From positions 31,407,234-31,471,233 of the forward strand of contig CM038471.1 of assembly GCA_021464415.1 (NCBI GenBank): a stretch of DNA of 64,000 nucleotides, in the 5' to 3' direction. Below the pieces are notes generated by a model, which did not search any database, was not told the origin of the DNA, and was given only the letters and a program-made list of their open reading frames with translations. Both the position numbers and the translations under genes were made by a program. Below, piece by piece: positions 1-64,000 of this stretch (the first letter of the stretch is position 1; each line of letters starts with the position of its first letter). The stretch is from Lonicera japonica. Taxonomy: Eukaryota > Streptophyta > Magnoliopsida > Dipsacales > Caprifoliaceae.

Positions 1-704
1 AATAAAGAACAAAAGCAAGAATCCCCTTTCCAAATTCCTCTTGAAAATCTCACCCAACTCCTATCACAAAAGAATCTAGACTGAGTATTTCCAAGGGATT
101 CTACAACATCCATCCTCAATAATTCTCTTGTCCCACCTGCTACCACTTACAACCTTACTCCTCGTGATGCATAAAGTACAAGGACAAAAAGGAAAACATG
201 ATAGGTGTCGTAAATCGAGCTCAAACTAAATCCCATCATGTGTGCGTTTTGACTAGCCAGTGGGAAATTCTTGGACCACTGTATATCGAGCTCAATAAAA
301 ATATGTCAGTCTTCTAACCTAAATATTGAATGCTGAGAAAATCTCGCCTCAAGTGCATGCACTTGGGACCAGGCGTGGGTCCAAAGTTGCATTACACCTT
401 GAGCCCAGGCGGCCCTTTGACAACTACTACCAATAGAAAATTGGTCCTCAATCCGGCTCACTGAATTAATGGCTCATGCACACACAAGGATTTTCCTTCA
501 AAAATTATATATAAAAAAGAATTCTTTTTGTTCTTTACTTCAAATTATTTGACAAATTCATTACTCATGCAAACACGTAGCCAAATTTAATACTTTGCGA
601 ATTGAATAATGAAAAGAATGAACGTGATTTCTCTTAAAATGACTAATATACTGCTGTTGAATTCCATCAATAGAGACTGAACAAATTAAAGCTATACGAC
701 AAAC

Positions 705-3457
705 CTCTTGAACAAAGTTTGATGAGGTCGCGCCTGTTTCTTTTGTTGGAGTTCCATTTCCTTGAGGTTCACCTTCACCCTCATCCACAATCCTCTGCAT
801 TTGTAATAACTAGAAAATTGTCATGAGCCGACATACTTAAACTTTAATAGCCAAGCATGTCAACTAGATTTTGGGGAATTAATCATGCTATTTGAATTGA
901 TTAGTCATGTATAAACAAGTTCAATTTTGGAGTAGTATTTAAACCTACATAAAGTATTGGGACAAAAATTCCCTCTTTTTATTCCTTTTGTGTATATACG
1001 CCAGACACCGTAAATTTCAACCATCACTGTCATTCAATTGTCTCTCACTGGTTCCTACATCATATGAGATTTATATTTGTATGAAATAACCTAATGAAAT
1101 TACCCAATTCATGTTTGTATCGTTGAAGGGCATGATATGCATTTTGACCCACTACCTAATATATAGCTTAAGTTTTTGGGAGAGCTGGAAATTAATATAG
1201 TATTAGAGCTCAGGTTTGCAGTGAGTTATGGGGTTCGAGTCTTTGAATTTGCATTTGCATTACTATTAAGTGCACCTTAGTTTGTCTCTCCACGTGCGAG
1301 CGGGGATCGCATGTGCAGGGAGTGTTGAAGATCATGATATGCATTGTTGGCCCACTACTTAACATCTTAAATTGTTAGGAGAGATGGTTCCTAACATGTA
1401 TAAAGTACTATAAACAAACCTTCCATTATCCCTTCCTACTCACCAATACATCACATCGCTTAAATTTGAAAAAGTGTTTTCCATGATTTATTTGCTTCAT
1501 ACACTTATTACCAAGATTTGAATTTTAAGACCCTTCAGGATAGATGGTTCCTAACATGTATAAGCCAACTTTCCATTACCATTCTACACATCGATACATC
1601 CCATAACTTAATTTTGTAAGAGGCTTTTATGTGATTCATTTGCTTCATATGCTTATTACTAGGACTTAAATTTTAGACCCTTCGAAAAAATCTCATGCAA
1701 TAGTTACTGGCCCTTTTTCAGATCTCTATATACACCGTTAAGAACTAGCGTCACATCCTACTCAATGAAAAATTGCATATAAATCCTGCGGAAAAATCCC
1801 TATACAAACAAAGCTAGTACTCTACAAATTGAAAATGAAAAGCTATATGACAAACCTCTTGAACAAAATCTGAAGAGGTAGCGGACTCCGTCATGATGTC
1901 CAAAGGTACCAGATACCAATGGAGTGCAGAGGAATCTGATAGAGACTATAATCCCAAACAAGTAGACAAAGAAAGGTAAAGAAACACCAACTGTTGAAGG
2001 AAAACACTGGATACAGAAACTTTCCACTGAAAAACAACGGTAGCCAAAGCAGATGAAAAACTAAGAGGATACCCTGAGAGACTTTTAGTTCTGTTTATAA
2101 TGGCTTACTCGAACTGTGTAAAGAGAGACAAGAAGGGGGTGGTCTAAAGTGTTGCCTAATTCGTGGACGACCCCTACGTACTACGAATTGGGTGCGCCAA
2201 CCCCAAGTGAGGTACATTAGCCACCCAAAACGCCAACTCTAGCGACCCCCTATTTTGACTTGCACAAACATATGAAAAGAGATGTATAGTTTCATGTATA
2301 TAGACAAATAATGTTACTATTTCAGAAATACCAAGGTTCTATTATGATATTTACATATCTATATTGAAAATGACCCAAATATATGTTCCTATACGAATCG
2401 CCGCTTGCAATAGCGTTCCAACTCTACCTACCCCCACTGCACCGCGTTCCAAACTAGGTAACACACCCCTCACCTGCATCAGTACAGCGGTCCAAAGCGT
2501 CCCACGTATTAGGTAACATTGCTCTAATTATTTGCAAGGTAAAAGAAGTATAAAATAAGGAATGTTAGGACAATATATGTGCAAATTAACTGTGTGCAGG
2601 TTAAAATTGAATTACAAACCTCTTCAACAAATTCGGACAAGGGCTGTATTTCTTCTCTTACTTCTGTATGTGTTCCGTTTCTTCCATCTTCGACCGCATC
2701 AACACCTCTCTGCATAAAAAGAGAAAATGCGCATGATCTAGCAGTACATACTTGATATCCATTTTGGAATTAGACTTAATGTCATCATCTTCTTCTTCCT
2801 CTTATGTATATGTGTATATATATACTATACTGTCCATAAATCAACATAATTCAAGAAACTTTAGTTTAAGAGCCTTTTGCTAAGGACACCTTGTCCTCTT
2901 ACATTATTCTGTATCTCCTTCTCTCATTAAAATCTGTTCTTTTCTTATAAATGTAGTTATAAAATTGATCCACAAGTGAAATATATTAAGAAGCATTTGA
3001 TTAGGATCAAACCTCATTAATCACGACTAGAAGTATAAATTCATTCCAGTACATCATTGAACTTCACTTAATTTTTCGATCATTGAACTCTCTCAAACTA
3101 CTTCTTTAATCAAAAGTTCATCTCCAGAGCCTCTAACATCACATTAATGGACATTAAATGTTTATCAAAACAAAAGGACTGAAAAACTTCACCTGTCCTA
3201 CTTGCCTAGGCGGCCACTTAGCCGGGTGGAGTGGCAAGCCACTGCCTAAAACGTAGGCCGCCTAAGGCGGGGATCTTTAGAATACTCATTATTAATCGGC
3301 GGGGGGGGGGGGGGGGGGGGGGGGGGGGAGAAGAAATTATAAAGAGGTATTATGAAACAGAACACTAATTATCAGAACAAAAAATAATAGTTACAACCTT
3401 CAGTTGTTTCTGAATCTGCGATTCTCTGAGATCAGCACCGCTCCTTGATCTTTTCAT
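705..3457 (-). CDS. Candidate multi-exon plant gene, function unknown, continues off the left edge
   Basis: I do not recognise this product. Reading the minus strand, a first coding exon may start at 3457 (begins MKRSRSGADLRES) and ends at a GT donor at 3397. Two further exons, 2709-2620 and 794-705, are each exactly 90 nt, open, phase 0, and flanked by CAG acceptors and GAG|GTTTGT donors; they encode acidic, Glu/Thr-rich peptides ending FVEE and FVQE. A third related exon end (TESATSSDFVQE) stops at 1856. An open segment at 3629-3760, ending at a GTTTGT donor-like site, may be an upstream exon. The repeated 3' ends suggest exon duplication. The last exons lie outside the window or were missed. 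Inference from splice signals and equal phase only; no domain is recognisable, and this could be a decayed gene. Confidence 0.38.
1121..1396 (+). mobile_element. TRIM (terminal-repeat retrotransposon in miniature)
   Basis: Two short LTRs, 1121-1197 and 1323-1396, share TTGAAG(G/A)(G/T)CATGATATGCATT and end in (T)AACA or TAATA. A degraded initiator-Met primer site (TAGTATTAGAGCTC, expected TGGTATCAGAGC) follows the left LTR, and a purine-rich tract precedes the right LTR. The element has no coding capacity. A perfect 5-bp duplication TGTAT flanks it (1116-1120 and 1397-1401). It lies inside the minus-strand candidate gene, probably in an intron. Confidence 0.75.
1383..1690 (+). repeat. Tandem duplication of TRIM end plus flank (about 155 bp x2)
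   Basis: The segment beginning GATGGTTCCTAACATGTATA at about 1384 recurs at about 1543, followed in both cases by diverged copies of the same flank (CTTTCCATTA..., TTTGCTTCATA..., CTTATTAC...GA(C)TTAAATTTTA(A)GACCCTTC). The duplicated block contains the end of the right TRIM LTR, so the duplication followed TRIM insertion. Confidence 0.6.
3204..3268. repeat. GC-rich inverted repeat
   Basis: GCCTAGGCGGCC (3204-3215) is matched by its near-perfect inverse GGCCGCCTAAGGC (3256-3268) across a 40-nt spacer. GC content is far above the surroundings. It lies in a presumed intron beside a 28-nt G run. Confidence 0.5.
3301..3328 (+). repeat. Poly(G) tract, 28 nt
   Basis: An uninterrupted run of 28 G. 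Similar tracts occur at 38228-38245 and 51222-51242. Length may be inaccurate if the assembly comes from slippage-prone reads. Confidence 0.8.
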
Positions 3458-4067
3458 ACTGATAACAAACACAACAATTGTTAGAACAATTACTAAACAC
3501 AAATTCAACACTTCACTAACCAAACAACATTTACATCATTTCATAACTAGTATATATAAACTCAGCAGAAAACAGTAGAAACAATGTACGTGTTCACGGC
3601 TACTATACCTACAAAATTCTACACAAACTGAAATATTATTTTCAAAGCCATTCTCCGATTTATTGTACAGGAGTATCATTTCATCACTTCCTTCTGTCCT
3701 CGCCGATGACTGCCCTAGATAAAAGACGTCAGAATACTCAACATTAGAAGCTAAGCACATATACTAAGTCTGCAAGTATCAAAACTTCGCATCTGACTTC
3801 AACTTGGCCATTGGAATTAATATATCTTAAACAGACAGTTGTGTTTTGTGACTTTTGTCAAACAAGCTAAATGTTTTATTCCATACTCTTTTTTTTTTTG
3901 AAAAAAGAAAGAAAGAAAGAAAAGAAAAGAAGAAGATTTGATATATTTCTTTGTTTATCAGATTAGCACTAACTTCCTAGACTTTGGTTGAACCATGCTT
4001 TAAAGAGTTCCTGAATAAGAAAATAGATATATGGGTCTGAATCTGGTTTGGAGCTTCGTTAAACAGA

Positions 4068-4216
4068 TCGTTCCTTTAGCAACGAATTTTCGTTGCTGAA
4101 AGCATATTTCAGTGATGAAAATTTGTAGTTAAAGACGTTAAATATATCGTTCTTTTAGTAACGAATTTTCGCCACTGAAAGATGCTTTCAATGACAAAAA
4201 TTTATAGTTAAAGATG
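4068..4216 (+). repeat. 73-bp tandem duplication with a palindromic core
   Basis: Two adjacent copies share TCGTTC(C/T)TTTAG(C/T)AACGAATTTTCG and later AAA(A)TTTGTAGTTAAAGA. The first contains the palindrome AGCAACGAATTTTCGTTGCT. No coding potential. Confidence 0.55.
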
Positions 4217-5267
4217 CGGTTCATATATGCATGGACTGTCCTCACTAGATCTTTTACGATATATATATATATTATGGCCCCTTATGAGTTTCTGAAGATT
4301 CCCACTAAATAGGATGAAAATGGTGACACTCTCAAGGAGCTTTAATCAGTCCATATTTGAAATTTAATAAAATTAAGAAACCCTCTAAGGTTTAGCTACT
4401 ACCCTTCTTACAATCAATAGTAGACTAAAAAAATATCTCTATTGCAGTGGGATTTGATAAAAGATTGAGAAAAAAAAAAGAAGAAAAAACATCATTAATT
4501 ATAAAATCTTAAAACTATCAGCACCACCCAACTTGTAAAATTTACAACAAGCTTGCTTACCAATTTTTGAGAAAATCCCACCTTTTCCTCAGCAGTTGGT
4601 TAGATTTTTATATATGGTAATTTAAATTCACTTAAAAAGAAAAGGTTTTGATAAACTAATTAATAGAGGGTTTGAGTCAATAATATTGCAAACGCTGAAG
4701 GATATAGCTTAGTTGTGTAGTTGGAGATAAAAGGGAGTAGAATAAAAAGGATTTGAAGAAGAAGTTGAAATCAGTAAATATGTAGGGGGTTTTGAAGAAG
4801 AATTGGGATAAAAGAAGAATAAGAAGAAGTGAGAGTTGAAGAGAATTTAGAGAGTTGGGAAAACAGGGCTCGGTATGGATTAATTTCTTGGCTAATTAGA
4901 ATGTTTTTATAATGGGAATGGAATTGTGAGGGAGAAGGAAATTTGTTGCACTTGCACGCTTATTGTATTGACATATGCGTTTGACGAATCGAATAAGAAG
5001 GTTGGATAGAATATGGAATTTGTTGTAAATGCACTCGTTTATCAGTGTATTTATAGGTGTATTTGACAACTCGGATAAAAATGTTGGATATGATAAGAAA
5101 TTTGTGGCAAATAAACCCATCTATCATTATATTTAAAGGTGCGTTTGACGAATTAGATAAAAATATTAAATATGATTATTTAATAACATCCCGATTGGAT
5201 AAAATAATCTAACCTAGGTACGTGGGTTTGTTTATTCCCTTGAACTTTTGAGGGTAAATAATACGCC
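4217..5267. other. Intergenic, no gene seen
   Basis: AT-rich sequence with purine-rich stretches near 4470 and 4740-4860. On the minus strand 4880-4740 is CT-rich, as plant 5' UTRs often are, but I could not attach it to a coding exon. Around 4970-5160 the phrase GTGCGTTTGACGAAT(T/C) recurs about every 70-100 bp as a degenerate repeat. Confidence 0.4.
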
Positions 5268-7818
5268 CCTATAATCAATCATAACTAACACCAAATATAA
5301 AATAAAATAATTTTATCATATTCAACCTTTTTATCAAGTTAACATATACGACAAATATAGTCTACTAGTCCCTGTGGCACACTTTTAAGTGTTTGCGACA
5401 TAAATTCAAATGTTACCCTAATATTATTTTAAATAATTTTTGGTTCAAAAATAACTTAATAATTTTGTATACATACTAAATCTCGAATCATTCGATGTAT
5501 GCTACAGTTGAGCCAGCTGTATGCATGTGTCTTTCTTTCTACTTTGAAAGAAAACTTTAGAATTTGAATTTTGCCCTCTCCCCTCTCTCGAAACTGGTAA
5601 CAATTGTTTTTATTGAAGATTTATGCATATTGACAAATTGAACCAAAAGCAGTGGGATTCCCAAATTAGGGTCTTTTTGTTTGCATTGAATTATTGCTTC
5701 CATTTTTGGTCACTCTTGTTTATTTTAATTAAATTCTATTTTTAAGATTTTACTTCTCTTCATTACTTTTTCGTTTCAATTTCTTTTAATGGGGTTTATT
5801 TTAAAAACTAAATAAATGATTTTTTTTATAAAACTAGATGGTGATGATCTCTATAAATTGCAGATTATCTCAACAAAATTTTATCAAAAAATTCAATTTA
5901 AAAGTGAGTGAGATAATCATCTAAAATTTTACTTGAAAAAAAATGAACATATGCATCAATTAATTTTTTACCCACTTTTGATTGATTTTTTTGACAAAAT
6001 TTTATGGAGTCAATTATAGAAATCATCTTCACTATCATTTTTCACATTATTATCAAACAAAATCTTAATTTTTAAAATAAACTCCATTAAAAAAATTTGA
6101 ACCAAGAAAATAATAGAGAAGAGCGAAATTCATTTATTTGTAACAAATGTTTTCAATTCATTAATTATCTGTATCCATGTTAATTTCTTTACAGTCTGCC
6201 CACCACCCACCTCTCTGTCTTGTTACTCCTTTTATACCTTCTCTTTTATTGTTTCTCCATTTGGCCATGTCTGAAATAGGAACAAATTTTAATAATTTTT
6301 GTTTTGATAAAATAAAAAGTAAGTCTTTCAATAATAGAGATGAAGACATTTTGGTGTGTCTGATTTTCTGTGATTTCAAAATAATTTTAATTCATGCATT
6401 TTAAACTCCACTTACATTTTCTTTTCTCCATTCAAATTATTAATTCATTTTCAAGCATACATTTTTCTGATAAAAGTCATATTAATTTGTACAATAAAAA
6501 TCAACCAAAATATTTCATCCACCACTTATTACAAAAACAATATTCCCAGGCTCTAATAAGTAATTGTCATGTTTGATTTATGAGAGAACCGAATTTGCAA
6601 TTGCAAGTCTCTATTATTTATTGATGAGTTGGGTATGTCTTTATACTTTGAAAGGTAAATTTCAGCGCGTTCTATTTAATAGCAACATAAAAAATAGTAG
6701 AAAAAATAATTAATTAATTTATGGGAGAAGCTGGAAAATAAATTGAGACTATCTACTTTTTTAATTATTCCCAAGGGTGATCCAATCACGGGCAAAATAT
6801 ATTGGACAATATGGTTAATTAAACGATAACGTGATACAACAAGCTGAATAATAATCGTTAGATAATAAAAATTAAAATTCGATTAAGACCATATCAATGG
6901 GTAGTTATTTAATTACAATGGGCTAGGCACTAGGCCCCTTGCAGATAGGGTTATTAAGTTTCACAAATTTAATATATTAAATTGGTTACACATTGGCACC
7001 ATCAATATATCCGTTGCAACAAATATTTACTCTATTTTGACAAGTTATAAATTCTTTTGCAATTCTTTTGACTTATGGGGATATTATATTTAGTAATTTT
7101 ACAGACATTATGTTTAAGGTCGATTAAGACCATTAATCCATTATGTTTAATGTGAGTAGTAGTATTGTTTCTATTCTACGATATTTTTTTTTCTATTTTA
7201 ATAATTTTTTTTAAAGATACTAAAACCGAGATTAGTTGCTGAGATTCTCTAAAGCGTACGTCAGTAAAATCTTGTCAAACACATGTTGGACACGCATTCA
7301 AAAGATACACTAATGTATTCAATATTATGTGTATCGCATTAGACTATATACACAAAGTCTAGTTACAGTGGCCGGAGACAATATACACAAACAATAATAC
7401 ATCAATGTATTTTTAAAACGTGTCCCCAAATTAAGTTTTAAAGAAATTATTGAATATTTCTACGTGTGTCACATGTCAACTTGTCACGGTTGGTGTTGAG
7501 GGGTTAAAATTAAATAATGTTTTGTATTGTCAATATAATTATGCCGTGAGTAATTTTCAAAGGACTTCGTACGAGAATTTTAAAAAGTAACTCAGTTTAT
7601 AACATAATATTAGTGTATTGATTAATTAGTATGTGAGATCCGTCCTCTTCTCACTTAATCGCAGTCCGCAAATCAATATATTAATACCAAATCATCTAAA
7701 TTACTCAAATTACTATTTTAAAGGTCAATCCCGAATAACTTTTAAATTATCGATTGCCTATAAATTCTAAAGGGACATAAAACATAAATTGCTTATATGT
7801 ATAAAGGATGGTGATATT
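5268..7818 (+). repeat. Tandem 2.6-kb duplication, copy 1
   Basis: Collinear with 7877-10443. Shared anchors include GAGCCAGCTGTATGCATGTG (about 5510 and 8110), ATTTGGCCATGTCTGAAATA (about 6258 and 8854), GGGCAAAATATATTGGA-like sequence, TTGCAGAT(A/G) (about 6940 and 9523), and CCGTCCTC before CTCACTT (about 7640 and 10266). Small open frames at 6177-6404 and 6394-6576 shift relative to copy 2 and look non-coding. No gene or RNA is recognised. Confidence 0.8.
5780..6120. mobile_element. Foldback MITE, Mutator-like family member (in duplication copy 1)
   Basis: The left half (TTTTAATGGGGTTTATTTTA... ACAAAATTTTATCAAAAAA) is repeated inverted in the right half (...TTTGACAAAATTTTATGG...TAAAATAAACTCCATTAAA). 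The core resembles the palindromic elements at 52.3-52.9 kb. No transposase is encoded. Confidence 0.55.
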
Positions 7819-7876
7819 GGCACCCCAAAAATACTTGTTCAATCTCTCAGGCTTTGGAGGATAATACACTTGTGTA

Positions 7877-10443
7877 ATCAATAATAACCTATACTAAACA
7901 TAGAATAAAATAACTTTATCAATTTGTATATGTATGTCAAATACAACCTACTAGTCTCGGGCACACTTTTAAATGTTGGTATTATGAGTTCAAATATTCC
8001 TTAATTTAACATTATTTTATAAAATAAAGTTTGGTGCCAAAAAATAATTTAATAATTTTATATACGTACTAAATTTCCCCATTTATATTCAATATATGCT
8101 ACAGTACGTTGAGCCAGCTGTATGCATGTGTCTTTCTTTTTACTTTGAAAGAAAACTTTAGTTTTAAATTTTGCTCTCTCCTCTCTCTCTGAAGACTGAA
8201 CTGGTAACATTTGTTTTTATTGAAGATTTGTGCATATCGACGAATTGAATCAAAAGCAGTCGGATTCCCAAATTAGGGTGTTTGCATTGAATTATTGCTT
8301 CCATTTTTGGTCACTCTCATTTATTTTAATTAAATTCTATTTTTAGGATTCTGCTTTTTTTTTTTTTAGGATTCTGCTTCTCTACGTTACTTTTTCGTTT
8401 CAATTTATTTTAATGGGGTTTATTTTAAAAACTAAACAGATGAATTTTTTTATAAAATTAGATAGATATGATCTGTATAGTGAGTAGATTCTCTCAACAA
8501 AATTTCATCAGAAGATTCAATTTAAAAGTGGATGGAATGATCATCTAAAATTTCAATTGACAAAAATAAACATATGTATCAATTTTTTACCTACTATTTG
8601 TTGAAAATTTTGACAAAATTTTATGGAAATTATCTACTCATTAAATAAATCATCTTTATTATCATTTTTCATATTATTATCAAACGGAATCTTAATTCTT
8701 AAACTAAGCTCCATTAAAAAAAATTCAACTAACAAATGTTTTCATTTCATTAATTATCTGTATCCCTTTTAATTTCTTTACAGTCTAACCACCCCCCACT
8801 TACCCACGTCTCTGTCTTATTACTCCTTTATGCCCTCTCATTTATTGTTTCTCCATTTGGCCATGTCTGAAATAGGAAGAAATTTTAATAATTTTTGTTT
8901 TGATAAAATAAAAAGTAAGTCTTTCAATAATAGAGATGATCGAAGACATTTTGGTGTGTCTGATTTTCTGTGGTTTCAACATAATTTTAATTCATGCATT
9001 TTAAACTCCACTTACATTTTCTTTTCGCCATTCAAATTATTAATTAATTTTCAAGTATACATTTTTTTGATAAAAGTCATATTAATTTGTACAATAAAAA
9101 TCATCCAAAATATTTCATCCACCCCTTATTACAAAAACAATATTCCCAGGATGAGTAATGTCATGTTTGATTTATGAGAGAACAGAATTTGCAATTGCAT
9201 GTCACTATTATTTATTGATGAGTTGTTTATGTCTTTATACCTTAAAAGGTAAATTTCTGTGCTCCGTTTAATAACAACATAAAAAATGATAGAAAAAATA
9301 ATTTATTTGTGTGAGAAGACGGGAAATAAGTTGAAGCATCCCACTTTTTCGATTGTTCCTAAGGGTGATCCAATCACAGGTAAAATATATTGGATATTGT
9401 AGTTAAATGATTACGTGATACAACAAATTGAATAAATAATCGCAGTATAATAAAATTAAAAGTGGATTAAGACCATTTCAATGGGTAGTTATTTAAGTGC
9501 AATGGTCTAGGCACTAGACCCCTTGCAGATGAGGTTATTAAGTTTCACAAATTTAGCATATTAAATTGGTTACAAGTTAGCATCATCAATAAATCCTTTG
9601 CAACAAATATTTACTATATTTTGAAAAGTTATAAATAAGGTTATGCTAACACTGCCCCACTTTATGGAAATTCTTTTGTAATTTCAGTTGTATTATTCCA
9701 ATTCTTTTGACTTATGAGGATATTATATTTAGTAAATTTACAGACATTATGTTTAAGGTCGATTAAGACAATTAATCCATTATGTTTAATGTGACTAGTA
9801 ATATATATTGTTTCTATTTTACGATATTACTTTTTTCTTTTTTAATAATTTTTTTTAAGGATATTAGAAGTCTAGAACCGAAATTAGTTGCTGAGATTCT
9901 CCAAAACATATGCTAGTAAAATCTATACAGACACATGTTGGACACACATTCAAGAGACACGCGAATGTATTTAATATTATGTGCATCGCAATAGACAAAG
10001 TCTAGTTAGTGGTGACTGTATACACAAATAATGATACTTCAAACGTATTTTTAAAACATGTCCCTAAATTATGTCTCTAAAAAATTATTGAGATATTTCT
10101 AAGTGTGTCACAGGTCAACATGCCATGGTTGGTGTTGAGGGGCTACAATATTGCAAATATAAATATGTACGTGGTGAGTAATTTTAGAGGGACTTTGTAT
10201 GAGAATTTAAAAAAACTAACTCAGTTGATAACATAATATCAGTGTATTGATTAGTATGTGAGATCCGTCCTCCTCTCACTTCATTGCATTCCACAAATCA
10301 ATATATTATTACCGAATAATCTAAATCACTATTTTAAAAGTCAATCCCGAATATCTCTTAAATTATCGATTGCCATGAATTCTAAAAGAACAGAAAACAT
10401 AAATTGCTTACATATATAAAATAGTTGACATATTGACATCAGA
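7877..10443 (+). repeat. Tandem 2.6-kb duplication, copy 2
   Basis: Diverged copy of 5268-7818, with many substitutions and indels (for example an extra block near 9640-9680). The open frame at 8830-9177 matches copy 1 only until an indel near 8940, so it is unlikely to be a protein gene. Confidence 0.8.
8405..8735. mobile_element. Foldback MITE, second copy (in duplication copy 2)
   Basis: Same inverted structure as 5780-6120 at the equivalent place in the second 2.6-kb copy, with arms centred near 8570. It was therefore present before the segment duplicated. Confidence 0.5.
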
Positions 10444-10906
10444 AAAGAAAATTAAATAAATAAAAAACACAAGAAAAAAGTTGTTGTTTGGCCTATTCCC
10501 ACGGGAGTCTGCAATCGTGATCAACCAATTTTTCTTTCTCCTCCTTTATTTATAAATAGGGTCTAGTTAATTATGACAGTAGTATATTAACGACCTATTT
10601 ATAAAAAAAAAATCAAAAATTAAATACACATTAACAGAAAATAAATGTTTACATAAAATATTATTCTTTTTATATTCGTAATATACTCAACACATAGGCG
10701 CTCTTATGGTAACAATCATCAAATTTTTTAGAGTATATGCTATTTAGTCCTTCAATTTTCTACTAATTTACCTTTTACTAATAAGGGCGAGACAACAACC
10801 ATACGGCTTGGCTCAGTCTTTACTAGGGTTCTTGTGGGAATCGATTCATTTAGCAGAATGTTATGTATTTGATTTCTCGAAGGCGCAAAATCTCTTGTAG
10901 CTAATA

Positions 10907-11160
10907 GTATACTATATATAAAAGCACGAATAACCTCAAGTGTTTTTCCTTTTTTTTGTATGGACAAATATACTATTTTATTCTAAAATTAAAGCCTCCT
11001 ACTCAAACAGAAAATCGCGTTGTACTAAAAAATAATCTATACTATATATAAAAGCATGAATAACCTCAAGTGTTTTTCTCTTTTTTGTATGGACAAATAT
11101 ACCCTTTTATTCTAAAATTAAAACCTCTTATTCAAACTGAAAATCACGTTGTACTAAAAA
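10907..11160 (+). repeat. Direct repeat of about 127 bp x2
   Basis: TATACTATATATAAAAGCA(C/T)GAATAACCTC... to ...TTGTACTAAAAAATAA occurs at about 10907 and again at about 11038, roughly 90% identical. The second copy begins with TC, as a Helitron left end would. Confidence 0.7.
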
Positions 11161-12457
11161 TAAAGTTAAAATAAAGTTATGTATTTTATGTCTTCTACTC
11201 AAAATGAAATTCACAATATTATCAAACTACTCTACTAATAAAAAAAATTATGCATTTATGTCTTCTACTCAAAATGAAATTCACAATAGTATCGAATTAC
11301 TCCACTAATGAAAATGTTTAAAAAAAATCAAATTACTCTACTAATGAAAATCTTTTAAAAAAATTAAATTATTCTACTAATGAAAATTAGGTTGTACTAC
11401 TCAAAATAAAACTAAAATAAAATAATGTATTTTATGTCTTCTACTAAAAAAAAAATTACGTATTTTAATGTCTCTTTTATTCAAAATAGAATTCACAATA
11501 GTATCAAATTACTCTACTAATGAAAAAATTATGTATTTTATGTCTTCTACTAAAAATGAAATTCACAATAGTATCAAATTACTCTACTAACGAAAATCAC
11601 ATTGTACTACTCAAAATAAAATTAAAACAAAATTATGTCTTTTACTCCTTTTATTCTACTCAAAATCAAACTCACGATAATATCATATTAATTTGGTTTA
11701 AACTCTACTTATTTTAATTTCTCTACTGTTCTAATGATATTACATCTCTTACAATACATCCTAATTTATTTCAACAACAATTTCAATTCACAAACTTATA
11801 TATAAACACATAAGCCATATAAAAAAAACACAAGACAGATTACCAGCTTCTCAAAATATACATGGTTTGTTCTCTCTCTTTGAACAACTCAGTATTATTA
11901 TAAACGAATCCTATTTCATGAAACAATAGTTCAACAGAACAATGGATATTTGTTAGTGTTTTTATAATTTCTTTTATGTCGACAATAGTTCTCTCTCAGC
12001 ATAAATGCTTTTTTTTTTTTACTATTTTATTGGTTATTGTTTTTTTTTTTATTGGTTAATGGTCGACAATAGTGTTTTTATTGGTTAGTATTTTTTATTA
12101 TTATTGGTTGCGTATACTTTAAATTTAATTAATTTCCTTGTCTATTGATTAAATCAAAAATATAATTAATTAAACTAATAATAAATGTACTAATTATATA
12201 ATATACTCCAATACATGTTTATGCTTGGCCATCCATGAAAATTTGGCACAACAATTTTAATACACCTAATTGATTATATCATCCTCTTACAATTTTAAAT
12301 TACTTTCTACACTTGATATTATTGACTTTTGCTTGGGATAGAACTTATTTTTTATTTTTATTTTTTTTTTACCAATTCTTTTTACATATTTATTACTTTG
12401 GCTAATAACATCTGTCAAACACTAAAGACACGTGTAACCCATGTACACAAGAGCTAG
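11036..12457 (+). mobile_element. Possible non-autonomous Helitron
   Basis: The left end reads TCTATACTATATATAAAAGC, a typical plant Helitron-type 5' terminus, preceded by A. The right end is CTAG followed by T, with a small hairpin (GTGTA, 7-nt loop, TACAC at 12432-12448) five bases before CTAG. Insertion between A and T is as expected. The hairpin is weak and AT-rich sequence gives chance matches. No Rep/helicase is encoded. Confidence 0.32.
11160..11690 (+). repeat. Degenerate AT-rich minisatellite, 70-80 bp unit
   Basis: Repeated phrases TTATGTATTTTATGTCTTCT, ACTCAAAATGAAATTCACAA and TA(G/T)TATCAAATTACTCTACT recur in order several times with deletions between units. No gene. Confidence 0.65.
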
Positions 12458-12479
12458 TTAGTAAAAATAACTCTTAAAG

Positions 12480-12660
12480 TTTAACCTAAATTTTCGCTTG
12501 TTCTTAAAATTTAATTTTGAGTTGAAACATCCTTAAAAATTTTAATTTTGATTGAAACATCCTTAAAGCTTCTAATTTTGGTTTAAGTATCTTTAAAGTT
12601 TCTAATTTTAGTTAAAACATCCTTAAAAATTTTAATTTCGGTTAAAACATCCAAAAATGA
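12480..12660 (+). repeat. Short tandem repeat, about 34-bp unit x5
   Basis: Imperfect units of the form (G/A)TT(A/G)AAACATCCTTAAA.. followed by TTCTAATTTT(G/A) repeat about five times. Confidence 0.6.
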
Positions 12661-13389
12661 CTCTTAAAAGAGTGATTCGTAATAATCGCGAGCATTTTCC
12701 ATGCATCTTTTTATCAGAGCATCCAGTTTTGTACAATTAAACTTTAGGAACAAGCAAGAAATTCGGGTCAAACTTTAGGGACAATTTTTACTAATTACCC
12801 GGTCATATATGTAGATTATATATTTACCATATACATATATATTTAATTTACCCGTTTTTTATTCTGTTTTATGATAAACCTTATTTTTTTTTATCCACCC
12901 GCCTTCTCTTCAAACTATAATAATTCAAAAGGATTTAACGCAAAGAGCTAAAGTTTTTTTTTTTTGTTTATTATTTCTTGATTCTATATGTTCATTTATT
13001 TCCCAAAATCTACAAAGCAACAAACTTTACTGATGTTGATTCTATATGTTGATTTGTTCGGGTGATAATAGTTTGAAAATAAAGAAAGAAAGAAATAAAT
13101 AAAGAAAGAGGCACAAATACATGTAACAAAGCAGATTTATAGAATGATTGCAAAATGTAAACCCTCCACCACTCTTCTAAAATATTTAACATGCATTAAA
13201 AATATAGCTTCATGAACCGAAAAACATAATAAAAGGCGCGATTAGCCAACACAAAACAAACTTAAACAGTATAGTCCCAGTTAAAAGCCTAGAGAACAAG
13301 ACCAAAACATTGATCCTCATCAACATCAAACTCGCGATCCATATCCCCATCAGCCGTTTCGTAATTCCTCTCTTCCTCAGTGAGGTCAA

Positions 13390-16300
13390 TCACTTCATGT
13401 TCCCTAATAGGTTCGCAAAGGCCTTGCCAACCTCACCATACCCGCCAGCCTTCTCATATATCTCATCAAAGGACTCAAAGGCCACAAAAAGAAACAAGAA
13501 TATGTCGAGAGAAATACAAAATAAACTATAAATAGGTATATTATATAATAAAGGGCAACGGATTTCTAATTCTATAAGCTTGCAAGGGATAAGAGATTGT
13601 CGGGGTGGAGACTGCAAGAAGCCATTTTAATGAGTGGCTAGTGCCTTTCGAAAGGTGTTACAAGTTACGACTAGTGCTTTTCGTTTAGATTTCAAGATGC
13701 TTTTTGAAGAACAGATAGTACCTTTGGCGAAAGTTACAATTAGTGTATTTATAAAGTTCAATCCCTAGCAATTACAATTTGGGTAGTAATTAAATTAATG
13801 ATTTATGTAATTAATAATAAATAATATATATACACATACCAGAACTTGTACAACTCTACGGTCCTTTATAACAGCAACAGTTCCGGATTTATCGAGATTT
13901 ATATTCGCAACAAATTGTGGACAATTTGCAGCATCGGCAATAAAAAAATGCGTCTCTTTGTGTGCTTTTGCCACCTGTTCTACATGTGCAAATTCTTCAA
14001 AATGACTCTGCAGGGAAAAAAAAGAAGAAGAAAAAGAACCAAACGCAATAAACATTTGAGTAGAAACAGAAACAACTGTGGACCAATAAGCCCACAAATG
14101 GAGAAGAAATTCACAGCCACACATAACTGAAGAACGACAAAAATAAACAAACATAGACCCCTGCACTTATTGATCACCAATTCAGATTTAACGTCAAAAG
14201 TGCCAAAAGGCTTTGTTCCAAATGAAGCTTGCGTATAAGAAGAACAGATGGTCAATGTCTTCTCCTGCAGATATACAAAGCACACACCAACTTGGAGACA
14301 AATACATAAAGGGTCTTTTTCTTGGAATCATATCACAATGTAATTTAATTAGCTTCCTCACTAAAATCACCCAAACAAACAACAACAAAAAAAATATACG
14401 GATTACCCAACCTTCCACATAATTTTCAAGTGGACATTTTCAGTAAGACTCGTGAAAGAATAGAATTCCTCAATCTCACTATCATTAAAGCGTCAGTTTA
14501 ATAGCAAAAAGGTTGGGTAATAATTGAACAATTAAGTTTATGAGAAGTTGGTAAACGAGTATGAATAATTTGGTAAGATGTTGTACTCTTTTCTTTTTCC
14601 CATGGAAAATAAATTCTCACCAATCTACTACTCCAAAGAATTAGATTCTATGGAAAAGCCGATTGAAAAGGTAATATAACATATCACTGAATCACTCATC
14701 TCTTTTTTCCAACTTCTCATAAAAATCATTTTCCAATTTTTTTTTTCCAACCGCGCACTAAATTGATTCTAAAAACTAAGTTCCATGATAAAAATGATTT
14801 GATTCCCATGAAAGCAAGGAAGTAAATGGATATGAGAAGAGAACAATCTAAAGAGTTGAGGAAAAACATGATTAAAAACATGATTGAAAAGAAGCCAAAA
14901 ATCATACCCTCTCCCCAACACCAATAACTCTCACCTTCACATTATTCAAGAACCCATTTGTATGAAGACCAAATTTGATTTCAATGATGGAATGCATAAA
15001 GATTCCTGTTGTAAAGGAAAACACCAAAGCCACTTACCTTGGAGGGCTCTTATTTAGCCAGTAAATTACCTAGCCCCAAACCCCACATGAATTTGGGATT
15101 AGTAACTTTGCCCCAATTTATGAAGTGATCCCTTTTATCCACCAGAACGATCCTTCATGGGATATTATTGGCAGGGACAATGCAACATGGCGAGAATGGA
15201 TTCCTCATCAATTAAGTTTGGGGCGTGTGGACACACTTGCACGAATTCATGTAATGGCTAAGCTCACCATAGGTTTTTTTTTTTTGCAATCCTACATTTT
15301 TTGCTATTGGATGAAAAAAATTATTTAGCTAGATCTTTTGTACATAGCTAAATGGCTGAAACCCAAAGGACAGTCTAACACTAACATAGCTAGTGAAGTA
15401 GGTAAAACTTGAATGGGCGAGTGATAGAATATCTAGAATTTAGATTTGACAAAATTTGGTCCAATGTCTGCAAAGTAGGGCTTAAATTTAGGCAAACTAT
15501 ATAGAAGTAACAAACCCCCTGGTGAAATGATGTTGTGCTGCCAGCTATCAACGGCTAGACGCCATCTTATCCCATCTCCCATCTCCCTTTCCTCTTTCTC
15601 CTATTTTTTGTTCTACTGCCAGACGGTAACATCACAGTTACAATTGTCCAACTATCTGTCTTCATTGTTTCAGCAAAAAACATGACTAGTTTTCATCTCA
15701 AATGTTGGTGGGGTCTCACAGCAGTATCAAGATATAATATATATATATATAGCAGTAAATAAATTAGGATTTTTCACAAAACAGCCAATAAGTTTGTCAT
15801 GTGGATCAGGGTGGATACGCTACACAGCTGCTACCATCACCATTACCGTTATGGTTATACCACTAAATTAGGGATTTTTCCAAGTTAAATAGCAGTGAAG
15901 TGATGTTGTAGAACGCTTTTCTATATCTATCAGTAGCCCTCCAAAGTTCCTCAAGCAAACACCAAATGGAACCCAGTTTAAAGTTCCTCAACTTGTCATT
16001 TAAACTTAAAATTCTTAAATGAACAAGAAATTGAAACTTGAACACGTACCCAGAGACACACACATATAAATATATACAAATATGCTAAAAAAACAAACAA
16101 TGTCAAATAATAAACAACTATAAATAAAACCTAGAATGAATCACAAGGCAATTAAAGCTCATGAGAGAGTAATTACCGGATCGAAATTATGCATTAAAAC
16201 AAAGACAAACTTTCCATGAGCGGCGAGGATACATCTGAATTGTTTATCGGATTGGATAATTGGGATGGGATATCTTTCAAACTTAATTAGGAACTCATAC

Positions 16301-16449
16301 GGCAAAAGATACTCGCTAACTTGTCCAACTTCGCTAGTCATCTTCATCTTTGTTAAGTCTTCAAAACTTTCCATCGTTAAGTCTTCAAATCTTTCCACTA
16401 AGTTGTTGTTGGTTACTTGGTTCTCCTTAGCAGCTTGAAAAGTTGTCAT
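13390..16449 (-). CDS. Candidate three-exon gene, possible thioredoxin-fold protein, 3' frame broken
   Basis: Minus-strand exons 16449-16177 (91 codons, starts MTTFQAAKEN), 14007-13840 (56 codons) and 13473-13390 are all open and join in phase 0 at GT donors and AG acceptors. The joined middle reads like a thioredoxin-type beta-alpha-beta fold: a strand KFVFVLMHNF, a helix EFAHVEQVAKAHKE, then THFFIADA and a later TVAVIKDRRVV; no CxxC motif is visible. Compared with the copy at 32.63-32.76 kb, the last exon lacks one base after ...FANLL, so the frame ends in LGNMK rather than the acidic tail EHEVIDLTEEE...CFG. The gene may be a pseudogene, or the one-base difference may be a sequencing error. 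Another open stretch, 14279-14162, could be an alternative exon. The fold assignment is inference. Confidence 0.48.
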
Positions 16450-16839
16450 CTTCCACAAAAAGTGAAAAAGTGATGGCAGAGTGGTGGACAGCCTCTTAGG
16501 TTGGATTTTTTCTTAAACAAGAGGGCAAAAATCACAATTGTTAGAAATTTTATCAAGAGCGCACACCTCCTCTCAATTAACAGTCTTACATAGTTTCCTT
16601 AATACAAATCAGTTTACCTTCACAGTTAGAAATTAGCATAATCCAAGTATCCAACACAATACCATAAATTCATTTTACAATATTGGGTGTCCGAGATTTG
16701 TCGAACCAGTGCCAAAAGGAGGTCCTTTGGTTAGTCTAGGGCTCTGGCAATATTTGACACAACCCGCCAACTAGACACGAACTCCAATTAAGACGACCCA
16801 TTTATACCGAATTATTAGGTTTTAATATTTTAACTTCCA

Positions 16840-16859
16840 TAGAGTCCTAGCAATTTTAT
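16840..16859 (+). repeat. Target-site duplication of the RTE LINE (left)
   Basis: 20 bp identical to 18624-18643 directly after the (TTG)n tail. Confidence 0.9.
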
Positions 16860-18623
16860 AACTCCGCCAGTGTTACTTCAATGCTGCCGGTCCCAAGCCC
16901 GGATAAAGGAGGAGGGTTGTGTTAGGTAGTCGACAGTCAACGTAAAACTACGTCGAATCTTTATGACATGGACAAACGATATAATAGTGTTAATGCTAGG
17001 TCGTTGCCCAGAAGCAACGTGCTGTATCGCTCGAGTGCAGTGACAAATGAGCAAGGGCTGCTGCATCGCCGCCTGGATGTAGTGAAAAATAAGCGAGGGT
17101 TCCCGCATATTTGTGAACAGGTGCGGGTAAAGAAGCTAGTTCATGAGAGGAGGATTCGTTTTGGAACTTGGAATATAGGCACACTTACAGGAAAATCTAT
17201 GGAAATAGTTGACACAATAGGTGTTAAAGGCATTGGTTGGCTCACAAGGTTTTTCAACGAGATATTGAGATCAAAGAAGATGCCGGAAGAATGGAGGAGA
17301 AGCACCCTAATCCCGATTTATACGAATAAGGGGGATATACAAAATTGCGCCAATTACAGGGGGATTAAACTCATGAGCCATACTATGAAGTTATGGGAAA
17401 GGGTGATTGAGCGGAAACTAAGAAAGGAAACCAGCATTTTAGATAATCAATTTGGTTTTATGCCCGGGAGGTCGACCATGGAAGCAATTTACTTGTTGCG
17501 ACGTTTGATGGAGCAATATCGGAGGGATCAAAAGGACCTACACATGGTTTTCATTGACTCGGAGAAGGCATACGATAGGGTACCAAGAGAGATTTTGTGG
17601 AAAGCTCTAGAGAAGAAAGGGGTTAAGATTGCCTATATTCGTGGTATCAAGGACATGTATAAGGGAGCTAAGACTAGTGTGAGAACACATAGTGGGTCCA
17701 CAAAAGATTTTCCTATAACTATAGGACTGCACCAAGGGTCAGCTTTGAGCCCTTATCTGTTTACCTTGGTCTTGGATGCACTCACGGAACACATTCAAGA
17801 GCCAGCACCGCGATGTATGCTATTTGCAGATGATATTATCCTAGTGGGTGAGTCCAGAGAAGAGCTAAATGGGAAGGTGGAAACTTGGAGACAAACTTTA
17901 GAAGCGCATGACTTTCGTTTAAGCAGAAGTAAGACAGAATATATGGAATGCAAGTTCAGTAAAAAGCGGAGCACTCCTAACTTAGAGGTAAAAGTTGGGG
18001 ACATTGGCATACCACAAGTCACTCGGTTTAAGTATCTTGGATCCATTATACAAGAAGATAGGGAGATAGAGGGGGATGTAAACCACCGGATTCAAGCAGG
18101 GTGGTTGAAATGGAGGAAAGCTTCGGGTGTGTTATGTGATAAAAAGGTACCACTCAAGTTAAAAGGAAAATTCTATCGTACCGCGGTTAGACCAGCGATG
18201 TTGTATGGGACTGAGTGTTGGGCGGTCAAAAGCCAACACGAGAATAAACTAAATGTAGCTGAGATGAGAATGTTGAGATGGATGAGTGGCAATAATAGGA
18301 AAGATAGGATCAGGAATGATACCATCAGAGAGGGAGTTGGGGTGGCACCTATTACAGAAAAAATGGTTGAATCTCGACTTAGATGGTTTGGGCATGTATG
18401 GAGGAGACCGGTGGATGCCGTGGTTAGGAGAGTTGATCATATAGAGGGAAGCTTAGTTGTTAGAGGTAGAGGAAGATCGAGAAAAACTATAGGTGAAACT
18501 ATTAAGAAGGATTTAGAGGCAAATGGTTTCACTATAGATATGATTCATGACAGGCCACTATGGCGTCGTTTGATCCATGTAGCCGACCCCAACTAGTGGG
18601 ATAAAGGCTTGTTGTTGTTGTTG
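16860..18623 (+). mobile_element. RTE-clade non-LTR retrotransposon, endonuclease-deleted
   Basis: Bounded by a perfect 20-bp target duplication, TAGAGTCCTAGCAATTTTAT, at 16840-16859 and 18624-18643. It starts with the GC-rich leader (GGTCCCAAGCCCGGATAAAG) and ends in a (TTG)n tail typical of plant RTE elements. Both ends are present, so the 1.76-kb size reflects internal loss rather than 5' truncation. It lies about 400 bp upstream of the minus-strand gene at 13.4-16.4 kb. Confidence 0.9.
16968..18596 (+). CDS. RTE-type reverse transcriptase ORF with in-frame endonuclease deletion
   Basis: A single 542-codon frame. Residues about 1-60 are the N-terminal region; residues about 62-74 ([13 protein letters not shown]) are the first strand of the apurinic-type endonuclease, which then jumps within about 20 residues to the start of reverse transcriptase ([11 protein letters not shown]). 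RT motifs are in order: [29 protein letters not shown], motif [15 protein letters not shown], motif [13 protein letters not shown], and motif C LFADD. The C-terminal domain carries [26 protein letters not shown] and the terminal HVADPN typical of the plant family. Active-site aspartates remain. The missing endonuclease (roughly 400 residues in full elements) should prevent autonomous target cleavage, yet the frame is open throughout. Ser replaces the usual Leu in motif A. Confidence 0.9.
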
Positions 18624-18643
18624 TAGAGTCCTAGCAATTTTAT

Positions 18644-21600
18644 CTCTTTGCATTTTTATTGGTTAAATTTACACTTTGTAACAATAAAAATGCTACTATT
18701 GTAAGATAGGTTAATTGGGTTTGTATTTACACCAATGTTTTAAAATTCGACATGCACATTCGATGCATTTTGATCTACCGAGGCACAAGACTCAATTTTT
18801 AGAAAGAAAAGAATTATAGAAAAATAAACCAACATAAAGTTAAACAGTAAAAGTAAAAATACTAAAAATTCAACAAAAGCCAGAATAAAATCATCAAAAC
18901 TGCACTAAAAGTTAAGCATCAGCCAAGACGGCACAAAACAAATAAGGAACCAACCCAACAGAAATGCACCCAGCGCCTGCAACTACACTACCATTACCAT
19001 CACCAACACAATACGAAACAGTAAGAAACACAATTTTTTTGGCAAAGTTTTATTTAGCACCACAACAATAATCTATTTAGCCAAACTGTTTCTTTTAATT
19101 AGCATGCAGAGCAGTACTTCAATTATTCGTAGTTCCAAATCATGCCACTCAAGAGTTCTACGATCTACAACTAAATGAGCACCTTAGAGTTGTTTCGCTA
19201 AAGATTAAAGTCAGAAAATGAGATATGTTCAACACATAACAGAGCAAGTAAAACCTTCATTAATGCATGTAAGTAAGAATGAAATGAGAATTTTTTTTTT
19301 AATAAATAAAACACGGAGTGTATTTGTATCTATTGATATGGGCTGTTTATTAGGCAGACCACTAACCAAAGAAGTAGAGGATTGGCAGTAACCAAAAAAA
19401 AAATCACCTAGTGAGATAATATTGATGTACTCTTATACTTGGCAACATCATGTTCATGGTTAATGTTAAAGGAACTTTCTTGAAGACCACTGTGATTTTC
19501 AAGTGAGCCTTTAAAAGCTAACTCGAAAGGGCAAAAATCCAAGCAATCCAAATAAGTAGGATAGTTTAAGAATCGACGGTCTACAAATTCATAATATATA
19601 GTGACCTTAAAGAATTATCAAATGTCAGGGTATAAATTGGCTGAAATATTAATTGTTGATGTTTGAGTGTCGTTTTGTTTAATTGGGTGACTGTCGTTTT
19701 GTTTATTTAGGTCTCGTTTCGTTTATCAGGAATGAAAAAGTATTATTCTATCTCTATCTCTATCTTTATCTTATTCCTCCTCTCTCTTTCTCTTAGTTCT
19801 ATTTCCTCTCTAATTTCTTCCTGCCTTAATTTCATTGCAAACTTGAAATTGTTTATTTGAATTAGAAAAAGGGTCTCTCATTTGATCTTGTCATCAAACT
19901 AAAGGAAAATATAGAGGGAACTAGATCCAAAAATTCAGAATAGACCATTCATTATTGATCAAAACCCACCCTCTAATAGTGATGGCAGTGGAGTTTGGAG
20001 AGATGAAATAAATAAAATACAATGAAATTAGACTTCCTAAAAACAGAGAAAGCCTTTAGCTTTTAACTTAATATTAAAAGACAAAGAAATTAGACTTCCT
20101 AAAGACAATGGAAGTGTATATGTATATATATGAAAATTTCTATATGTTGAAGGAATTAAATTACACTAAATTAAACAATGGTTAAATGCCGAAGAAGCAA
20201 TAATTGGAAAAAAAAAATACTAAGCTTAAAATCCCTAAATTGAGATTCTAAAAACCCAACCTTCAAATTAAAAACCCTATTTTAGAGGGGGGAGCAGCTG
20301 CGGTGCCGCGGTTGATCAGTCGACGGTGTGTTCGCTCATGTTGAAAGCCAAAGCAGCGTGAGAGAGATATATAGAGAGAACGAGACTCTTCTTTATGCTA
20401 CAAAGAAATCAACGGCCACTAATTTCCCAAAATTCGGACGGACGGTCGAGATTGCTTTTTAAACATTAGGCGGGATAATTTGTAAGTTGATATACCACTT
20501 TCTTTAACCCGGGGTTGAGCTAGTAGTAGACGACCACGTCATAAGTCTGTGTTCGATCGGGAGGTTTTTAAAATATTGTTTATCTCCTAATGCAATTTCT
20601 CACGGCAAACTGGATTAACCAAGGTTGAGGTGCATATAAGTTGGCCCAAACTTAGCCATCTCCCGTTCAAAATAAAAAAAAATATACCACTCTCTTTTAT
20701 TAGTTACTTTTTTTTTTGTCTATTATTAAAATTTGAATACAGGCTGACAAACACGATTATAATTTTGAAATTCTTTAGCACAATAGGATTAATACTATGT
20801 AGTGATATATTTCTAATTTTGTTTCAAAATTTAAATATGACCACAATATGATATCATATTAAATATTTGGACTCGAACAAGATACGAATACGAATTATCC
20901 AATTAATTACTTTTATTTTTCTTTTCCTTTCGATTCATGTTATATTTTCGTTTCGATTTGAACAAGAAAATTCTTTGACTAAAAATTCGTGTTAAGAGGA
21001 AATTAATGTTATATATGCACTAATATATAAACACGGGATAAATTTGAGAGAATTAAAAATAGTTACTTGACATATTTTTGAAATTGGAAGTTACAATTTT
21101 TGCATAAATTGAAAGGTTAACATATAAACACAGGGTAAATTTGGGCAGCTATAAAAACTTAAATTGGAAACTTGTTTAGCAATTTAGCCATAACATATTT
21201 AGCAGATACGAACGGTAAATTAAGCATTTTTCAATTATCTATATATGTTTTTTGTACTATATATGATGTGAACCCTTTTGTTCATGGACGCGCATATTCA
21301 TTAAAATGGTGTTCGTCGAATAGATCGGAATACCCTTATTTGAAAAAAAAAGGAAAAAAAAAGGAAAATTCAGAATTCCAAATACCTTTCTAATTCCAAA
21401 AAATTATGGAAATTCAAAAAAAGTTCCAAAATCAGAAGTTCGAAATTTTCTAAATTTTCCAATTTCTTAAAATTTTGATATAACTTCAACATTAATTGAG
21501 AAAATAGTTGATGAATTGTGATTTTTTTTAGCGAACCATATTGCAATAATCTACCCCCACAAAAACAACATAAACGACATGCTACTATCATTATTAGAAG

Positions 21601-22611
21601 TTTAATTATACAACAAAACACTATATACTAGTTAGTATTCTTTCGTGCAATATTATTAAAAATATGAGTTTAACCAATGTACTAAATCTCATAACAAAAA
21701 ATAAGTTGTATAATTATCTTAAGTTGAATTTAATATTTTTTATTAGAAAATACTAATAAAATTGTTTTATTAAAGAACAAACTTGATAATATCTTTCCAA
21801 CGAAGGATAAAGTTTTTGGAGGATTAGATTCGAGGACAAGTTTAGTTTAAAGGACAAGGATAAATTTTTTTTATTAATTTTAAAATTTTAAATATATTCC
21901 AAAATTAAACTACCCTTATTCAAGATATACTTGACAAATTAGTAAAATATTTAGAATTACGTTTATTAATAGAAAAAAAAACTCAAACTCATAAACTTTA
22001 AATTTCAAAAAAATGAAGTTATCAAAATTTAAAGTAATAAAGTCAAATAAACAAATAAGTAAATTAAAAACTTACTAATTTGAATGTTTACGTTTCGAAC
22101 CAATGATGGACAATACTTAGTGCTTCAATATATCTAAGTACCCCTAATACCATACGATTAATGATGGTCAAACATATTAAAATTTTCCACAGAATTTTAA
22201 TAAACTTGGAAACAAGGAAAAAAGAATGGATAAGTGGAAGGATTTCAAACCCCGTAGTGTGCGAAAAAAATAACTATATGAATTTACGCAAGAGTAAAAA
22301 AAAAGTGAGAAATATTCATTGATGGAAGTAGATATATTAAGAAAGTAACAAATCAATACAGTTGATGAAGAATGAATTCTTGGTGCATAAATTGGGAGAT
22401 TTTATTTATAACCAGTGTATTAAGAAGAACTAAAATACAACAATTGATCGAGTGCATAAAAGAACGGATTTAGTGTGCATTAATTAGCTTCTTTTTTTTT
22501 GGTGTCTAAAGCCTAAACCCTGGACTTTATGGATGAAATAATAGATCCTACGAGAAAAATATTAATATGTACTGTTAATGCACAAGTTAAAACTCTCATA
22601 TATTTTAGCGG
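18644..22611. other. Intergenic AT-rich region, no supported gene
   Basis: No open frame with convincing codon structure. Contains a (TCTATC)n/CT-rich microsatellite near 19745-19815, a short GC-rich patch near 20290-20335, and loosely repeated phrases near 21020-21180 (ATATAAACAC(G/A)GG(A/G)TAAATTTG twice). Small frames at 20630-20851, 21172-21393 and 21370-21621 are likely chance. Confidence 0.5.
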
Positions 22612-22756
22612 GCAATAAAGCTCTCCAAAATAAATTTCGTAACATGGGCATGCCCCATGTTTATATGCGAGTACTATACATAACGCAATAAAACTCTCCG
22701 AAATAAATTTTGTTACATGGGTGCCCCATGTTTATATGCGAGTACTACACATAACA
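22612..22756 (+). repeat. 73-bp tandem duplication
   Basis: AATAAA(G/A)CTCTCC(A/G)AAATAAA...CATGGG...GCCCCATGTTTATATGCGAG...CATAAC is present twice back to back, differing at a few positions. Confidence 0.75.
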
Positions 22757-22784
22757 CAAGTACAAGTAATTTAGTTCGAAAAGA

Positions 22785-22849
22785 AAGAAAGAAAGAAATT
22801 AAGAAGATGCACAAATACACGTAAAAAGCTCATTTTCGATCAGGATTTG
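22785..22849 (+). repeat. Left half of a split copy of the 13.1-kb gene flank
   Basis: AGATGCACAAATACACGTAA corresponds to AGAGGCACAAATACATGTAA at about 13107, the 3' flank of the minus-strand gene. The gypsy element inserted here; the other half resumes at 31445. The last five bases, ATTTG (22845-22849), are the target duplication. Confidence 0.65.
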
Positions 22850-24791
22850 TGATAAACGCATAATTTTGTAGTCGCTAACGCTCTTTTGATTGTTATTATC
22901 GTGTTTGTCTTAGCCTAGTTTAATTAAATTAACCCACTTTTGTGCACACACTCAAAATATCAAGAATTGCTTTAACATGGCTCAAAGTAGCCTTTTCTAG
23001 TGTCTTGATTGTGCCCATAGGTTTTGGAAGCAAGTTGGGGAGCTTTGGGAAGTGTACAAGAGAGATAGAAGCCAAAAGAGAAGAAAAAAAGTCTCCCGAA
23101 GTGTCCTCTGATCGATCAGAGGAGCCTCTGATTGATCAGAGGCCACCTTTTAATGCAAAACATGCCCTCTGATCGATCAGAGGGTGCTCTGATCGATCAG
23201 AGCCCACCTTTTGAGCCAAAATCTCCCCTATGATCGATCAGAGGATCCTCTGATCGATCAGAGACCTCCCAGAATGCACAGCACAGCCCCCAAAAGCAGC
23301 TTTTCTCCCCTTTTGATGCATTGAAACTCACTAAAAATTGCTGGACTTTCTACTTTTGTTCTAGGCTCAGGTGTTTATCCTTGGGTCCCTTAGAAAGTGT
23401 GATAGAATAGCCATTTTTGGCATTGTTTTGCCTCTTTATTTAATTATTTTCTTTGTCCTCATTTGGGGTTATGTAATTTCTAGATCTAGATTTTAGTTAT
23501 TTAAGCACTATTTTCCTGCACTTTGGAAATGATCCATCACTTGTAAGAAATCTAGAGAGAGAAGCTCTTGAGAGAAATGGAAATCCCTTTAATGGTTTTT
23601 GTTCATACAACTATCATGGAGTAGTTTCATTGCTAAGGCTAGAAGATGAAGTTTGCATTGCATTAATTATGTAAGTTTGTTTCTCATTCCATTGTTAGTG
23701 TTGTTAAATACTTCTTGAATCCTTCATCTTCTCCATTCAATCAACCATCCATAAGCTAGTAAGATAATCCTCATAAGGTGATTTGACTTTGTATGCCTTG
23801 TATACATAGATCTCAAGCATTAATGAGGAGATGATGCACTTGTGTATTTCTTATTAGCCTATGTCCATTCCTTCTATGATTGAGATACTTTACATTGCCA
23901 AGCATGTTTAGTCTTTGAATATTCATGGAAATACCATAAATTTGAGATTCCAATCCTTGAATGCTTTAATGATATGTTGAGTGCTTTCTACACTTTATGT
24001 GATTTTGAGACTCAATATTTTCTTAGTTAGAGTGTTGCCAAGGAGGATCTCTTAAGTTTATGCCATAATCAACTACACTAATCACCTTAAGGATTCAATT
24101 TATATTTATCAAATGTGTCTAAATCGGATGATTTAATCTCCACCTAGACCTCCCAATCTTAGACAAATGAAATGTTATGATTTATTGTGCTAAACTTTTT
24201 AGTTGGCCATTTTCATAATCAAGTCAATTGCCTAGGGGAAACTAACAATGAATTCTCAATGCCTAGTTTAATTTTATGCCTTTTCTTTTGGTGTATCTCA
24301 AGTTTGCATCTTGGTTGGACATTATATGGGAATGGGTTGCTCTTGCTTCACACCCTTTGTTACAAGATAAAAATGAGAGATACATTTGTGTTGAGTTTTA
24401 CTTACACCCTTTCTTTATATAGCATTTATATGGGAATGGGTTGCTCTTGCTTCACACCCTCTTGCTTAGAAAAGTGTAAGTTACTCAACACTTAGGAATT
24501 GCATTGAGAATTTTGAATGAGATTTATTTTACATAACATTGCGAAGCAAATGAATTCTATAACGCCTTAGCCTTTTCTTATCAATTGATACATCACTTTA
24601 ATTTTTATTGCAAGACTTAAAATCAACAACTAAAATCAACCAATAAAATTCTCTTGAACAAAGCCTTGGACTCGTAATCACCATATTGTCTTTCCGACTA
24701 TCCTTGTGGTTCGACACTTGGACTTACCAAGTATTATAACTTGACGACCTACACTTGGGTTCCTAAGCGCGGAAGTATTTCGGGCGCGTCA
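22850..24791 (+). repeat. 5' LTR of the gypsy element
   Basis: Begins TGATAAACGCATAATTTTG and ends GGGCGCGTCA, 1,942 bp. Contains six palindromic GATC boxes at 23105-23264 and two copies of a phrase TATGGGAATGGGTTGCTCTT about 100 bp apart (about 24327 and 24429). Small frames inside it (22942-23172, 24187-24495) are LTR sequence, not host genes. Confidence 0.95.
23105..23264. repeat. Cluster of six 16-20-bp palindromes in the 5' LTR
   Basis: Boxes of the form CCTCTGATCGATCAGAGG occur as three closely spaced pairs, at about 23105, 23125, 23165, 23187, 23227 and 23247. Four are perfect; one has GATT for GATC and one has TATG for TCTG. The same cluster is in the 3' LTR. Confidence 0.9.
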
Positions 24792-24797
24792 AGTTTT

Positions 24798-24815
24798 TGG
24801 CGCCGTTGCCGGGGA
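24798..24815 (+). promoter_or_regulatory. Primer binding site, tRNA-Asp type
   Basis: TGGCGCCGTTGCCGGGGA, 6 bp after the 5' LTR, is the exact complement of the 3' end of plant tRNA-Asp(GUC) including CCA. This primer is known for Athila-lineage elements. Confidence 0.92.
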
Positions 24816-24956
24816 TACGGCGAAAGACGGATTACGGGTTTTATAAAAAAATCCGCTTTGTAAGTATTTCTTCTCCCTTTGTGAATAAGTTTTTCTTGCT
24901 TATTATTTTCTTCTTTTATAGGTGGCAATTTTCTTTAAGATCACCTTCCCGGGCTT

Positions 24957-26369
24957 ATGCTCGGGGACTTGTACATTGATCTTCGAATAAGTCCACCAAG
25001 AGGCCAACCACCTCCAAGGCATCCTTCTCCCTCACCCACTCCATCCGAGATGGATAACGAAGACATTGAGTCAAATACCGGAGAGAACAATGATCACAAT
25101 CGTCCGGTCCGCACAATGCGAGATTACCTTCAACCTCCTCGAGGCACTTCAAACTCTTGCATTGTCATTCCCGCGGGACAAGCCGGAACATTTAATCTCA
25201 AACCGGGCATGTTGCAACATATACCATCATTTCATGGTATGGATTCCGAAAACCCTTACTTGCATTTAAAAGATTTTGAGGAAGTTTGCTCTACTTTTAG
25301 AGATGCTAACACAAATGAGGAAGTAATGAGGTTAAAACTTTTTCCATTCTCTTTAAAGGATAAAGGCAAAATATGGCTCAATTCTCTACGTCCCAATTCC
25401 ATTCGAACTTGGCAAGAATTGCAAACCGAATTTTTAAAGAAATTCTTTCCCGTTCATCGAACCAATGCTTTGAGAAGGCAAATTTCAAATTTTTCTCCTA
25501 AAGAAAATGAAAGTTTTTACAAGTGTTGGGAAAGATACAAAGAACTTTTGAATTCTTGCCCCCATCATGGACATGAGACATGGAGTATTGTGAGCTATTT
25601 TTACGAATCACTCACTCCCGCCATGCGCACATTTGTGGAAACGATGTGTAATGGAAATTTTTTGAGCAAAAGTCCGGAGGAAGCTTTGTTGTACTTTGAT
25701 GAAATAGCCGAAGGTGCCCAAAATTGGAACACCTACACGGATGAGGTTAAGGGTAAAGTTTCCGAGAGAGGGGGTTTGTACCAATTGTCAAAAGGTGATG
25801 ACATTGAGTTAAAATTTATGCAATTGTCAAAGAAGGTCGAAACCATGGAGTCTAGTAAAATGAGAGAAGGTAGTGTAGGTACTAATACCGTTTGTGTCAT
25901 TTGTGAGAAGGTGGGACATTCCACGGAGGAGTGTCACACAATTCCGGCCTTCAAAGAGGTCCTTCAAAGTCCCTCACAAGTCAATGCTATGAACTCATAC
26001 TCTAGGCCACACAATGACCCATTTTCTCAAAGGTACAATGAAGAGTGGAGAAATCATCCTAACTTTAGTTGGGGGGGAAACCAAAATGCTCATGCAAATT
26101 CAAATTCCTACCAACAAAGACCACCTCCACCCCAAAACAACTCTTTTGGTCAAACTAACCCAAACCCAAATTCAAATTTGGAGTCTCTTTTGCGGCAATT
26201 TATAGATAAGACCAATAGAGAGGTTAGTGATTTGAAAACCCAAATGTCCAAACTCACCACCGCATTGTCCATTCAAGAAAAAGGAAAATTTCCATCTCAA
26301 CCCTTAGCTAACCCAAGAGGCCAAGCTTTAGTGATCAATGAGGGTGAGTCGAGTAGGAATGTCGAATAA
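24957..26369 (+). CDS. gag: Gypsy gag polyprotein
   Basis: A 470-codon frame forming the nucleocapsid/capsid part of the element. A proline-rich N-terminus is followed by an acidic stretch, the IPAGQAGTFNLKPGMLQ motif typical of Athila/Tat gags, and a Retrotrans_gag domain at about residues 95-250 (KIWLNSLRPNSIRTWQEL, FLKKFFPVHRT, NESFYKCWERYKELLNSCPH). A CCHC knuckle, CVICEKVGHSTEEC, lies at about residues 313-326, then an Asn/Gln/Pro-rich linker and a short coiled coil. The frame ends at TAA 26367-26369, and protease continues in the same frame. The true start may be the later ATG at 25050 in the context GAGATGGAT. Confidence 0.92.
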   Translation: MLGDLYIDLRISPPRGQPPPRHPSPSPTPSEMDNEDIESNTGENNDHNRPVRTMRDYLQPPRGTSNSCIVIPAGQAGTFNLKPGMLQHIPSFHGMDSENPYLHLKDFEEVCSTFRDANTNEEVMRLKLFPFSLKDKGKIWLNSLRPNSIRTWQELQTEFLKKFFPVHRTNALRRQISNFSPKENESFYKCWERYKELLNSCPHHGHETWSIVSYFYESLTPAMRTFVETMCNGNFLSKSPEEALLYFDEIAEGAQNWNTYTDEVKGKVSERGGLYQLSKGDDIELKFMQLSKKVETMESSKMREGSVGTNTVCVICEKVGHSTEECHTIPAFKEVLQSPSQVNAMNSYSRPHNDPFSQRYNEEWRNHPNFSWGGNQNAHANSNSYQQRPPPPQNNSFGQTNPNPNSNLESLLRQFIDKTNREVSDLKTQMSKLTTALSIQEKGKFPSQPLANPRGQALVINEGESSRNVE

Positions 26370-27812
26370 TTGAAATCCATCACCGTCCTTAGGAGTGGGA
26401 AAGAGATTGACAAAACTATAGTTCCTAAGGCCAAAAAGCCGGTGGACATAGCCAAGTCAAGTCAAGTTGAGGAGATCACCCTAGAAGAGAGAATGGGGGA
26501 AGAAGAGAGAGTTGGAAAAGAGGATTTGGAGAAAATTCGAAATAGCATCAAAGTCCCTTTTCCCGAAAGGTTAAATCAACCTCCTAAGGAAAATCACAAC
26601 ACCGGAATTCTTGATGTGTTTAGGCAAGTCAAGATCAACATTCCTTTGCTTAATGCGGTCAAGCAAATACCTTCATATGCTAAATTTCTCAAGGATTTGT
26701 GTACCACCAAAAGAAGGTTGAATGTTAAGAAAAAGGCGTTTATGACGGAACAAGTGAGCTCAATCATGCAAGGCACTCACATTCCAAAATTTAAAGATCC
26801 CGGTTGCCCAACAATTTCATGTTTAATTGGCAATTGTCGTATAAAAAATGCCTTACTTGATTTGGGAGCTAGTGTCAATGTACTTCCTTTTTCGGTGTAC
26901 AAACAATTGGGGTTACGAGAGTTGAAACCCACCAAAGTGACGATTCAATTAGCGGATCGATCCGTTAAGATACCAAGAGGGATAGTAGAGGATGTTTTAG
27001 TGCAAATTGATAAATTCTACTTTCCCGTTGATTTCATTGTTCTTGATATGCAACCGGTAGCAAATCCCGCTAATGAAATTCCCGTCATTTTAGGAAGACC
27101 ATTTCTTGCCACATCTAATGCTATCATTAATTGCAAGAATGGAATTGTTAAATTGACTTTTGGAAACATGACTCTTGAGCTAAATGTGTTCTCTTTAAGC
27201 AAACAACAAAATGATTTTGATGAAGAAAGTGAACATGTGAACATGATAGAGTCATTATTCCAAGATCATTTCATTGATACTTACGATTCGAATTCAATGG
27301 AAGACAATCTAACAACTTCCAATGAATTCGATGAGTGTTTGAATGTATTTTATTTGCTTGATGACAAAGCTAAAGATCCAAAGAAGCAAAAAGAAAGCAC
27401 ATCCGATCCAACGCCAAAGCTTGAGGGACAAATGGAGCTCAAGCCAATGCCAAGCAACCGGAAGTTGCAACTTGAGGAGTTGGAGGAATTGAGGAGAGAC
27501 GCGTACCAACATTCAAAACTAAGCAAGGAAAGGGCGAAAAAATTTCATGATAAATCGATTTTAAGAAAAGATTTCAAACTTGGTCAAAAAGTCCTTGTTT
27601 ATGATACGCGTCTCCACCTTTTTCTCGAAAAATTAAAGTCTCGTTGGACCGGCCCTTATATTGTCAAGCATGTATTTCCATTTGGGGCCATGACGGTGGT
27701 TGATCCAAAAACGAGTTTCGAATTCAAGGTTAACGGGCAAAGATTGAAATTGTTTTTGGAAATTCCAACGCTTGAGGAGTCCACCCCTCTAAGCGACCCG
27801 ACCTACGCCTAA
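26370..27812 (+). CDS. Gypsy protease fused in frame to integrase C-terminus
   Basis: Follows gag in the same frame after one TAA; no good ATG lies at the boundary (the next codon is TTG), so expression would need stop suppression or the element is simply mutated. About residues 145-270 are a retropepsin of the Athila/Tat type with active-site DLGASVNVLP and the later VILGRPFLATSNAIINC. About residue 370 reaches the first residues before reverse transcriptase (MELKPMPSNRKL) and jumps directly into the integrase C-terminus (ELEELRRDAYQHSK, FHDKSILRKDFKLGQKVL, LKSRWTGPYIVKHVFPFGA). RT, RNase H and the integrase HHCC and DDE parts are absent, and the deletion keeps the frame open to the natural terminus DPTYA. 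Confidence 0.92.
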   Translation: MKSITVLRSGKEIDKTIVPKAKKPVDIAKSSQVEEITLEERMGEEERVGKEDLEKIRNSIKVPFPERLNQPPKENHNTGILDVFRQVKINIPLLNAVKQIPSYAKFLKDLCTTKRRLNVKKKAFMTEQVSSIMQGTHIPKFKDPGCPTISCLIGNCRIKNALLDLGASVNVLPFSVYKQLGLRELKPTKVTIQLADRSVKIPRGIVEDVLVQIDKFYFPVDFIVLDMQPVANPANEIPVILGRPFLATSNAIINCKNGIVKLTFGNMTLELNVFSLSKQQNDFDEESEHVNMIESLFQDHFIDTYDSNSMEDNLTTSNEFDECLNVFYLLDDKAKDPKKQKESTSDPTPKLEGQMELKPMPSNRKLQLEELEELRRDAYQHSKLSKERAKKFHDKSILRKDFKLGQKVLVYDTRLHLFLEKLKSRWTGPYIVKHVFPFGAMTVVDPKTSFEFKVNGQRLKLFLEIPTLEESTPLSDPTYA

Positions 27813-29489
27813 TAAGCGTAGGTCATGTTTGTATATAATTTTTGTTTATTTTCTGGAGTTTTAGGAGCATCGTCACACTTCGGGAAAGTTCAGGGACTAA
27901 AATGCAAAAACAGCAAACTTGGAGGTACTAGAGTGAATGGACCAAAAGCCAAAAAATCAAAGTTTCAAAAAAATTTTGAGTGTTCTGCCGTGCCTCTGAT
28001 CGATCAGAGGTGATGGCTGATCGATCAGAGGGGATTTTCTCCTAAAAAAAAAAAAAAAAAAAAAAATTAAAAAAACTTTGGTCCAAACAGCTCCTTTCTC
28101 CTCCTAACTTTGAAACTCCATTCTTATTTTTATTTATTTAATTTTTTTTATTTTGCTTTATTTTCTTTTTGGGTTGGTGGATTATCTAAACATAACTATT
28201 TGAGATAGTTTGAGCTTGAATTTTGCATGTTATGTTTGACTAATGCTAACCCGTTATTTTTAGATTTTTGTATATATAGTAGCTTTGAAATTGATCCTAG
28301 CTTCTTTTTGGAGAAATTGGAAAGCAATTTTCCAAGAATTCACCCATTTCCGTCTTCAAAAGCATTGAGGACAATGCCAACTTTAAGTTGGGGGGTGAGC
28401 ACTTTCAAATCTCAAATTCTCAAGCATGCTTTCTTCCATGTTAATTTTCTCCATGCTAGGATCGATTTCACCATTTTATCGAAGTTTGAAAAATGATGAT
28501 CAATTTTTTTTAGAATTGTCCATGGATTGATGGTTTTTTTGGCATGAAATTCTTGATTTGGATAGGAAGTTGAGTGATAATCTCTATGGCATTGCTTCAT
28601 CTAGATTCTTGAGCCTTGTAGTTTCCTATGAATATGCATAATGTTGTGGCTTGATTTAGTCTTTGGTATCACATAGAGTGATTTTTATCTTGTGTAGAGA
28701 GAAATAATGTTCAAATGCAATAAAAGCTCTTTCGAAAAGATCCTCTTTAGAGGGGACACGTGCATGGCACTTACAAAAAATTTAAAAACTTGGATGACTT
28801 TTAAACTTAATATTGACTTTAAGCTTCACTTGACTAAATTCATAAGTCATTTTGTCTAATATTAAGGATAGGCAAAGGTTACCATATGGAAAAAGGGTGA
28901 ATAGCTTCCTTTGTGTTCTTAAAAAAAAAAAAAGAAAAAAGAAAGAAGAAGAAGCTTTGAATGCAAAATCACAAAGTGAGACCGCTGCCCTCCATAGAGA
29001 TGCAAACCACCTTGAGCTAATTTAGCAAAAAGTCCAAGTAAAAGATAAAGAAAAGTGCTTGAAATTGACAAAGTTCTTGAGCTTTTGTTTTTGAAAGATT
29101 TCTCTCTTCCACTATTGATGAATAGAACTATTTGTGATTAAGAATGATTGTGTCAAAGATCCATATGCATAGTGTGTTCATATGGGAATGTGGAGCTAGT
29201 TTCTAAAGGAGATTGTAAGCAATGGAGATCGTCATTCAAATGCCAACATTCCGGAAATTGTAATAGTAATGCCAAACACTTGAATCAATTCATGGAAATG
29301 CTTCAATTCTACTACTTAGAGTTCAAACTTCGGATGTTTGTGGGTATCATCACTGTAAACCCTCACGAGACACAACTCGTCTTCTAGGGGAACTTAGGAG
29401 TTCAAAGGCTTAATGCATGTGCTAAATGCATTTTCGGATATTATACATAGCTATTTTTATTTGGCTTGCTAAGGGACTAGCAAGAGTTT
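27813..29489 (+). other. Gypsy 3' internal non-coding region
   Basis: No env-like frame survives. Contains two more GATC palindromes (27993-28031), a poly(A) run at about 28047-28067, and the phrase GAGGACAATGCCAACTTTAA followed by GTTGGGGGGTGAG, a purine tract typical of the 3' part of Athila/Tat elements. The frames at 28227-28496 and 29148-29387 look like chance. Confidence 0.75.
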
Positions 29490-29502
29490 AGTTGGGGGGT
29501 GT
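29490..29502 (+). promoter_or_regulatory. Polypurine tract of the gypsy element
   Basis: GTTGGGGGGTGT-like purine-rich sequence abuts the 3' LTR and would prime plus-strand synthesis. Confidence 0.8.
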
Positions 29503-31444
29503 TGATAAACGCATAATTTTGTAGTCGCTAACGCTCTTTTGATTGTTATTATCGTGTTTGTCCTAGCCTAGTTTAATTAAATTAACCCACTTTTGTGCAC
29601 ACACTCAAAATATCAAGAATTGCTTTAACATGGCTCAAAGTAGCCTTTTCTAGTGTCTTGATTGTGCCCATAGGTTTTGGAAGCAAGTTGGGGAGCTTTG
29701 GGAAGTGTACAAGAGAGATAGAAGCCAAAAGAGAAGAAAAAAAGTCTCCCGAAGTGTTCTCTGATCGATCAGAGGAGCCTCTGATTGATCAGAGGCCACC
29801 TTTTAATGCAAAACATGCCCTCTGATCGTTCAGAGGGTGCTCTGATCGATCAGAGCCCACCTTTTGAGCCAAAATCTCCCCTCTGATCGATCAGAGGATC
29901 CTCTGATCGATCAGAGACCTCCCAGAATGCACAGCACAGCCCCCAAAAGCAGCTTTTCTCCCCTTTTGATGCATTGAAACTCACTAAAAATTGCTGGACT
30001 TTCTACTTTTGTTCTAGGCTCAGGTGTTTATCCTTGGGTCCCTTAGAAAGTGTGATAGAATAGCCATTTTTGGCATTGTTTTGCCTCTTTATTTAATTAT
30101 TTTCTTTGTCCTCATTTGGGGTTATGTAATTTCTAGATCTAGATTTTAGTTATTTAAGCACTATTTTCCTGCACTTTGGAAATGATCCATCACTTGTAAG
30201 AAATCTAGAGAGAGAAGCTCTTGAGAGAAATGAAAATCCCTTTAATGGTTTTTGTTCATACAACTATCATGGAGTAGTTTCATTGCTAAGGCTAGAAGAT
30301 GAAGTTTGCATTGCATTAATTATGTAAGTTTGTTTCTCATTCCATTGTTAGTGTTGTTAAATACTTCTTGAATCCTTCATCTTCTCCATCCAATCAACCA
30401 TCCATAAGCTAGTAAGATAATCCTCATAAGGTGATTTGACTTTGTATGCCTTGTATACATAGATCTCAAGCATTAATGAGGAGATGATGCACTTGTGTAT
30501 TTCTTATTAGCCTATGTCCATTCCTTCTATGATTGAGATACTTTACATTGCCAAGCATGTTTAGTCTTTGAATATTCATGGAAATACCATAAATTTGAGA
30601 TTCCAATCCTTGAATGCTTTAATGATATGTTGAGTGCTTTCTACACTTTATGTGATTTTGAGACTCAATATTTTCTTAGTTAGAGTGTTGCCAAGGAGGA
30701 TCTCTTAAGTTTATGCCATAATCAACTACACTAATCACCTTAAGGATTCAATTTGTATTTATCAAATGTGTCTAAATCGGATGATTTAATCTCCACCTAG
30801 ACCTCCCAATCTTAGACAAATGAAATGTTATGATTTATTGTGCTAAACTTTTTAGTTGGCCATTTTCATAATCAAGTCAATTGCCTAGGGGAAACTAACA
30901 ATGAATTCTCAATGTCTAGTTTAATTTTATGCCTTTTCTTTTGGTGTATCTCAAGTTTGCATCTTGGTTGGACATTATATGGGAATGGGTTGCTCTTGCT
31001 TCACACCCTTTGTTACAAGATAAAAATGAGAGATACATTTGTGTTGAGTTTTACTTACACCCTTTCGTTATATAGCATTTATATGGGAATGGGTTGCTCT
31101 TGCTTCACACCCTCTTGCTTAGAAAAGTGTAAGTTACTCAACACTTAGGAATTGCATTGAGAATTTTGAATGAGATTTATTTTACATAACATTGCGAAGC
31201 AAATGAATTCTATAACGCCTTAGCCTTTTCTTATCAATTGATACATCACTTTAATTTTTATTGCAAGACTTAAAATCAACAACTAAAATCAACCAATAAA
31301 ATTCTCTTGAACAAAGCCTTGGACTCGTAATCACCATATTGTCTTTCCGACTATCCTTGTGGTTCGACACTTGGACTTACCAAGTATTATAACTTGACGA
31401 CCTACACTTGGGTTCCTAAGCGCGGAAGTATTTCGGGCGCGTCA
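29503..31444 (+). repeat. 3' LTR of the gypsy element
   Basis: 1,942 bp, same ends as the 5' LTR, about nine substitutions counted by eye (for example in the palindrome cluster at 29758-29917, where one box became GATCGTTC). The ORF-like stretches seen in the 5' LTR recur here. Target duplication ATTTG follows at 31445. Confidence 0.95.
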
Positions 31445-31600
31445 ATTTGTAGAATAATTGCAAAATGAAAATGTAAACCCTCCACCACTCTTATAATATT
31501 TAACATGCATTCAAAGTATATATACCTTCATAAACCCAAAAACATAATAAAAGGTGGGATAAGCCTATTCAAAACAAATTTAATTAAATGATGTGCTAAG
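31445..31600 (+). repeat. Right half of the split copy of the 13.1-kb gene flank
   Basis: TGTAAACCCTCCACCACTCT, AACATGCATT and AAAAACATAATAAAAGG align with 13150-13240 and with 32490-32580, so the gypsy target was a third copy of the gene's 3' flank. Confidence 0.75.
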
Positions 31601-32430
31601 GTTTTGAATTCGCTCTGAAACTTTCAAAATATAATTAAGGTAGAAATATTAGATGATGAATATAAAAATATTAGATTCGGATGTTTGATATATTTTGTTT
31701 TGTGCTTATAATTGTTTTATTGACAAAATAAAGGTGGAGGTTGTGTCTAAAGGGTTGTTTGATCGAGCCTTTTAACTTTGAATGAGTAGTCCATTCAGAC
31801 TTAAAATATTTTAATGTTGTTTGTTTGGTTTAAAACTTCATATCTAATTAGACACTTATTTTGTCTCTTGAAAAATAAAAGGCAATCTATGTCTTAAGTT
31901 TGAAGTCTTAATTTTTAAACTTTTGCCCTTATTCTTTTAAATATAGGCATCCCTAAGGCCATTGGTTCAAGTCCCTACTTTAATATTATTTTTATTGATT
32001 TCTTGCACGATATGGGTGGTCGATTTTATAATTTCACAAGCTTATAAGCTAAGGGCCAAATGTTTTTGCAACTAACAAAGCAAATGATCTATGCTTTTCC
32101 ACCCATAAACTTGATACCTTAATATGGGGAAAAAAGTTTGCTGCAATATGTTACCATACGCGCATTCTAGACACAACTAAACATGTGGTGTTCTTACTAC
32201 ACACGAGTAATCAATCCACCAATCTCATAATAGCAATAAAGTTTTGTCTATCTCAAATAGACGGTCCCACTTTTTCTTCTCAGAACAATGCATCAAATTG
32301 ATAGTTAGTCTTTTAGAACATTATCACTATACCAAATAGAAAATAAGTAGTATCTTTAAGCATTTGATTTTGTCTAATTTGTATTTCCTTAAAAAGTGAT
32401 AAAAAGAAGGTGATTTAGTTTAAAAAGTAA
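31601..32430. other. Intergenic, no gene seen
   Basis: AT-rich, no open frame of note and no clear repeat boundary. The TTGTTTGATCGAGCC and TTTGTTTGGTTT phrases at 31750-31835 resemble ends of MITE-like sequence, but no matching arm was found. Confidence 0.35.
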
Positions 32431-32434
32431 GAAA

Positions 32435-32871
32435 AAGGCAAAAATACATGCAACAAAGCAGATTTATAGAATGATTGCAAAACGAAAATCAAATGTAAAC
32501 CCTTCAACATTCTTTCAAAAATATTTAACATGTATTAAAAGTATAGCTTCATAAACCCAAAAACATAATAAAAGGCGCGATTAGCCAACCCAAAACAAAC
32601 TTAAACAATAGAGTCCTAATTTTTGCCTAGAGAGCAATACCAAAACATTGTGCATCATCAACATCAAACTCACGATCCATATCCCCATCAGCCGTTTCGT
32701 AATTCCTCTCTTCTTCAGTGAGGTCGATCACTTCATGTTCGCTTAATAGGTTCGCCATGGCAGTGTTAACCTCACCATACGAGAGCAATACCAAAATTAA
32801 AAGCCTAGAGAGCAATACCAAAACATTGTCCATCATCAACATCAAACTTGCGATCCATATCCCCATTAGCT
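32435..32871 (-). pseudogene. Duplicated last exon and 3' flank of the 13.4-kb gene
   Basis: Aligns with 13105-13440. On the minus strand it encodes YGEVNTAMANLLSEHEVI and the acidic tail TADGDMDREFDVDD before a stop at 32627, with the reading frame intact where the 13.4-kb copy has lost a base. From about 32780 the end of the exon (AGAGCAATACCAAAA...CATATCCCCAT) is repeated in tandem, and the copy is cut by a copia fragment at about 32872. Upstream exons are absent. Confidence 0.75.
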
Positions 32872-33938
32872 GTTGGAAGATTCACGAGATCGATGCGAAA
32901 GTCTGGGTACAGTCAGAGTAATTATGATCATACTTTATTTTTAAAGAAAAATCATGAGAAGATTACGGCTCTTGTCGTCTATGTAGATGATATGGTGCTC
33001 ATAGGAAACGACTTATGCGAACAACAGGCATTGAAGAAGTACTTATCTCAGGAATTCGAGATAAAAGATCTCGGGGACTTGAAGTATTTTTTGGGTATCA
33101 AAGTGTCTAGATCTTCAAAAGGCATCTTCCTATCACAAAGAAAGTATGCCCTAGATTTACTACATGAAACTGGGATGTCTGCTTGTTAACCATCAGAGAC
33201 TCCAATGGACGAAGGATTGAAGTTAGAGGTCGAAATAAATCAAGTGCCCGTCAATAAAGGACGATATCGGAGATTGGTGGGAAAATTAATATACCTAGCA
33301 CATACAAGGCCTGATATATCATATGCATTGAGTACAATTAGTCAATTCATGCATAATCCATGGAAAAATCATATGCAGGCAGTTATGAAGATTATCAGTT
33401 ATATTAAAGTAGCCCCCGAAAAAGAAGTCCTTTTCAAAAAGGGAGAGAATTTCCTGAAAGTTGAAGGATATACTGACGTTGATTGGGCGGGCAATATATG
33501 TGACAGAAGGTCTACATTAGGATATTTCACATTTGTAGGAGGAAACTTAACCACTTGGAGGAGTAAGAAGCAAAATGTAGTATCCCGATCAAGTGCGGAA
33601 GCAGAATATCGAGGAATGGCAGCCGGTATTCAAGAGTTATTATGGTTAAAATTACTACTGATAGATCTAGGTTCCCTACGACAAAACCTATGATGCTATA
33701 TTGTGATAACAAGACAGCATGCGATATCGCACATAACCCAATTCAGTATGATAGAACAAAGCATGTTGAAGTAGAAAAGTTCTTCATCAAAGAGAAGTTA
33801 GAAGATAAAGTTATTTATGTTCCTCATGTATGCTCGGAGGATCAGTTAGCTAACATACTCACAAAGGCCGTGACAAGGAAGGTATTCACCAAGTTAATTA
33901 GCAAGTTGGGCATGTTCGACATATGTGTGCCAACTTGA
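32872..33938 (+). pseudogene. 5'-truncated Ty1-copia polyprotein: RT C-terminus and RNase H
   Basis: Starts within reverse transcriptase (GRFTRSMRKSGYSQSNYDHT), keeps the catalytic VVYVDDMVLIG, then FEIKDLGDLKYFLGI. RNase H follows with VEGYTDVDWAGNICDRRST and SRSSAEAEYRGMA, and later MLYCDNKTACDIAHNP and RTKHVEVEKFFIKE. One nonsense codon (TAA at about 33187-33189, just before PSETPMD) and one frameshift near 33660-33675 break the frame. It ends naturally just before the polypurine tract. Gag, protease, integrase and the RT N-terminus are missing, and the left end is a clean junction with the gene-exon copy. Confidence 0.92.
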
Positions 33939-33945
33939 GGGGGAG

Positions 33946-34200
33946 TATTAGAATATCTACTTAGAATATTTACTTGTATTATTGTCAATAGTTAGGTGGA
34001 GAAATACTACATCTTCTTAGTCAAAGATATATGTATAGATATGCTACTAGTTTTTTCTTCTTTTATCCCTAAATTTGTGGCATCCATCAAGGCATCCTTG
34101 TCTCACTTCCATCCTTATATAATGGAGCTTGTATTAAGCTTGTATAATAAGAAAGACAACAACAATCTTCTTTACATATCTTCTCATTCATTTGTCAACA
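33946..34200 (+). repeat. 3' LTR of the truncated copia
   Basis: Follows the polypurine tract TTGAGGGGGAG. Begins TATTAGAATATCTAC (T(G>A)) and ends ATTTGTCAACA, 255 bp. A TATA box (CTTATATAATG) lies near 34115. Its sequence differs from the copia LTR at 40922, so they are separate families. Confidence 0.75.
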
Positions 34201-34980
34201 ATCACTAAAATTGCAACGAAAAAACTTCATCATCTTCGCCATCAGCAGAATACATATATATATATATATATATCGACGACTTCTTTGTATTAATTATTAA
34301 TTTGGCAGGTGTAATCAATCATTGCGACAAATAATATTAATTATGTTGCAATTGAACATATGAATTTATTTTCTTTGTTGAAAAGTAACCTAATAAAAGA
34401 ATATCAAAAATAATATTGTGATTAGCAATTTGAAATAAAATAAATAAATACTAATTTAACGTCATCTTTTAAATAGATCGATATTCCTCTTGTTTTTATG
34501 CAATGATGTAAAAGTTATTAAAATTTGAGACACTTACAATATTGATAATTAATTATAAAAATCATAACAAATTATACATTGTCTAAAAATTACAAGTAAA
34601 TTTAAGCCTGCCTCTTATTTTTTATGTACATTACCACAGCTTCCACATACATTCTAGTCAATTAATTAGTAGCGCAGGCAATTCGAGTGTTTGTCCCTTC
34701 GACAGAATGCCTGAAACTCTCAAAGTTGATATGCAAGGTGTGGCTTTTACTAGGTTCTTGGTTTTCTTTTTACCTTTCCTGTGTAACGGAAGAAAAAAAG
34801 GGGCATAAATCTCTCTCCCCCCTCCCTCCCTCTCTCCTGTAAATACATTAATGACTCATTTGTTACGTAAAATTTATAATTGTTTCATTTTAAATTAACA
34901 AATTGTAATTTTAATTTTCATTTCAATGAAAAATTTGTGGTGTGATTTTTTTCACATGAATTTCTATAAAAGAAAATTGG
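34201..34980. other. Intergenic, no gene seen
   Basis: AT-rich with an (AT)n microsatellite at about 34254-34272 and a CT-rich run (CTCTCTCCCCCCTCCCTCCC) near 34813. No open frame or RNA recognised. Confidence 0.4.
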
Positions 34981-34984
34981 ATCT

Positions 34985-35930
34985 AAGTATCTCCTCCATA
35001 ATTATATTCAAGTTAAAGACACTTTATTATTCCAAATTAGATAAAGGACTTCTTTCATAATTTGTTTTAGCTAAAAAGACAATTTTCAAATCTTTGTTCA
35101 ATAAAATGATACACCCTCTTTTTTGAATGTCAATTATACCCTTAATGTGGTTTTTTCTTTTTTTTATTACCTAGCCTCATTAACTACTACCACTACCACC
35201 TCACCAACTACTACCACCACCACTGCCCACTGAAACTCCGGCGGCCACTCCAGAGTTTCGGCGACCATTGTCGTACTTCCAACAAGGATACGAGAGCTTC
35301 GGCGAGAATTTTTATATAGTGCGAAAACAAATTTGCATTCAAATTTACGTCTTTAATTGTTTGCAAATTTAGTGCAAAAATGAATTTGTATTAAAAATTA
35401 TATCTTGATTTGTCTACGGATTGATGCAAAAACAAATTTGCACTAAAATTTATACTGTTATTTGTTTGTGGGTTTAGTGCAAAAACAATTTTGCACAAAA
35501 AATATATCATGAGTTGCTTGAGAATTTGGTACAAAAACGGATTTGCACTAAAATACGTACCATTAGTTGATTTCGGATTTAATGCAAAAACAAATTTGCA
35601 TTAAAAATATATCATGAGTTACTTGAAAATTCAATGCAAAAATAAATTTGCACTAAAATATGTATCATTTTTTGCTTGCAAATTTAGTGCAGAAATATAT
35701 TTGCAGTACTTATGCTGGAGCTTCAGTGAGGTTATATCACTCCGGTAATAATTGCCGGAGCTCCGGAGGGAGATAGTAGTGGTTGTGGTGGCTAGTGGTG
35801 ACTAATTTATTTTTAGGAAAACATAAGATAAATTGATGAAGGGTATTTTAGGTAAAGGTAAATGAGTGTCCTTATTTTAGAAAGAAATGTAAAGTATCTT
35901 CCCCTTGAATATAATTATATAGGAAGCCCT
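34985..35930. mobile_element. Foldback element with an internal minisatellite
   Basis: Left-arm phrases ATAATTATATTCAAG, ACTACTACCACTACCACC and CTCCGG(C/A)GG return inverted on the right (GGTGGCTAGTGGTG, CTCCGGAGGG, CTTGAATATAATTATATAG). Arms of about 300 bp enclose a tandem array. No transposase frame. Target duplication not resolved. Confidence 0.5.
35320..35715 (+). repeat. Minisatellite, about 60-bp unit, roughly seven copies
   Basis: Each unit contains a palindromic TGCAAAAACAAATTTGCA(C/T)-like core followed by TAAAA(T/A)..AT..., then (A/T)GTT.(C/A/G)TT, alternating two variants. It fills the centre of the foldback. Confidence 0.75.
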
Positions 35931-36251
35931 TTTAACTCATTATAACTTAAAGAAAATTAGGATGAAGGACAATATATGTGGCAATGAAGGACAAGCTTTT
36001 TTATACTTTAGCTTCTAATCCAAACTTTGTAGTGAATGACGATATTTTGACTCAAGGACATCCTTATTTCTTTCTTTCTTTTTTTTCTTTTTTGATAAAA
36101 AGCAATAAAATATCTCATTGACTAGTGGAACGAACATCAAAAAGAGGAGAGGCAACAAGAAATTAAGGGATTCTTCGCTCTAATTAACTAACAAAGTCAT
36201 CAATAGATTTAGCAAACAACTCTAAACTATAAGCTATTATATTTTCATCTC

Positions 36252-36842
36252 TCTTAATTAACAGAAGATGCTTTCCAATCAGCACAACTTGCAAGCAGCT
36301 TCTTAATATCTGAAACCATCGAATTCATATAGGAAATTCCATCATTACCATCTTGCACAGCCTTAATCACCAAAAGAGAATCCCCTTCTATAAGAATGTG
36401 CAAAAAACTGGCCTCTTGAGCTTGCGAAATCACCCGCCGCAGTGCAACAACTTCGGCAATAAGGGGGTCCGAGAGAAATAGGACTTGCTTTGCAAAACCG
36501 CCAAGATAGACTTTTCAGAATTGTGAATAACAACCCCAAAACCCACACATTGACGTTTCCTACAAATTCCGGGGTTGAAATTATGCTTAACAAATAAACC
36601 GAAGGTGCCAACCAATGACAAGGATACGCATTAACACTGTCTCGCTGGGCTATTACCTGAGTGCTAAAAAAGTCATCAAATAGCTTCTTTGATTGGGCAA
36701 TTAGATGGTCCAAGAAGATGCTCGTTTCACTGTGAGCGAGTTGATTTCTATTAAACCAAATGTTAGACAATATCGCAGCAAACAAATTGAAATCTAATCT
36801 GGACAAAGATGATAAAGTTGACTCGATCCAATTAGCTGGCAA
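36252..36842 (-). pseudogene. L1-type LINE remnant: RNase H-like domain
   Basis: Minus-strand reading gives SNIWFNRNQLAHSE, the linker before RNase H in plant L1-like pols, then after a frameshift RKRQCVGFGVVIHNSEKS and, after a second one, RRVISQAQEASFLHILIEGD and LVIKAVQDG, ending at a stop near 36253. These match the plant RVT_3/RNase H-like domain. At least two frameshifts make it non-functional. The upstream RT and endonuclease are absent. Confidence 0.8.
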
Positions 36843-38466
36843 GGGGCTATTATTTTCCTCTTTTTTTGTTAATAATATTTTTTATCAAGCATGTTGCCCA
36901 TTGTGATCCTCACACTTTCAGTTATGGTTTACCATTAGTTTGCTTATGATTAGGTGGGTAAAGTCTAACATTTTCCTTTCTTCTTTTTTTTTTGTGTTAT
37001 TCACTAATGCAAATAAATATGTTGCGCATACTTATTCATGCCTTGTTTTTGTGGGTCTCGCATTTTATTTTAGGGGTCTTTTGTACATGTTTGTTTCATG
37101 GAGTTTGGAAAGTTATATTATACGTTATTCCGAGCTCTCGTTTGATTCACGAAAGGAAAATCAATTCATTTGTTTTTTTATGGAGGTGTGAAACTAAAGT
37201 TCCAATTAAGTTTTCTTTCTTATGTTTAGTAAAGCATAGAAAATATTTAGGTAGAGATATTGCTGTCCAAAAATTTTGTAATAAATGTTAGGAAATCACA
37301 AGAGAAAATCAATCCTAAAGTTTTGAAAGGAATGACTTTACCCTTTACTTTCCCCTTCGTCAAGAAAGTATTTTTAGAATTTGTGCTTATCAAACAAAAT
37401 AAAGGAAAGAGTTTTCTTTCCTAGGTGCTCAAATCCATAAACCAAACGAGATCTTAGTGTTTCAATATAATTACAATGAAATAATTTGTATTAATTTTTG
37501 GTTCAGATATATTATTTTATGTTTAGACATAATCTTATTACTTTGTTAAATTTGTCAACCACGTCAGATATATTTGTTACCGTTTCTTTCGTAGTGTTAT
37601 TGGGGAAATTTAGTTCAGTTTGTCGAGAATAGTTTATATATGTTCTACTTGAGCATAGAATATTATGTTGTGTAATAAAGCGTGCAATATCGGGACTTAC
37701 TTTATTGGGCAGATATTATTGACATATTGTCTTTAATGGGCCAATGTAAGACGCAACCCACTACTTAATTCCGAAGGCTTATCTTCAAGCGCGCTAAAGT
37801 ATATTTCAAACTTTTTTAAGATAAAAAGTATTTTATGGGCAAAAGAGATCTTTTACCGCAATATTCATGTGTTCCACCAAAGTCTCCGTACATATCTTAT
37901 TGTTGTAAACGTAATTTGGTATCAACACGTACACTACCCGGTAGATGGTAAGGTGTTTTATGAAGCGTGGACTAAATGTCTGATGCTATGGACGATGCAC
38001 TCAGGGAGCATACTCCATATGTTTGTGGAGTATTTTATTCATCCGTATTAATTTATGCTCTATATCTAATTGATCTCAAAGGTATGGACACATGGAAAAT
38101 CCATACCGGGCAATGAATGAAGCGGATAACTACTCAAGTTATCCAAATCTATCTGTGTCCAAGTGTGCATTTCGAATCCTTAATTTATTTTTATTTTTTT
38201 CATTCCAAATGAAGGGGCCTTTTTTTTGGGGGGGGGGGGGGGGGGTTTGACAGTAAGGGGTCTATTTTAAACTTTTAAAAATGGGCCATGTCGGAATCAA
38301 CCCAGTACTTCACAACTAGGCTCACTAACACTAACATATTTCAAACTTAGCTAGATCTAAAGTACTTCGATACCAAGAGAGAGCTCCAACTACATTTTCC
38401 TTACTTCATGGTACAGATATCTACCGTAGTTAGAGAAAAATGTATTGTATTTGACTCCCAATATGA
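36843..38466. other. Intergenic, MITE-like tracts, no supported gene
   Basis: The phrase CCAAACGAGATC near 37442 is a common outer end of plant MITEs, but its partner was not located. An 18-nt poly(G) tract occupies 38228-38245. Small frames at 36940-37291 and 37869-38051 look random. Confidence 0.4.
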
Positions 38467-38474
38467 CAGTGTGT

Positions 38475-39203
38475 AGGGGCGAAGGTATGTAGGGGCAGGT
38501 GCTCCTCCTTGGTTTGGTAATGTTTTAAAAAAAGATTTTTTTTTTAGGAACTTGGATACATAAAAATAAACTTGACGGGACATTATTGTAAGATACAAAA
38601 ACTTAAGGAACCATTTGTAAATAGTAAACATAAAAAGTAAAAACCTAATTATTAAAACATTCATCCGCCCAGCCCTTTCTCTTTTTCTTCTCAGCCCACT
38701 GCCGCCCAGCTTTTGCTTCACCATTTCTTTTTTTTTTTTCCACCATTTATTTACACCAATACACTATTTCACCATTTTTTCACCACCACTGTGCCACCAT
38801 TTCTTCATCATCATAGGTATATTTTCAGATCTATTTTTAAAAATTAGGGATTGTTTTATTTCTAGAATACTTGCATAATATTAGTTGTGTTTCTTAATTA
38901 ATTGCATAATATTAAGTTTAATTCTTGAACTATTTATTAATTATTGAATATTTAGTAATTTAGTTTTGAATTTATAATTGTTGAATATTATGTTAGTTAT
39001 ATTATTGATTAATTGTTGAATATTTAGTGTATATCTTGAACTATTTATTAATTATTGAATTTATAATTGTTGAATATTATTGTGTTTCTTTATTAATTGC
39101 ATAATAATAATTGTATTTCTTTATTAATTGCATAATAATAATGTATTTTGATTTTCGATCAAATTTTACCTCCCATTGATAGAATTTCTAGCTTCGCTAC
39201 TCA
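38475..39203. mobile_element. hAT-like non-autonomous element
   Basis: Left end AGGGGCGAAGGTA and inverted right end TAGCTTCGCTACTCA are imperfect terminal inverted repeats. The flanks CAGTGTGT (38467-38474) and CGGTGTGT (39204-39211) look like an 8-bp duplication with one change. The interior has short AT repeats (TTAATTGCATAATA, TTATTAATTATTGAAT at 38870-39150) and a CCACCATTT-rich patch. The minus frame at 38401-38724 overlaps this and is not a gene. Confidence 0.5.
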
Positions 39204-39211
39204 CGGTGTGT

Positions 39212-40921
39212 ATGGTATTTTATAAAGTATGCATTCAATGTCCATACATCAAAATGGTTCGCTGTGTGGGTTAGGTTTGTGAAGCTATAAGATTGAAGAA
39301 GATATCATATGAAATCGACCCATATATATAAACATATAAAGAGACTAACACACAACAAAGATGATATATATATATATATTTTTTTTTTCTGAGCTTCAAA
39401 CGTCTTTTCTTTTTCTCTCTCTAGATTTTTTTTCCTTTGGAACCCTTTCTGTCAACCACAAGACAAATGATGGATGATAAGAGAAGCCCTTTGCCACTCG
39501 ATTTGACGACTCTTTCTCTACAGATGAATGATGTATGATTATGAATGAGAATATTGTTTACTCCTAATAAACAGAGCAATGGTTAAATTAAAAATACACC
39601 ATTCATATTATAATAAAAAAATTTGTAAAATGTTTATCCTTAATTGAAGATTGTCGTTTAAACTAAATCTCTAAGTTTGATTGATATTTTGAATTGAATT
39701 TTTAAAATCTGGTATTTGGTAGAATTTAGAAATATTTTGAAAGTGAATTTGAATTTTTTTCAACAAATTAAAAATTCTCATAATTTTTTTTCAAAAAATA
39801 GTTATAATGAATCTTATTATATAGATCTTGATGAGTAAGTTTCAAATATATATATATATTTTTATCTAATTTTGATTTTGGATTTAAAATTGTGGTGTTT
39901 TAAAATTTTTTTAGAGAGAGAAAGTAAAGTAAAATAAATTTTAAAAAACGTAAAAGTAAAGCTGCTTTTAAATTGAATTTATAAAATTAAAAAAATTAAA
40001 CACCCACCAAACAGAGCCTAAGTCTCTACAAAAATAGTTCTCTGTTATTAAAAATATATATACAGAAAGACTAGCAAGATGATGAGTATTTTTTACCATA
40101 AGTTGCGATAAATATCTCTTTAAATTCGTACATTTTTATCGTATTTAAAAGCGATAATTTGTCAAATATTGTTATATTTATTATATATACGATGATGAAT
40201 GTGATAAGCACTTGACATTCTTACTAATTTGTGATAATAATGGTGATATAACTTGTATCATGCACACACGATAGTGAGTATTCTATATTATTTAAAAAAA
40301 TTAAAATAAATAGTTTCCGCACTGAAAAAATGTTCAAATTTAACAGTTATTCTTTTTAACATCATATAAACATAACTAACATGTTAAATAATCAATTCGA
40401 AGCCTATAAATATGTTAACTTAAAGTATCTACCATAACTTGAGGGGAAAAATAAAAATAAATAATTCACAAATTGGGAATACAGATTCTTTTTGAAGAAA
40501 TAATCAATGCATCGAAGGTCACGTACTCCCAATAATAACCAAATTTGCTTACCCATTAATTGATTTTATTGAAATAGGATAAAAGCTTCTTGATGCGTAG
40601 CAATATATCATCAGACAGATGTCTAAATAAGCATTTCATTAAACAAGGCTCAAGGCTGGCATGTGTAAACTTGTTACAAAGTTTGTTATAGCTAAGCTAT
40701 GATTTTGCCATATTACAAACAAACCTGATATGCACCAGACTTCACCATTTTTCTGCAACCATTCCTTGGGTATTTCACGCAACACATTTTTGGGTTCACC
40801 GTTCACAAATGGAACATAAACTTCAAGTGAATATGATATAATGATTAGTGAAGTCTATTAATAAAAATAGACATGCATTGATACCATATGTATTCCCTTC
40901 AACCGAAAAAAAAAAAAACAA
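39212..40921. other. Intergenic AT-rich region
   Basis: Apart from the exon-like segment at 40725-40820, no coding sequence was recognised. Contains (AT)n microsatellites at about 39364-39380 and 39847-39860. Confidence 0.4.
40725..40820 (-). pseudogene. Exon-like fragment, unknown protein
   Basis: On the minus strand a 96-nt segment, bounded by an AG at 40821-40822 and a CAG|GTTTGT donor, encodes YVPFVNGEPKNVLREIPKEW followed by LQKNGEVWCIS. The composition is protein-like, with few AT-driven residues, unlike its surroundings. No further exons were found, so it may be a captured or orphan exon. I do not recognise the family. Confidence 0.3.
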
Positions 40922-41176
40922 TGTTACAAGCTAGCAAGAAATTATTATTAGAAAGCATTCATCATCTCTTACATCACTCCATCTAGATGGTCAAGCACAT
41001 CTAGATGGTCAAAACTATACAAAGCCACCTCTCATTATTCAAACATGTATATAGAGTTGTTCACATGTAATTGTTGAAAATGTATTCTCTTCTTCCTCCC
41101 TATATAAAGGGATTACACAAATGAACAATATACAACAATCAATTCTATCATCTCTCTCTCTCTATATTTGTCAACA
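40922..41176 (+). repeat. 5' LTR of the copia element
   Basis: TGTTACAAGCTAGC...ATTTGTCAACA, 255 bp. It contains a direct repeat CATCTAGATGGTCAA (x2) and a TATA box CTATATAAAGG near 41100. Confidence 0.85.
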
Positions 41177-41189
41177 TAGTATCAGAGGC
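41177..41189 (+). promoter_or_regulatory. Primer binding site, initiator tRNA-Met type
   Basis: TAGTATCAGAGGC next to the LTR matches the usual TGGTATCAGAGC with small changes. Confidence 0.8.
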
Positions 41190-41394
41190 TTGTTGACACA
41201 TTAAACACGACCACACGGCCTACACCACGTCCAAAGAACACCCACCATTAAAACATAACTCAAACCTTCTCAAAAATAATTGCATACAGAGTTCAAAACC
41301 TTCGTTCATCCATTACAAATATCAAAACCACAAAAAACATATACCATCATAATCACCTAAATATTACGATCCTAACCACGTTCGAAAATCACGA

Positions 41395-41730
41395 TTTGGA
41401 ACCATCACGCGCCCTCACGCGCCAATCAAAAATCCAACATCCAGTCCGTCATTCTCACGCGCCAACCAGCGAAGAAGACGAACACGTGTCACTGCCACGT
41501 CAGTCCTAATAGCCACGTCACTGCCACGTGTCCGCCATGTCACTGCCACCTGTCTGCCACGTCAGCGCCACATCACTGCCACGTCAGTGTCAGGTCACTG
41601 CCACGTTAGCTCTACGTTAGCGTAATGGTTGTTGCTTTCTGCCGTTATATTTAACGGTATATTCCTAACGCCGTTACAGTTAACGGTATATTCCTAACGC
41701 CGTTTGTACTTAACGGAATATTCTTAAATA
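41395..41730 (+). repeat. Leader repeats rich in ACGT and TAACGG motifs
   Basis: From 41395 to 41625 the units CACTGCCACGTCA, CACGCGCC and GCCACGT(G/C) recur about every 10-20 bp. From 41640 to 41720 TTAACGGTATATTCCTAACG is present twice with a third diverged copy. ACGT cores are known bZIP sites and TAACGG is a MYB-type site; function here is inferred. The block lies between the primer site and gag. Confidence 0.75.
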
Positions 41731-41913
41731 CGTCAGGTTTATTTACAAATTGACCCCTAAAATTTATGATATTTTCATTTTGGCCCCTGAACTTTCTGAA
41801 TATTATATTTTTTGCCCCAAAACTTGTTCCTAACATTTTTCAACCCTCTAAACACAACCACGACCTCAAAATTTTCAAATTCTATCTAGATTACTGAGTA
41901 TTTCATTCCTCCA

Positions 41914-44450
41914 ATGGCTAACGACTCTATAACTATGACCGGTTCATCCACAAAGGATTCCCCACTCATTATTCAAACTGAGGGTTCCTCATTCAATATC
42001 GGCATTCTACTTGATGAAACCAACTATGATATATGGTCTCAACTCATGGAGATACACATCGCAGAGAAACAAAAATTCTCTTTTATTTAAAGTTCAGCCT
42101 CAATTCCGAAAGAAGGAACCCCGGAATATGATAAATGGTACCTTGATAACCAACGTGTAAAACGCTGGCTCTTAATGTCCATGAAACCAGAAATCATGAA
42201 ACGTTACATTAGTATTCCTACGGCACGTGAGATCTGAAAATCACTTTCTACAGTATTTCATGACGGAGCAGATGAATTACAAGTGTTTTCTTTAAACCAA
42301 CGGGCATTCACTGCCAAACAGGGTGGGAGATCAATATCTGAGTTCTATGGGGAGCTGACGGAGATATTCAGTGAATTAGACCACCGTGACAAGGTAGCTA
42401 TGGAATGCTCTAATGATGAGGAGTCTTACAGGAAATCAATTCAGCGCTTGCGAGTTCACATTTTTCTTGCCGGGTTGGATAATGAACTTGAACAGATTCG
42501 GGGTGAGATTTTACGAAAGGATCCGGTTCCAGAACTAGAAGCAGTATATGCCATGGTTCGTCGAGAAGCTCTTCGACAACAAACAATAAACGCCGAGACC
42601 GATACTGCACCTCTGGCAGTCCGTAATCAAGCCCCCTCCAATTCAAATTGGCGCAATTCAGAAAAACAACTTAGCTCTGGTAATCGACCAAATGACTCTC
42701 GGGGATTTACCTCTAAATACGCCCCATGCTCTGTCTGTGGACTTATGGGACACTCGAAAAAGGGTTGCTATAAAATCATTGGCTACCCGGATTGGTGGAA
42801 GGACTCTCGCAATCGCCGACCAGGTCAAAACACAGAAGGAGGAAACAAACAGGCCTCGGGCTTACTTACCACCACAGGTACATCAGGTACGGCTTTACAT
42901 TCTGTCTCTATTTTGAATAATACATGGGTAATTGATTCAGGTGCCACTGATCACATGACATCTAATTCAAATACGGTTACTACGTTAAACCGATCATCTC
43001 AGACATTTGTTTCCACAGCTAATGGTGCCCCAGTTCCTATAGTAAGCAAAGGGTCAGTTAACCTATCAAACACCCTGAACCTAAACTCTATCTTAGTAGT
43101 ATTATCCTTAGATTATAATCTACTATCAGTTGCCCAAATAACTAATGCCTTACATTGTGTTGTCACCTTTTGGCCTTCCCATTGTGTTTTTAAGGATATT
43201 CAGACAAGGAAGACGATTGGTTGTGGCGTTAGAAGGGCAATTGTACTACCGGGACCTGGAGGAGGAAAACCACAGATCGCTTGGCCTTACACCAGTACTC
43301 TTGAAAAGAAGATTGCAAATGAACTTTGGTTGTGGCACCGTCGGTTAGGACACGCATCGTTTGGTTACTTAAAGAAACTATTTCCCCGTTTAGCTAATAC
43401 AATTGATTTATCTGTTTTTCATTGTGAGATTTGTGAATTGGCTAAAAGCCATCGTACTTCATTTAAACCATCATTGAGTAAAAGTTCAGTTCCATTTATG
43501 ATTATTCATTCTGATGTATGGGGCCCATCTCACATTTCTTATTTAAGTGGAATACGATGGTTTGTCACGTTTATTGATGATTGTACTTGGATGACGTGGG
43601 TTTGTCCCATGAAATCCAAAAGTGAAGTTAGTCGTTTGTTTCAGGAATTCCATAAACAGATTAGTACACAATATAACGCTACTATTCAAGTTCTCCGAAG
43701 TGATAATGGTGGTGAATATATGAGTACCGAGTTACAGGCATACTTCAAACTCCACGGGATTATTCATCAGACAACATGTGCTTACACTCCTCAACAGAAT
43801 AGGGTTGCCGAACGCAAAAACCATCATTTATTGGAAATAGTTCGGGCATCATTGATTGGTGCCAAAACACCAATCTCCTACTGGGGTGAAGCACTCTCCT
43901 CGGATGTCTATTTAGTAAACGCATTCCTTCAGCTGTCTTGATTTTCATACACCCTTTGAAGTCTTAATAAGTTTGTCTCGGCTCCACCGTGTCAATCTCT
44001 CCTCCACGGGTATTTGGGTGTGTTGCATTTGTCACTTACCAAAGGAACAGCGAAATAAGCTTGAACCTCGGGCTCTCTAATGCGTCTTTGTAGGATATGC
44101 ATCTTCTCAAAAGGGGTATCGGTGTTATCATCCTCCCACACAAAAACTATATGTCACCATAGATGTGACGTTTTATGAAGAAACTATGTACTTTCATCAA
44201 ACTGAACTTCAGGGGGAGCATTATAAGGAAGTTCAGTTCAATAGAGGTAACTCCAACGTTAGGTTCACCACCGGCAACAGAAACAACATAAATTTTTTCA
44301 AGTGAAGATGTGCCATCTCCATCTCCGTCTTTCTCTAATGCAAACAACCAATCGTCCACTTCAAATATCCCTGAAACTGAGGCATCCCAGGTATCATCTT
44401 CTTCTATTCCTATAAAGCAGCTTCCTAACCGAATAAATAGAGGTGTACCT
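41914..44450 (+). pseudogene. Copia gag-protease-integrase polyprotein, disrupted
   Basis: The start ATG at 41914 (MANDSITMTGSS) leads in frame to stops at 42088 and 42235, after which one 552-codon frame (to 43941) continues. Gag_retro features are followed by a zinc knuckle CSVCGLMGHSKKGC, protease WVIDSGATDHM, the integrase zinc motif with HRRLGH...HCEICE, and catalytic core HSDVWGP, FIDDCTW and LRSDNGGEY, then the PQQNRVAERKN box. After 43941 the integrase C-terminal homology (GYASSQKGYRCYHPPTQK, VTFYEE) goes on with frameshifts to about 44200, and QLPNRINRGVPKP at about 44420. No reverse transcriptase remains. Confidence 0.9.
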
Positions 44451-44451
44451 A

Positions 44452-44885
44452 AACCCTCTCACGAAGAGGTCAGTTTAGTAAATGTTCAGCTAGTAAGAAG
44501 TACACTTGCACTTTGTGAAAACCCTCTCACGAAGAAGTCAATTTAGTAAGTGCTCAGCTCACAAGAAACAAATTTTCACTCTGTAAAAACCCTCTCACGA
44601 AGAAGTCAATTTAGTAAGTGCTCAGTTTGCAAGAAGCACACTTTCACTATGTGAAAACCCTTTCACAAAGAGGTCAGTTTAGTAAGTGCTCAGCTCTTAA
44701 GAAGCACACTTGCACTATGTGAAAACCTTCTTATGAAGAGGTCAGTTTAGTAAGTGCTAAACTCGTAAGAAGCACACTTGCATTCTATGAAAACCCTCTC
44801 ACGAAGAGGTTAGTTTAATAAGTGCTCAGCTTGCAAGAAGCACACTTTTACTCTGTGAAAACCCTCTCCCAAAAAGGTTGGTTTT
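44452..44885 (+). repeat. Minisatellite, about 72-bp unit, six copies
   Basis: Units of AAACCCTCTCACGAAGAGGT then CAGTTTAGTAAGTGCTCAGC then (T/A)GCAAGAAGCACACTT(G/T)CACT(C/A)TGTG. Six copies, mutually diverged by a few bases, sit exactly at the copia breakpoint. The first unit is read in frame with the copia remnant, so it may have expanded from it or belong to the adjoining element. Confidence 0.85.
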
Positions 44886-47314
44886 TCAACTGAATAGTCC
44901 TGTTAACAAAATGAAAAAAATTGTCAAGAATTTGTCTAAGTCAGAAGGGGGCATGATCCTACTCAAGACTTAACCAAAAGAAAAAACTTTAACTTTTAAG
45001 CCGCTAAGGATCTCGAAAAAATTCCTACTACCATGTAGGTCAGTCACCAAGTATAAAAGGACCTAAATATAGGCCTGCTAAGAACTGTACAATTCCTCTC
45101 ACAAAAAGCTACAGGTCATTGACTTCTTGTTAATTTGTTAAAGACCTCCATTAAGGTATGTTATTTATCTTGCTTAATTTTGTTTCACTTTGTTCTACGT
45201 TGTGGGGTATTAGAGTATCTATATTAAAGCTCATTGCTACATCTCACATAACAACTTAGATAAAAGAGAATACAAGAATTAAGGCAAACAACAGATAGAT
45301 TTCAAAGAAAAAATGTTTATTTCATTGATAAAAGAGTAGTTACATGAGTCTTATACTTTTATACAAAAAAGAGAAGACCTATTAAAACTACTGCTCATCA
45401 CCAGTGCTTGCTCTTTCACCAGACCTCAAAGGGGATGGCTCGTTAGTCTCCCATTTAGTCAACACGTCAGGCTCTTTAGCTCGAATCAACTGCGGCACAA
45501 GAAAGGCATCAGACCTCTTCTCTGCGATCTTGGCCTCCAACTTAAGAGTCACATTGATCTCTGAAGGAGCTTCTAGCTCCTTAGGCCTTTGCAGAACCAA
45601 CTCCTTGCACTTGTAAAAGCCAGTCATAAAGGAATTAGAATCCTTAATAATGGACCCTCAGAGCTGCATAAATCTTTAACAACCTGGGCTCTTATAGCAG
45701 GAAGGGACTCTTTCAGCTCTCTTTCCAGGTCAAAAATTCGAGCATGGATACCACTTAAAGCTGCCTCAGTGTCTTCCCTCTTCTTACGCTCCAGCTCTGT
45801 AGCCCTTTTGGCTGCCTCAAGTGTATATCTAGCAGCTTGGAGGCTCCCCCTGGCATCAATCAGCCCGAATTTGCAATTGAAAGCCTCATGCTCTTGCCCC
45901 AGCATATTGTATGTGGACTCTAGTCGGGCGAACATGGTGTTTAAGTTATCCACCTTGCTTTTCAGGCCCTCTGTCTCTAATAGGGCATTACTCAGCTACT
46001 CCAACATGACCTTCTTGTCTTTGTTAGCTCTCTCCAGGTCGCTCTTGGCAACATAGAGCTCGTTCTGCGTCCTGGTGAGCTCTTCTTGGAGGGCCGAGTT
46101 GGCCACACCGCTGGAGCCCTCATCAGCCAGATGTAGAGTCGAGAAAAAGAGGTTCATGGCCTGAAAGAAAGAAAAAGAAGTAAGTTCCACAAGTTAAATA
46201 GACGAAACCCAGGAAAAATATCAAAAATGCACGTACCTGGCTCATGTGAAGACTAAACGAGCTGGCTAATGAGCTTGTTCCCCTTTCCCTCACCTGTTCC
46301 AGTACCTTCTGCGATAAGGGAGGGAGGGAATAACCTTGGACAAAAACCGCAGAGTTTCCTTGGGCATTGGGATCAGGTATACCCCTACCAAGACCCGAAG
46401 TTTGCTCTGGAGCATCCTTAGCACCAGTTATAACCACCTCATCTTCCTCAACCCCGAGCTCTCCAGAGCCGCTAGGGCTCTTAACAGCTGGACCATGAGT
46501 ATTGGGCTCTGAAGTTTCCTTCCTTTCAAGAATCGTCTTCTCAGGGCTAAGTAAATGGAGATCCTTATGTGGAGAGTTCATTAGGTCCACCAAGCTTTTC
46601 ACATTCTCTGGGCGGGGGCTGCTAGGATTGGCCACCATCGCCTGGGCTGGCTGGGAGGTCTTGGGCAGATCCGAAATGCCCTCCCCAGTTTTTTCAGGTA
46701 GCTTAGACCTCTTCGAAGGCGGCAAACCCCTAGCCAGCGCATTCCTTTTCTTGGTTGTTTTTTCAGTATTTACCATGAAGACCAAGGCCGAGGAAATAAG
46801 GTCGTGGCTAGTTAGAAATAAAAGTTACATGTTGGAGCTCGAAAAGAAAAATCAACGGAATGAATTGAAGACTTACTTTTCTTGGGCACCACAGACACCT
46901 GTTGGAGGGGAGACACAACCAAAACCTTGTCCCCGGGGGAGATGGGCTGGACTTCCTTTTGGTTGCCCTCTTATGGGGCACTAGCTTCAATTCCAGGGCC
47001 CTGATCACTACCTCCCTTTTGAATTGATTTTGAGGCTTGGAGACCTGGGTCGTTTTGCTCGGAGGGCAAGAGCACGTCCAAGGCAGGGAGGTCCTCCACA
47101 ATGAGGATGTTGGGCTCAGTATCTATAGGTCTGGGACCAAGCCCATACCTCCACAGTATCTTAGGAGCTACTATGTTGGTATAATGTTTGAGGAAGAAGT
47201 CCTTAGCACCCTCCATCCAGGACGTCTTCACCAGGAATGGGTTTCTTCTCTTTAATTGCAAAATGTACAAGGAAAAGGGGTTAGAGGTCCTAACATGAAA
47301 AATACATAATAAAG

Positions 47315-48426
47315 TGTAAGGTCTATAAGTGTTGGCCTTGTTCCGTTAAACAAAAACACCATTTTTATTGTAAAGTTTTTGAAACTAAAGTTCAAGATTT
47401 AAATGAAGACTACAAGAATGTCAAGCTACCAAGTTTTGATTTTATAGGTTACAATGGTAAGCTTGGTAGAAAGGTTGATTCTCTTAGTTGGTGTTTTGTT
47501 TATTTGGAAATAACCTTTTCGAACTATTTTTCAAAATGGAAAAATCTTGCCCTGCTTTTCGGACCGGTACCGTGATTGTACTTGGACTAGTCTGGCGTTT
47601 AAATTCCCAAGGAATTGAATTTCGGATTTCAGACCGGTACAGGAGCTACAGTTGGACCGGTCAGGCGTCTCTGTTATTCCTCAGTTTTCTTATACTGCAG
47701 ACCGGTCCAGCTCTCGATAAATTGGACCGGTCCGGTAAGGATTTTTTGGGCAATATTTTTTATCATAAAATTAATGTTATTTTGGTATGTTTCTTATTTC
47801 AAGTAAGAGTTAGACTCTTTGCTCTCTATAAATTAACTCCTAGGGTCTCATATCAAAACACGCTCTTTTTATAATCAAAAGTATTATTTTTAAGAGAGCA
47901 ATTTATACATCACATCATCTAGAGGTTTTTGAATCAACATTTCATGCCAATCTAAGTGTTCTTCCTCAAAAGAACAAAGATCCCATACTTTCTGTTGAAG
48001 CGTGAAGCTGTCAAGGAGATCGGAATGAGTTCGAGGCATGTGATACGCTGTGTTCCAAATCGAGAGATTCGAAAAGGAAGCTGCTGCACAAGAAGTTGTT
48101 GCTAGAGTTGTTCTTGAGTGATTCAAAACTTGTACGTCTAGTCGGTTAGTGATTAATCGAGTTTGTACCTCTATGATTTATTAATGGAATTGTTTGTTGA
48201 GGATTAGTCCTGCACTGCAGGGATACCTCGTTATATCTTGTCTTGATTATCTGTGATTGATTGTTTGCTTTTTATATGCATGCTAGACGAGATTAAACAA
48301 ACTTTCAAAATTAAAATTGCTAGACTCTTAAGTTTAAATTCTGCTACATCAATAAAATTATTTTTCTGCATATACCTGAGAATAATACACCTAGGTTGAT
48401 TCACTGCGTACGCGTTTAGTTTTTCA
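47315..48426 (+). mobile_element. Solo LTR
   Basis: TGTAAGGTCTATAAGTG...TTTAGTTTTTCA, 1,112 bp, flanked by a perfect 5-bp duplication TAAAG (47310-47314 and 48427-48431). A TATA box (CTCTATAAATT) near 47820 gives plus orientation. It sits in an intron of the antisense gene. Five ACCGGT palindromes cluster at 47561-47740. The frames at 47488-47874 and 47890-48126 are LTR sequence. Confidence 0.8.
47561..47740. repeat. Cluster of ACCGGT palindromes in the solo LTR
   Basis: GGACCGGTAC, AGACCGGTAC, GGACCGGTCA, AGACCGGTCC and GGACCGGTCC occur within 180 bp, in an otherwise AT-rich LTR. Confidence 0.85.
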
Positions 48427-49720
48427 TAAAGAGTTAATTCGCTCTGAAATGAGAACTTACTGATAGATTCTAGCTCTGAAAGCTAGCGTTTGAGGTCATG
48501 GATAGAGGGGCACCTCCGGTCATGCTCCCAGTCCTCCCCTAAAACATAAAAGAACCACTTCTTCCAATTGGGAATGCTATCAGGGAGGTCGTAAATAATC
48601 TTCGAAGCCCCAGACCTCGTGGGACAATTAAAGACACCTTTGTTCTTTCCTCCGTTGTCCTTGGGATGGAAGAGGGAGATGAACTCCTCGATGATGATGT
48701 CGTGGCTCCCAGTGGATATAGCCCTGAATATAAACACTGACCCTATCAGACAGGACATATGTTGGTGCTGATCTAAGTAGGAGCTAGATCCACGACCCTC
48801 AATAACTCCCGCACATGATCATCCATGGAAAACTTCAACCCATGGGCAAAGGCGACTTCGTAGAAGTAGACCTCCCCAGGTCTGTAATAGCAGGTCCTTT
48901 CTTCTGGACCTGGGGCTCTTATCCTGACTGAATCAGGGATCTGGTGCTCCCTCTTAAAACTTGGGATGTCGGGGGCAGAGAAAATCGAGGGAATACGGAA
49001 GCTGGCTAGAGATCCCTCACTATCTAAGTTCACTATGGACCTCACGTCAGCAATGGGGTTTGGGTTATCCCCTACAGAGGAGCCCTGCTCCGTGTTTGGA
49101 GGGACTCCCTGGCCTTGGGTCTAATCAATGAAGTGCTCCATTAATATCGCTAATGTGTGAAGAGGAGAAGAAAGTGCGAAATGGGGAATGAGCTTGATGA
49201 AGTCTCCCAAGAATATGCTCAAAAACCTCTTAAAAGAGTTCTCTAAAGGTGGTTTGTAAACCAGAATGGCAGAAAATGAGGAGGACAAAGGCTTTAAGGG
49301 CTCTAAGATATTTAAGGCTCGAGAAAAAGAAAAGTGAAGAGTAAGAAATTTTTTCCTAAGGCCAAAAGACTTATATAAGGTGTCTTGGAGAAGTTACTGT
49401 CTTTTCGGAAGCCTTAATTGTCCCATCGCATACCTACTGCCATACGTTCACACGTTCTCCAAGGAATACAAAACAGTCACGCATGACCTCATCAAAGCGT
49501 AACGGTCACATCCAAGATCTCGGGGTCAAAAGACAGGTTCCAAAATCAAGTCAGAGACTCCAGTGTTCAAGATTCTCACCAGATTCAAGGTGGACACCAA
49601 ATCCGACCTCCATCGAGAGCCCGTACCACGCTTCATCATTTGAACAGAGCTCGGGACCCCTTCCAGAACTGAATAAGATCTTTTACCCTCACCAATTAGC
49701 TGATTTGAGCTAAATGACAA

Positions 49721-49734
49721 GAATAAGGGGCAAT
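49721..49734 (+). promoter_or_regulatory. Polypurine tract
   Basis: GAATAAGGGGCAAT immediately precedes the LTR start at 49735. Confidence 0.7.
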
Positions 49735-50610
49735 TGATGGTGCAAATTATTAATCCAATTTACCCTGCCAACCATGAGCTGACACGTGGCCGTTCATGTC
49801 AAGTTATTAGACCTACCCCAGCTCGAGGAGCCCTATTAAGTTACTATAAGAATGACAGATTCCCTTAAAGAGTAGACACCTACTCAAGAGTTGATTATTC
49901 ATGGCGAATTGTGAAGTTCGAGCCCCGGAGCTCTTTTATCGGGCTGTGGAGCTCCTTCTCACCTAACCGCTCTAACATAGTTGTTCACAGAAGCATGGAC
50001 GACTACCACCTGCTCTGTAGAACGCACAGAGTTCCCCTCGCCTTCATTAAATGAACGTCAACTGCATTTAATGCACCAAAATTCATGGAGAAGGAAGGTC
50101 AGAGTAGTTACTGATCGAAGCATGGCCCCAGACCTGCTCTGGGAGCTCTGGCCACACGTTTTCTCTAGTCATATATATACAAGAAGCATTTACTTCTCCC
50201 AACAACCAAGTCTTTCAGCTAAGTTCTAAAAATCAAGTTCACCCTAACTAGAACATTTGATAGAAAAAGGCTAAGAAATGAGAATAGACGCTAGAGCATT
50301 CAGCCGAGCTCCTAGAACAAAGGAGTTAGTGCTCGTGTAGCCCAAGCACATCCTCATTATAGCCTTGTGAGAATAGAATAGCATAGAAACCTTTGTGAGT
50401 TTGTAATAACTACTTATTCATCATCAATACAAGGCGGACCGAGCTCCTAGCTCTATTCAACAGAGGAAGACTAACCCGTGTCTTCACACGAGGCGATCCT
50501 CCTCTATAAATCTTTGTCTTTTTTAGATTATCTACATTTATTACTCCAATCATTTGTTACAATCATTTGACTGTGTGGTCTGAAATACCCTCTAGATTTT
50601 AGCACCAACA
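49735..50610 (+). repeat. 3' LTR of the Tat-like element
   Basis: Starts TGATGGTGC and ends GCACCAACA, nearly perfect terminal inverted repeats, 876 bp. A TATA box (TCATATATATACAAG) lies near 50168, before a 440-bp R/U5. It contains repeated GAGCTC(C/T) boxes. The frame at 49981-50229 is not a gene. Confidence 0.8.
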
Positions 50611-51429
50611 TAGTATTTAACACTAATTTAGGGAATAATTAATTTTGATTATTTTATATCTCAAAATTTGATACATTAATTATGTTTTTAAAAAATAAAC
50701 TGAATTACTAATGTGAGATGTACAAAAATAAAAATGTTAACTTAAGATAGAGGAAGACGATAGTTTTCAGATTGTCTAATCATTTTAAATAATAGTGAAT
50801 CTCATACATGCATCCAGGTGCTCCATTTAAAAAGTTAGTTTCACTTCACAACTTTCAAACATTTATGAAAATATGTACCACACTAGAAATATGATAATCT
50901 TTTACTAGTAAAAGCGGCCACAAATTTGTATTTTTCTGCCTGTTTGTCCTATAACGATGAATATGCACAAAATACTTCTTAAAAATAGTGCAATATATCA
51001 AGCGTCAATTTAAAGCTAATACTTTCGTTATATATATATATATATGTATGCATATATTGGTTATTCGAACGAGTAGGTTAATCTGAATAAAAAAGTAATA
51101 GCTTGGATCTAGGATTAGATATGAAGAGTCAAATGTTACGCTTCAAATGAGCAATTGGATTAACCTAGTTATGGAGGCGCCCACTTGAATACCTCACTTT
51201 TAAATCTCACAAAGGGTTTTCGGGGGGGGGGGGGGGGGGGGGAGGTTAGTTTCCTTTGTTTGTAATTAAAGGGAGAGATTTAAACCTTTTGTTTGCTATT
51301 CGCTTGGAAGGTTGTGGATTATAATTCTTTGCTTCTTTCGATTGTAATGTATTAAGAAAAAAATTAGACTTTTCTTTCTAGGTGGTGTTATTTCCGGACT
51401 AATTTTTACTTACTACCACTAACACTTAT
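50611..51429. other. Intergenic, no gene seen
   Basis: AT-rich with (AT)n at about 51031-51045 and a 21-nt poly(G) tract at 51222-51242. Confidence 0.4.
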
Positions 51430-51955
51430 AATACCACTATTATAAACCCTTTTTTATTGGGTGTCCGTAAATCCACCTTTAATTTATAGTCTACACATCC
51501 ATTATTAAAAAATAATTAGGGTGCCTTAATTAACTAGCCACTTCATTTTTAACTCAATATATATATATCCTTTTGGATTTTGAAAATAACGATTCATCGG
51601 CCTAATATTTACGTTCAATAAACACAATATGATTAATATAGAACTTCATTGAAACATTTTTCCTTTGAATTGTAGATGGGTTTTCATTTCATACTTGGAT
51701 ACTCTTTTGATGACATTTATTTTAGTGTTATTGTTGTAACAATGTAAGATTCAATTTTCTCTAGTAGAAGGGAATAGAGGCAGCTTGAAAGAAATAAATA
51801 AGGAAATGATTTTTGTGTTTATAATTGGATTGAAAAGAAGAGGATAAAGGGAAGAGAGATTTCTAATTAAGGCACCCTTGTTATTTTTTAATAATGGGTG
51901 TGTAAACTGGAAATTAAGGGTGCTTTTACCAACACCCTTTTTTTATTTTGTACCA
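51430..51955. mobile_element. Foldback MITE
   Basis: Left arm CACCTTTAATTTATAGTCTA then CACA(T)CCATTATTAAAAAATA...GGGTGCCTTAATTA is inverted on the right (TTAATTAAGGCACCCTTGTT, TTTTTTAATAATGGGTGTGT, AATTAAGGGTGC). Arms of about 100 bp; no transposase. Confidence 0.6.
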
Positions 51956-52030
51956 TTCTCACTCTTAATTATAAGTAATTATTAATAATCAATTCAACCA
52001 TAACTCTAACCTAATCCATCATTGCCGGCG

Positions 52031-52200
52031 ATGACCACTCCGTCGGAGAAGGAGGAGGAGAAGAAGAAGGAGGAGGATGAGGTGAAATCGCTTGAGAATG
52101 AGCATAAAAATTTGTCAGAGAAGGAGAAGATCATACCAGAGAAGAAGAAGAAGAAGAAGAAGAAGAAGTCGCCAGAGAAAGAAGAAGTCGGAAGAAAACG
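52031..52200 (+). repeat. GAA/GAG-rich low-complexity tract
   Basis: Purine triplet runs (GAGGAGGAG..., (GAA)n at 52141-52166). The 65-codon frame over it is Lys/Glu-only low complexity and I do not call it a gene. Confidence 0.6.
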
Positions 52201-52254
52201 GTGGCTACAGTGGTGGTGAGAGAAAAAGAGAGATCAGTTATGGATTAGTGATTA

Positions 52255-52930
52255 GTTTAAAGGAAATAATTAGTTTAGATATGATTTATATAGTGAGTAG
52301 ATCACCTACACCGAATTTCATAAAAAATGTCAACTTAGAAGTGAGTATATTGAAAATTAAATATAAATATATATATATATATATGGGAAAGATTTAAAGA
52401 GGACCCCTTTTTTGGTCCTTAAATGCGGACCAATTATTTTGAGGGGGCAAACGGATGAATTTTTTTATAAAACTTGGTGAAGATGATCTCCGTGATTAGT
52501 AGATCATATACACCAATTTTCATCAAAAAATTCAACCGGAAAATGGGTTAGCTAAACATCTTAAATTTTAACGGCTAAAAATGCACATATATATCAATTT
52601 TTTGGTTAACCCTCTTCCTGATTGAATTTTTTTGATGAAAATTGGCAGAGGTGATCTACTAATCATGGAGATCGGCTTCACTAAGTTTCATCAAAAAAAT
52701 TCATCCATTTACCTCCTCAAAATAACTGGTCCACATTTAAGGACCAAAAAGTTGGTCCACTTAAGATCCTTTCCCTATATATATGTGTGTGTATGTATTT
52801 TCAACCGTTGAAATTTTTGATAATCATCTCATCCACTTCTAGGTCGAATATTTTTTATGAAATTTGGTGGAAATGATATATTTACTATATAGATCATCTT
52901 AACAAAAAAATATAAAAAAATCATATGATT
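52255..52930. mobile_element. Outer foldback MITE, interrupted by a related MITE
   Basis: ATATAGTGAGTAGATCACCT, ATTTCATAAAAAATGTCAAC and AAGTGAGTATATTGAAAAT on the left pair with inverted ATTTTTTATGAAATTTGG, CCACTTCTAGG and TTGAAATTTTTGATAATC on the right, around the inner element at 52385-52775. Confidence 0.5.
52385..52775. mobile_element. Inner Mutator-like MITE with arms of about 165 bp
   Basis: GGGAAAGATTTAAAGAGGAC at the left matches inverted GGGAAAGGATCTTAAGTGGA at the right; inner arm phrases TTTTGGTCCTTAAATG, GGATGAATTTTTTT and GATTAGTAGATCA also pair. TATATATAT on both sides is a possible 9-bp duplication, though it is simple sequence. Confidence 0.7.
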
Positions 52931-53519
52931 AACCCTCCAAATGAGAATCTTTTCTTTTTATAAAAGTAAAAAAAAAAAATCCTTCTTTATAGTCTAACTC
53001 GTATATATAATATTGGCTTAATGATCAACTTAACCAATGAATTTTACCACTTTTTTCACTTTGGTCATGCATTAAACTCTTTTTTTGTTTTTTGCCAAAA
53101 AACACACTTTACTCATTAAAACGTTTCTATTTAGTCAAACCGTTTAACTTCCGCTAAGTTGAGTAGATGAAAATTTGACGTGGCAACTAGTTGCACACGT
53201 GGCAATCTACCTCGAGAATTTGTCAACAAATGAGTTGTAAAAAAAAAGTGCCACGTCATCTCTGACGAGCTGCCAGAGTTAAATACTCGCTCTCTCCTCA
53301 GTTCCAAGTCCTCTCTCTTTCGCCTGAGAGCCACGTCATCTCTGTTGAGCTGCCAAAGTTAATTCCCGGGATGAAATTAACTCTTCAATTCCTTAATCTG
53401 TCCGACAATTCCCTCTCCAGAGAGTTCCCATAAGCTTTGAAAAATAGAGCATGCCAAAGTGAAATAACACAAGATAGCACTTTCGTCTAAGGAATCAACT
53501 TAGGCAGTTGGGTGGAAGT
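52931..53519. other. Intergenic, no gene seen
   Basis: Contains the repeated phrase GCCACGTCATCTCTG(A/T)(C/T)GAGCTGCCA(G/A)AGTTAA at about 53260 and 53330. The minus frame at 53131-53334 spans this repeat and is not convincing. Confidence 0.4.
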
Positions 53520-53527
53520 TTCAATCA

Positions 53528-54224
53528 AGGCCGGCCCTGAGTTTTGAGGGGCTCTAGGCGAATTTTGGTTTTGGGGCCCTTTTATGTACTCATGTAACAT
53601 AATTACATCAATAAACTCCAACTAATATTAGGGCTGGCCTTGAGTTTGGAGGGGCTCTAGGCGAATTTTGGTTTCGGGGCCCTTTTGTATATTCATGTAA
53701 CATAGCTATATCAATAAACTCCAACAAATATATACATACACATATATACATAAATTACGAGATTTGAAAAGTAACAAAAAAAGTAATTAAATTTCTTTTT
53801 CATATAGAATTTAGTTAAAACAAAAACTAAAAGATAGCGTTTTATTCGACAGGAAAAAAAATAACTCAAATAAACTCATCGATATATATGGTTTAGGGTT
53901 ATTTTATTGCATTTTTTTTTAATTTTAGTTGAATTAGGAGCTTGGACTTGTTAAAAAAAAATCGAGCGCCCTAAGCGATCGCATGGACCACTTATGCCCA
54001 GGGTTGGCTCTGACTAATATATATATACAAATTATGAAATTTGAAAAGTAACAAAAGTAATTAAATTTCTTATTCATATAGAATTTAGTTAAAACAAAAA
54101 CTAAAAGATAGCGTTTTATTCAACAATAGGAAAAAAAAAAAACTCATCAATATATAGGGTTCAGGGTTATTTTATTGCATTTTGTTTTTGTATTTTAGTT
54201 GAATTGGAAACTTGTGCTTTGTAC

Positions 54225-54259
<35 letters not shown>

Positions 54260-54462
54260 CTAAATCCCACCTATACCAAGACTCCGAACTCGAGTTGAAA
54301 GACAAGTACCATCACCCACTAGAACAAATATTCCTTTGTTTATTTTTATTCAGCCAAAAATTATTTTAGTTTTACCTACTACAACATATATATAAGAGAA
54401 AAAATTAATTTGAGGGCCCTAGGCGACCGCATGGATTACCTATGCCCAGAGCTAGCTATGGT
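53528..54462. mobile_element. hAT-like element with internally duplicated ends
   Basis: Left end GGCCGGCCCTGAG and inverted right end (CCCAGAGCTAGC) form imperfect terminal repeats. TTCAATCA (53520-53527) and TTTAATCA (54463-54470) are a probable 8-bp duplication. The first 100 bp is repeated at about 53631, and the block AATTTAGTTAAAACAAAAAC with a right-end copy (TATGCCCAGGGTTGGCTCTG) is repeated at 53750-54010 and 54030-54460. A poly(A) run lies at 54230-54257. No transposase. Confidence 0.6.
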
Positions 54463-54851
54463 TTTAATCAAAACAGTGCACTTTCATCCCGAGAATTATT
54501 TTATATAAACTAGAATTTGTGGCACATCTTCTATACATGTAAATATCATATATTTTGATACATTTAAGAAGCAAGCAATTGCGTATGGTGGGTGATTAAG
54601 TTACGTGCTTTTAATGGAATTACAAATTGAATTCTTGTTTCTAAGTTGATTTCGTATTTTGAATAAACTAGAAATTAGGTAGAAGGTCTTACTATACATT
54701 GATTTTTTACCAAAAATCCAATGAATAATAATTTTTTTGAATGAAGGGCCTATTTTTAATTGGTAATTAGTTTAAGAGGCCTATTTTGTTTTATATTTTA
54801 AATGAAGGTATTTGAATAAATTTAAATATCATTTAATTAATAAATCGGACA

Positions 54852-54948
54852 ATTGGAACATTCGGACTTGTCTAAGTGTACGAATAAATCGGACAATTAG
54901 CTAACTAAATTAAGAATAAATACACCTATCAAAACATGTGGTGTTACA
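54852..54948 (-). repeat. 3' LTR start, truncated
   Basis: Minus strand TGTAACACCACATG... then AGGTGTATTTATTCTTAATT through GTCCGAATGTTCCAAT matches 59484-59570 of the plus-oriented LTR, then homology ends. Confidence 0.75.
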
Positions 54949-54966
54949 ATCTTCCCCCCTTAAAAA
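54949..54966 (-). promoter_or_regulatory. Polypurine tract (minus strand)
   Basis: Minus-strand TAAGGGGGGAAGAT abuts the LTR start and follows TTCGAGGACGAAATTTTTT, the usual end of plant chromovirus-type polyproteins. Confidence 0.75.
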
Positions 54967-54989
54967 ATTTCGTCCTCGAAATTTTCATG

Positions 54990-57100
54990 GTATTCCTCTA
55001 AGTAAATAACTTGAGACAATTATCATAAATCTCGGTCTCTAATCTTTATAGCTCTTTTGGTAACATGCCAAGTGCCACCACACCCATCCCTGCCTCACCT
55101 CACCCATGTCCTCACACTGGACATCTAAAAGGGTCTGTTGGACTGTTGGCAAATTTTAATTGGTGTACTTAGCCATGCACTAATCAATCCTTATTGGCAC
55201 TTAGCCAGTAAGGCCAACTCAAATATCACGTAGCCAATAAATAAGCAACAACAATAAAGATACAAGAACAAGAACAACACTGAGTACTCTAGAACTCAAT
55301 ACTAGTAATAATGCCCCCTAATTTGTTGATATTCACCAAAAGGTTTTCGCCGTATACCCAACCTTCAAATCCTTGACGGGTCTAAAATTGTCGTCAATTC
55401 ATGTTTGATTTACATACCAAAAGTGTTTACACACGGGATTTACATTATCTATCCATTGGCACCTAACATACCAAAGCCATCTCCCTCCATAGTGCATATT
55501 TGGAAAAATTACATGAACACAATTATTTCACAACGTGTGAGAAACTCATAAAACCCAAAAATTAACGTCCTACGATGACTCAGAGGACTTTCTCAAATTT
55601 AACCAAGATATACGTAACGGATGTCAAATTCAGACTTCTAAGAAACAATTCTTTCGATTCCTCTAGCTAAGGATTTACATAGAATTTAACTTGTCAGCAA
55701 GATAGGTAAATTCATAAGTTGTTAAACACCCAGAAATGAACGATATCGTATTTTCATTACAAGGATTACCACACAAGAAAACAAGATAGAAGAAAACTCA
55801 GGTAGAGATATCCCAAGTTAAAATTTTAGAACCGAATGAACCATGAAGGGTTTTAGATTATTTCTACATTCCCATTCATATTTTTAATATGCTCAAAAAG
55901 ATATAATATCCCTATCTCATATCATGCAAGGAATCTTTATGACGAGGGATACTATAAAAATAAAGAATAATTGAGGTTCATTCCATAATAATAAGCTTGA
56001 TTCAACTTCATTGGCTCTAATGGGTAAACTATAAATAATCCACAATTGTAACTTGTAAACATCTGTACAAGATCTCATTCCAAATAGAAGTCTTATAGCA
56101 ATTGAAGAAGAAATCGTATACCCCAACATTCTCATAAAGAATTTGAGATTCCCTCAATTCAAACCACTACGCTTATCACATACTCATAACACACAAATTT
56201 TATAGGGATAAACTTAGGTTACTCAAATGTAAATGAGTATAAAGAATCATAATCCCAAATGTATAGAAACCATAAGTATACACCCATTAGATCATAATCT
56301 ATTCCTCACCTTTTCACATCTCATAAATCTCATGACCCAACGATATTCACATCCCTAAGTATAAATCGAACAATTTTTAAATGTTTACGTCACCAGAAAT
56401 CCTATTCCGGATCATATCATTGATCACTTGAACCAAAAATATTACTCCATAAAGAAGGAAAATCGTAATAATTTTATACCACAATACAAGATGACTTTTG
56501 GTTACTATGAAATTCCTTACCTTTAGTTAAGTAGCCAATTCAATTCGATAGTCCTTTTACAACACCAAAATTTCGTACAAAGTTGTCCTACAAGATCATT
56601 TATCGGATCAAGAATTTCAAGTATTTTATACCTCATCGTTTAAAACATCTTATTTTCCTATATTCAGAAAGTCATAAACATATGGACAAATAAAGTATAA
56701 AGGTCATCTTTTGAAGATAAAGACTTTATATCCACAAAAAGTCCCATAACCCATAAACTTAAATCCAAAACAATCAAGATACAAAAGTGTATATACTATA
56801 CAATTTTTATCTAAGAAATTTCCAAAACGGCACATTAAAATAGTTTCCACAATTGACCATACTTGATCCAAATTACCATATAACAATTTGATTCAAAAAT
56901 TATCACACATATATAAATACATATATATATATACATTTTTTTTCCTCTCTTTGCACCCTTTTTTCTTTCGGCGAAAGTTATTCGCTGTTGGGTCCCCCTG
57001 TCGGATCTCCCTTCCCTTTTTTTTTAGACAAATTTTTCGTCTTTTTCGAAATCGATATTCGTGCCCTTTTCTCTTATCCCTCTTCATCTTCCTCAAAACA
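54990..57100. other. Element interior upstream of the LBD gene, no recognised coding
   Basis: AT-rich. No gag, protease or pol motif was found on either strand; small frames at 55917-56135 and 56704-56886 (minus) are unsupported. A (TA)n stretch at about 56917-56935 and a CT-rich leader follow, which may serve the LBD gene as TATA and 5' UTR. Confidence 0.45.
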
Positions 57101-57177
57101 CAATCTATCTTTTTCTAACACCATTCATTTCTTCCAACGCCATTTTTACAGTTTCTCTCACAAAATAAACTGAAATA

Positions 57178-58008
57178 ATGTCGAACACTCACTGCTTTGC
57201 AGGTCCTCCATGTGTGGCTTACGCTTATAGCCACAAGAGATGTCCTCTATCTTGTGAATACGCCAAATGTTTTCCAAATGTGATTGATCGTCAGGATTAT
57301 CACACAATCTTCACTATTTTTGGGGTGAGGAACGTTGCATCATTTTTGCAAGATGTCCCCGAAGATCGGCGTCTTGAGACTCTCAATTCATATCTCCTTG
57401 AAGCTACGGCAAGAATAGAGAATCCCATTAGAGGTTGTACTACTCTCCTTGCTTCTCTTGAACAGAAGGTGGACGAGTTACAGGCACGGGTGACGGCATT
57501 AGAGGCTCGGTTAGAAAGGGGATCTTCATGCGTTAACCCGTTATGCTCCTTTGCTCCTCCTGGAGGTTCCTCGAGTTTCCCTTTTTCGGCAGAAAATAAC
57601 ATGCTTGCTATTATTCCGACTGCCATGAATCTTCCAGAACCTGCTCCCGGAAGTTTTTTAAGGCTCTTTATGTCGGCAGAAGAGATTGCATTTGAGATCC
57701 CTCCGCCTACTGTGGATCTTATAGAAAATGGGGCTTTTCTAACTGAAGTGAATTTGCCGTCATTTCCGAATCCATCCTATGACCAGGCTACCTTGGACTC
57801 CGTTTACCAGGCTGCCTCGGACGGTCTTTTATCAAAATCTTCGCTAGATAATTTTGTTGCGGATTTTGCCGAAACAACGGGCCCTGACTGGACAGCTTTA
57901 GGGGATATTCGCCATGATTTTTCTGATTATTCTTCTTCTGATTTAAGTACTATTTTGAATTTTGGTGCTGATGATCTTCAGATTCTTCGGCCTTTTTTGA
58001 GTGACTAG
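57178..58008 (+). CDS. LOB-domain (LBD) transcription factor, intronless, atypical zinc motif
   Basis: 276 codons. LBD proteins are plant-specific nuclear DNA-binding factors that regulate organ boundaries, lateral roots and other development. The LOB domain covers residues about 8-110: the C block reads PPCVAYAYSHKRCPLSCEY, where the CX2CX6CX3C motif has Tyr for its second Cys; the GAS block includes FTIFGVRNVASFLQDVPEDR and LLEATARIENPIRGC; and a leucine-zipper-like coiled coil follows (LLASLEQKVDELQARVTALE). The C-terminus is acidic (FSDYSSSDLSTILNFGADDL), as in activation domains. ATG is in context AAATAATGTCG after a CT-rich leader and a TATA-like run near 56920. Most LBD genes have an intron in this domain; none is seen here. 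It lies inside an LTR element, on the opposite strand. Family certain, function in the plant unknown. Confidence 0.88.
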   Translation: MSNTHCFAGPPCVAYAYSHKRCPLSCEYAKCFPNVIDRQDYHTIFTIFGVRNVASFLQDVPEDRRLETLNSYLLEATARIENPIRGCTTLLASLEQKVDELQARVTALEARLERGSSCVNPLCSFAPPGGSSSFPFSAENNMLAIIPTAMNLPEPAPGSFLRLFMSAEEIAFEIPPPTVDLIENGAFLTEVNLPSFPNPSYDQATLDSVYQAASDGLLSKSSLDNFVADFAETTGPDWTALGDIRHDFSDYSSSDLSTILNFGADDLQILRPFLSD

Positions 58009-59006
58009 ATAATGCGCACCTCTAGTGAGGGCTTTGTACAAACATTCATGAGATGTTCTACTTGTGATTGTTTAAAGCATAACCCCATTTTTTTATTTTT
58101 TTTCTATACCCCTTTCATTTCCATCTACCCTTTTCATTTCTTACTATCTGCAATGAAACTCACTTATAACAGCACACATATATATATATATGCAACAAAT
58201 ATTCTTCAATACACGTTAATATCATTTTCAAGAAAACTTTAACGACTCCTGCACACCCTTCATACTTCCACTGTCAGTCTAGAAACTATCCGATTTGATG
58301 TCACTTAATAGTGGCGGGAATACAATGAGATCTCAAAGTAATAGAGCTAAATTCGGTCATTCTAAATATGTGCTTTTACTAAAATTCATGAGATTGACAT
58401 ACAACCTTAAGGTAAGTCGCAAAAGAAAATGAAATTCGCATCAGTGGTATTTAAGTCATCGAGTACAAAGTAGGAAATTCAATGCAAGAATTCAAGACAA
58501 GGATGCCAGAAAGATCGTTGTAGGTTTCAACTAGTTTTATTTCTCCACCAATTAGTGAGGTCACAATGATCCCAATACCACGACTATCCAAGATCTCAAA
58601 AACAAAACCAATAAATCAAACAATATGAGATTCAGAATTAAACTCAAATAATATTCCGAGTGATTACACAAAAGCCTTAAAATAAGAAAAATTAATCCGC
58701 AATCTTCATACTTATTGAAATTTAAAATTTAGCTCTAAATACAAGGAGTATCTCAAAAATATGGTCAAGGCAAAACTTAAATACCAGCAGATAGTGTGGG
58801 TCATTGAGTTCAACTCTAGTTAGCTACAGTAGACAATTGCTTTATAAGATAGTCATCCGTTGGCCAGCAGTTGACTATAATATAACTCGATTGTCACATG
58901 TGCTTACGAAAATTAAAAACTCAACTTCCCTCACCTTTACGCAGAACGAAAATGCATGATCTTAATCTACCCAATATCCCACGGCAAAGGGAATTTGAAC
59001 CAATGA
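58009..59006. other. Element interior downstream of the LBD gene
   Basis: No coding motif recognised. Contains (AT)n at about 58180-58195. The two overlapping frames near 58898-59121 cover the primer site and LTR end and are not genes. Confidence 0.5.
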
Positions 59007-59018
59007 CCTCTGATACCA
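59007..59018 (-). promoter_or_regulatory. Primer binding site, initiator tRNA-Met type (minus strand)
   Basis: Minus-strand TTGGTATCAGAGG begins a few bases inside the LTR end at 59023. Confidence 0.85.
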
Positions 59019-59022
59019 ACTT

Positions 59023-59483
59023 TGTAACGCCCCGAATCCCACACCCCGGGGTAGCGGGGACGCTACGGTATCCACCTATAGGGCGGATATAAATTTGGAT
59101 AATGGATGCACATAAGACCAACTAAAGCTCCCTATAAATAAATCTAAAAATTTTACACGATACAAACTGTTGACCAAATCACAAAAACATTATCAAACTC
59201 ATTAAATATAAAAGTCATATATACATAAAACCATAAGTTCTCCACAAAATATTATTAATAAAACCCAAAAGAAACAAACAAAAGTCTTCTACATGAAGAC
59301 TACACAAGGTTTAATTGGTATTAATGATCTACTCTATCGCATGCAACCTCATCCTTTCCCCTTTTCCTTATCATCTACTACACGATCAGATTGTATACCT
59401 GTGGAGGGAAAACGTGAGCTAAAAAGCCCAATGGAAACACGAGTGCAAAATGAAACTAATAATTGAACTATTAAAATTATAAA
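59023..59483 (-). repeat. 5' LTR end of the minus element, truncated at an inversion junction
   Basis: Reverse complement of 61290-61768, about 98% identical by eye (roughly nine differences in 460 bp). Terminal sequence TGTAACGCCCCGAATCCC. At about 59484 it switches abruptly to the same LTR in the opposite orientation. Confidence 0.85.
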
Positions 59484-61768
59484 CAAGTCTAATAAATAAT
59501 AGGTGTATTTATTCTTAATTTAGTTAGCTAATTGTCCGATTTATTCGTACACTTAGACAAGTCCGAATGTTCCAATATGTCACTTTGGTGTTATGGATAA
59601 AAATATTTTAGACAATTGTGCAGTGTTACCATTTCGATCATATCTTTTCGCTCAGAACTCTGATTTTGGCGTTCTTTATATCGTTAGAAAGAAGACTCGA
59701 AGAGCTAAAACTTCTTCCTACTGAAAATTTTCTAGTTCGGACATTTAGTAGCCTAAAAATAGCTCCTAAGATACTGGTCAGGCACAGTGACGTAAAAACA
59801 GGGGATTTTGGTAATTTTCTTTTTTTTCCACTTATACTCTTCTCTTCTACACACTTCTCATTTTCTCCTTCTCCAAACCCACGAAAAAACAGAGCTTTCT
59901 CTCTATTTCCCTCATCCTAAAACCTTGATTCAGCACAAATTAAACTACTAAATCCATTCTACTACTAGAAATCACAAGCTAAGAACATCATCAACAAGAT
60001 TTCATCATCCTCCTCCTTTGAATCATTCAATTCATCCAAGGATCCTTCAAACTCTTCATACACAACTACTTCAATTCTTCATCAATCCTCTATTTGAGGT
60101 GGGAACATGAGTAAACTTCTCTTCTCTACTCTAATTTACATGTTTTATACTCTAGAATGTTAATTTTGAGTTCCATCCATATGAATCTTAGATTTGCTAT
60201 TTTAGAGAAGAGATGATTTTCTAAATTTCTATTAATTGAACTATGAAGTTGTGATGATGGTATTTGATATATGAATTTGCAAGTTTGATTGTTATATGGG
60301 TTTACTAAAATGTTTAAGTAAGCAAAAATGGATTTTTGCTACTGTTTTGGTATATTTCGAGCTGGTTATTGATGAGTGATGTTAGATATTAAGTATGTAT
60401 TTCAAAATATGGTTCAATATCTAGCATATGGCATTGGAATCACTCAAAAGGATGAAAAATGAATTTTTGGTGAATTTTGCAAGTTTGGTGGATGATAACG
60501 ATTTCTACGCGGAAATATTAAAATTTTTGTATTATATCTCATATTATTCTCCAACGTTTGGATTAATTATTTTGACTAGTGAACTAGATCACTTTTATGA
60601 TGGAATTTGAGAATCTAAGATGCTTATTAAGTTATAATTCTTGGAGGAATATATTGTAGTTGTTTTATTTGTAAAAATAAATAATAATTGAATTGGTTAT
60701 TGTGGATTTCTCAAGTTTTTGGCATGGTGAGTCCATTTCCTAGCTTGGTTTTCTCGATCGGTGGCCGTAGGTGGTCGGTTTGAGAATCCCCATTTCTGTA
60801 AAACTTTGCCCGTAAATTATTGGTAAAATTGAATAAGTTTACTTTAAAAAAAAATATTTATGGAATTTACTTTAGTGTTGGTACTTAAACTTGGTTTAAA
60901 GACACATTTAAGGTAAATTGTGTATTGTATGGATATTGTACTTGTGCTTGTATTTGTGGTTGGTTTGTAAGTTGGGACGAAGAGCCCCTCGGATGAAAAG
61001 ACCAGAAACCGTGCACAGAAGCAAGTAAGAGGTGCCACCGCCACGGGGTGAGAAGCCCCCGGAATGGGGACCACCACATTAGCATTTATGAAGTAACCAT
61101 TCATTATGTATGTGTTACTAGTTTATCCGAAATTTATATTCGGTTATTTATCCTCTACACAATAAAATTAAATGTGTCGATTTTATAATTTATATATCCC
61201 TTAACAAAGTGCCAACATTGTTTATGATTCTTATATGAGTTTAATGAGGCATAATTATGTCCTTTGTTGAATTCCATTATACTTTGGAGCCTTATTTATT
61301 ATACTTGTTTATAATTTTAATAGTTCAATTATTAGTTTCATTTTGCACTCGTGTTTCCATTGGGCTTTTTAGCTCACGTTTTTCCTCCACAGGTATACAA
61401 TCTGATCGTGTTGTAGATGATAAGGAAAAGGGGAAAGGATGAGGTTGCATGCGATAGAGTAGATCATTAATACCAACTAAACCTTGTGTAGTTTTCATGT
61501 AGAAGACTTTGGTTTGTTTCTTTTGGGGTTTATTAATAATATTTTGTGGAGAACTTATGGTTTTATGTATATATGACTTTTATATTTAATGAGTTTGATA
61601 ATGTTTTTGTGATTTGGTCAACAGTTTGTATCGTGTAAAATTTTTAGATTTATTTATAGGGAACTTTAGTTGGTCTTATGTGCGTCCATTATCCAAATTT
61701 ATATCCGCCCTATAGGTGGATACCGTAGCGTCCCCGCTACCCCGGGGTGTGGGATTCGGGGCGTTACA
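59484..61768 (+). repeat. Nearly full LTR in plus orientation, about 2.3 kb
   Basis: Begins about 20 bp inside the LTR start seen at 54948 (AGGTGTATTTATTC) and ends CGGGGCGTTACA. A CT-rich promoter-like stretch lies at 59820-59870, and a GC-rich patch (GGTGCCACCGCCACGGGGTG) at about 61031. No primer site follows its end, so it is a 3' or solo LTR or a rearrangement product. The frames at 59618-59920, 60428-60610, 60844-61104 and 61257-61442 are LTR sequence. Confidence 0.75.
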
Positions 61769-61989
61769 ATACGTGCATGACACTTATGGAATATTTGAAG
61801 GACACAACGTGGCAGATTTTTAAAGTTATTTAAAATGTAAAAGGTAGATATTTGCATTGATTAATTATTATATTTTCTATTTAGAATATGAAGGGTCAAA
61901 ATTAAATCATATCAATGAGAAGGAATATGGACCTTTTTCGATTAGATTTTATATTTTTTGGTTGTTATTCCGGTAGTATTAAATATATT

Positions 61990-62335
61990 TAACATTTTTT
62001 AGTTGATGCTAGATGCGTTGTTAAATGCATTTAGTACTTTCTGGTTGCTGCAAGATGCGTTAAACACTTTTTAGTTGTGGTGTTAAATGCATTTAGCACT
62101 ACAACCAAAAAGGGTTAAATGCATTTAGTACCACCTGTACAGCAACCAGAAGGTGCTAAATGCATTTAACACCTTTTGATTATTGTTCTTGAACAGCAAC
62201 TAGAAGGTGCTAAATGCACATTTTGGTTATTATTCAGAAGGTGCTAAATACGTTTAGCACATTCGGGTTGGTGCTAAATGCATTTAGCACCTTCTGGACA
62301 GCATTTAGCATATTCTGGTTGCATTTAGTACCTTC
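61990..62335. repeat. Cluster of GTGCTAAATGCATTTAGCAC palindromes
   Basis: At least nine full or half copies of the 20-bp palindrome or its arms (GGTGCTAAATGCATTTA, TGCATTTAGCACCTTCTGG, AAATGCATTTAGTACC) occur within 350 bp, linked by CAGCAACCAGAAGG-like spacers in both orientations. One perfect copy is near 62270-62293. Confidence 0.85.
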
Positions 62336-62574
62336 TCGTTCCTGTTAGTGTCATAATGAGACATGAGATATTATAAGGAAAAAGTATTAGTGTCTTGTTT
62401 GTACAGTGTCCTTAATTTACAAGACTAATTTTTAAGTGTCATTTATAATTATGTTATTATTAGAATAAGCCCTTATGCCTCTAATTTATTTAGTTATGTT
62501 TTGATACAATTTTAAAATTAATAAGGTAATTTACTATTTTAATACAAGAGCTAAGCATAAGGATATTTATTTAA

Positions 62575-63600
62575 CACCCTCTTTAAATCTTATTCTATGT
62601 AAAATTAACTATTTTATTAGTTTTACGTTTTACTTTTTTTTTTATTATTGGCAATCCTTTTTTTGTTAATTGAGTAGATAAAACGTAGAGCGAAACTAAG
62701 GGAACCGTAACTCAGATATACTAATTATTTTATTTTATTTTTAGACTTTTTAAAATTATATTAAGTTTAATCTAATTAATTCCATAAGATAATCTAATTA
62801 ATTCCATAAAAAACTCAATGAAATTTGTATTCAACCTTAAATAACTAATTTTTTTCAGGTGATTTTATTGCTATTCTCGACTTCTTACCATTAATTCCCT
62901 TTTTGACATTTTGTTAAATTGATCCATCTCAACCATTAATTAAATTTAACCACCAGTTGAGATAGACTTACAAAAAAAATTTATAGTGACCTAATAATTT
63001 ATATTAATTATTTTTGACGGAATCATGTTTCACTTTTCCCTTTCCCGTGGTTGAATATCAGGTATATCTGTGTACTATTTGTTTGAATAAGAATGTAAAA
63101 TTAAAAACCTCTATTTTCTCTTTCTATGCATTTACTTTTACCATAAATGATTAAAACACGACTGATTATTCTAATTTTGAAACGATATTTTTAAGTATAT
63201 TATATCTTATTGGTTTGACATTTGAAAAATGCCATTGAAAGAATAATTAGTTATGCTCTAATTTACAGTTTTTCTTTTCCTTTTCAGGTGTCTTAAATTA
63301 ATTTTTTTGACGTACATAACTAATGTACTAAATCCTATGGCAAAAAGAAATAAAAAAATTATCTTATGGAATTAATTAGATTAAACTGAGTATAATTTTA
63401 AAAGTCTAAAAATAAAATAAAATTATTAGTATATCTGAGTTGTGATTTCCTTAACTTCGCTTTACGTTTTATCTACTCAATTAACAAAAAAAAATTCAAT
63501 AACCAAAACACAAAAAAAAATGTTATAAAAAAAAGTAAAAAAAATAAAAAATAAAAAGAAAATAAAGCTAATAAAATAGTTAATTTTACATAGAAGATAA
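62575..63600. mobile_element. Inverted-repeat element with arms of about 230 bp
   Basis: Left arm (TGTAAAATTAACTATTTTAT..., GTTAATTGAGTAGATAAAAC..., AAGTTTAATCTAATTAATTC) returns inverted at 63355-63595 (GAATTAATTAGATTAAACT, GTTTTATCTACTCAATTAAC, AAAATAGTTAATTTTACATA). The interior has no transposase. Termini and target duplication were not resolved. Confidence 0.6.
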
Positions 63601-64000
63601 TTACACTAAAACTGTGTTTTAGTTCATTGAACCTCTCAATTCAATGGAATTTGTTTTCAATCTTAAATGACTATTTTTTTATAGATGATTTCATTGCTAT
63701 GACCGATTATTCTAACTTTGAAACGATAATTTTCTGGTTAACATTTCAATTCTTTCAATGGCATTTTTGAAATGTTGAATCAACCAGATATAATGTACGT
63801 AATCACACTAAAGCTGTATTTTTGTTCATTGAACCTCTCAATTAAAATATGTAAAATTCAGATAATTTGTTTTCAACCCTAAACCACTATTTGTTTTACA
63901 TGTGATTTTATTCTTATTTTCGATTTCTTCCGATTAATTACTTTTTTGAGATTTTGTTAAATTAATCCGTTTCAACCATTAAGTTTAGCCACCATTAAGT
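63601..64000 (+). repeat. Diverged repeats of the inverted-repeat interior
   Basis: AATTTGTTTTCAA(T/C)C(T/C)TAAA(T/C)(G/C)ACTATTT and GATTTTATT(G/C)(C/T)TATT(C/T)TCGA.TTCTT recur at about 62820, 63650 and 63865, so the flank contains at least three related blocks. No gene; the window ends here. Confidence 0.5.

Follow-up and report, generated by a model that had tools for sequence, protein, structure and literature searches.

In the plant LTR retrotransposons Grande, RIRE2 and Retand, the frame termed aORF-3R is antisense to the element, lies between pol and the 3' LTR and is present in many copies (as treated in passages of PMC7264820). A DNA-binding or nuclear role has been suggested for it in the portions consulted of PMC7264820 and, for TRP28 of Retand, PMC11963269. 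The same portions of this 2020 review state that no genes resembling the antisense accessory genes are found outside transposable elements (PMC7264820). Plant LTR elements also transduce genes, as described for Bs1 and in surveys of sorghum and rice (sections of PMC7264820 and PMC13317346). Transduced genes are usually in the sense orientation, and antisense frames arising in this way occur in one or few copies (same sections of PMC7264820).

We analyzed a stretch of 64,000 nucleotides of the Lonicera japonica genome, here called the window, in which a preliminary description had noted a 276-codon LOB-domain (LBD) gene antisense inside an LTR element. LARDs and other non-autonomous LTR elements have LTRs, a primer site, a polypurine tract (PPT) and target duplications and are without gag-pol, while LBD proteins are defined by a four-cysteine zinc motif, CX2CX6CX3C. 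The observation was confirmed and proved to be larger than first stated. We propose, with a probability of roughly 0.7, that the window holds a relic copy of an LBD gene turned antisense accessory gene of honeysuckle LTR retrotransposons and kept as a useful, probably regulatory, component.

The LBD frame and the element around it

The plus-strand gene is uninterrupted, as first described, and its match to Pfam LOB (E 1.7e-19, 70.7 bits) is well above the curated cut-off of 24.2. In the predicted structure of the protein, residues ~11–110 were modelled with confidence and have the LOB fold, matching the LOB domain of wheat Ramosa2 (PDB 5ly0; TM 0.83 when scaled to target length; E 1.7e-4), which was also the profile match. 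The model has a long helix at 87–114, in the position of the coiled coil of LBD proteins. Three of the four zinc cysteines are present and the second is replaced by tyrosine (CVAY for CVAC); the window copy thus departs from the four-cysteine motif, which is complete in 25 of the 32 LBD copies compared. The lack of an intron had been read as a hint of capture from an mRNA on the argument that most LBD genes contain introns. This is no guide, since the LOB profile is unbroken to at least position 95 in 18 of 24 high-scoring LBD matches of this genome, and we rejected the missing intron as an argument for an mRNA origin.

Both minus-strand landmarks of the preliminary description, the LTR end with its primer site (which we take to be of the initiator-Met type) and the PPT with the LTR start, were borne out at the positions given in Table 1. 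No gag or pol was seen between them, because apart from a shadow frame within the LBD gene there is no further frame of at least 80 aa. The window copy therefore has the make-up of a non-autonomous LTR element, with primer site and PPT and without gag-pol. Its ends are not at 54852 and 59483 as first given; the left LTR is cut and the right LTR continues to 59499, where it abuts an inverted copy. The inverted LTR pairs in the window share 98.1% identity across 478 bp and 98.8% across 83 bp, and no primer site was seen behind the inverted copy (61769). The window copy is a relic, with truncated LTRs, an inverted LTR alongside and one zinc cysteine lost. In a related locus, L010, the PPT, LBD frame and primer site occur in the same order as in the window between two direct repeats of ~2.6 kb that are 96.3% identical, the left one extending past the stretch examined. 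This arrangement indicates that the window primer site and PPT belong together, and the idea that they come from two unrelated element fragments was rejected. At least two of the 36 places that match the leader also carry an LBD frame (C533 and C1:38.17 Mb).

Table 1. Positions of the features discussed, numbered from the first nucleotide of the window
Feature	Position	Strand	Basis or remarks
Young element, LBD-free counterpart of family B	22850..31448	+	99.5% identity between LTRs; frames for gag and protease
3' LTR remnant, ~100 bp	54848..54948	-	Self-comparison; L009 and L010 alignments
LTR start (TGTAACACC) and polypurine tract	54940..54961	-	Read in sequence
3' internal region, parts common to 22 LBD-free places (of 40 scored)	54962..56876	-	Genome matches
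LBD cassette: 5' part rich in pyrimidines and variable in length, LBD frame, ~75–80 bp 3' sequence	56944..58088	+	Common 3' end; borders approximate
LOB-domain (LBD) gene, 276 codons	57178..58008	+	No intron in frame; Pfam LOB match, 5ly0 fold match
5' internal leader	58316..59022	-	36 other places match, ending at 59020–59034, the LTR border
Primer binding site TGGTATCAGAGG	59007..59018	-	Adjoins LTR end at 59023
5' LTR remnant, 477 bp (last 477 bp of right LTR)	59023..59499	-	Self-comparison
Nearly full inverted LTR copy, same family	59499..61769	+	Ends GTTACA at 61769; 93.8% to the LTR of L009

Copies of the cassette and their LBD-free relatives

The window frame had 40 further matches at 86–92% at the nucleotide level (40 of 40 scored candidates). 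A LOB profile search of the L. japonica genome covered 150 scored places out of 1605 first-look candidates, and all 150 were above the cut-off. Twenty-four were high-scoring, canonical LBD genes (110–148 bits) and 126 were divergent (80–87 bits). Among the latter, 41 by hand count were 259-aa open frames without stops and five coincided by coordinates with copia elements, L047 being read without flanks. The subfamily has its own C-terminal motif, PDW...IL(N/D)F. Capture of a lone gene was rejected from these 40 nucleotide matches and 126 divergent places. Taken alone, the window copy, whose LTRs are truncated, might be mistaken for an ordinary host LBD gene amid LTR debris, but this reading is scarcely credible given the further copies, LTR pairs and target duplications around LBD frames, LBD-free relatives, and a LOB score far below those of the 24 high-scoring genes. 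In a protein search, 52 of 54 matches were 'hypothetical proteins' of Lonicera macranthoides, some of which may be element-borne, a warning for annotation. A search for relatives outside Lonicera gave only short contigs of 0.9–2.1 kb (P0053, P0060, P0061, P0065 and P0044), and P0044 is nearly identical to P0045 of L. macranthoides.

Clustering of flanks among 32 frames placed the ~1.1 kb LBD cassette in four LTR families, A, B, C and D. Flanks mostly do not align between families; C and D share further pieces and so may not be independent. A diverged version is present in a Ty1/copia element, L045, which retains gag (PF14223, E 2.6e-27) and a piece of pol, with the LBD frame after the Pol_BBD piece and before the PPT. 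The copia and window proteins are 50% identical and the frame is kept. The preliminary description had suggested that a developmental regulator of the host might exist here as a mobile copy. This is unsupported because 126 of the 150 LOB matches are at 80–87 rather than 110–148 bits and the gene occurs in families A–D and copia; the window copy being truncated, rearranged and without one zinc ligand also counts against it.

We scanned 13 loci with five primer motifs. Ten had an exact match at the expected border on the strand opposite the LBD frame, and none of the 13 had one on the LBD strand at a border. The frame is thus antisense to the element, as are the aORFs of Grande, RIRE2 and Retand. 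All nine family A and B elements in the count had target-site duplications (seven exact, two with one mismatch; L012 gave no call), which points to integrase-type insertion of these short elements. Their LTRs are 96.2–98.9% identical, the copia LTR ends are 99.4% identical over 362 bp, and direct repeats were also seen around L010, L011, L018, L024 and L026. With LTRs 96–99% identical, the insertions are recent. By eye, no gag-pol was recognized among frames of at least 120 aa inside the listed A and B elements.

Copies with and without the LBD frame were both found, and three families (B, C and copia) have LBD-free counterparts, which supports the earlier idea of an LBD gene as antisense cargo of a pol-less, LARD-like element. 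The LBD-free counterpart of family B in the window is an element that we take to be Athila-type. In all seven family B copies, ~25028–27774 of this element is absent and the antisense LBD cassette is in its place, with the left junction at 25017–25028 and the right at 27774. For family C, the 40 scored places comprised six LBD frames with C flanks, 22 stretches of C sequence without an LBD match, and 12 LBD matches of other families; 18 of the 22 stop at 56875–56876 and two have a further piece up to 56943. Of 25 scored copia places, seven have LBD and 18 match only 2970–5701 plus LTR, with one break common to the 18. Possible autonomous partners are the LBD-free B relative with gag and protease, and LBD-free copia relatives of the gag side only.

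Of 16 aligned cassette borders, 13 share the same 3' end (exceptions L036, L037 and L038). None of these 16 borders shows a poly(A) tract at the end of the cassette, so that an mRNA origin is unsupported and a poly(A)-marked retrocopy was rejected. Thus, in the earlier suggestion of a captured LBD, a gene inside an LTR element stands, but a single host transcript does not, given the large diverged subfamily and this lack of poly(A). A common 3' end and families whose flanks mostly do not align could also mean that the cassette is a mobile element in itself, inserted repeatedly into LTR elements. We consider this improbable: the cassette is antisense in 10 of the 13 loci scanned and never sense at the border, it replaces rather than interrupts family B sequence, junctions agree in all seven B copies, the 18 LBD-free copia places have one break, and terminal repeats were not seen by eye at the 16 borders. 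In the LBD tree, the family label needs three changes, which is the minimum for four labels, and deep branches are weak. L010 of family C falls beside B (89.6/94), but a tree with C held together is not rejected (p-AU 0.253), and for this reason we do not claim repeated exchange between families.

Selection on the LOB domain and decay of the frame

The proposed dN/dS comparison gave 0.29 (0.20–0.46) for the LOB domain between families and 0.18 (0.10–0.33) among six intact frames, where ranges are bootstrap limits. Shifted-frame controls gave 1.04 (0.61–1.70) and 0.78 (0.54–1.17), respectively. These ratios indicate purifying selection on the LOB domain. Constraint on the C-terminal part is weak (0.75; 0.51–1.15), and the LOB value for B–B pairs is 1.44. 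In the 32 frames, variants in at least three copies were 59 synonymous to 88 nonsynonymous and singletons 58 to 193. The three antisense frames opposite the LBD frame have on average 12–14 stops per copy; shadow frames of 121–158 codons were seen there.

A premature stop, indel or unaligned end occurs in 26 of the 32 frames, L034 having only a 15-base gap. A stop at codon 33 recurs in nine of the 32, across A, B and C, so either codon 33 decays frequently or broken copies moved. Such decay, a nearly unconstrained C-terminal part and recent insertions are what would be expected of a passive passenger, captured and amplified with the elements without benefit, whose open frames are merely young. 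We regard this as unlikely, although the least so of the alternatives, because the LOB ratios have bootstrap limits below 0.5 with controls near 1, the frame is kept down to 50% protein identity between copia and window, and families A–D as well as copia elements all have the cassette.

Proposed history and comparison with known systems

We favor an accessory gene useful to its carriers. Long ago, an LBD gene would have entered an LTR element in antisense orientation. The protein would have been useful to the element, so that elements retained the cassette of 5' region, frame and a short 3' stretch, which then spread to further LTR families. Its presence in these families is observed, and the route of transfer is our conjecture. 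In family B it occupies the place of the related element's gag and protease. In copia it sits at the place expected for the remainder of pol; pol is absent there in one copy, and replacement is presumed. LTRs, primer site and PPT remain in the short elements, which would need enzymes from relatives. A transcript of the LBD frame would probably arise within the cassette itself, in the direction opposite to that of the element RNA, and its product is likely to be a nuclear DNA-binding dimer. Because the protein core bears the mark of selection, it may serve the elements. The likeliest role would be regulatory, either raising LTR transcription or bringing about a cell state that favors transposition, and in antisense orientation the LBD polyadenylation signal would not be carried by the genomic RNA of the element. 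More tentatively, and at somewhat less than even odds, this could be a retrotransposon-owned LOB subfamily whose antisense cassette was exchanged between Gypsy and Copia elements in place of gag/pol and acts in trans on its carriers or the host state. If so, gene-poor elements would pay their way with a transcription factor and not with enzymes.

Antisense accessory ORFs in plant LTR elements are already known. The literature searched gave no example of a recognizable LOB domain in such ORFs, spanning superfamilies. Titles and abstract openings on LOB/LBD with retrotransposons did not name an LBD gene inside an LTR element, and the LOB passages of PMC12581244 are unrelated. Here, the antisense accessory gene belongs to a recognizable family of DNA-binding proteins whose fold has been solved, purifying selection acts on its LOB domain, and LBD-free sister elements provide natural controls. 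Together, these make direct tests possible of binding, LTR activation and passage between superfamilies.

As in the described portions of the Grande, RIRE2 and Retand systems, the honeysuckle frame is antisense to the element and in many copies, and a nuclear or DNA-binding role is suggested for it. Unlike aORF-3R as described there, it encodes a recognizable LOB-domain protein and is found in both Gypsy-type and Ty1/copia elements. It also differs in position, which is not between pol and the 3' LTR: the cassette replaces gag-protease in family B and the window element is pol-less; L045 comes nearest to the aORF-type position. The case resembles Bs1-type transduction, so far as the sections consulted describe it, in that a host-type gene is inside an LTR element, but differs in its antisense orientation, its many copies and its presence in several families. 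Like LARDs, the LBD elements have LTRs, primer site, PPT and target duplications (the latter in A and B); unlike them, they encode a conserved protein on their opposite strand, and the copia version retains gag and a pol piece. The protein itself is like LBD factors such as wheat Ramosa2 in its predicted LOB fold and long helix and in the cysteine motif of 25 of 32 copies, whereas its lower Pfam scores (80–87 versus 110–148 bits) and C-terminal motif set this diverged subfamily apart from canonical LBD proteins.

Copies of the LBD cassette and their insertions

A genome search with window positions 57000-58500 yielded 43 matches from the 40 candidates scored out of 1595 found on a first look. 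These are the window itself, 40 sequences at 86-92% identity, and two short pieces. The preliminary description proposed a single captured gene, but this is not borne out because the cassette is repeated. Only the window itself and C143:173370 extend beyond query position 1096 (window position 58095). A search with the LOB profile (150 scored of 1605 candidates) gave 24 matches at 110-148 bits, which we call canonical on score, and 126 at 80-87 bits; by hand count, a stop-free open frame of 259 aa is present in 41 of these 126. The comparison set consisted of 30 fetched regions, with two LBD frames in L016 and one in each of the other 29, making 32 frames with the window. Two nearly identical regions, L023 and L032, may represent a single locus that was assembled twice; both were kept in the counts.

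In the window, the LBD frame, primer site, and polypurine tract were confirmed where they had been described. LTR sequence is also present at the borders proposed for the element, but each LTR survives only in part: about 100 bp remain at one border and 477 bp at the other, where the remnant adjoins an inverted LTR copy. A simple reading is that this arrangement would have arisen through an inversion across both LTRs of one element, with the outer left part also lost. The nearest annotated proteins are 'hypothetical proteins' of Lonicera macranthoides (52 of 54 matches).

Members of families A and B are real insertions. Target duplications of 5 bp, chosen as the best match among no more than a few candidate ends, flank all nine elements tested (seven from A and two from B), seven exactly and two with one mismatch. 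The LTR identities of these elements are 96.2-98.9%; assuming 1.3e-8 substitutions per site per year, the insertions date to the order of a million years ago.

Features of the window, the LTR families, and related loci
Feature	Location or members	Description
542-codon frame	window 16968-18596	LINE-type reverse transcriptase by eye
Young LTR element	window 22850-31448	LTRs 1.95 kb, 99.5% identical; gag PF03732 (E 1.2e-18); aspartic protease
Polypurine tract and LTR start	window 54940-54961	minus strand
Cassette	about window 56944-58088	
LBD frame	window 57178-58008 (+)	276 codons
Primer site	window 59007-59018	minus strand
Inverted LTR copy	window 59499-61769	ends at 61769; abuts truncated 5' LTR; resembles product of inversion between one element's LTRs
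Two LBD copies	L016:4600-7141	opposite orientation, within 2.6 kb, each stopped at codon 33; arrangement nested or palindromic
L047	C6:30266850-30267800 (positions 1-951)	LBD copy with 234-aa frame
Family A	18 loci: 15 by both flanks; L014, L038 by 5' flank; L016 by 3' flank	LTR TGATGG...CATCA; primer TTGGCGCCGTCTGTGGGAAC or close variant
Family B	7 loci, by flank comparison	primer TGGCGCCGTTGCCGG
Family C	window; L010 (5' flank); L009 (3' flank)	primer TGGTATCAGAG behind TGTAAC- and TGTGAC-type LTRs (C and D)
Family D	L011, L013 (3' flank)	primer as for C
L036		stands alone in flank grouping

An antisense cassette in distinct LTR families

The LBD cassette lies antisense in families A-D, which were assigned by comparing the flanks of the loci, and a diverged version occurs in a copia family. 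Between most families the cassette alone can be aligned, comprising the frame with a variable stretch 5' of it and approximately 75-80 bp past the stop. Families C and D are the exception in that they have further pieces in common, such as window positions 58107-58283 at 82-85%, and L013 of family D shares sequence with C out to window position 56790. LTR ends and primer sites differ among the families. A scan of 13 loci for five primer motifs located an exact copy in the expected position, reading antisense to the LBD, in 10. L009, L018, and L020 had none, although the borders of L018 and L020 show variants that differ by one base. Outside the elements lie a same-strand motif in L018 and an additional antisense motif in L022. 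In L013, a Gypsy-type gag frame (PF03732, E 3.6e-11) also lies 2.9 kb away from the LBD, on the side opposite the primer site. Because mean dS between families is 0.11-0.22 and most flanks cannot be aligned, the cassette arrived after the families were distinct. The LBD tree requires three changes of family label, the minimum for four labels, and family A appears paraphyletic in it, with weak support for the deep branches.

LBD-free counterparts were seen for several families. All seven family B copies match the young element, which we take to be Athila-type, on either side of positions 25028-27774 and carry the LBD in place of that stretch, so that the cassette replaces gag-protease. The left junction is at 25028 in five copies and at 25025 and 25017 in the other two; the right junction is at 27774 in all seven. 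The young element may itself be non-autonomous, and beyond its gag and protease frames no frame of at least 170 aa was found. Its second frame ends, by eye, in an integrase-tail-like stretch. Of 40 places scored for family C, the LBD occurs together with C flanks at 6, C sequence is present with no LBD match at 22, and LBD matches in other families account for 12; 18 of the 22 end at window positions 56875-56876. Sequence matching the family C 5' leader occurs at 36 other places, where the match ends at the LTR border; an LBD is present at some of them.

The copia family is represented by L045, whose LBD frame of 256 codons runs antisense to a Pol_BBD piece and to a copia gag of 557 codons (PF14223, E 2.6e-27); neither integrase nor reverse transcriptase was recognised among the frames of L045. 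The LTR ends of L045 and the neighbouring stretch L046 are 99.4% identical over 362 bp. With L045 as query (10282 candidates), 7 of 25 scored places had the LBD form, and the other 18 matched only the gag side and LTR, every one breaking at L045 position 2970. It is probable that the cassette replaced pol here. In best rows, the first 371 bases of L047 are 84% identical to L045, alignments of about 540-590 bases show 83-84% identity to A and B copies, and the last hundred bases are 91-96% identical to A and B copies versus 75% to L045. Judged by these identities, L047 may be a mosaic with a copia-type N-terminal half and a family A/B-type C-terminal end. By eye, the L. macranthoides proteins P0035 and P0037 resemble the same mosaic.

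Purifying selection on the LOB domain

The LOB domain is under purifying selection. Its mean dN/dS between families A-D is 0.29 (Nei-Gojobori; codon bootstrap 0.20-0.46) and 0.18 (0.10-0.33) in the six intact frames. Shifting the same codons by one or two bases gave 1.04 (0.61-1.70) and 0.78 (0.54-1.17), and the region downstream of the domain gave 0.75 (0.51-1.15). Pairs within family B reached 1.44 in the LOB domain. Synonymous to nonsynonymous variants numbered 59:88 in at least three copies, 29:80 in doubletons, and 58:193 in singletons, a spectrum that fits selection working in active lineages and relaxing after insertion. Counting against selection, a stop, an indel, or an unaligned end is present in 26 of the 32 frames, and a stop at codon 33 occurs in 9 of the 32 across families A, B, and C (L009, both L016 copies, L019, L020, L024, L025, L031, and L038), so that either one codon decays repeatedly or broken copies move. 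That the LBD was simply amplified along with the elements, with no benefit to them, is made slightly more likely by this recurrent stop and by the overlap between C and D, but we consider it improbable. Our main reading, that the LBD is an antisense accessory gene useful to the LTR elements, is made slightly less likely by the same two observations, and we give it a probability of about 0.7.

A profile search of the PDB with the LBD protein returned only 5ly0, the LOB domain of Ramosa2 (E 5.7e-19). The structure model is confident at residues 11-110 or so (ten-residue means elsewhere are at most 61) and matches 5ly0 with a TM of 0.83 by target length. A PDW...IL(N/D)F motif at the C-terminal end recurs in P0053, which is 37% identical overall. 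P0053, P0060, P0061, and P0065, all relatives of the window protein, are LOB proteins or pieces of such proteins; identity is 37-47% for the first three. They perhaps mark the family outside Lonicera.

A probable antisense accessory gene and known systems

An LTR element probably captured the LBD originally, and the cassette would then have passed between families, with template switching as one candidate route. Relatives may mobilise the LBD elements, and the LBD could be transcribed from its own promoter and have a regulatory role for the element. Our literature search for LOB or LBD with retrotransposons found no report of an LBD case. Antisense aORFs are placed in Grande, RIRE2, and Retand by PMC7264820 and PMC11963269. 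The LBD differs from these in that those aORFs are described there as having no host-gene relatives.
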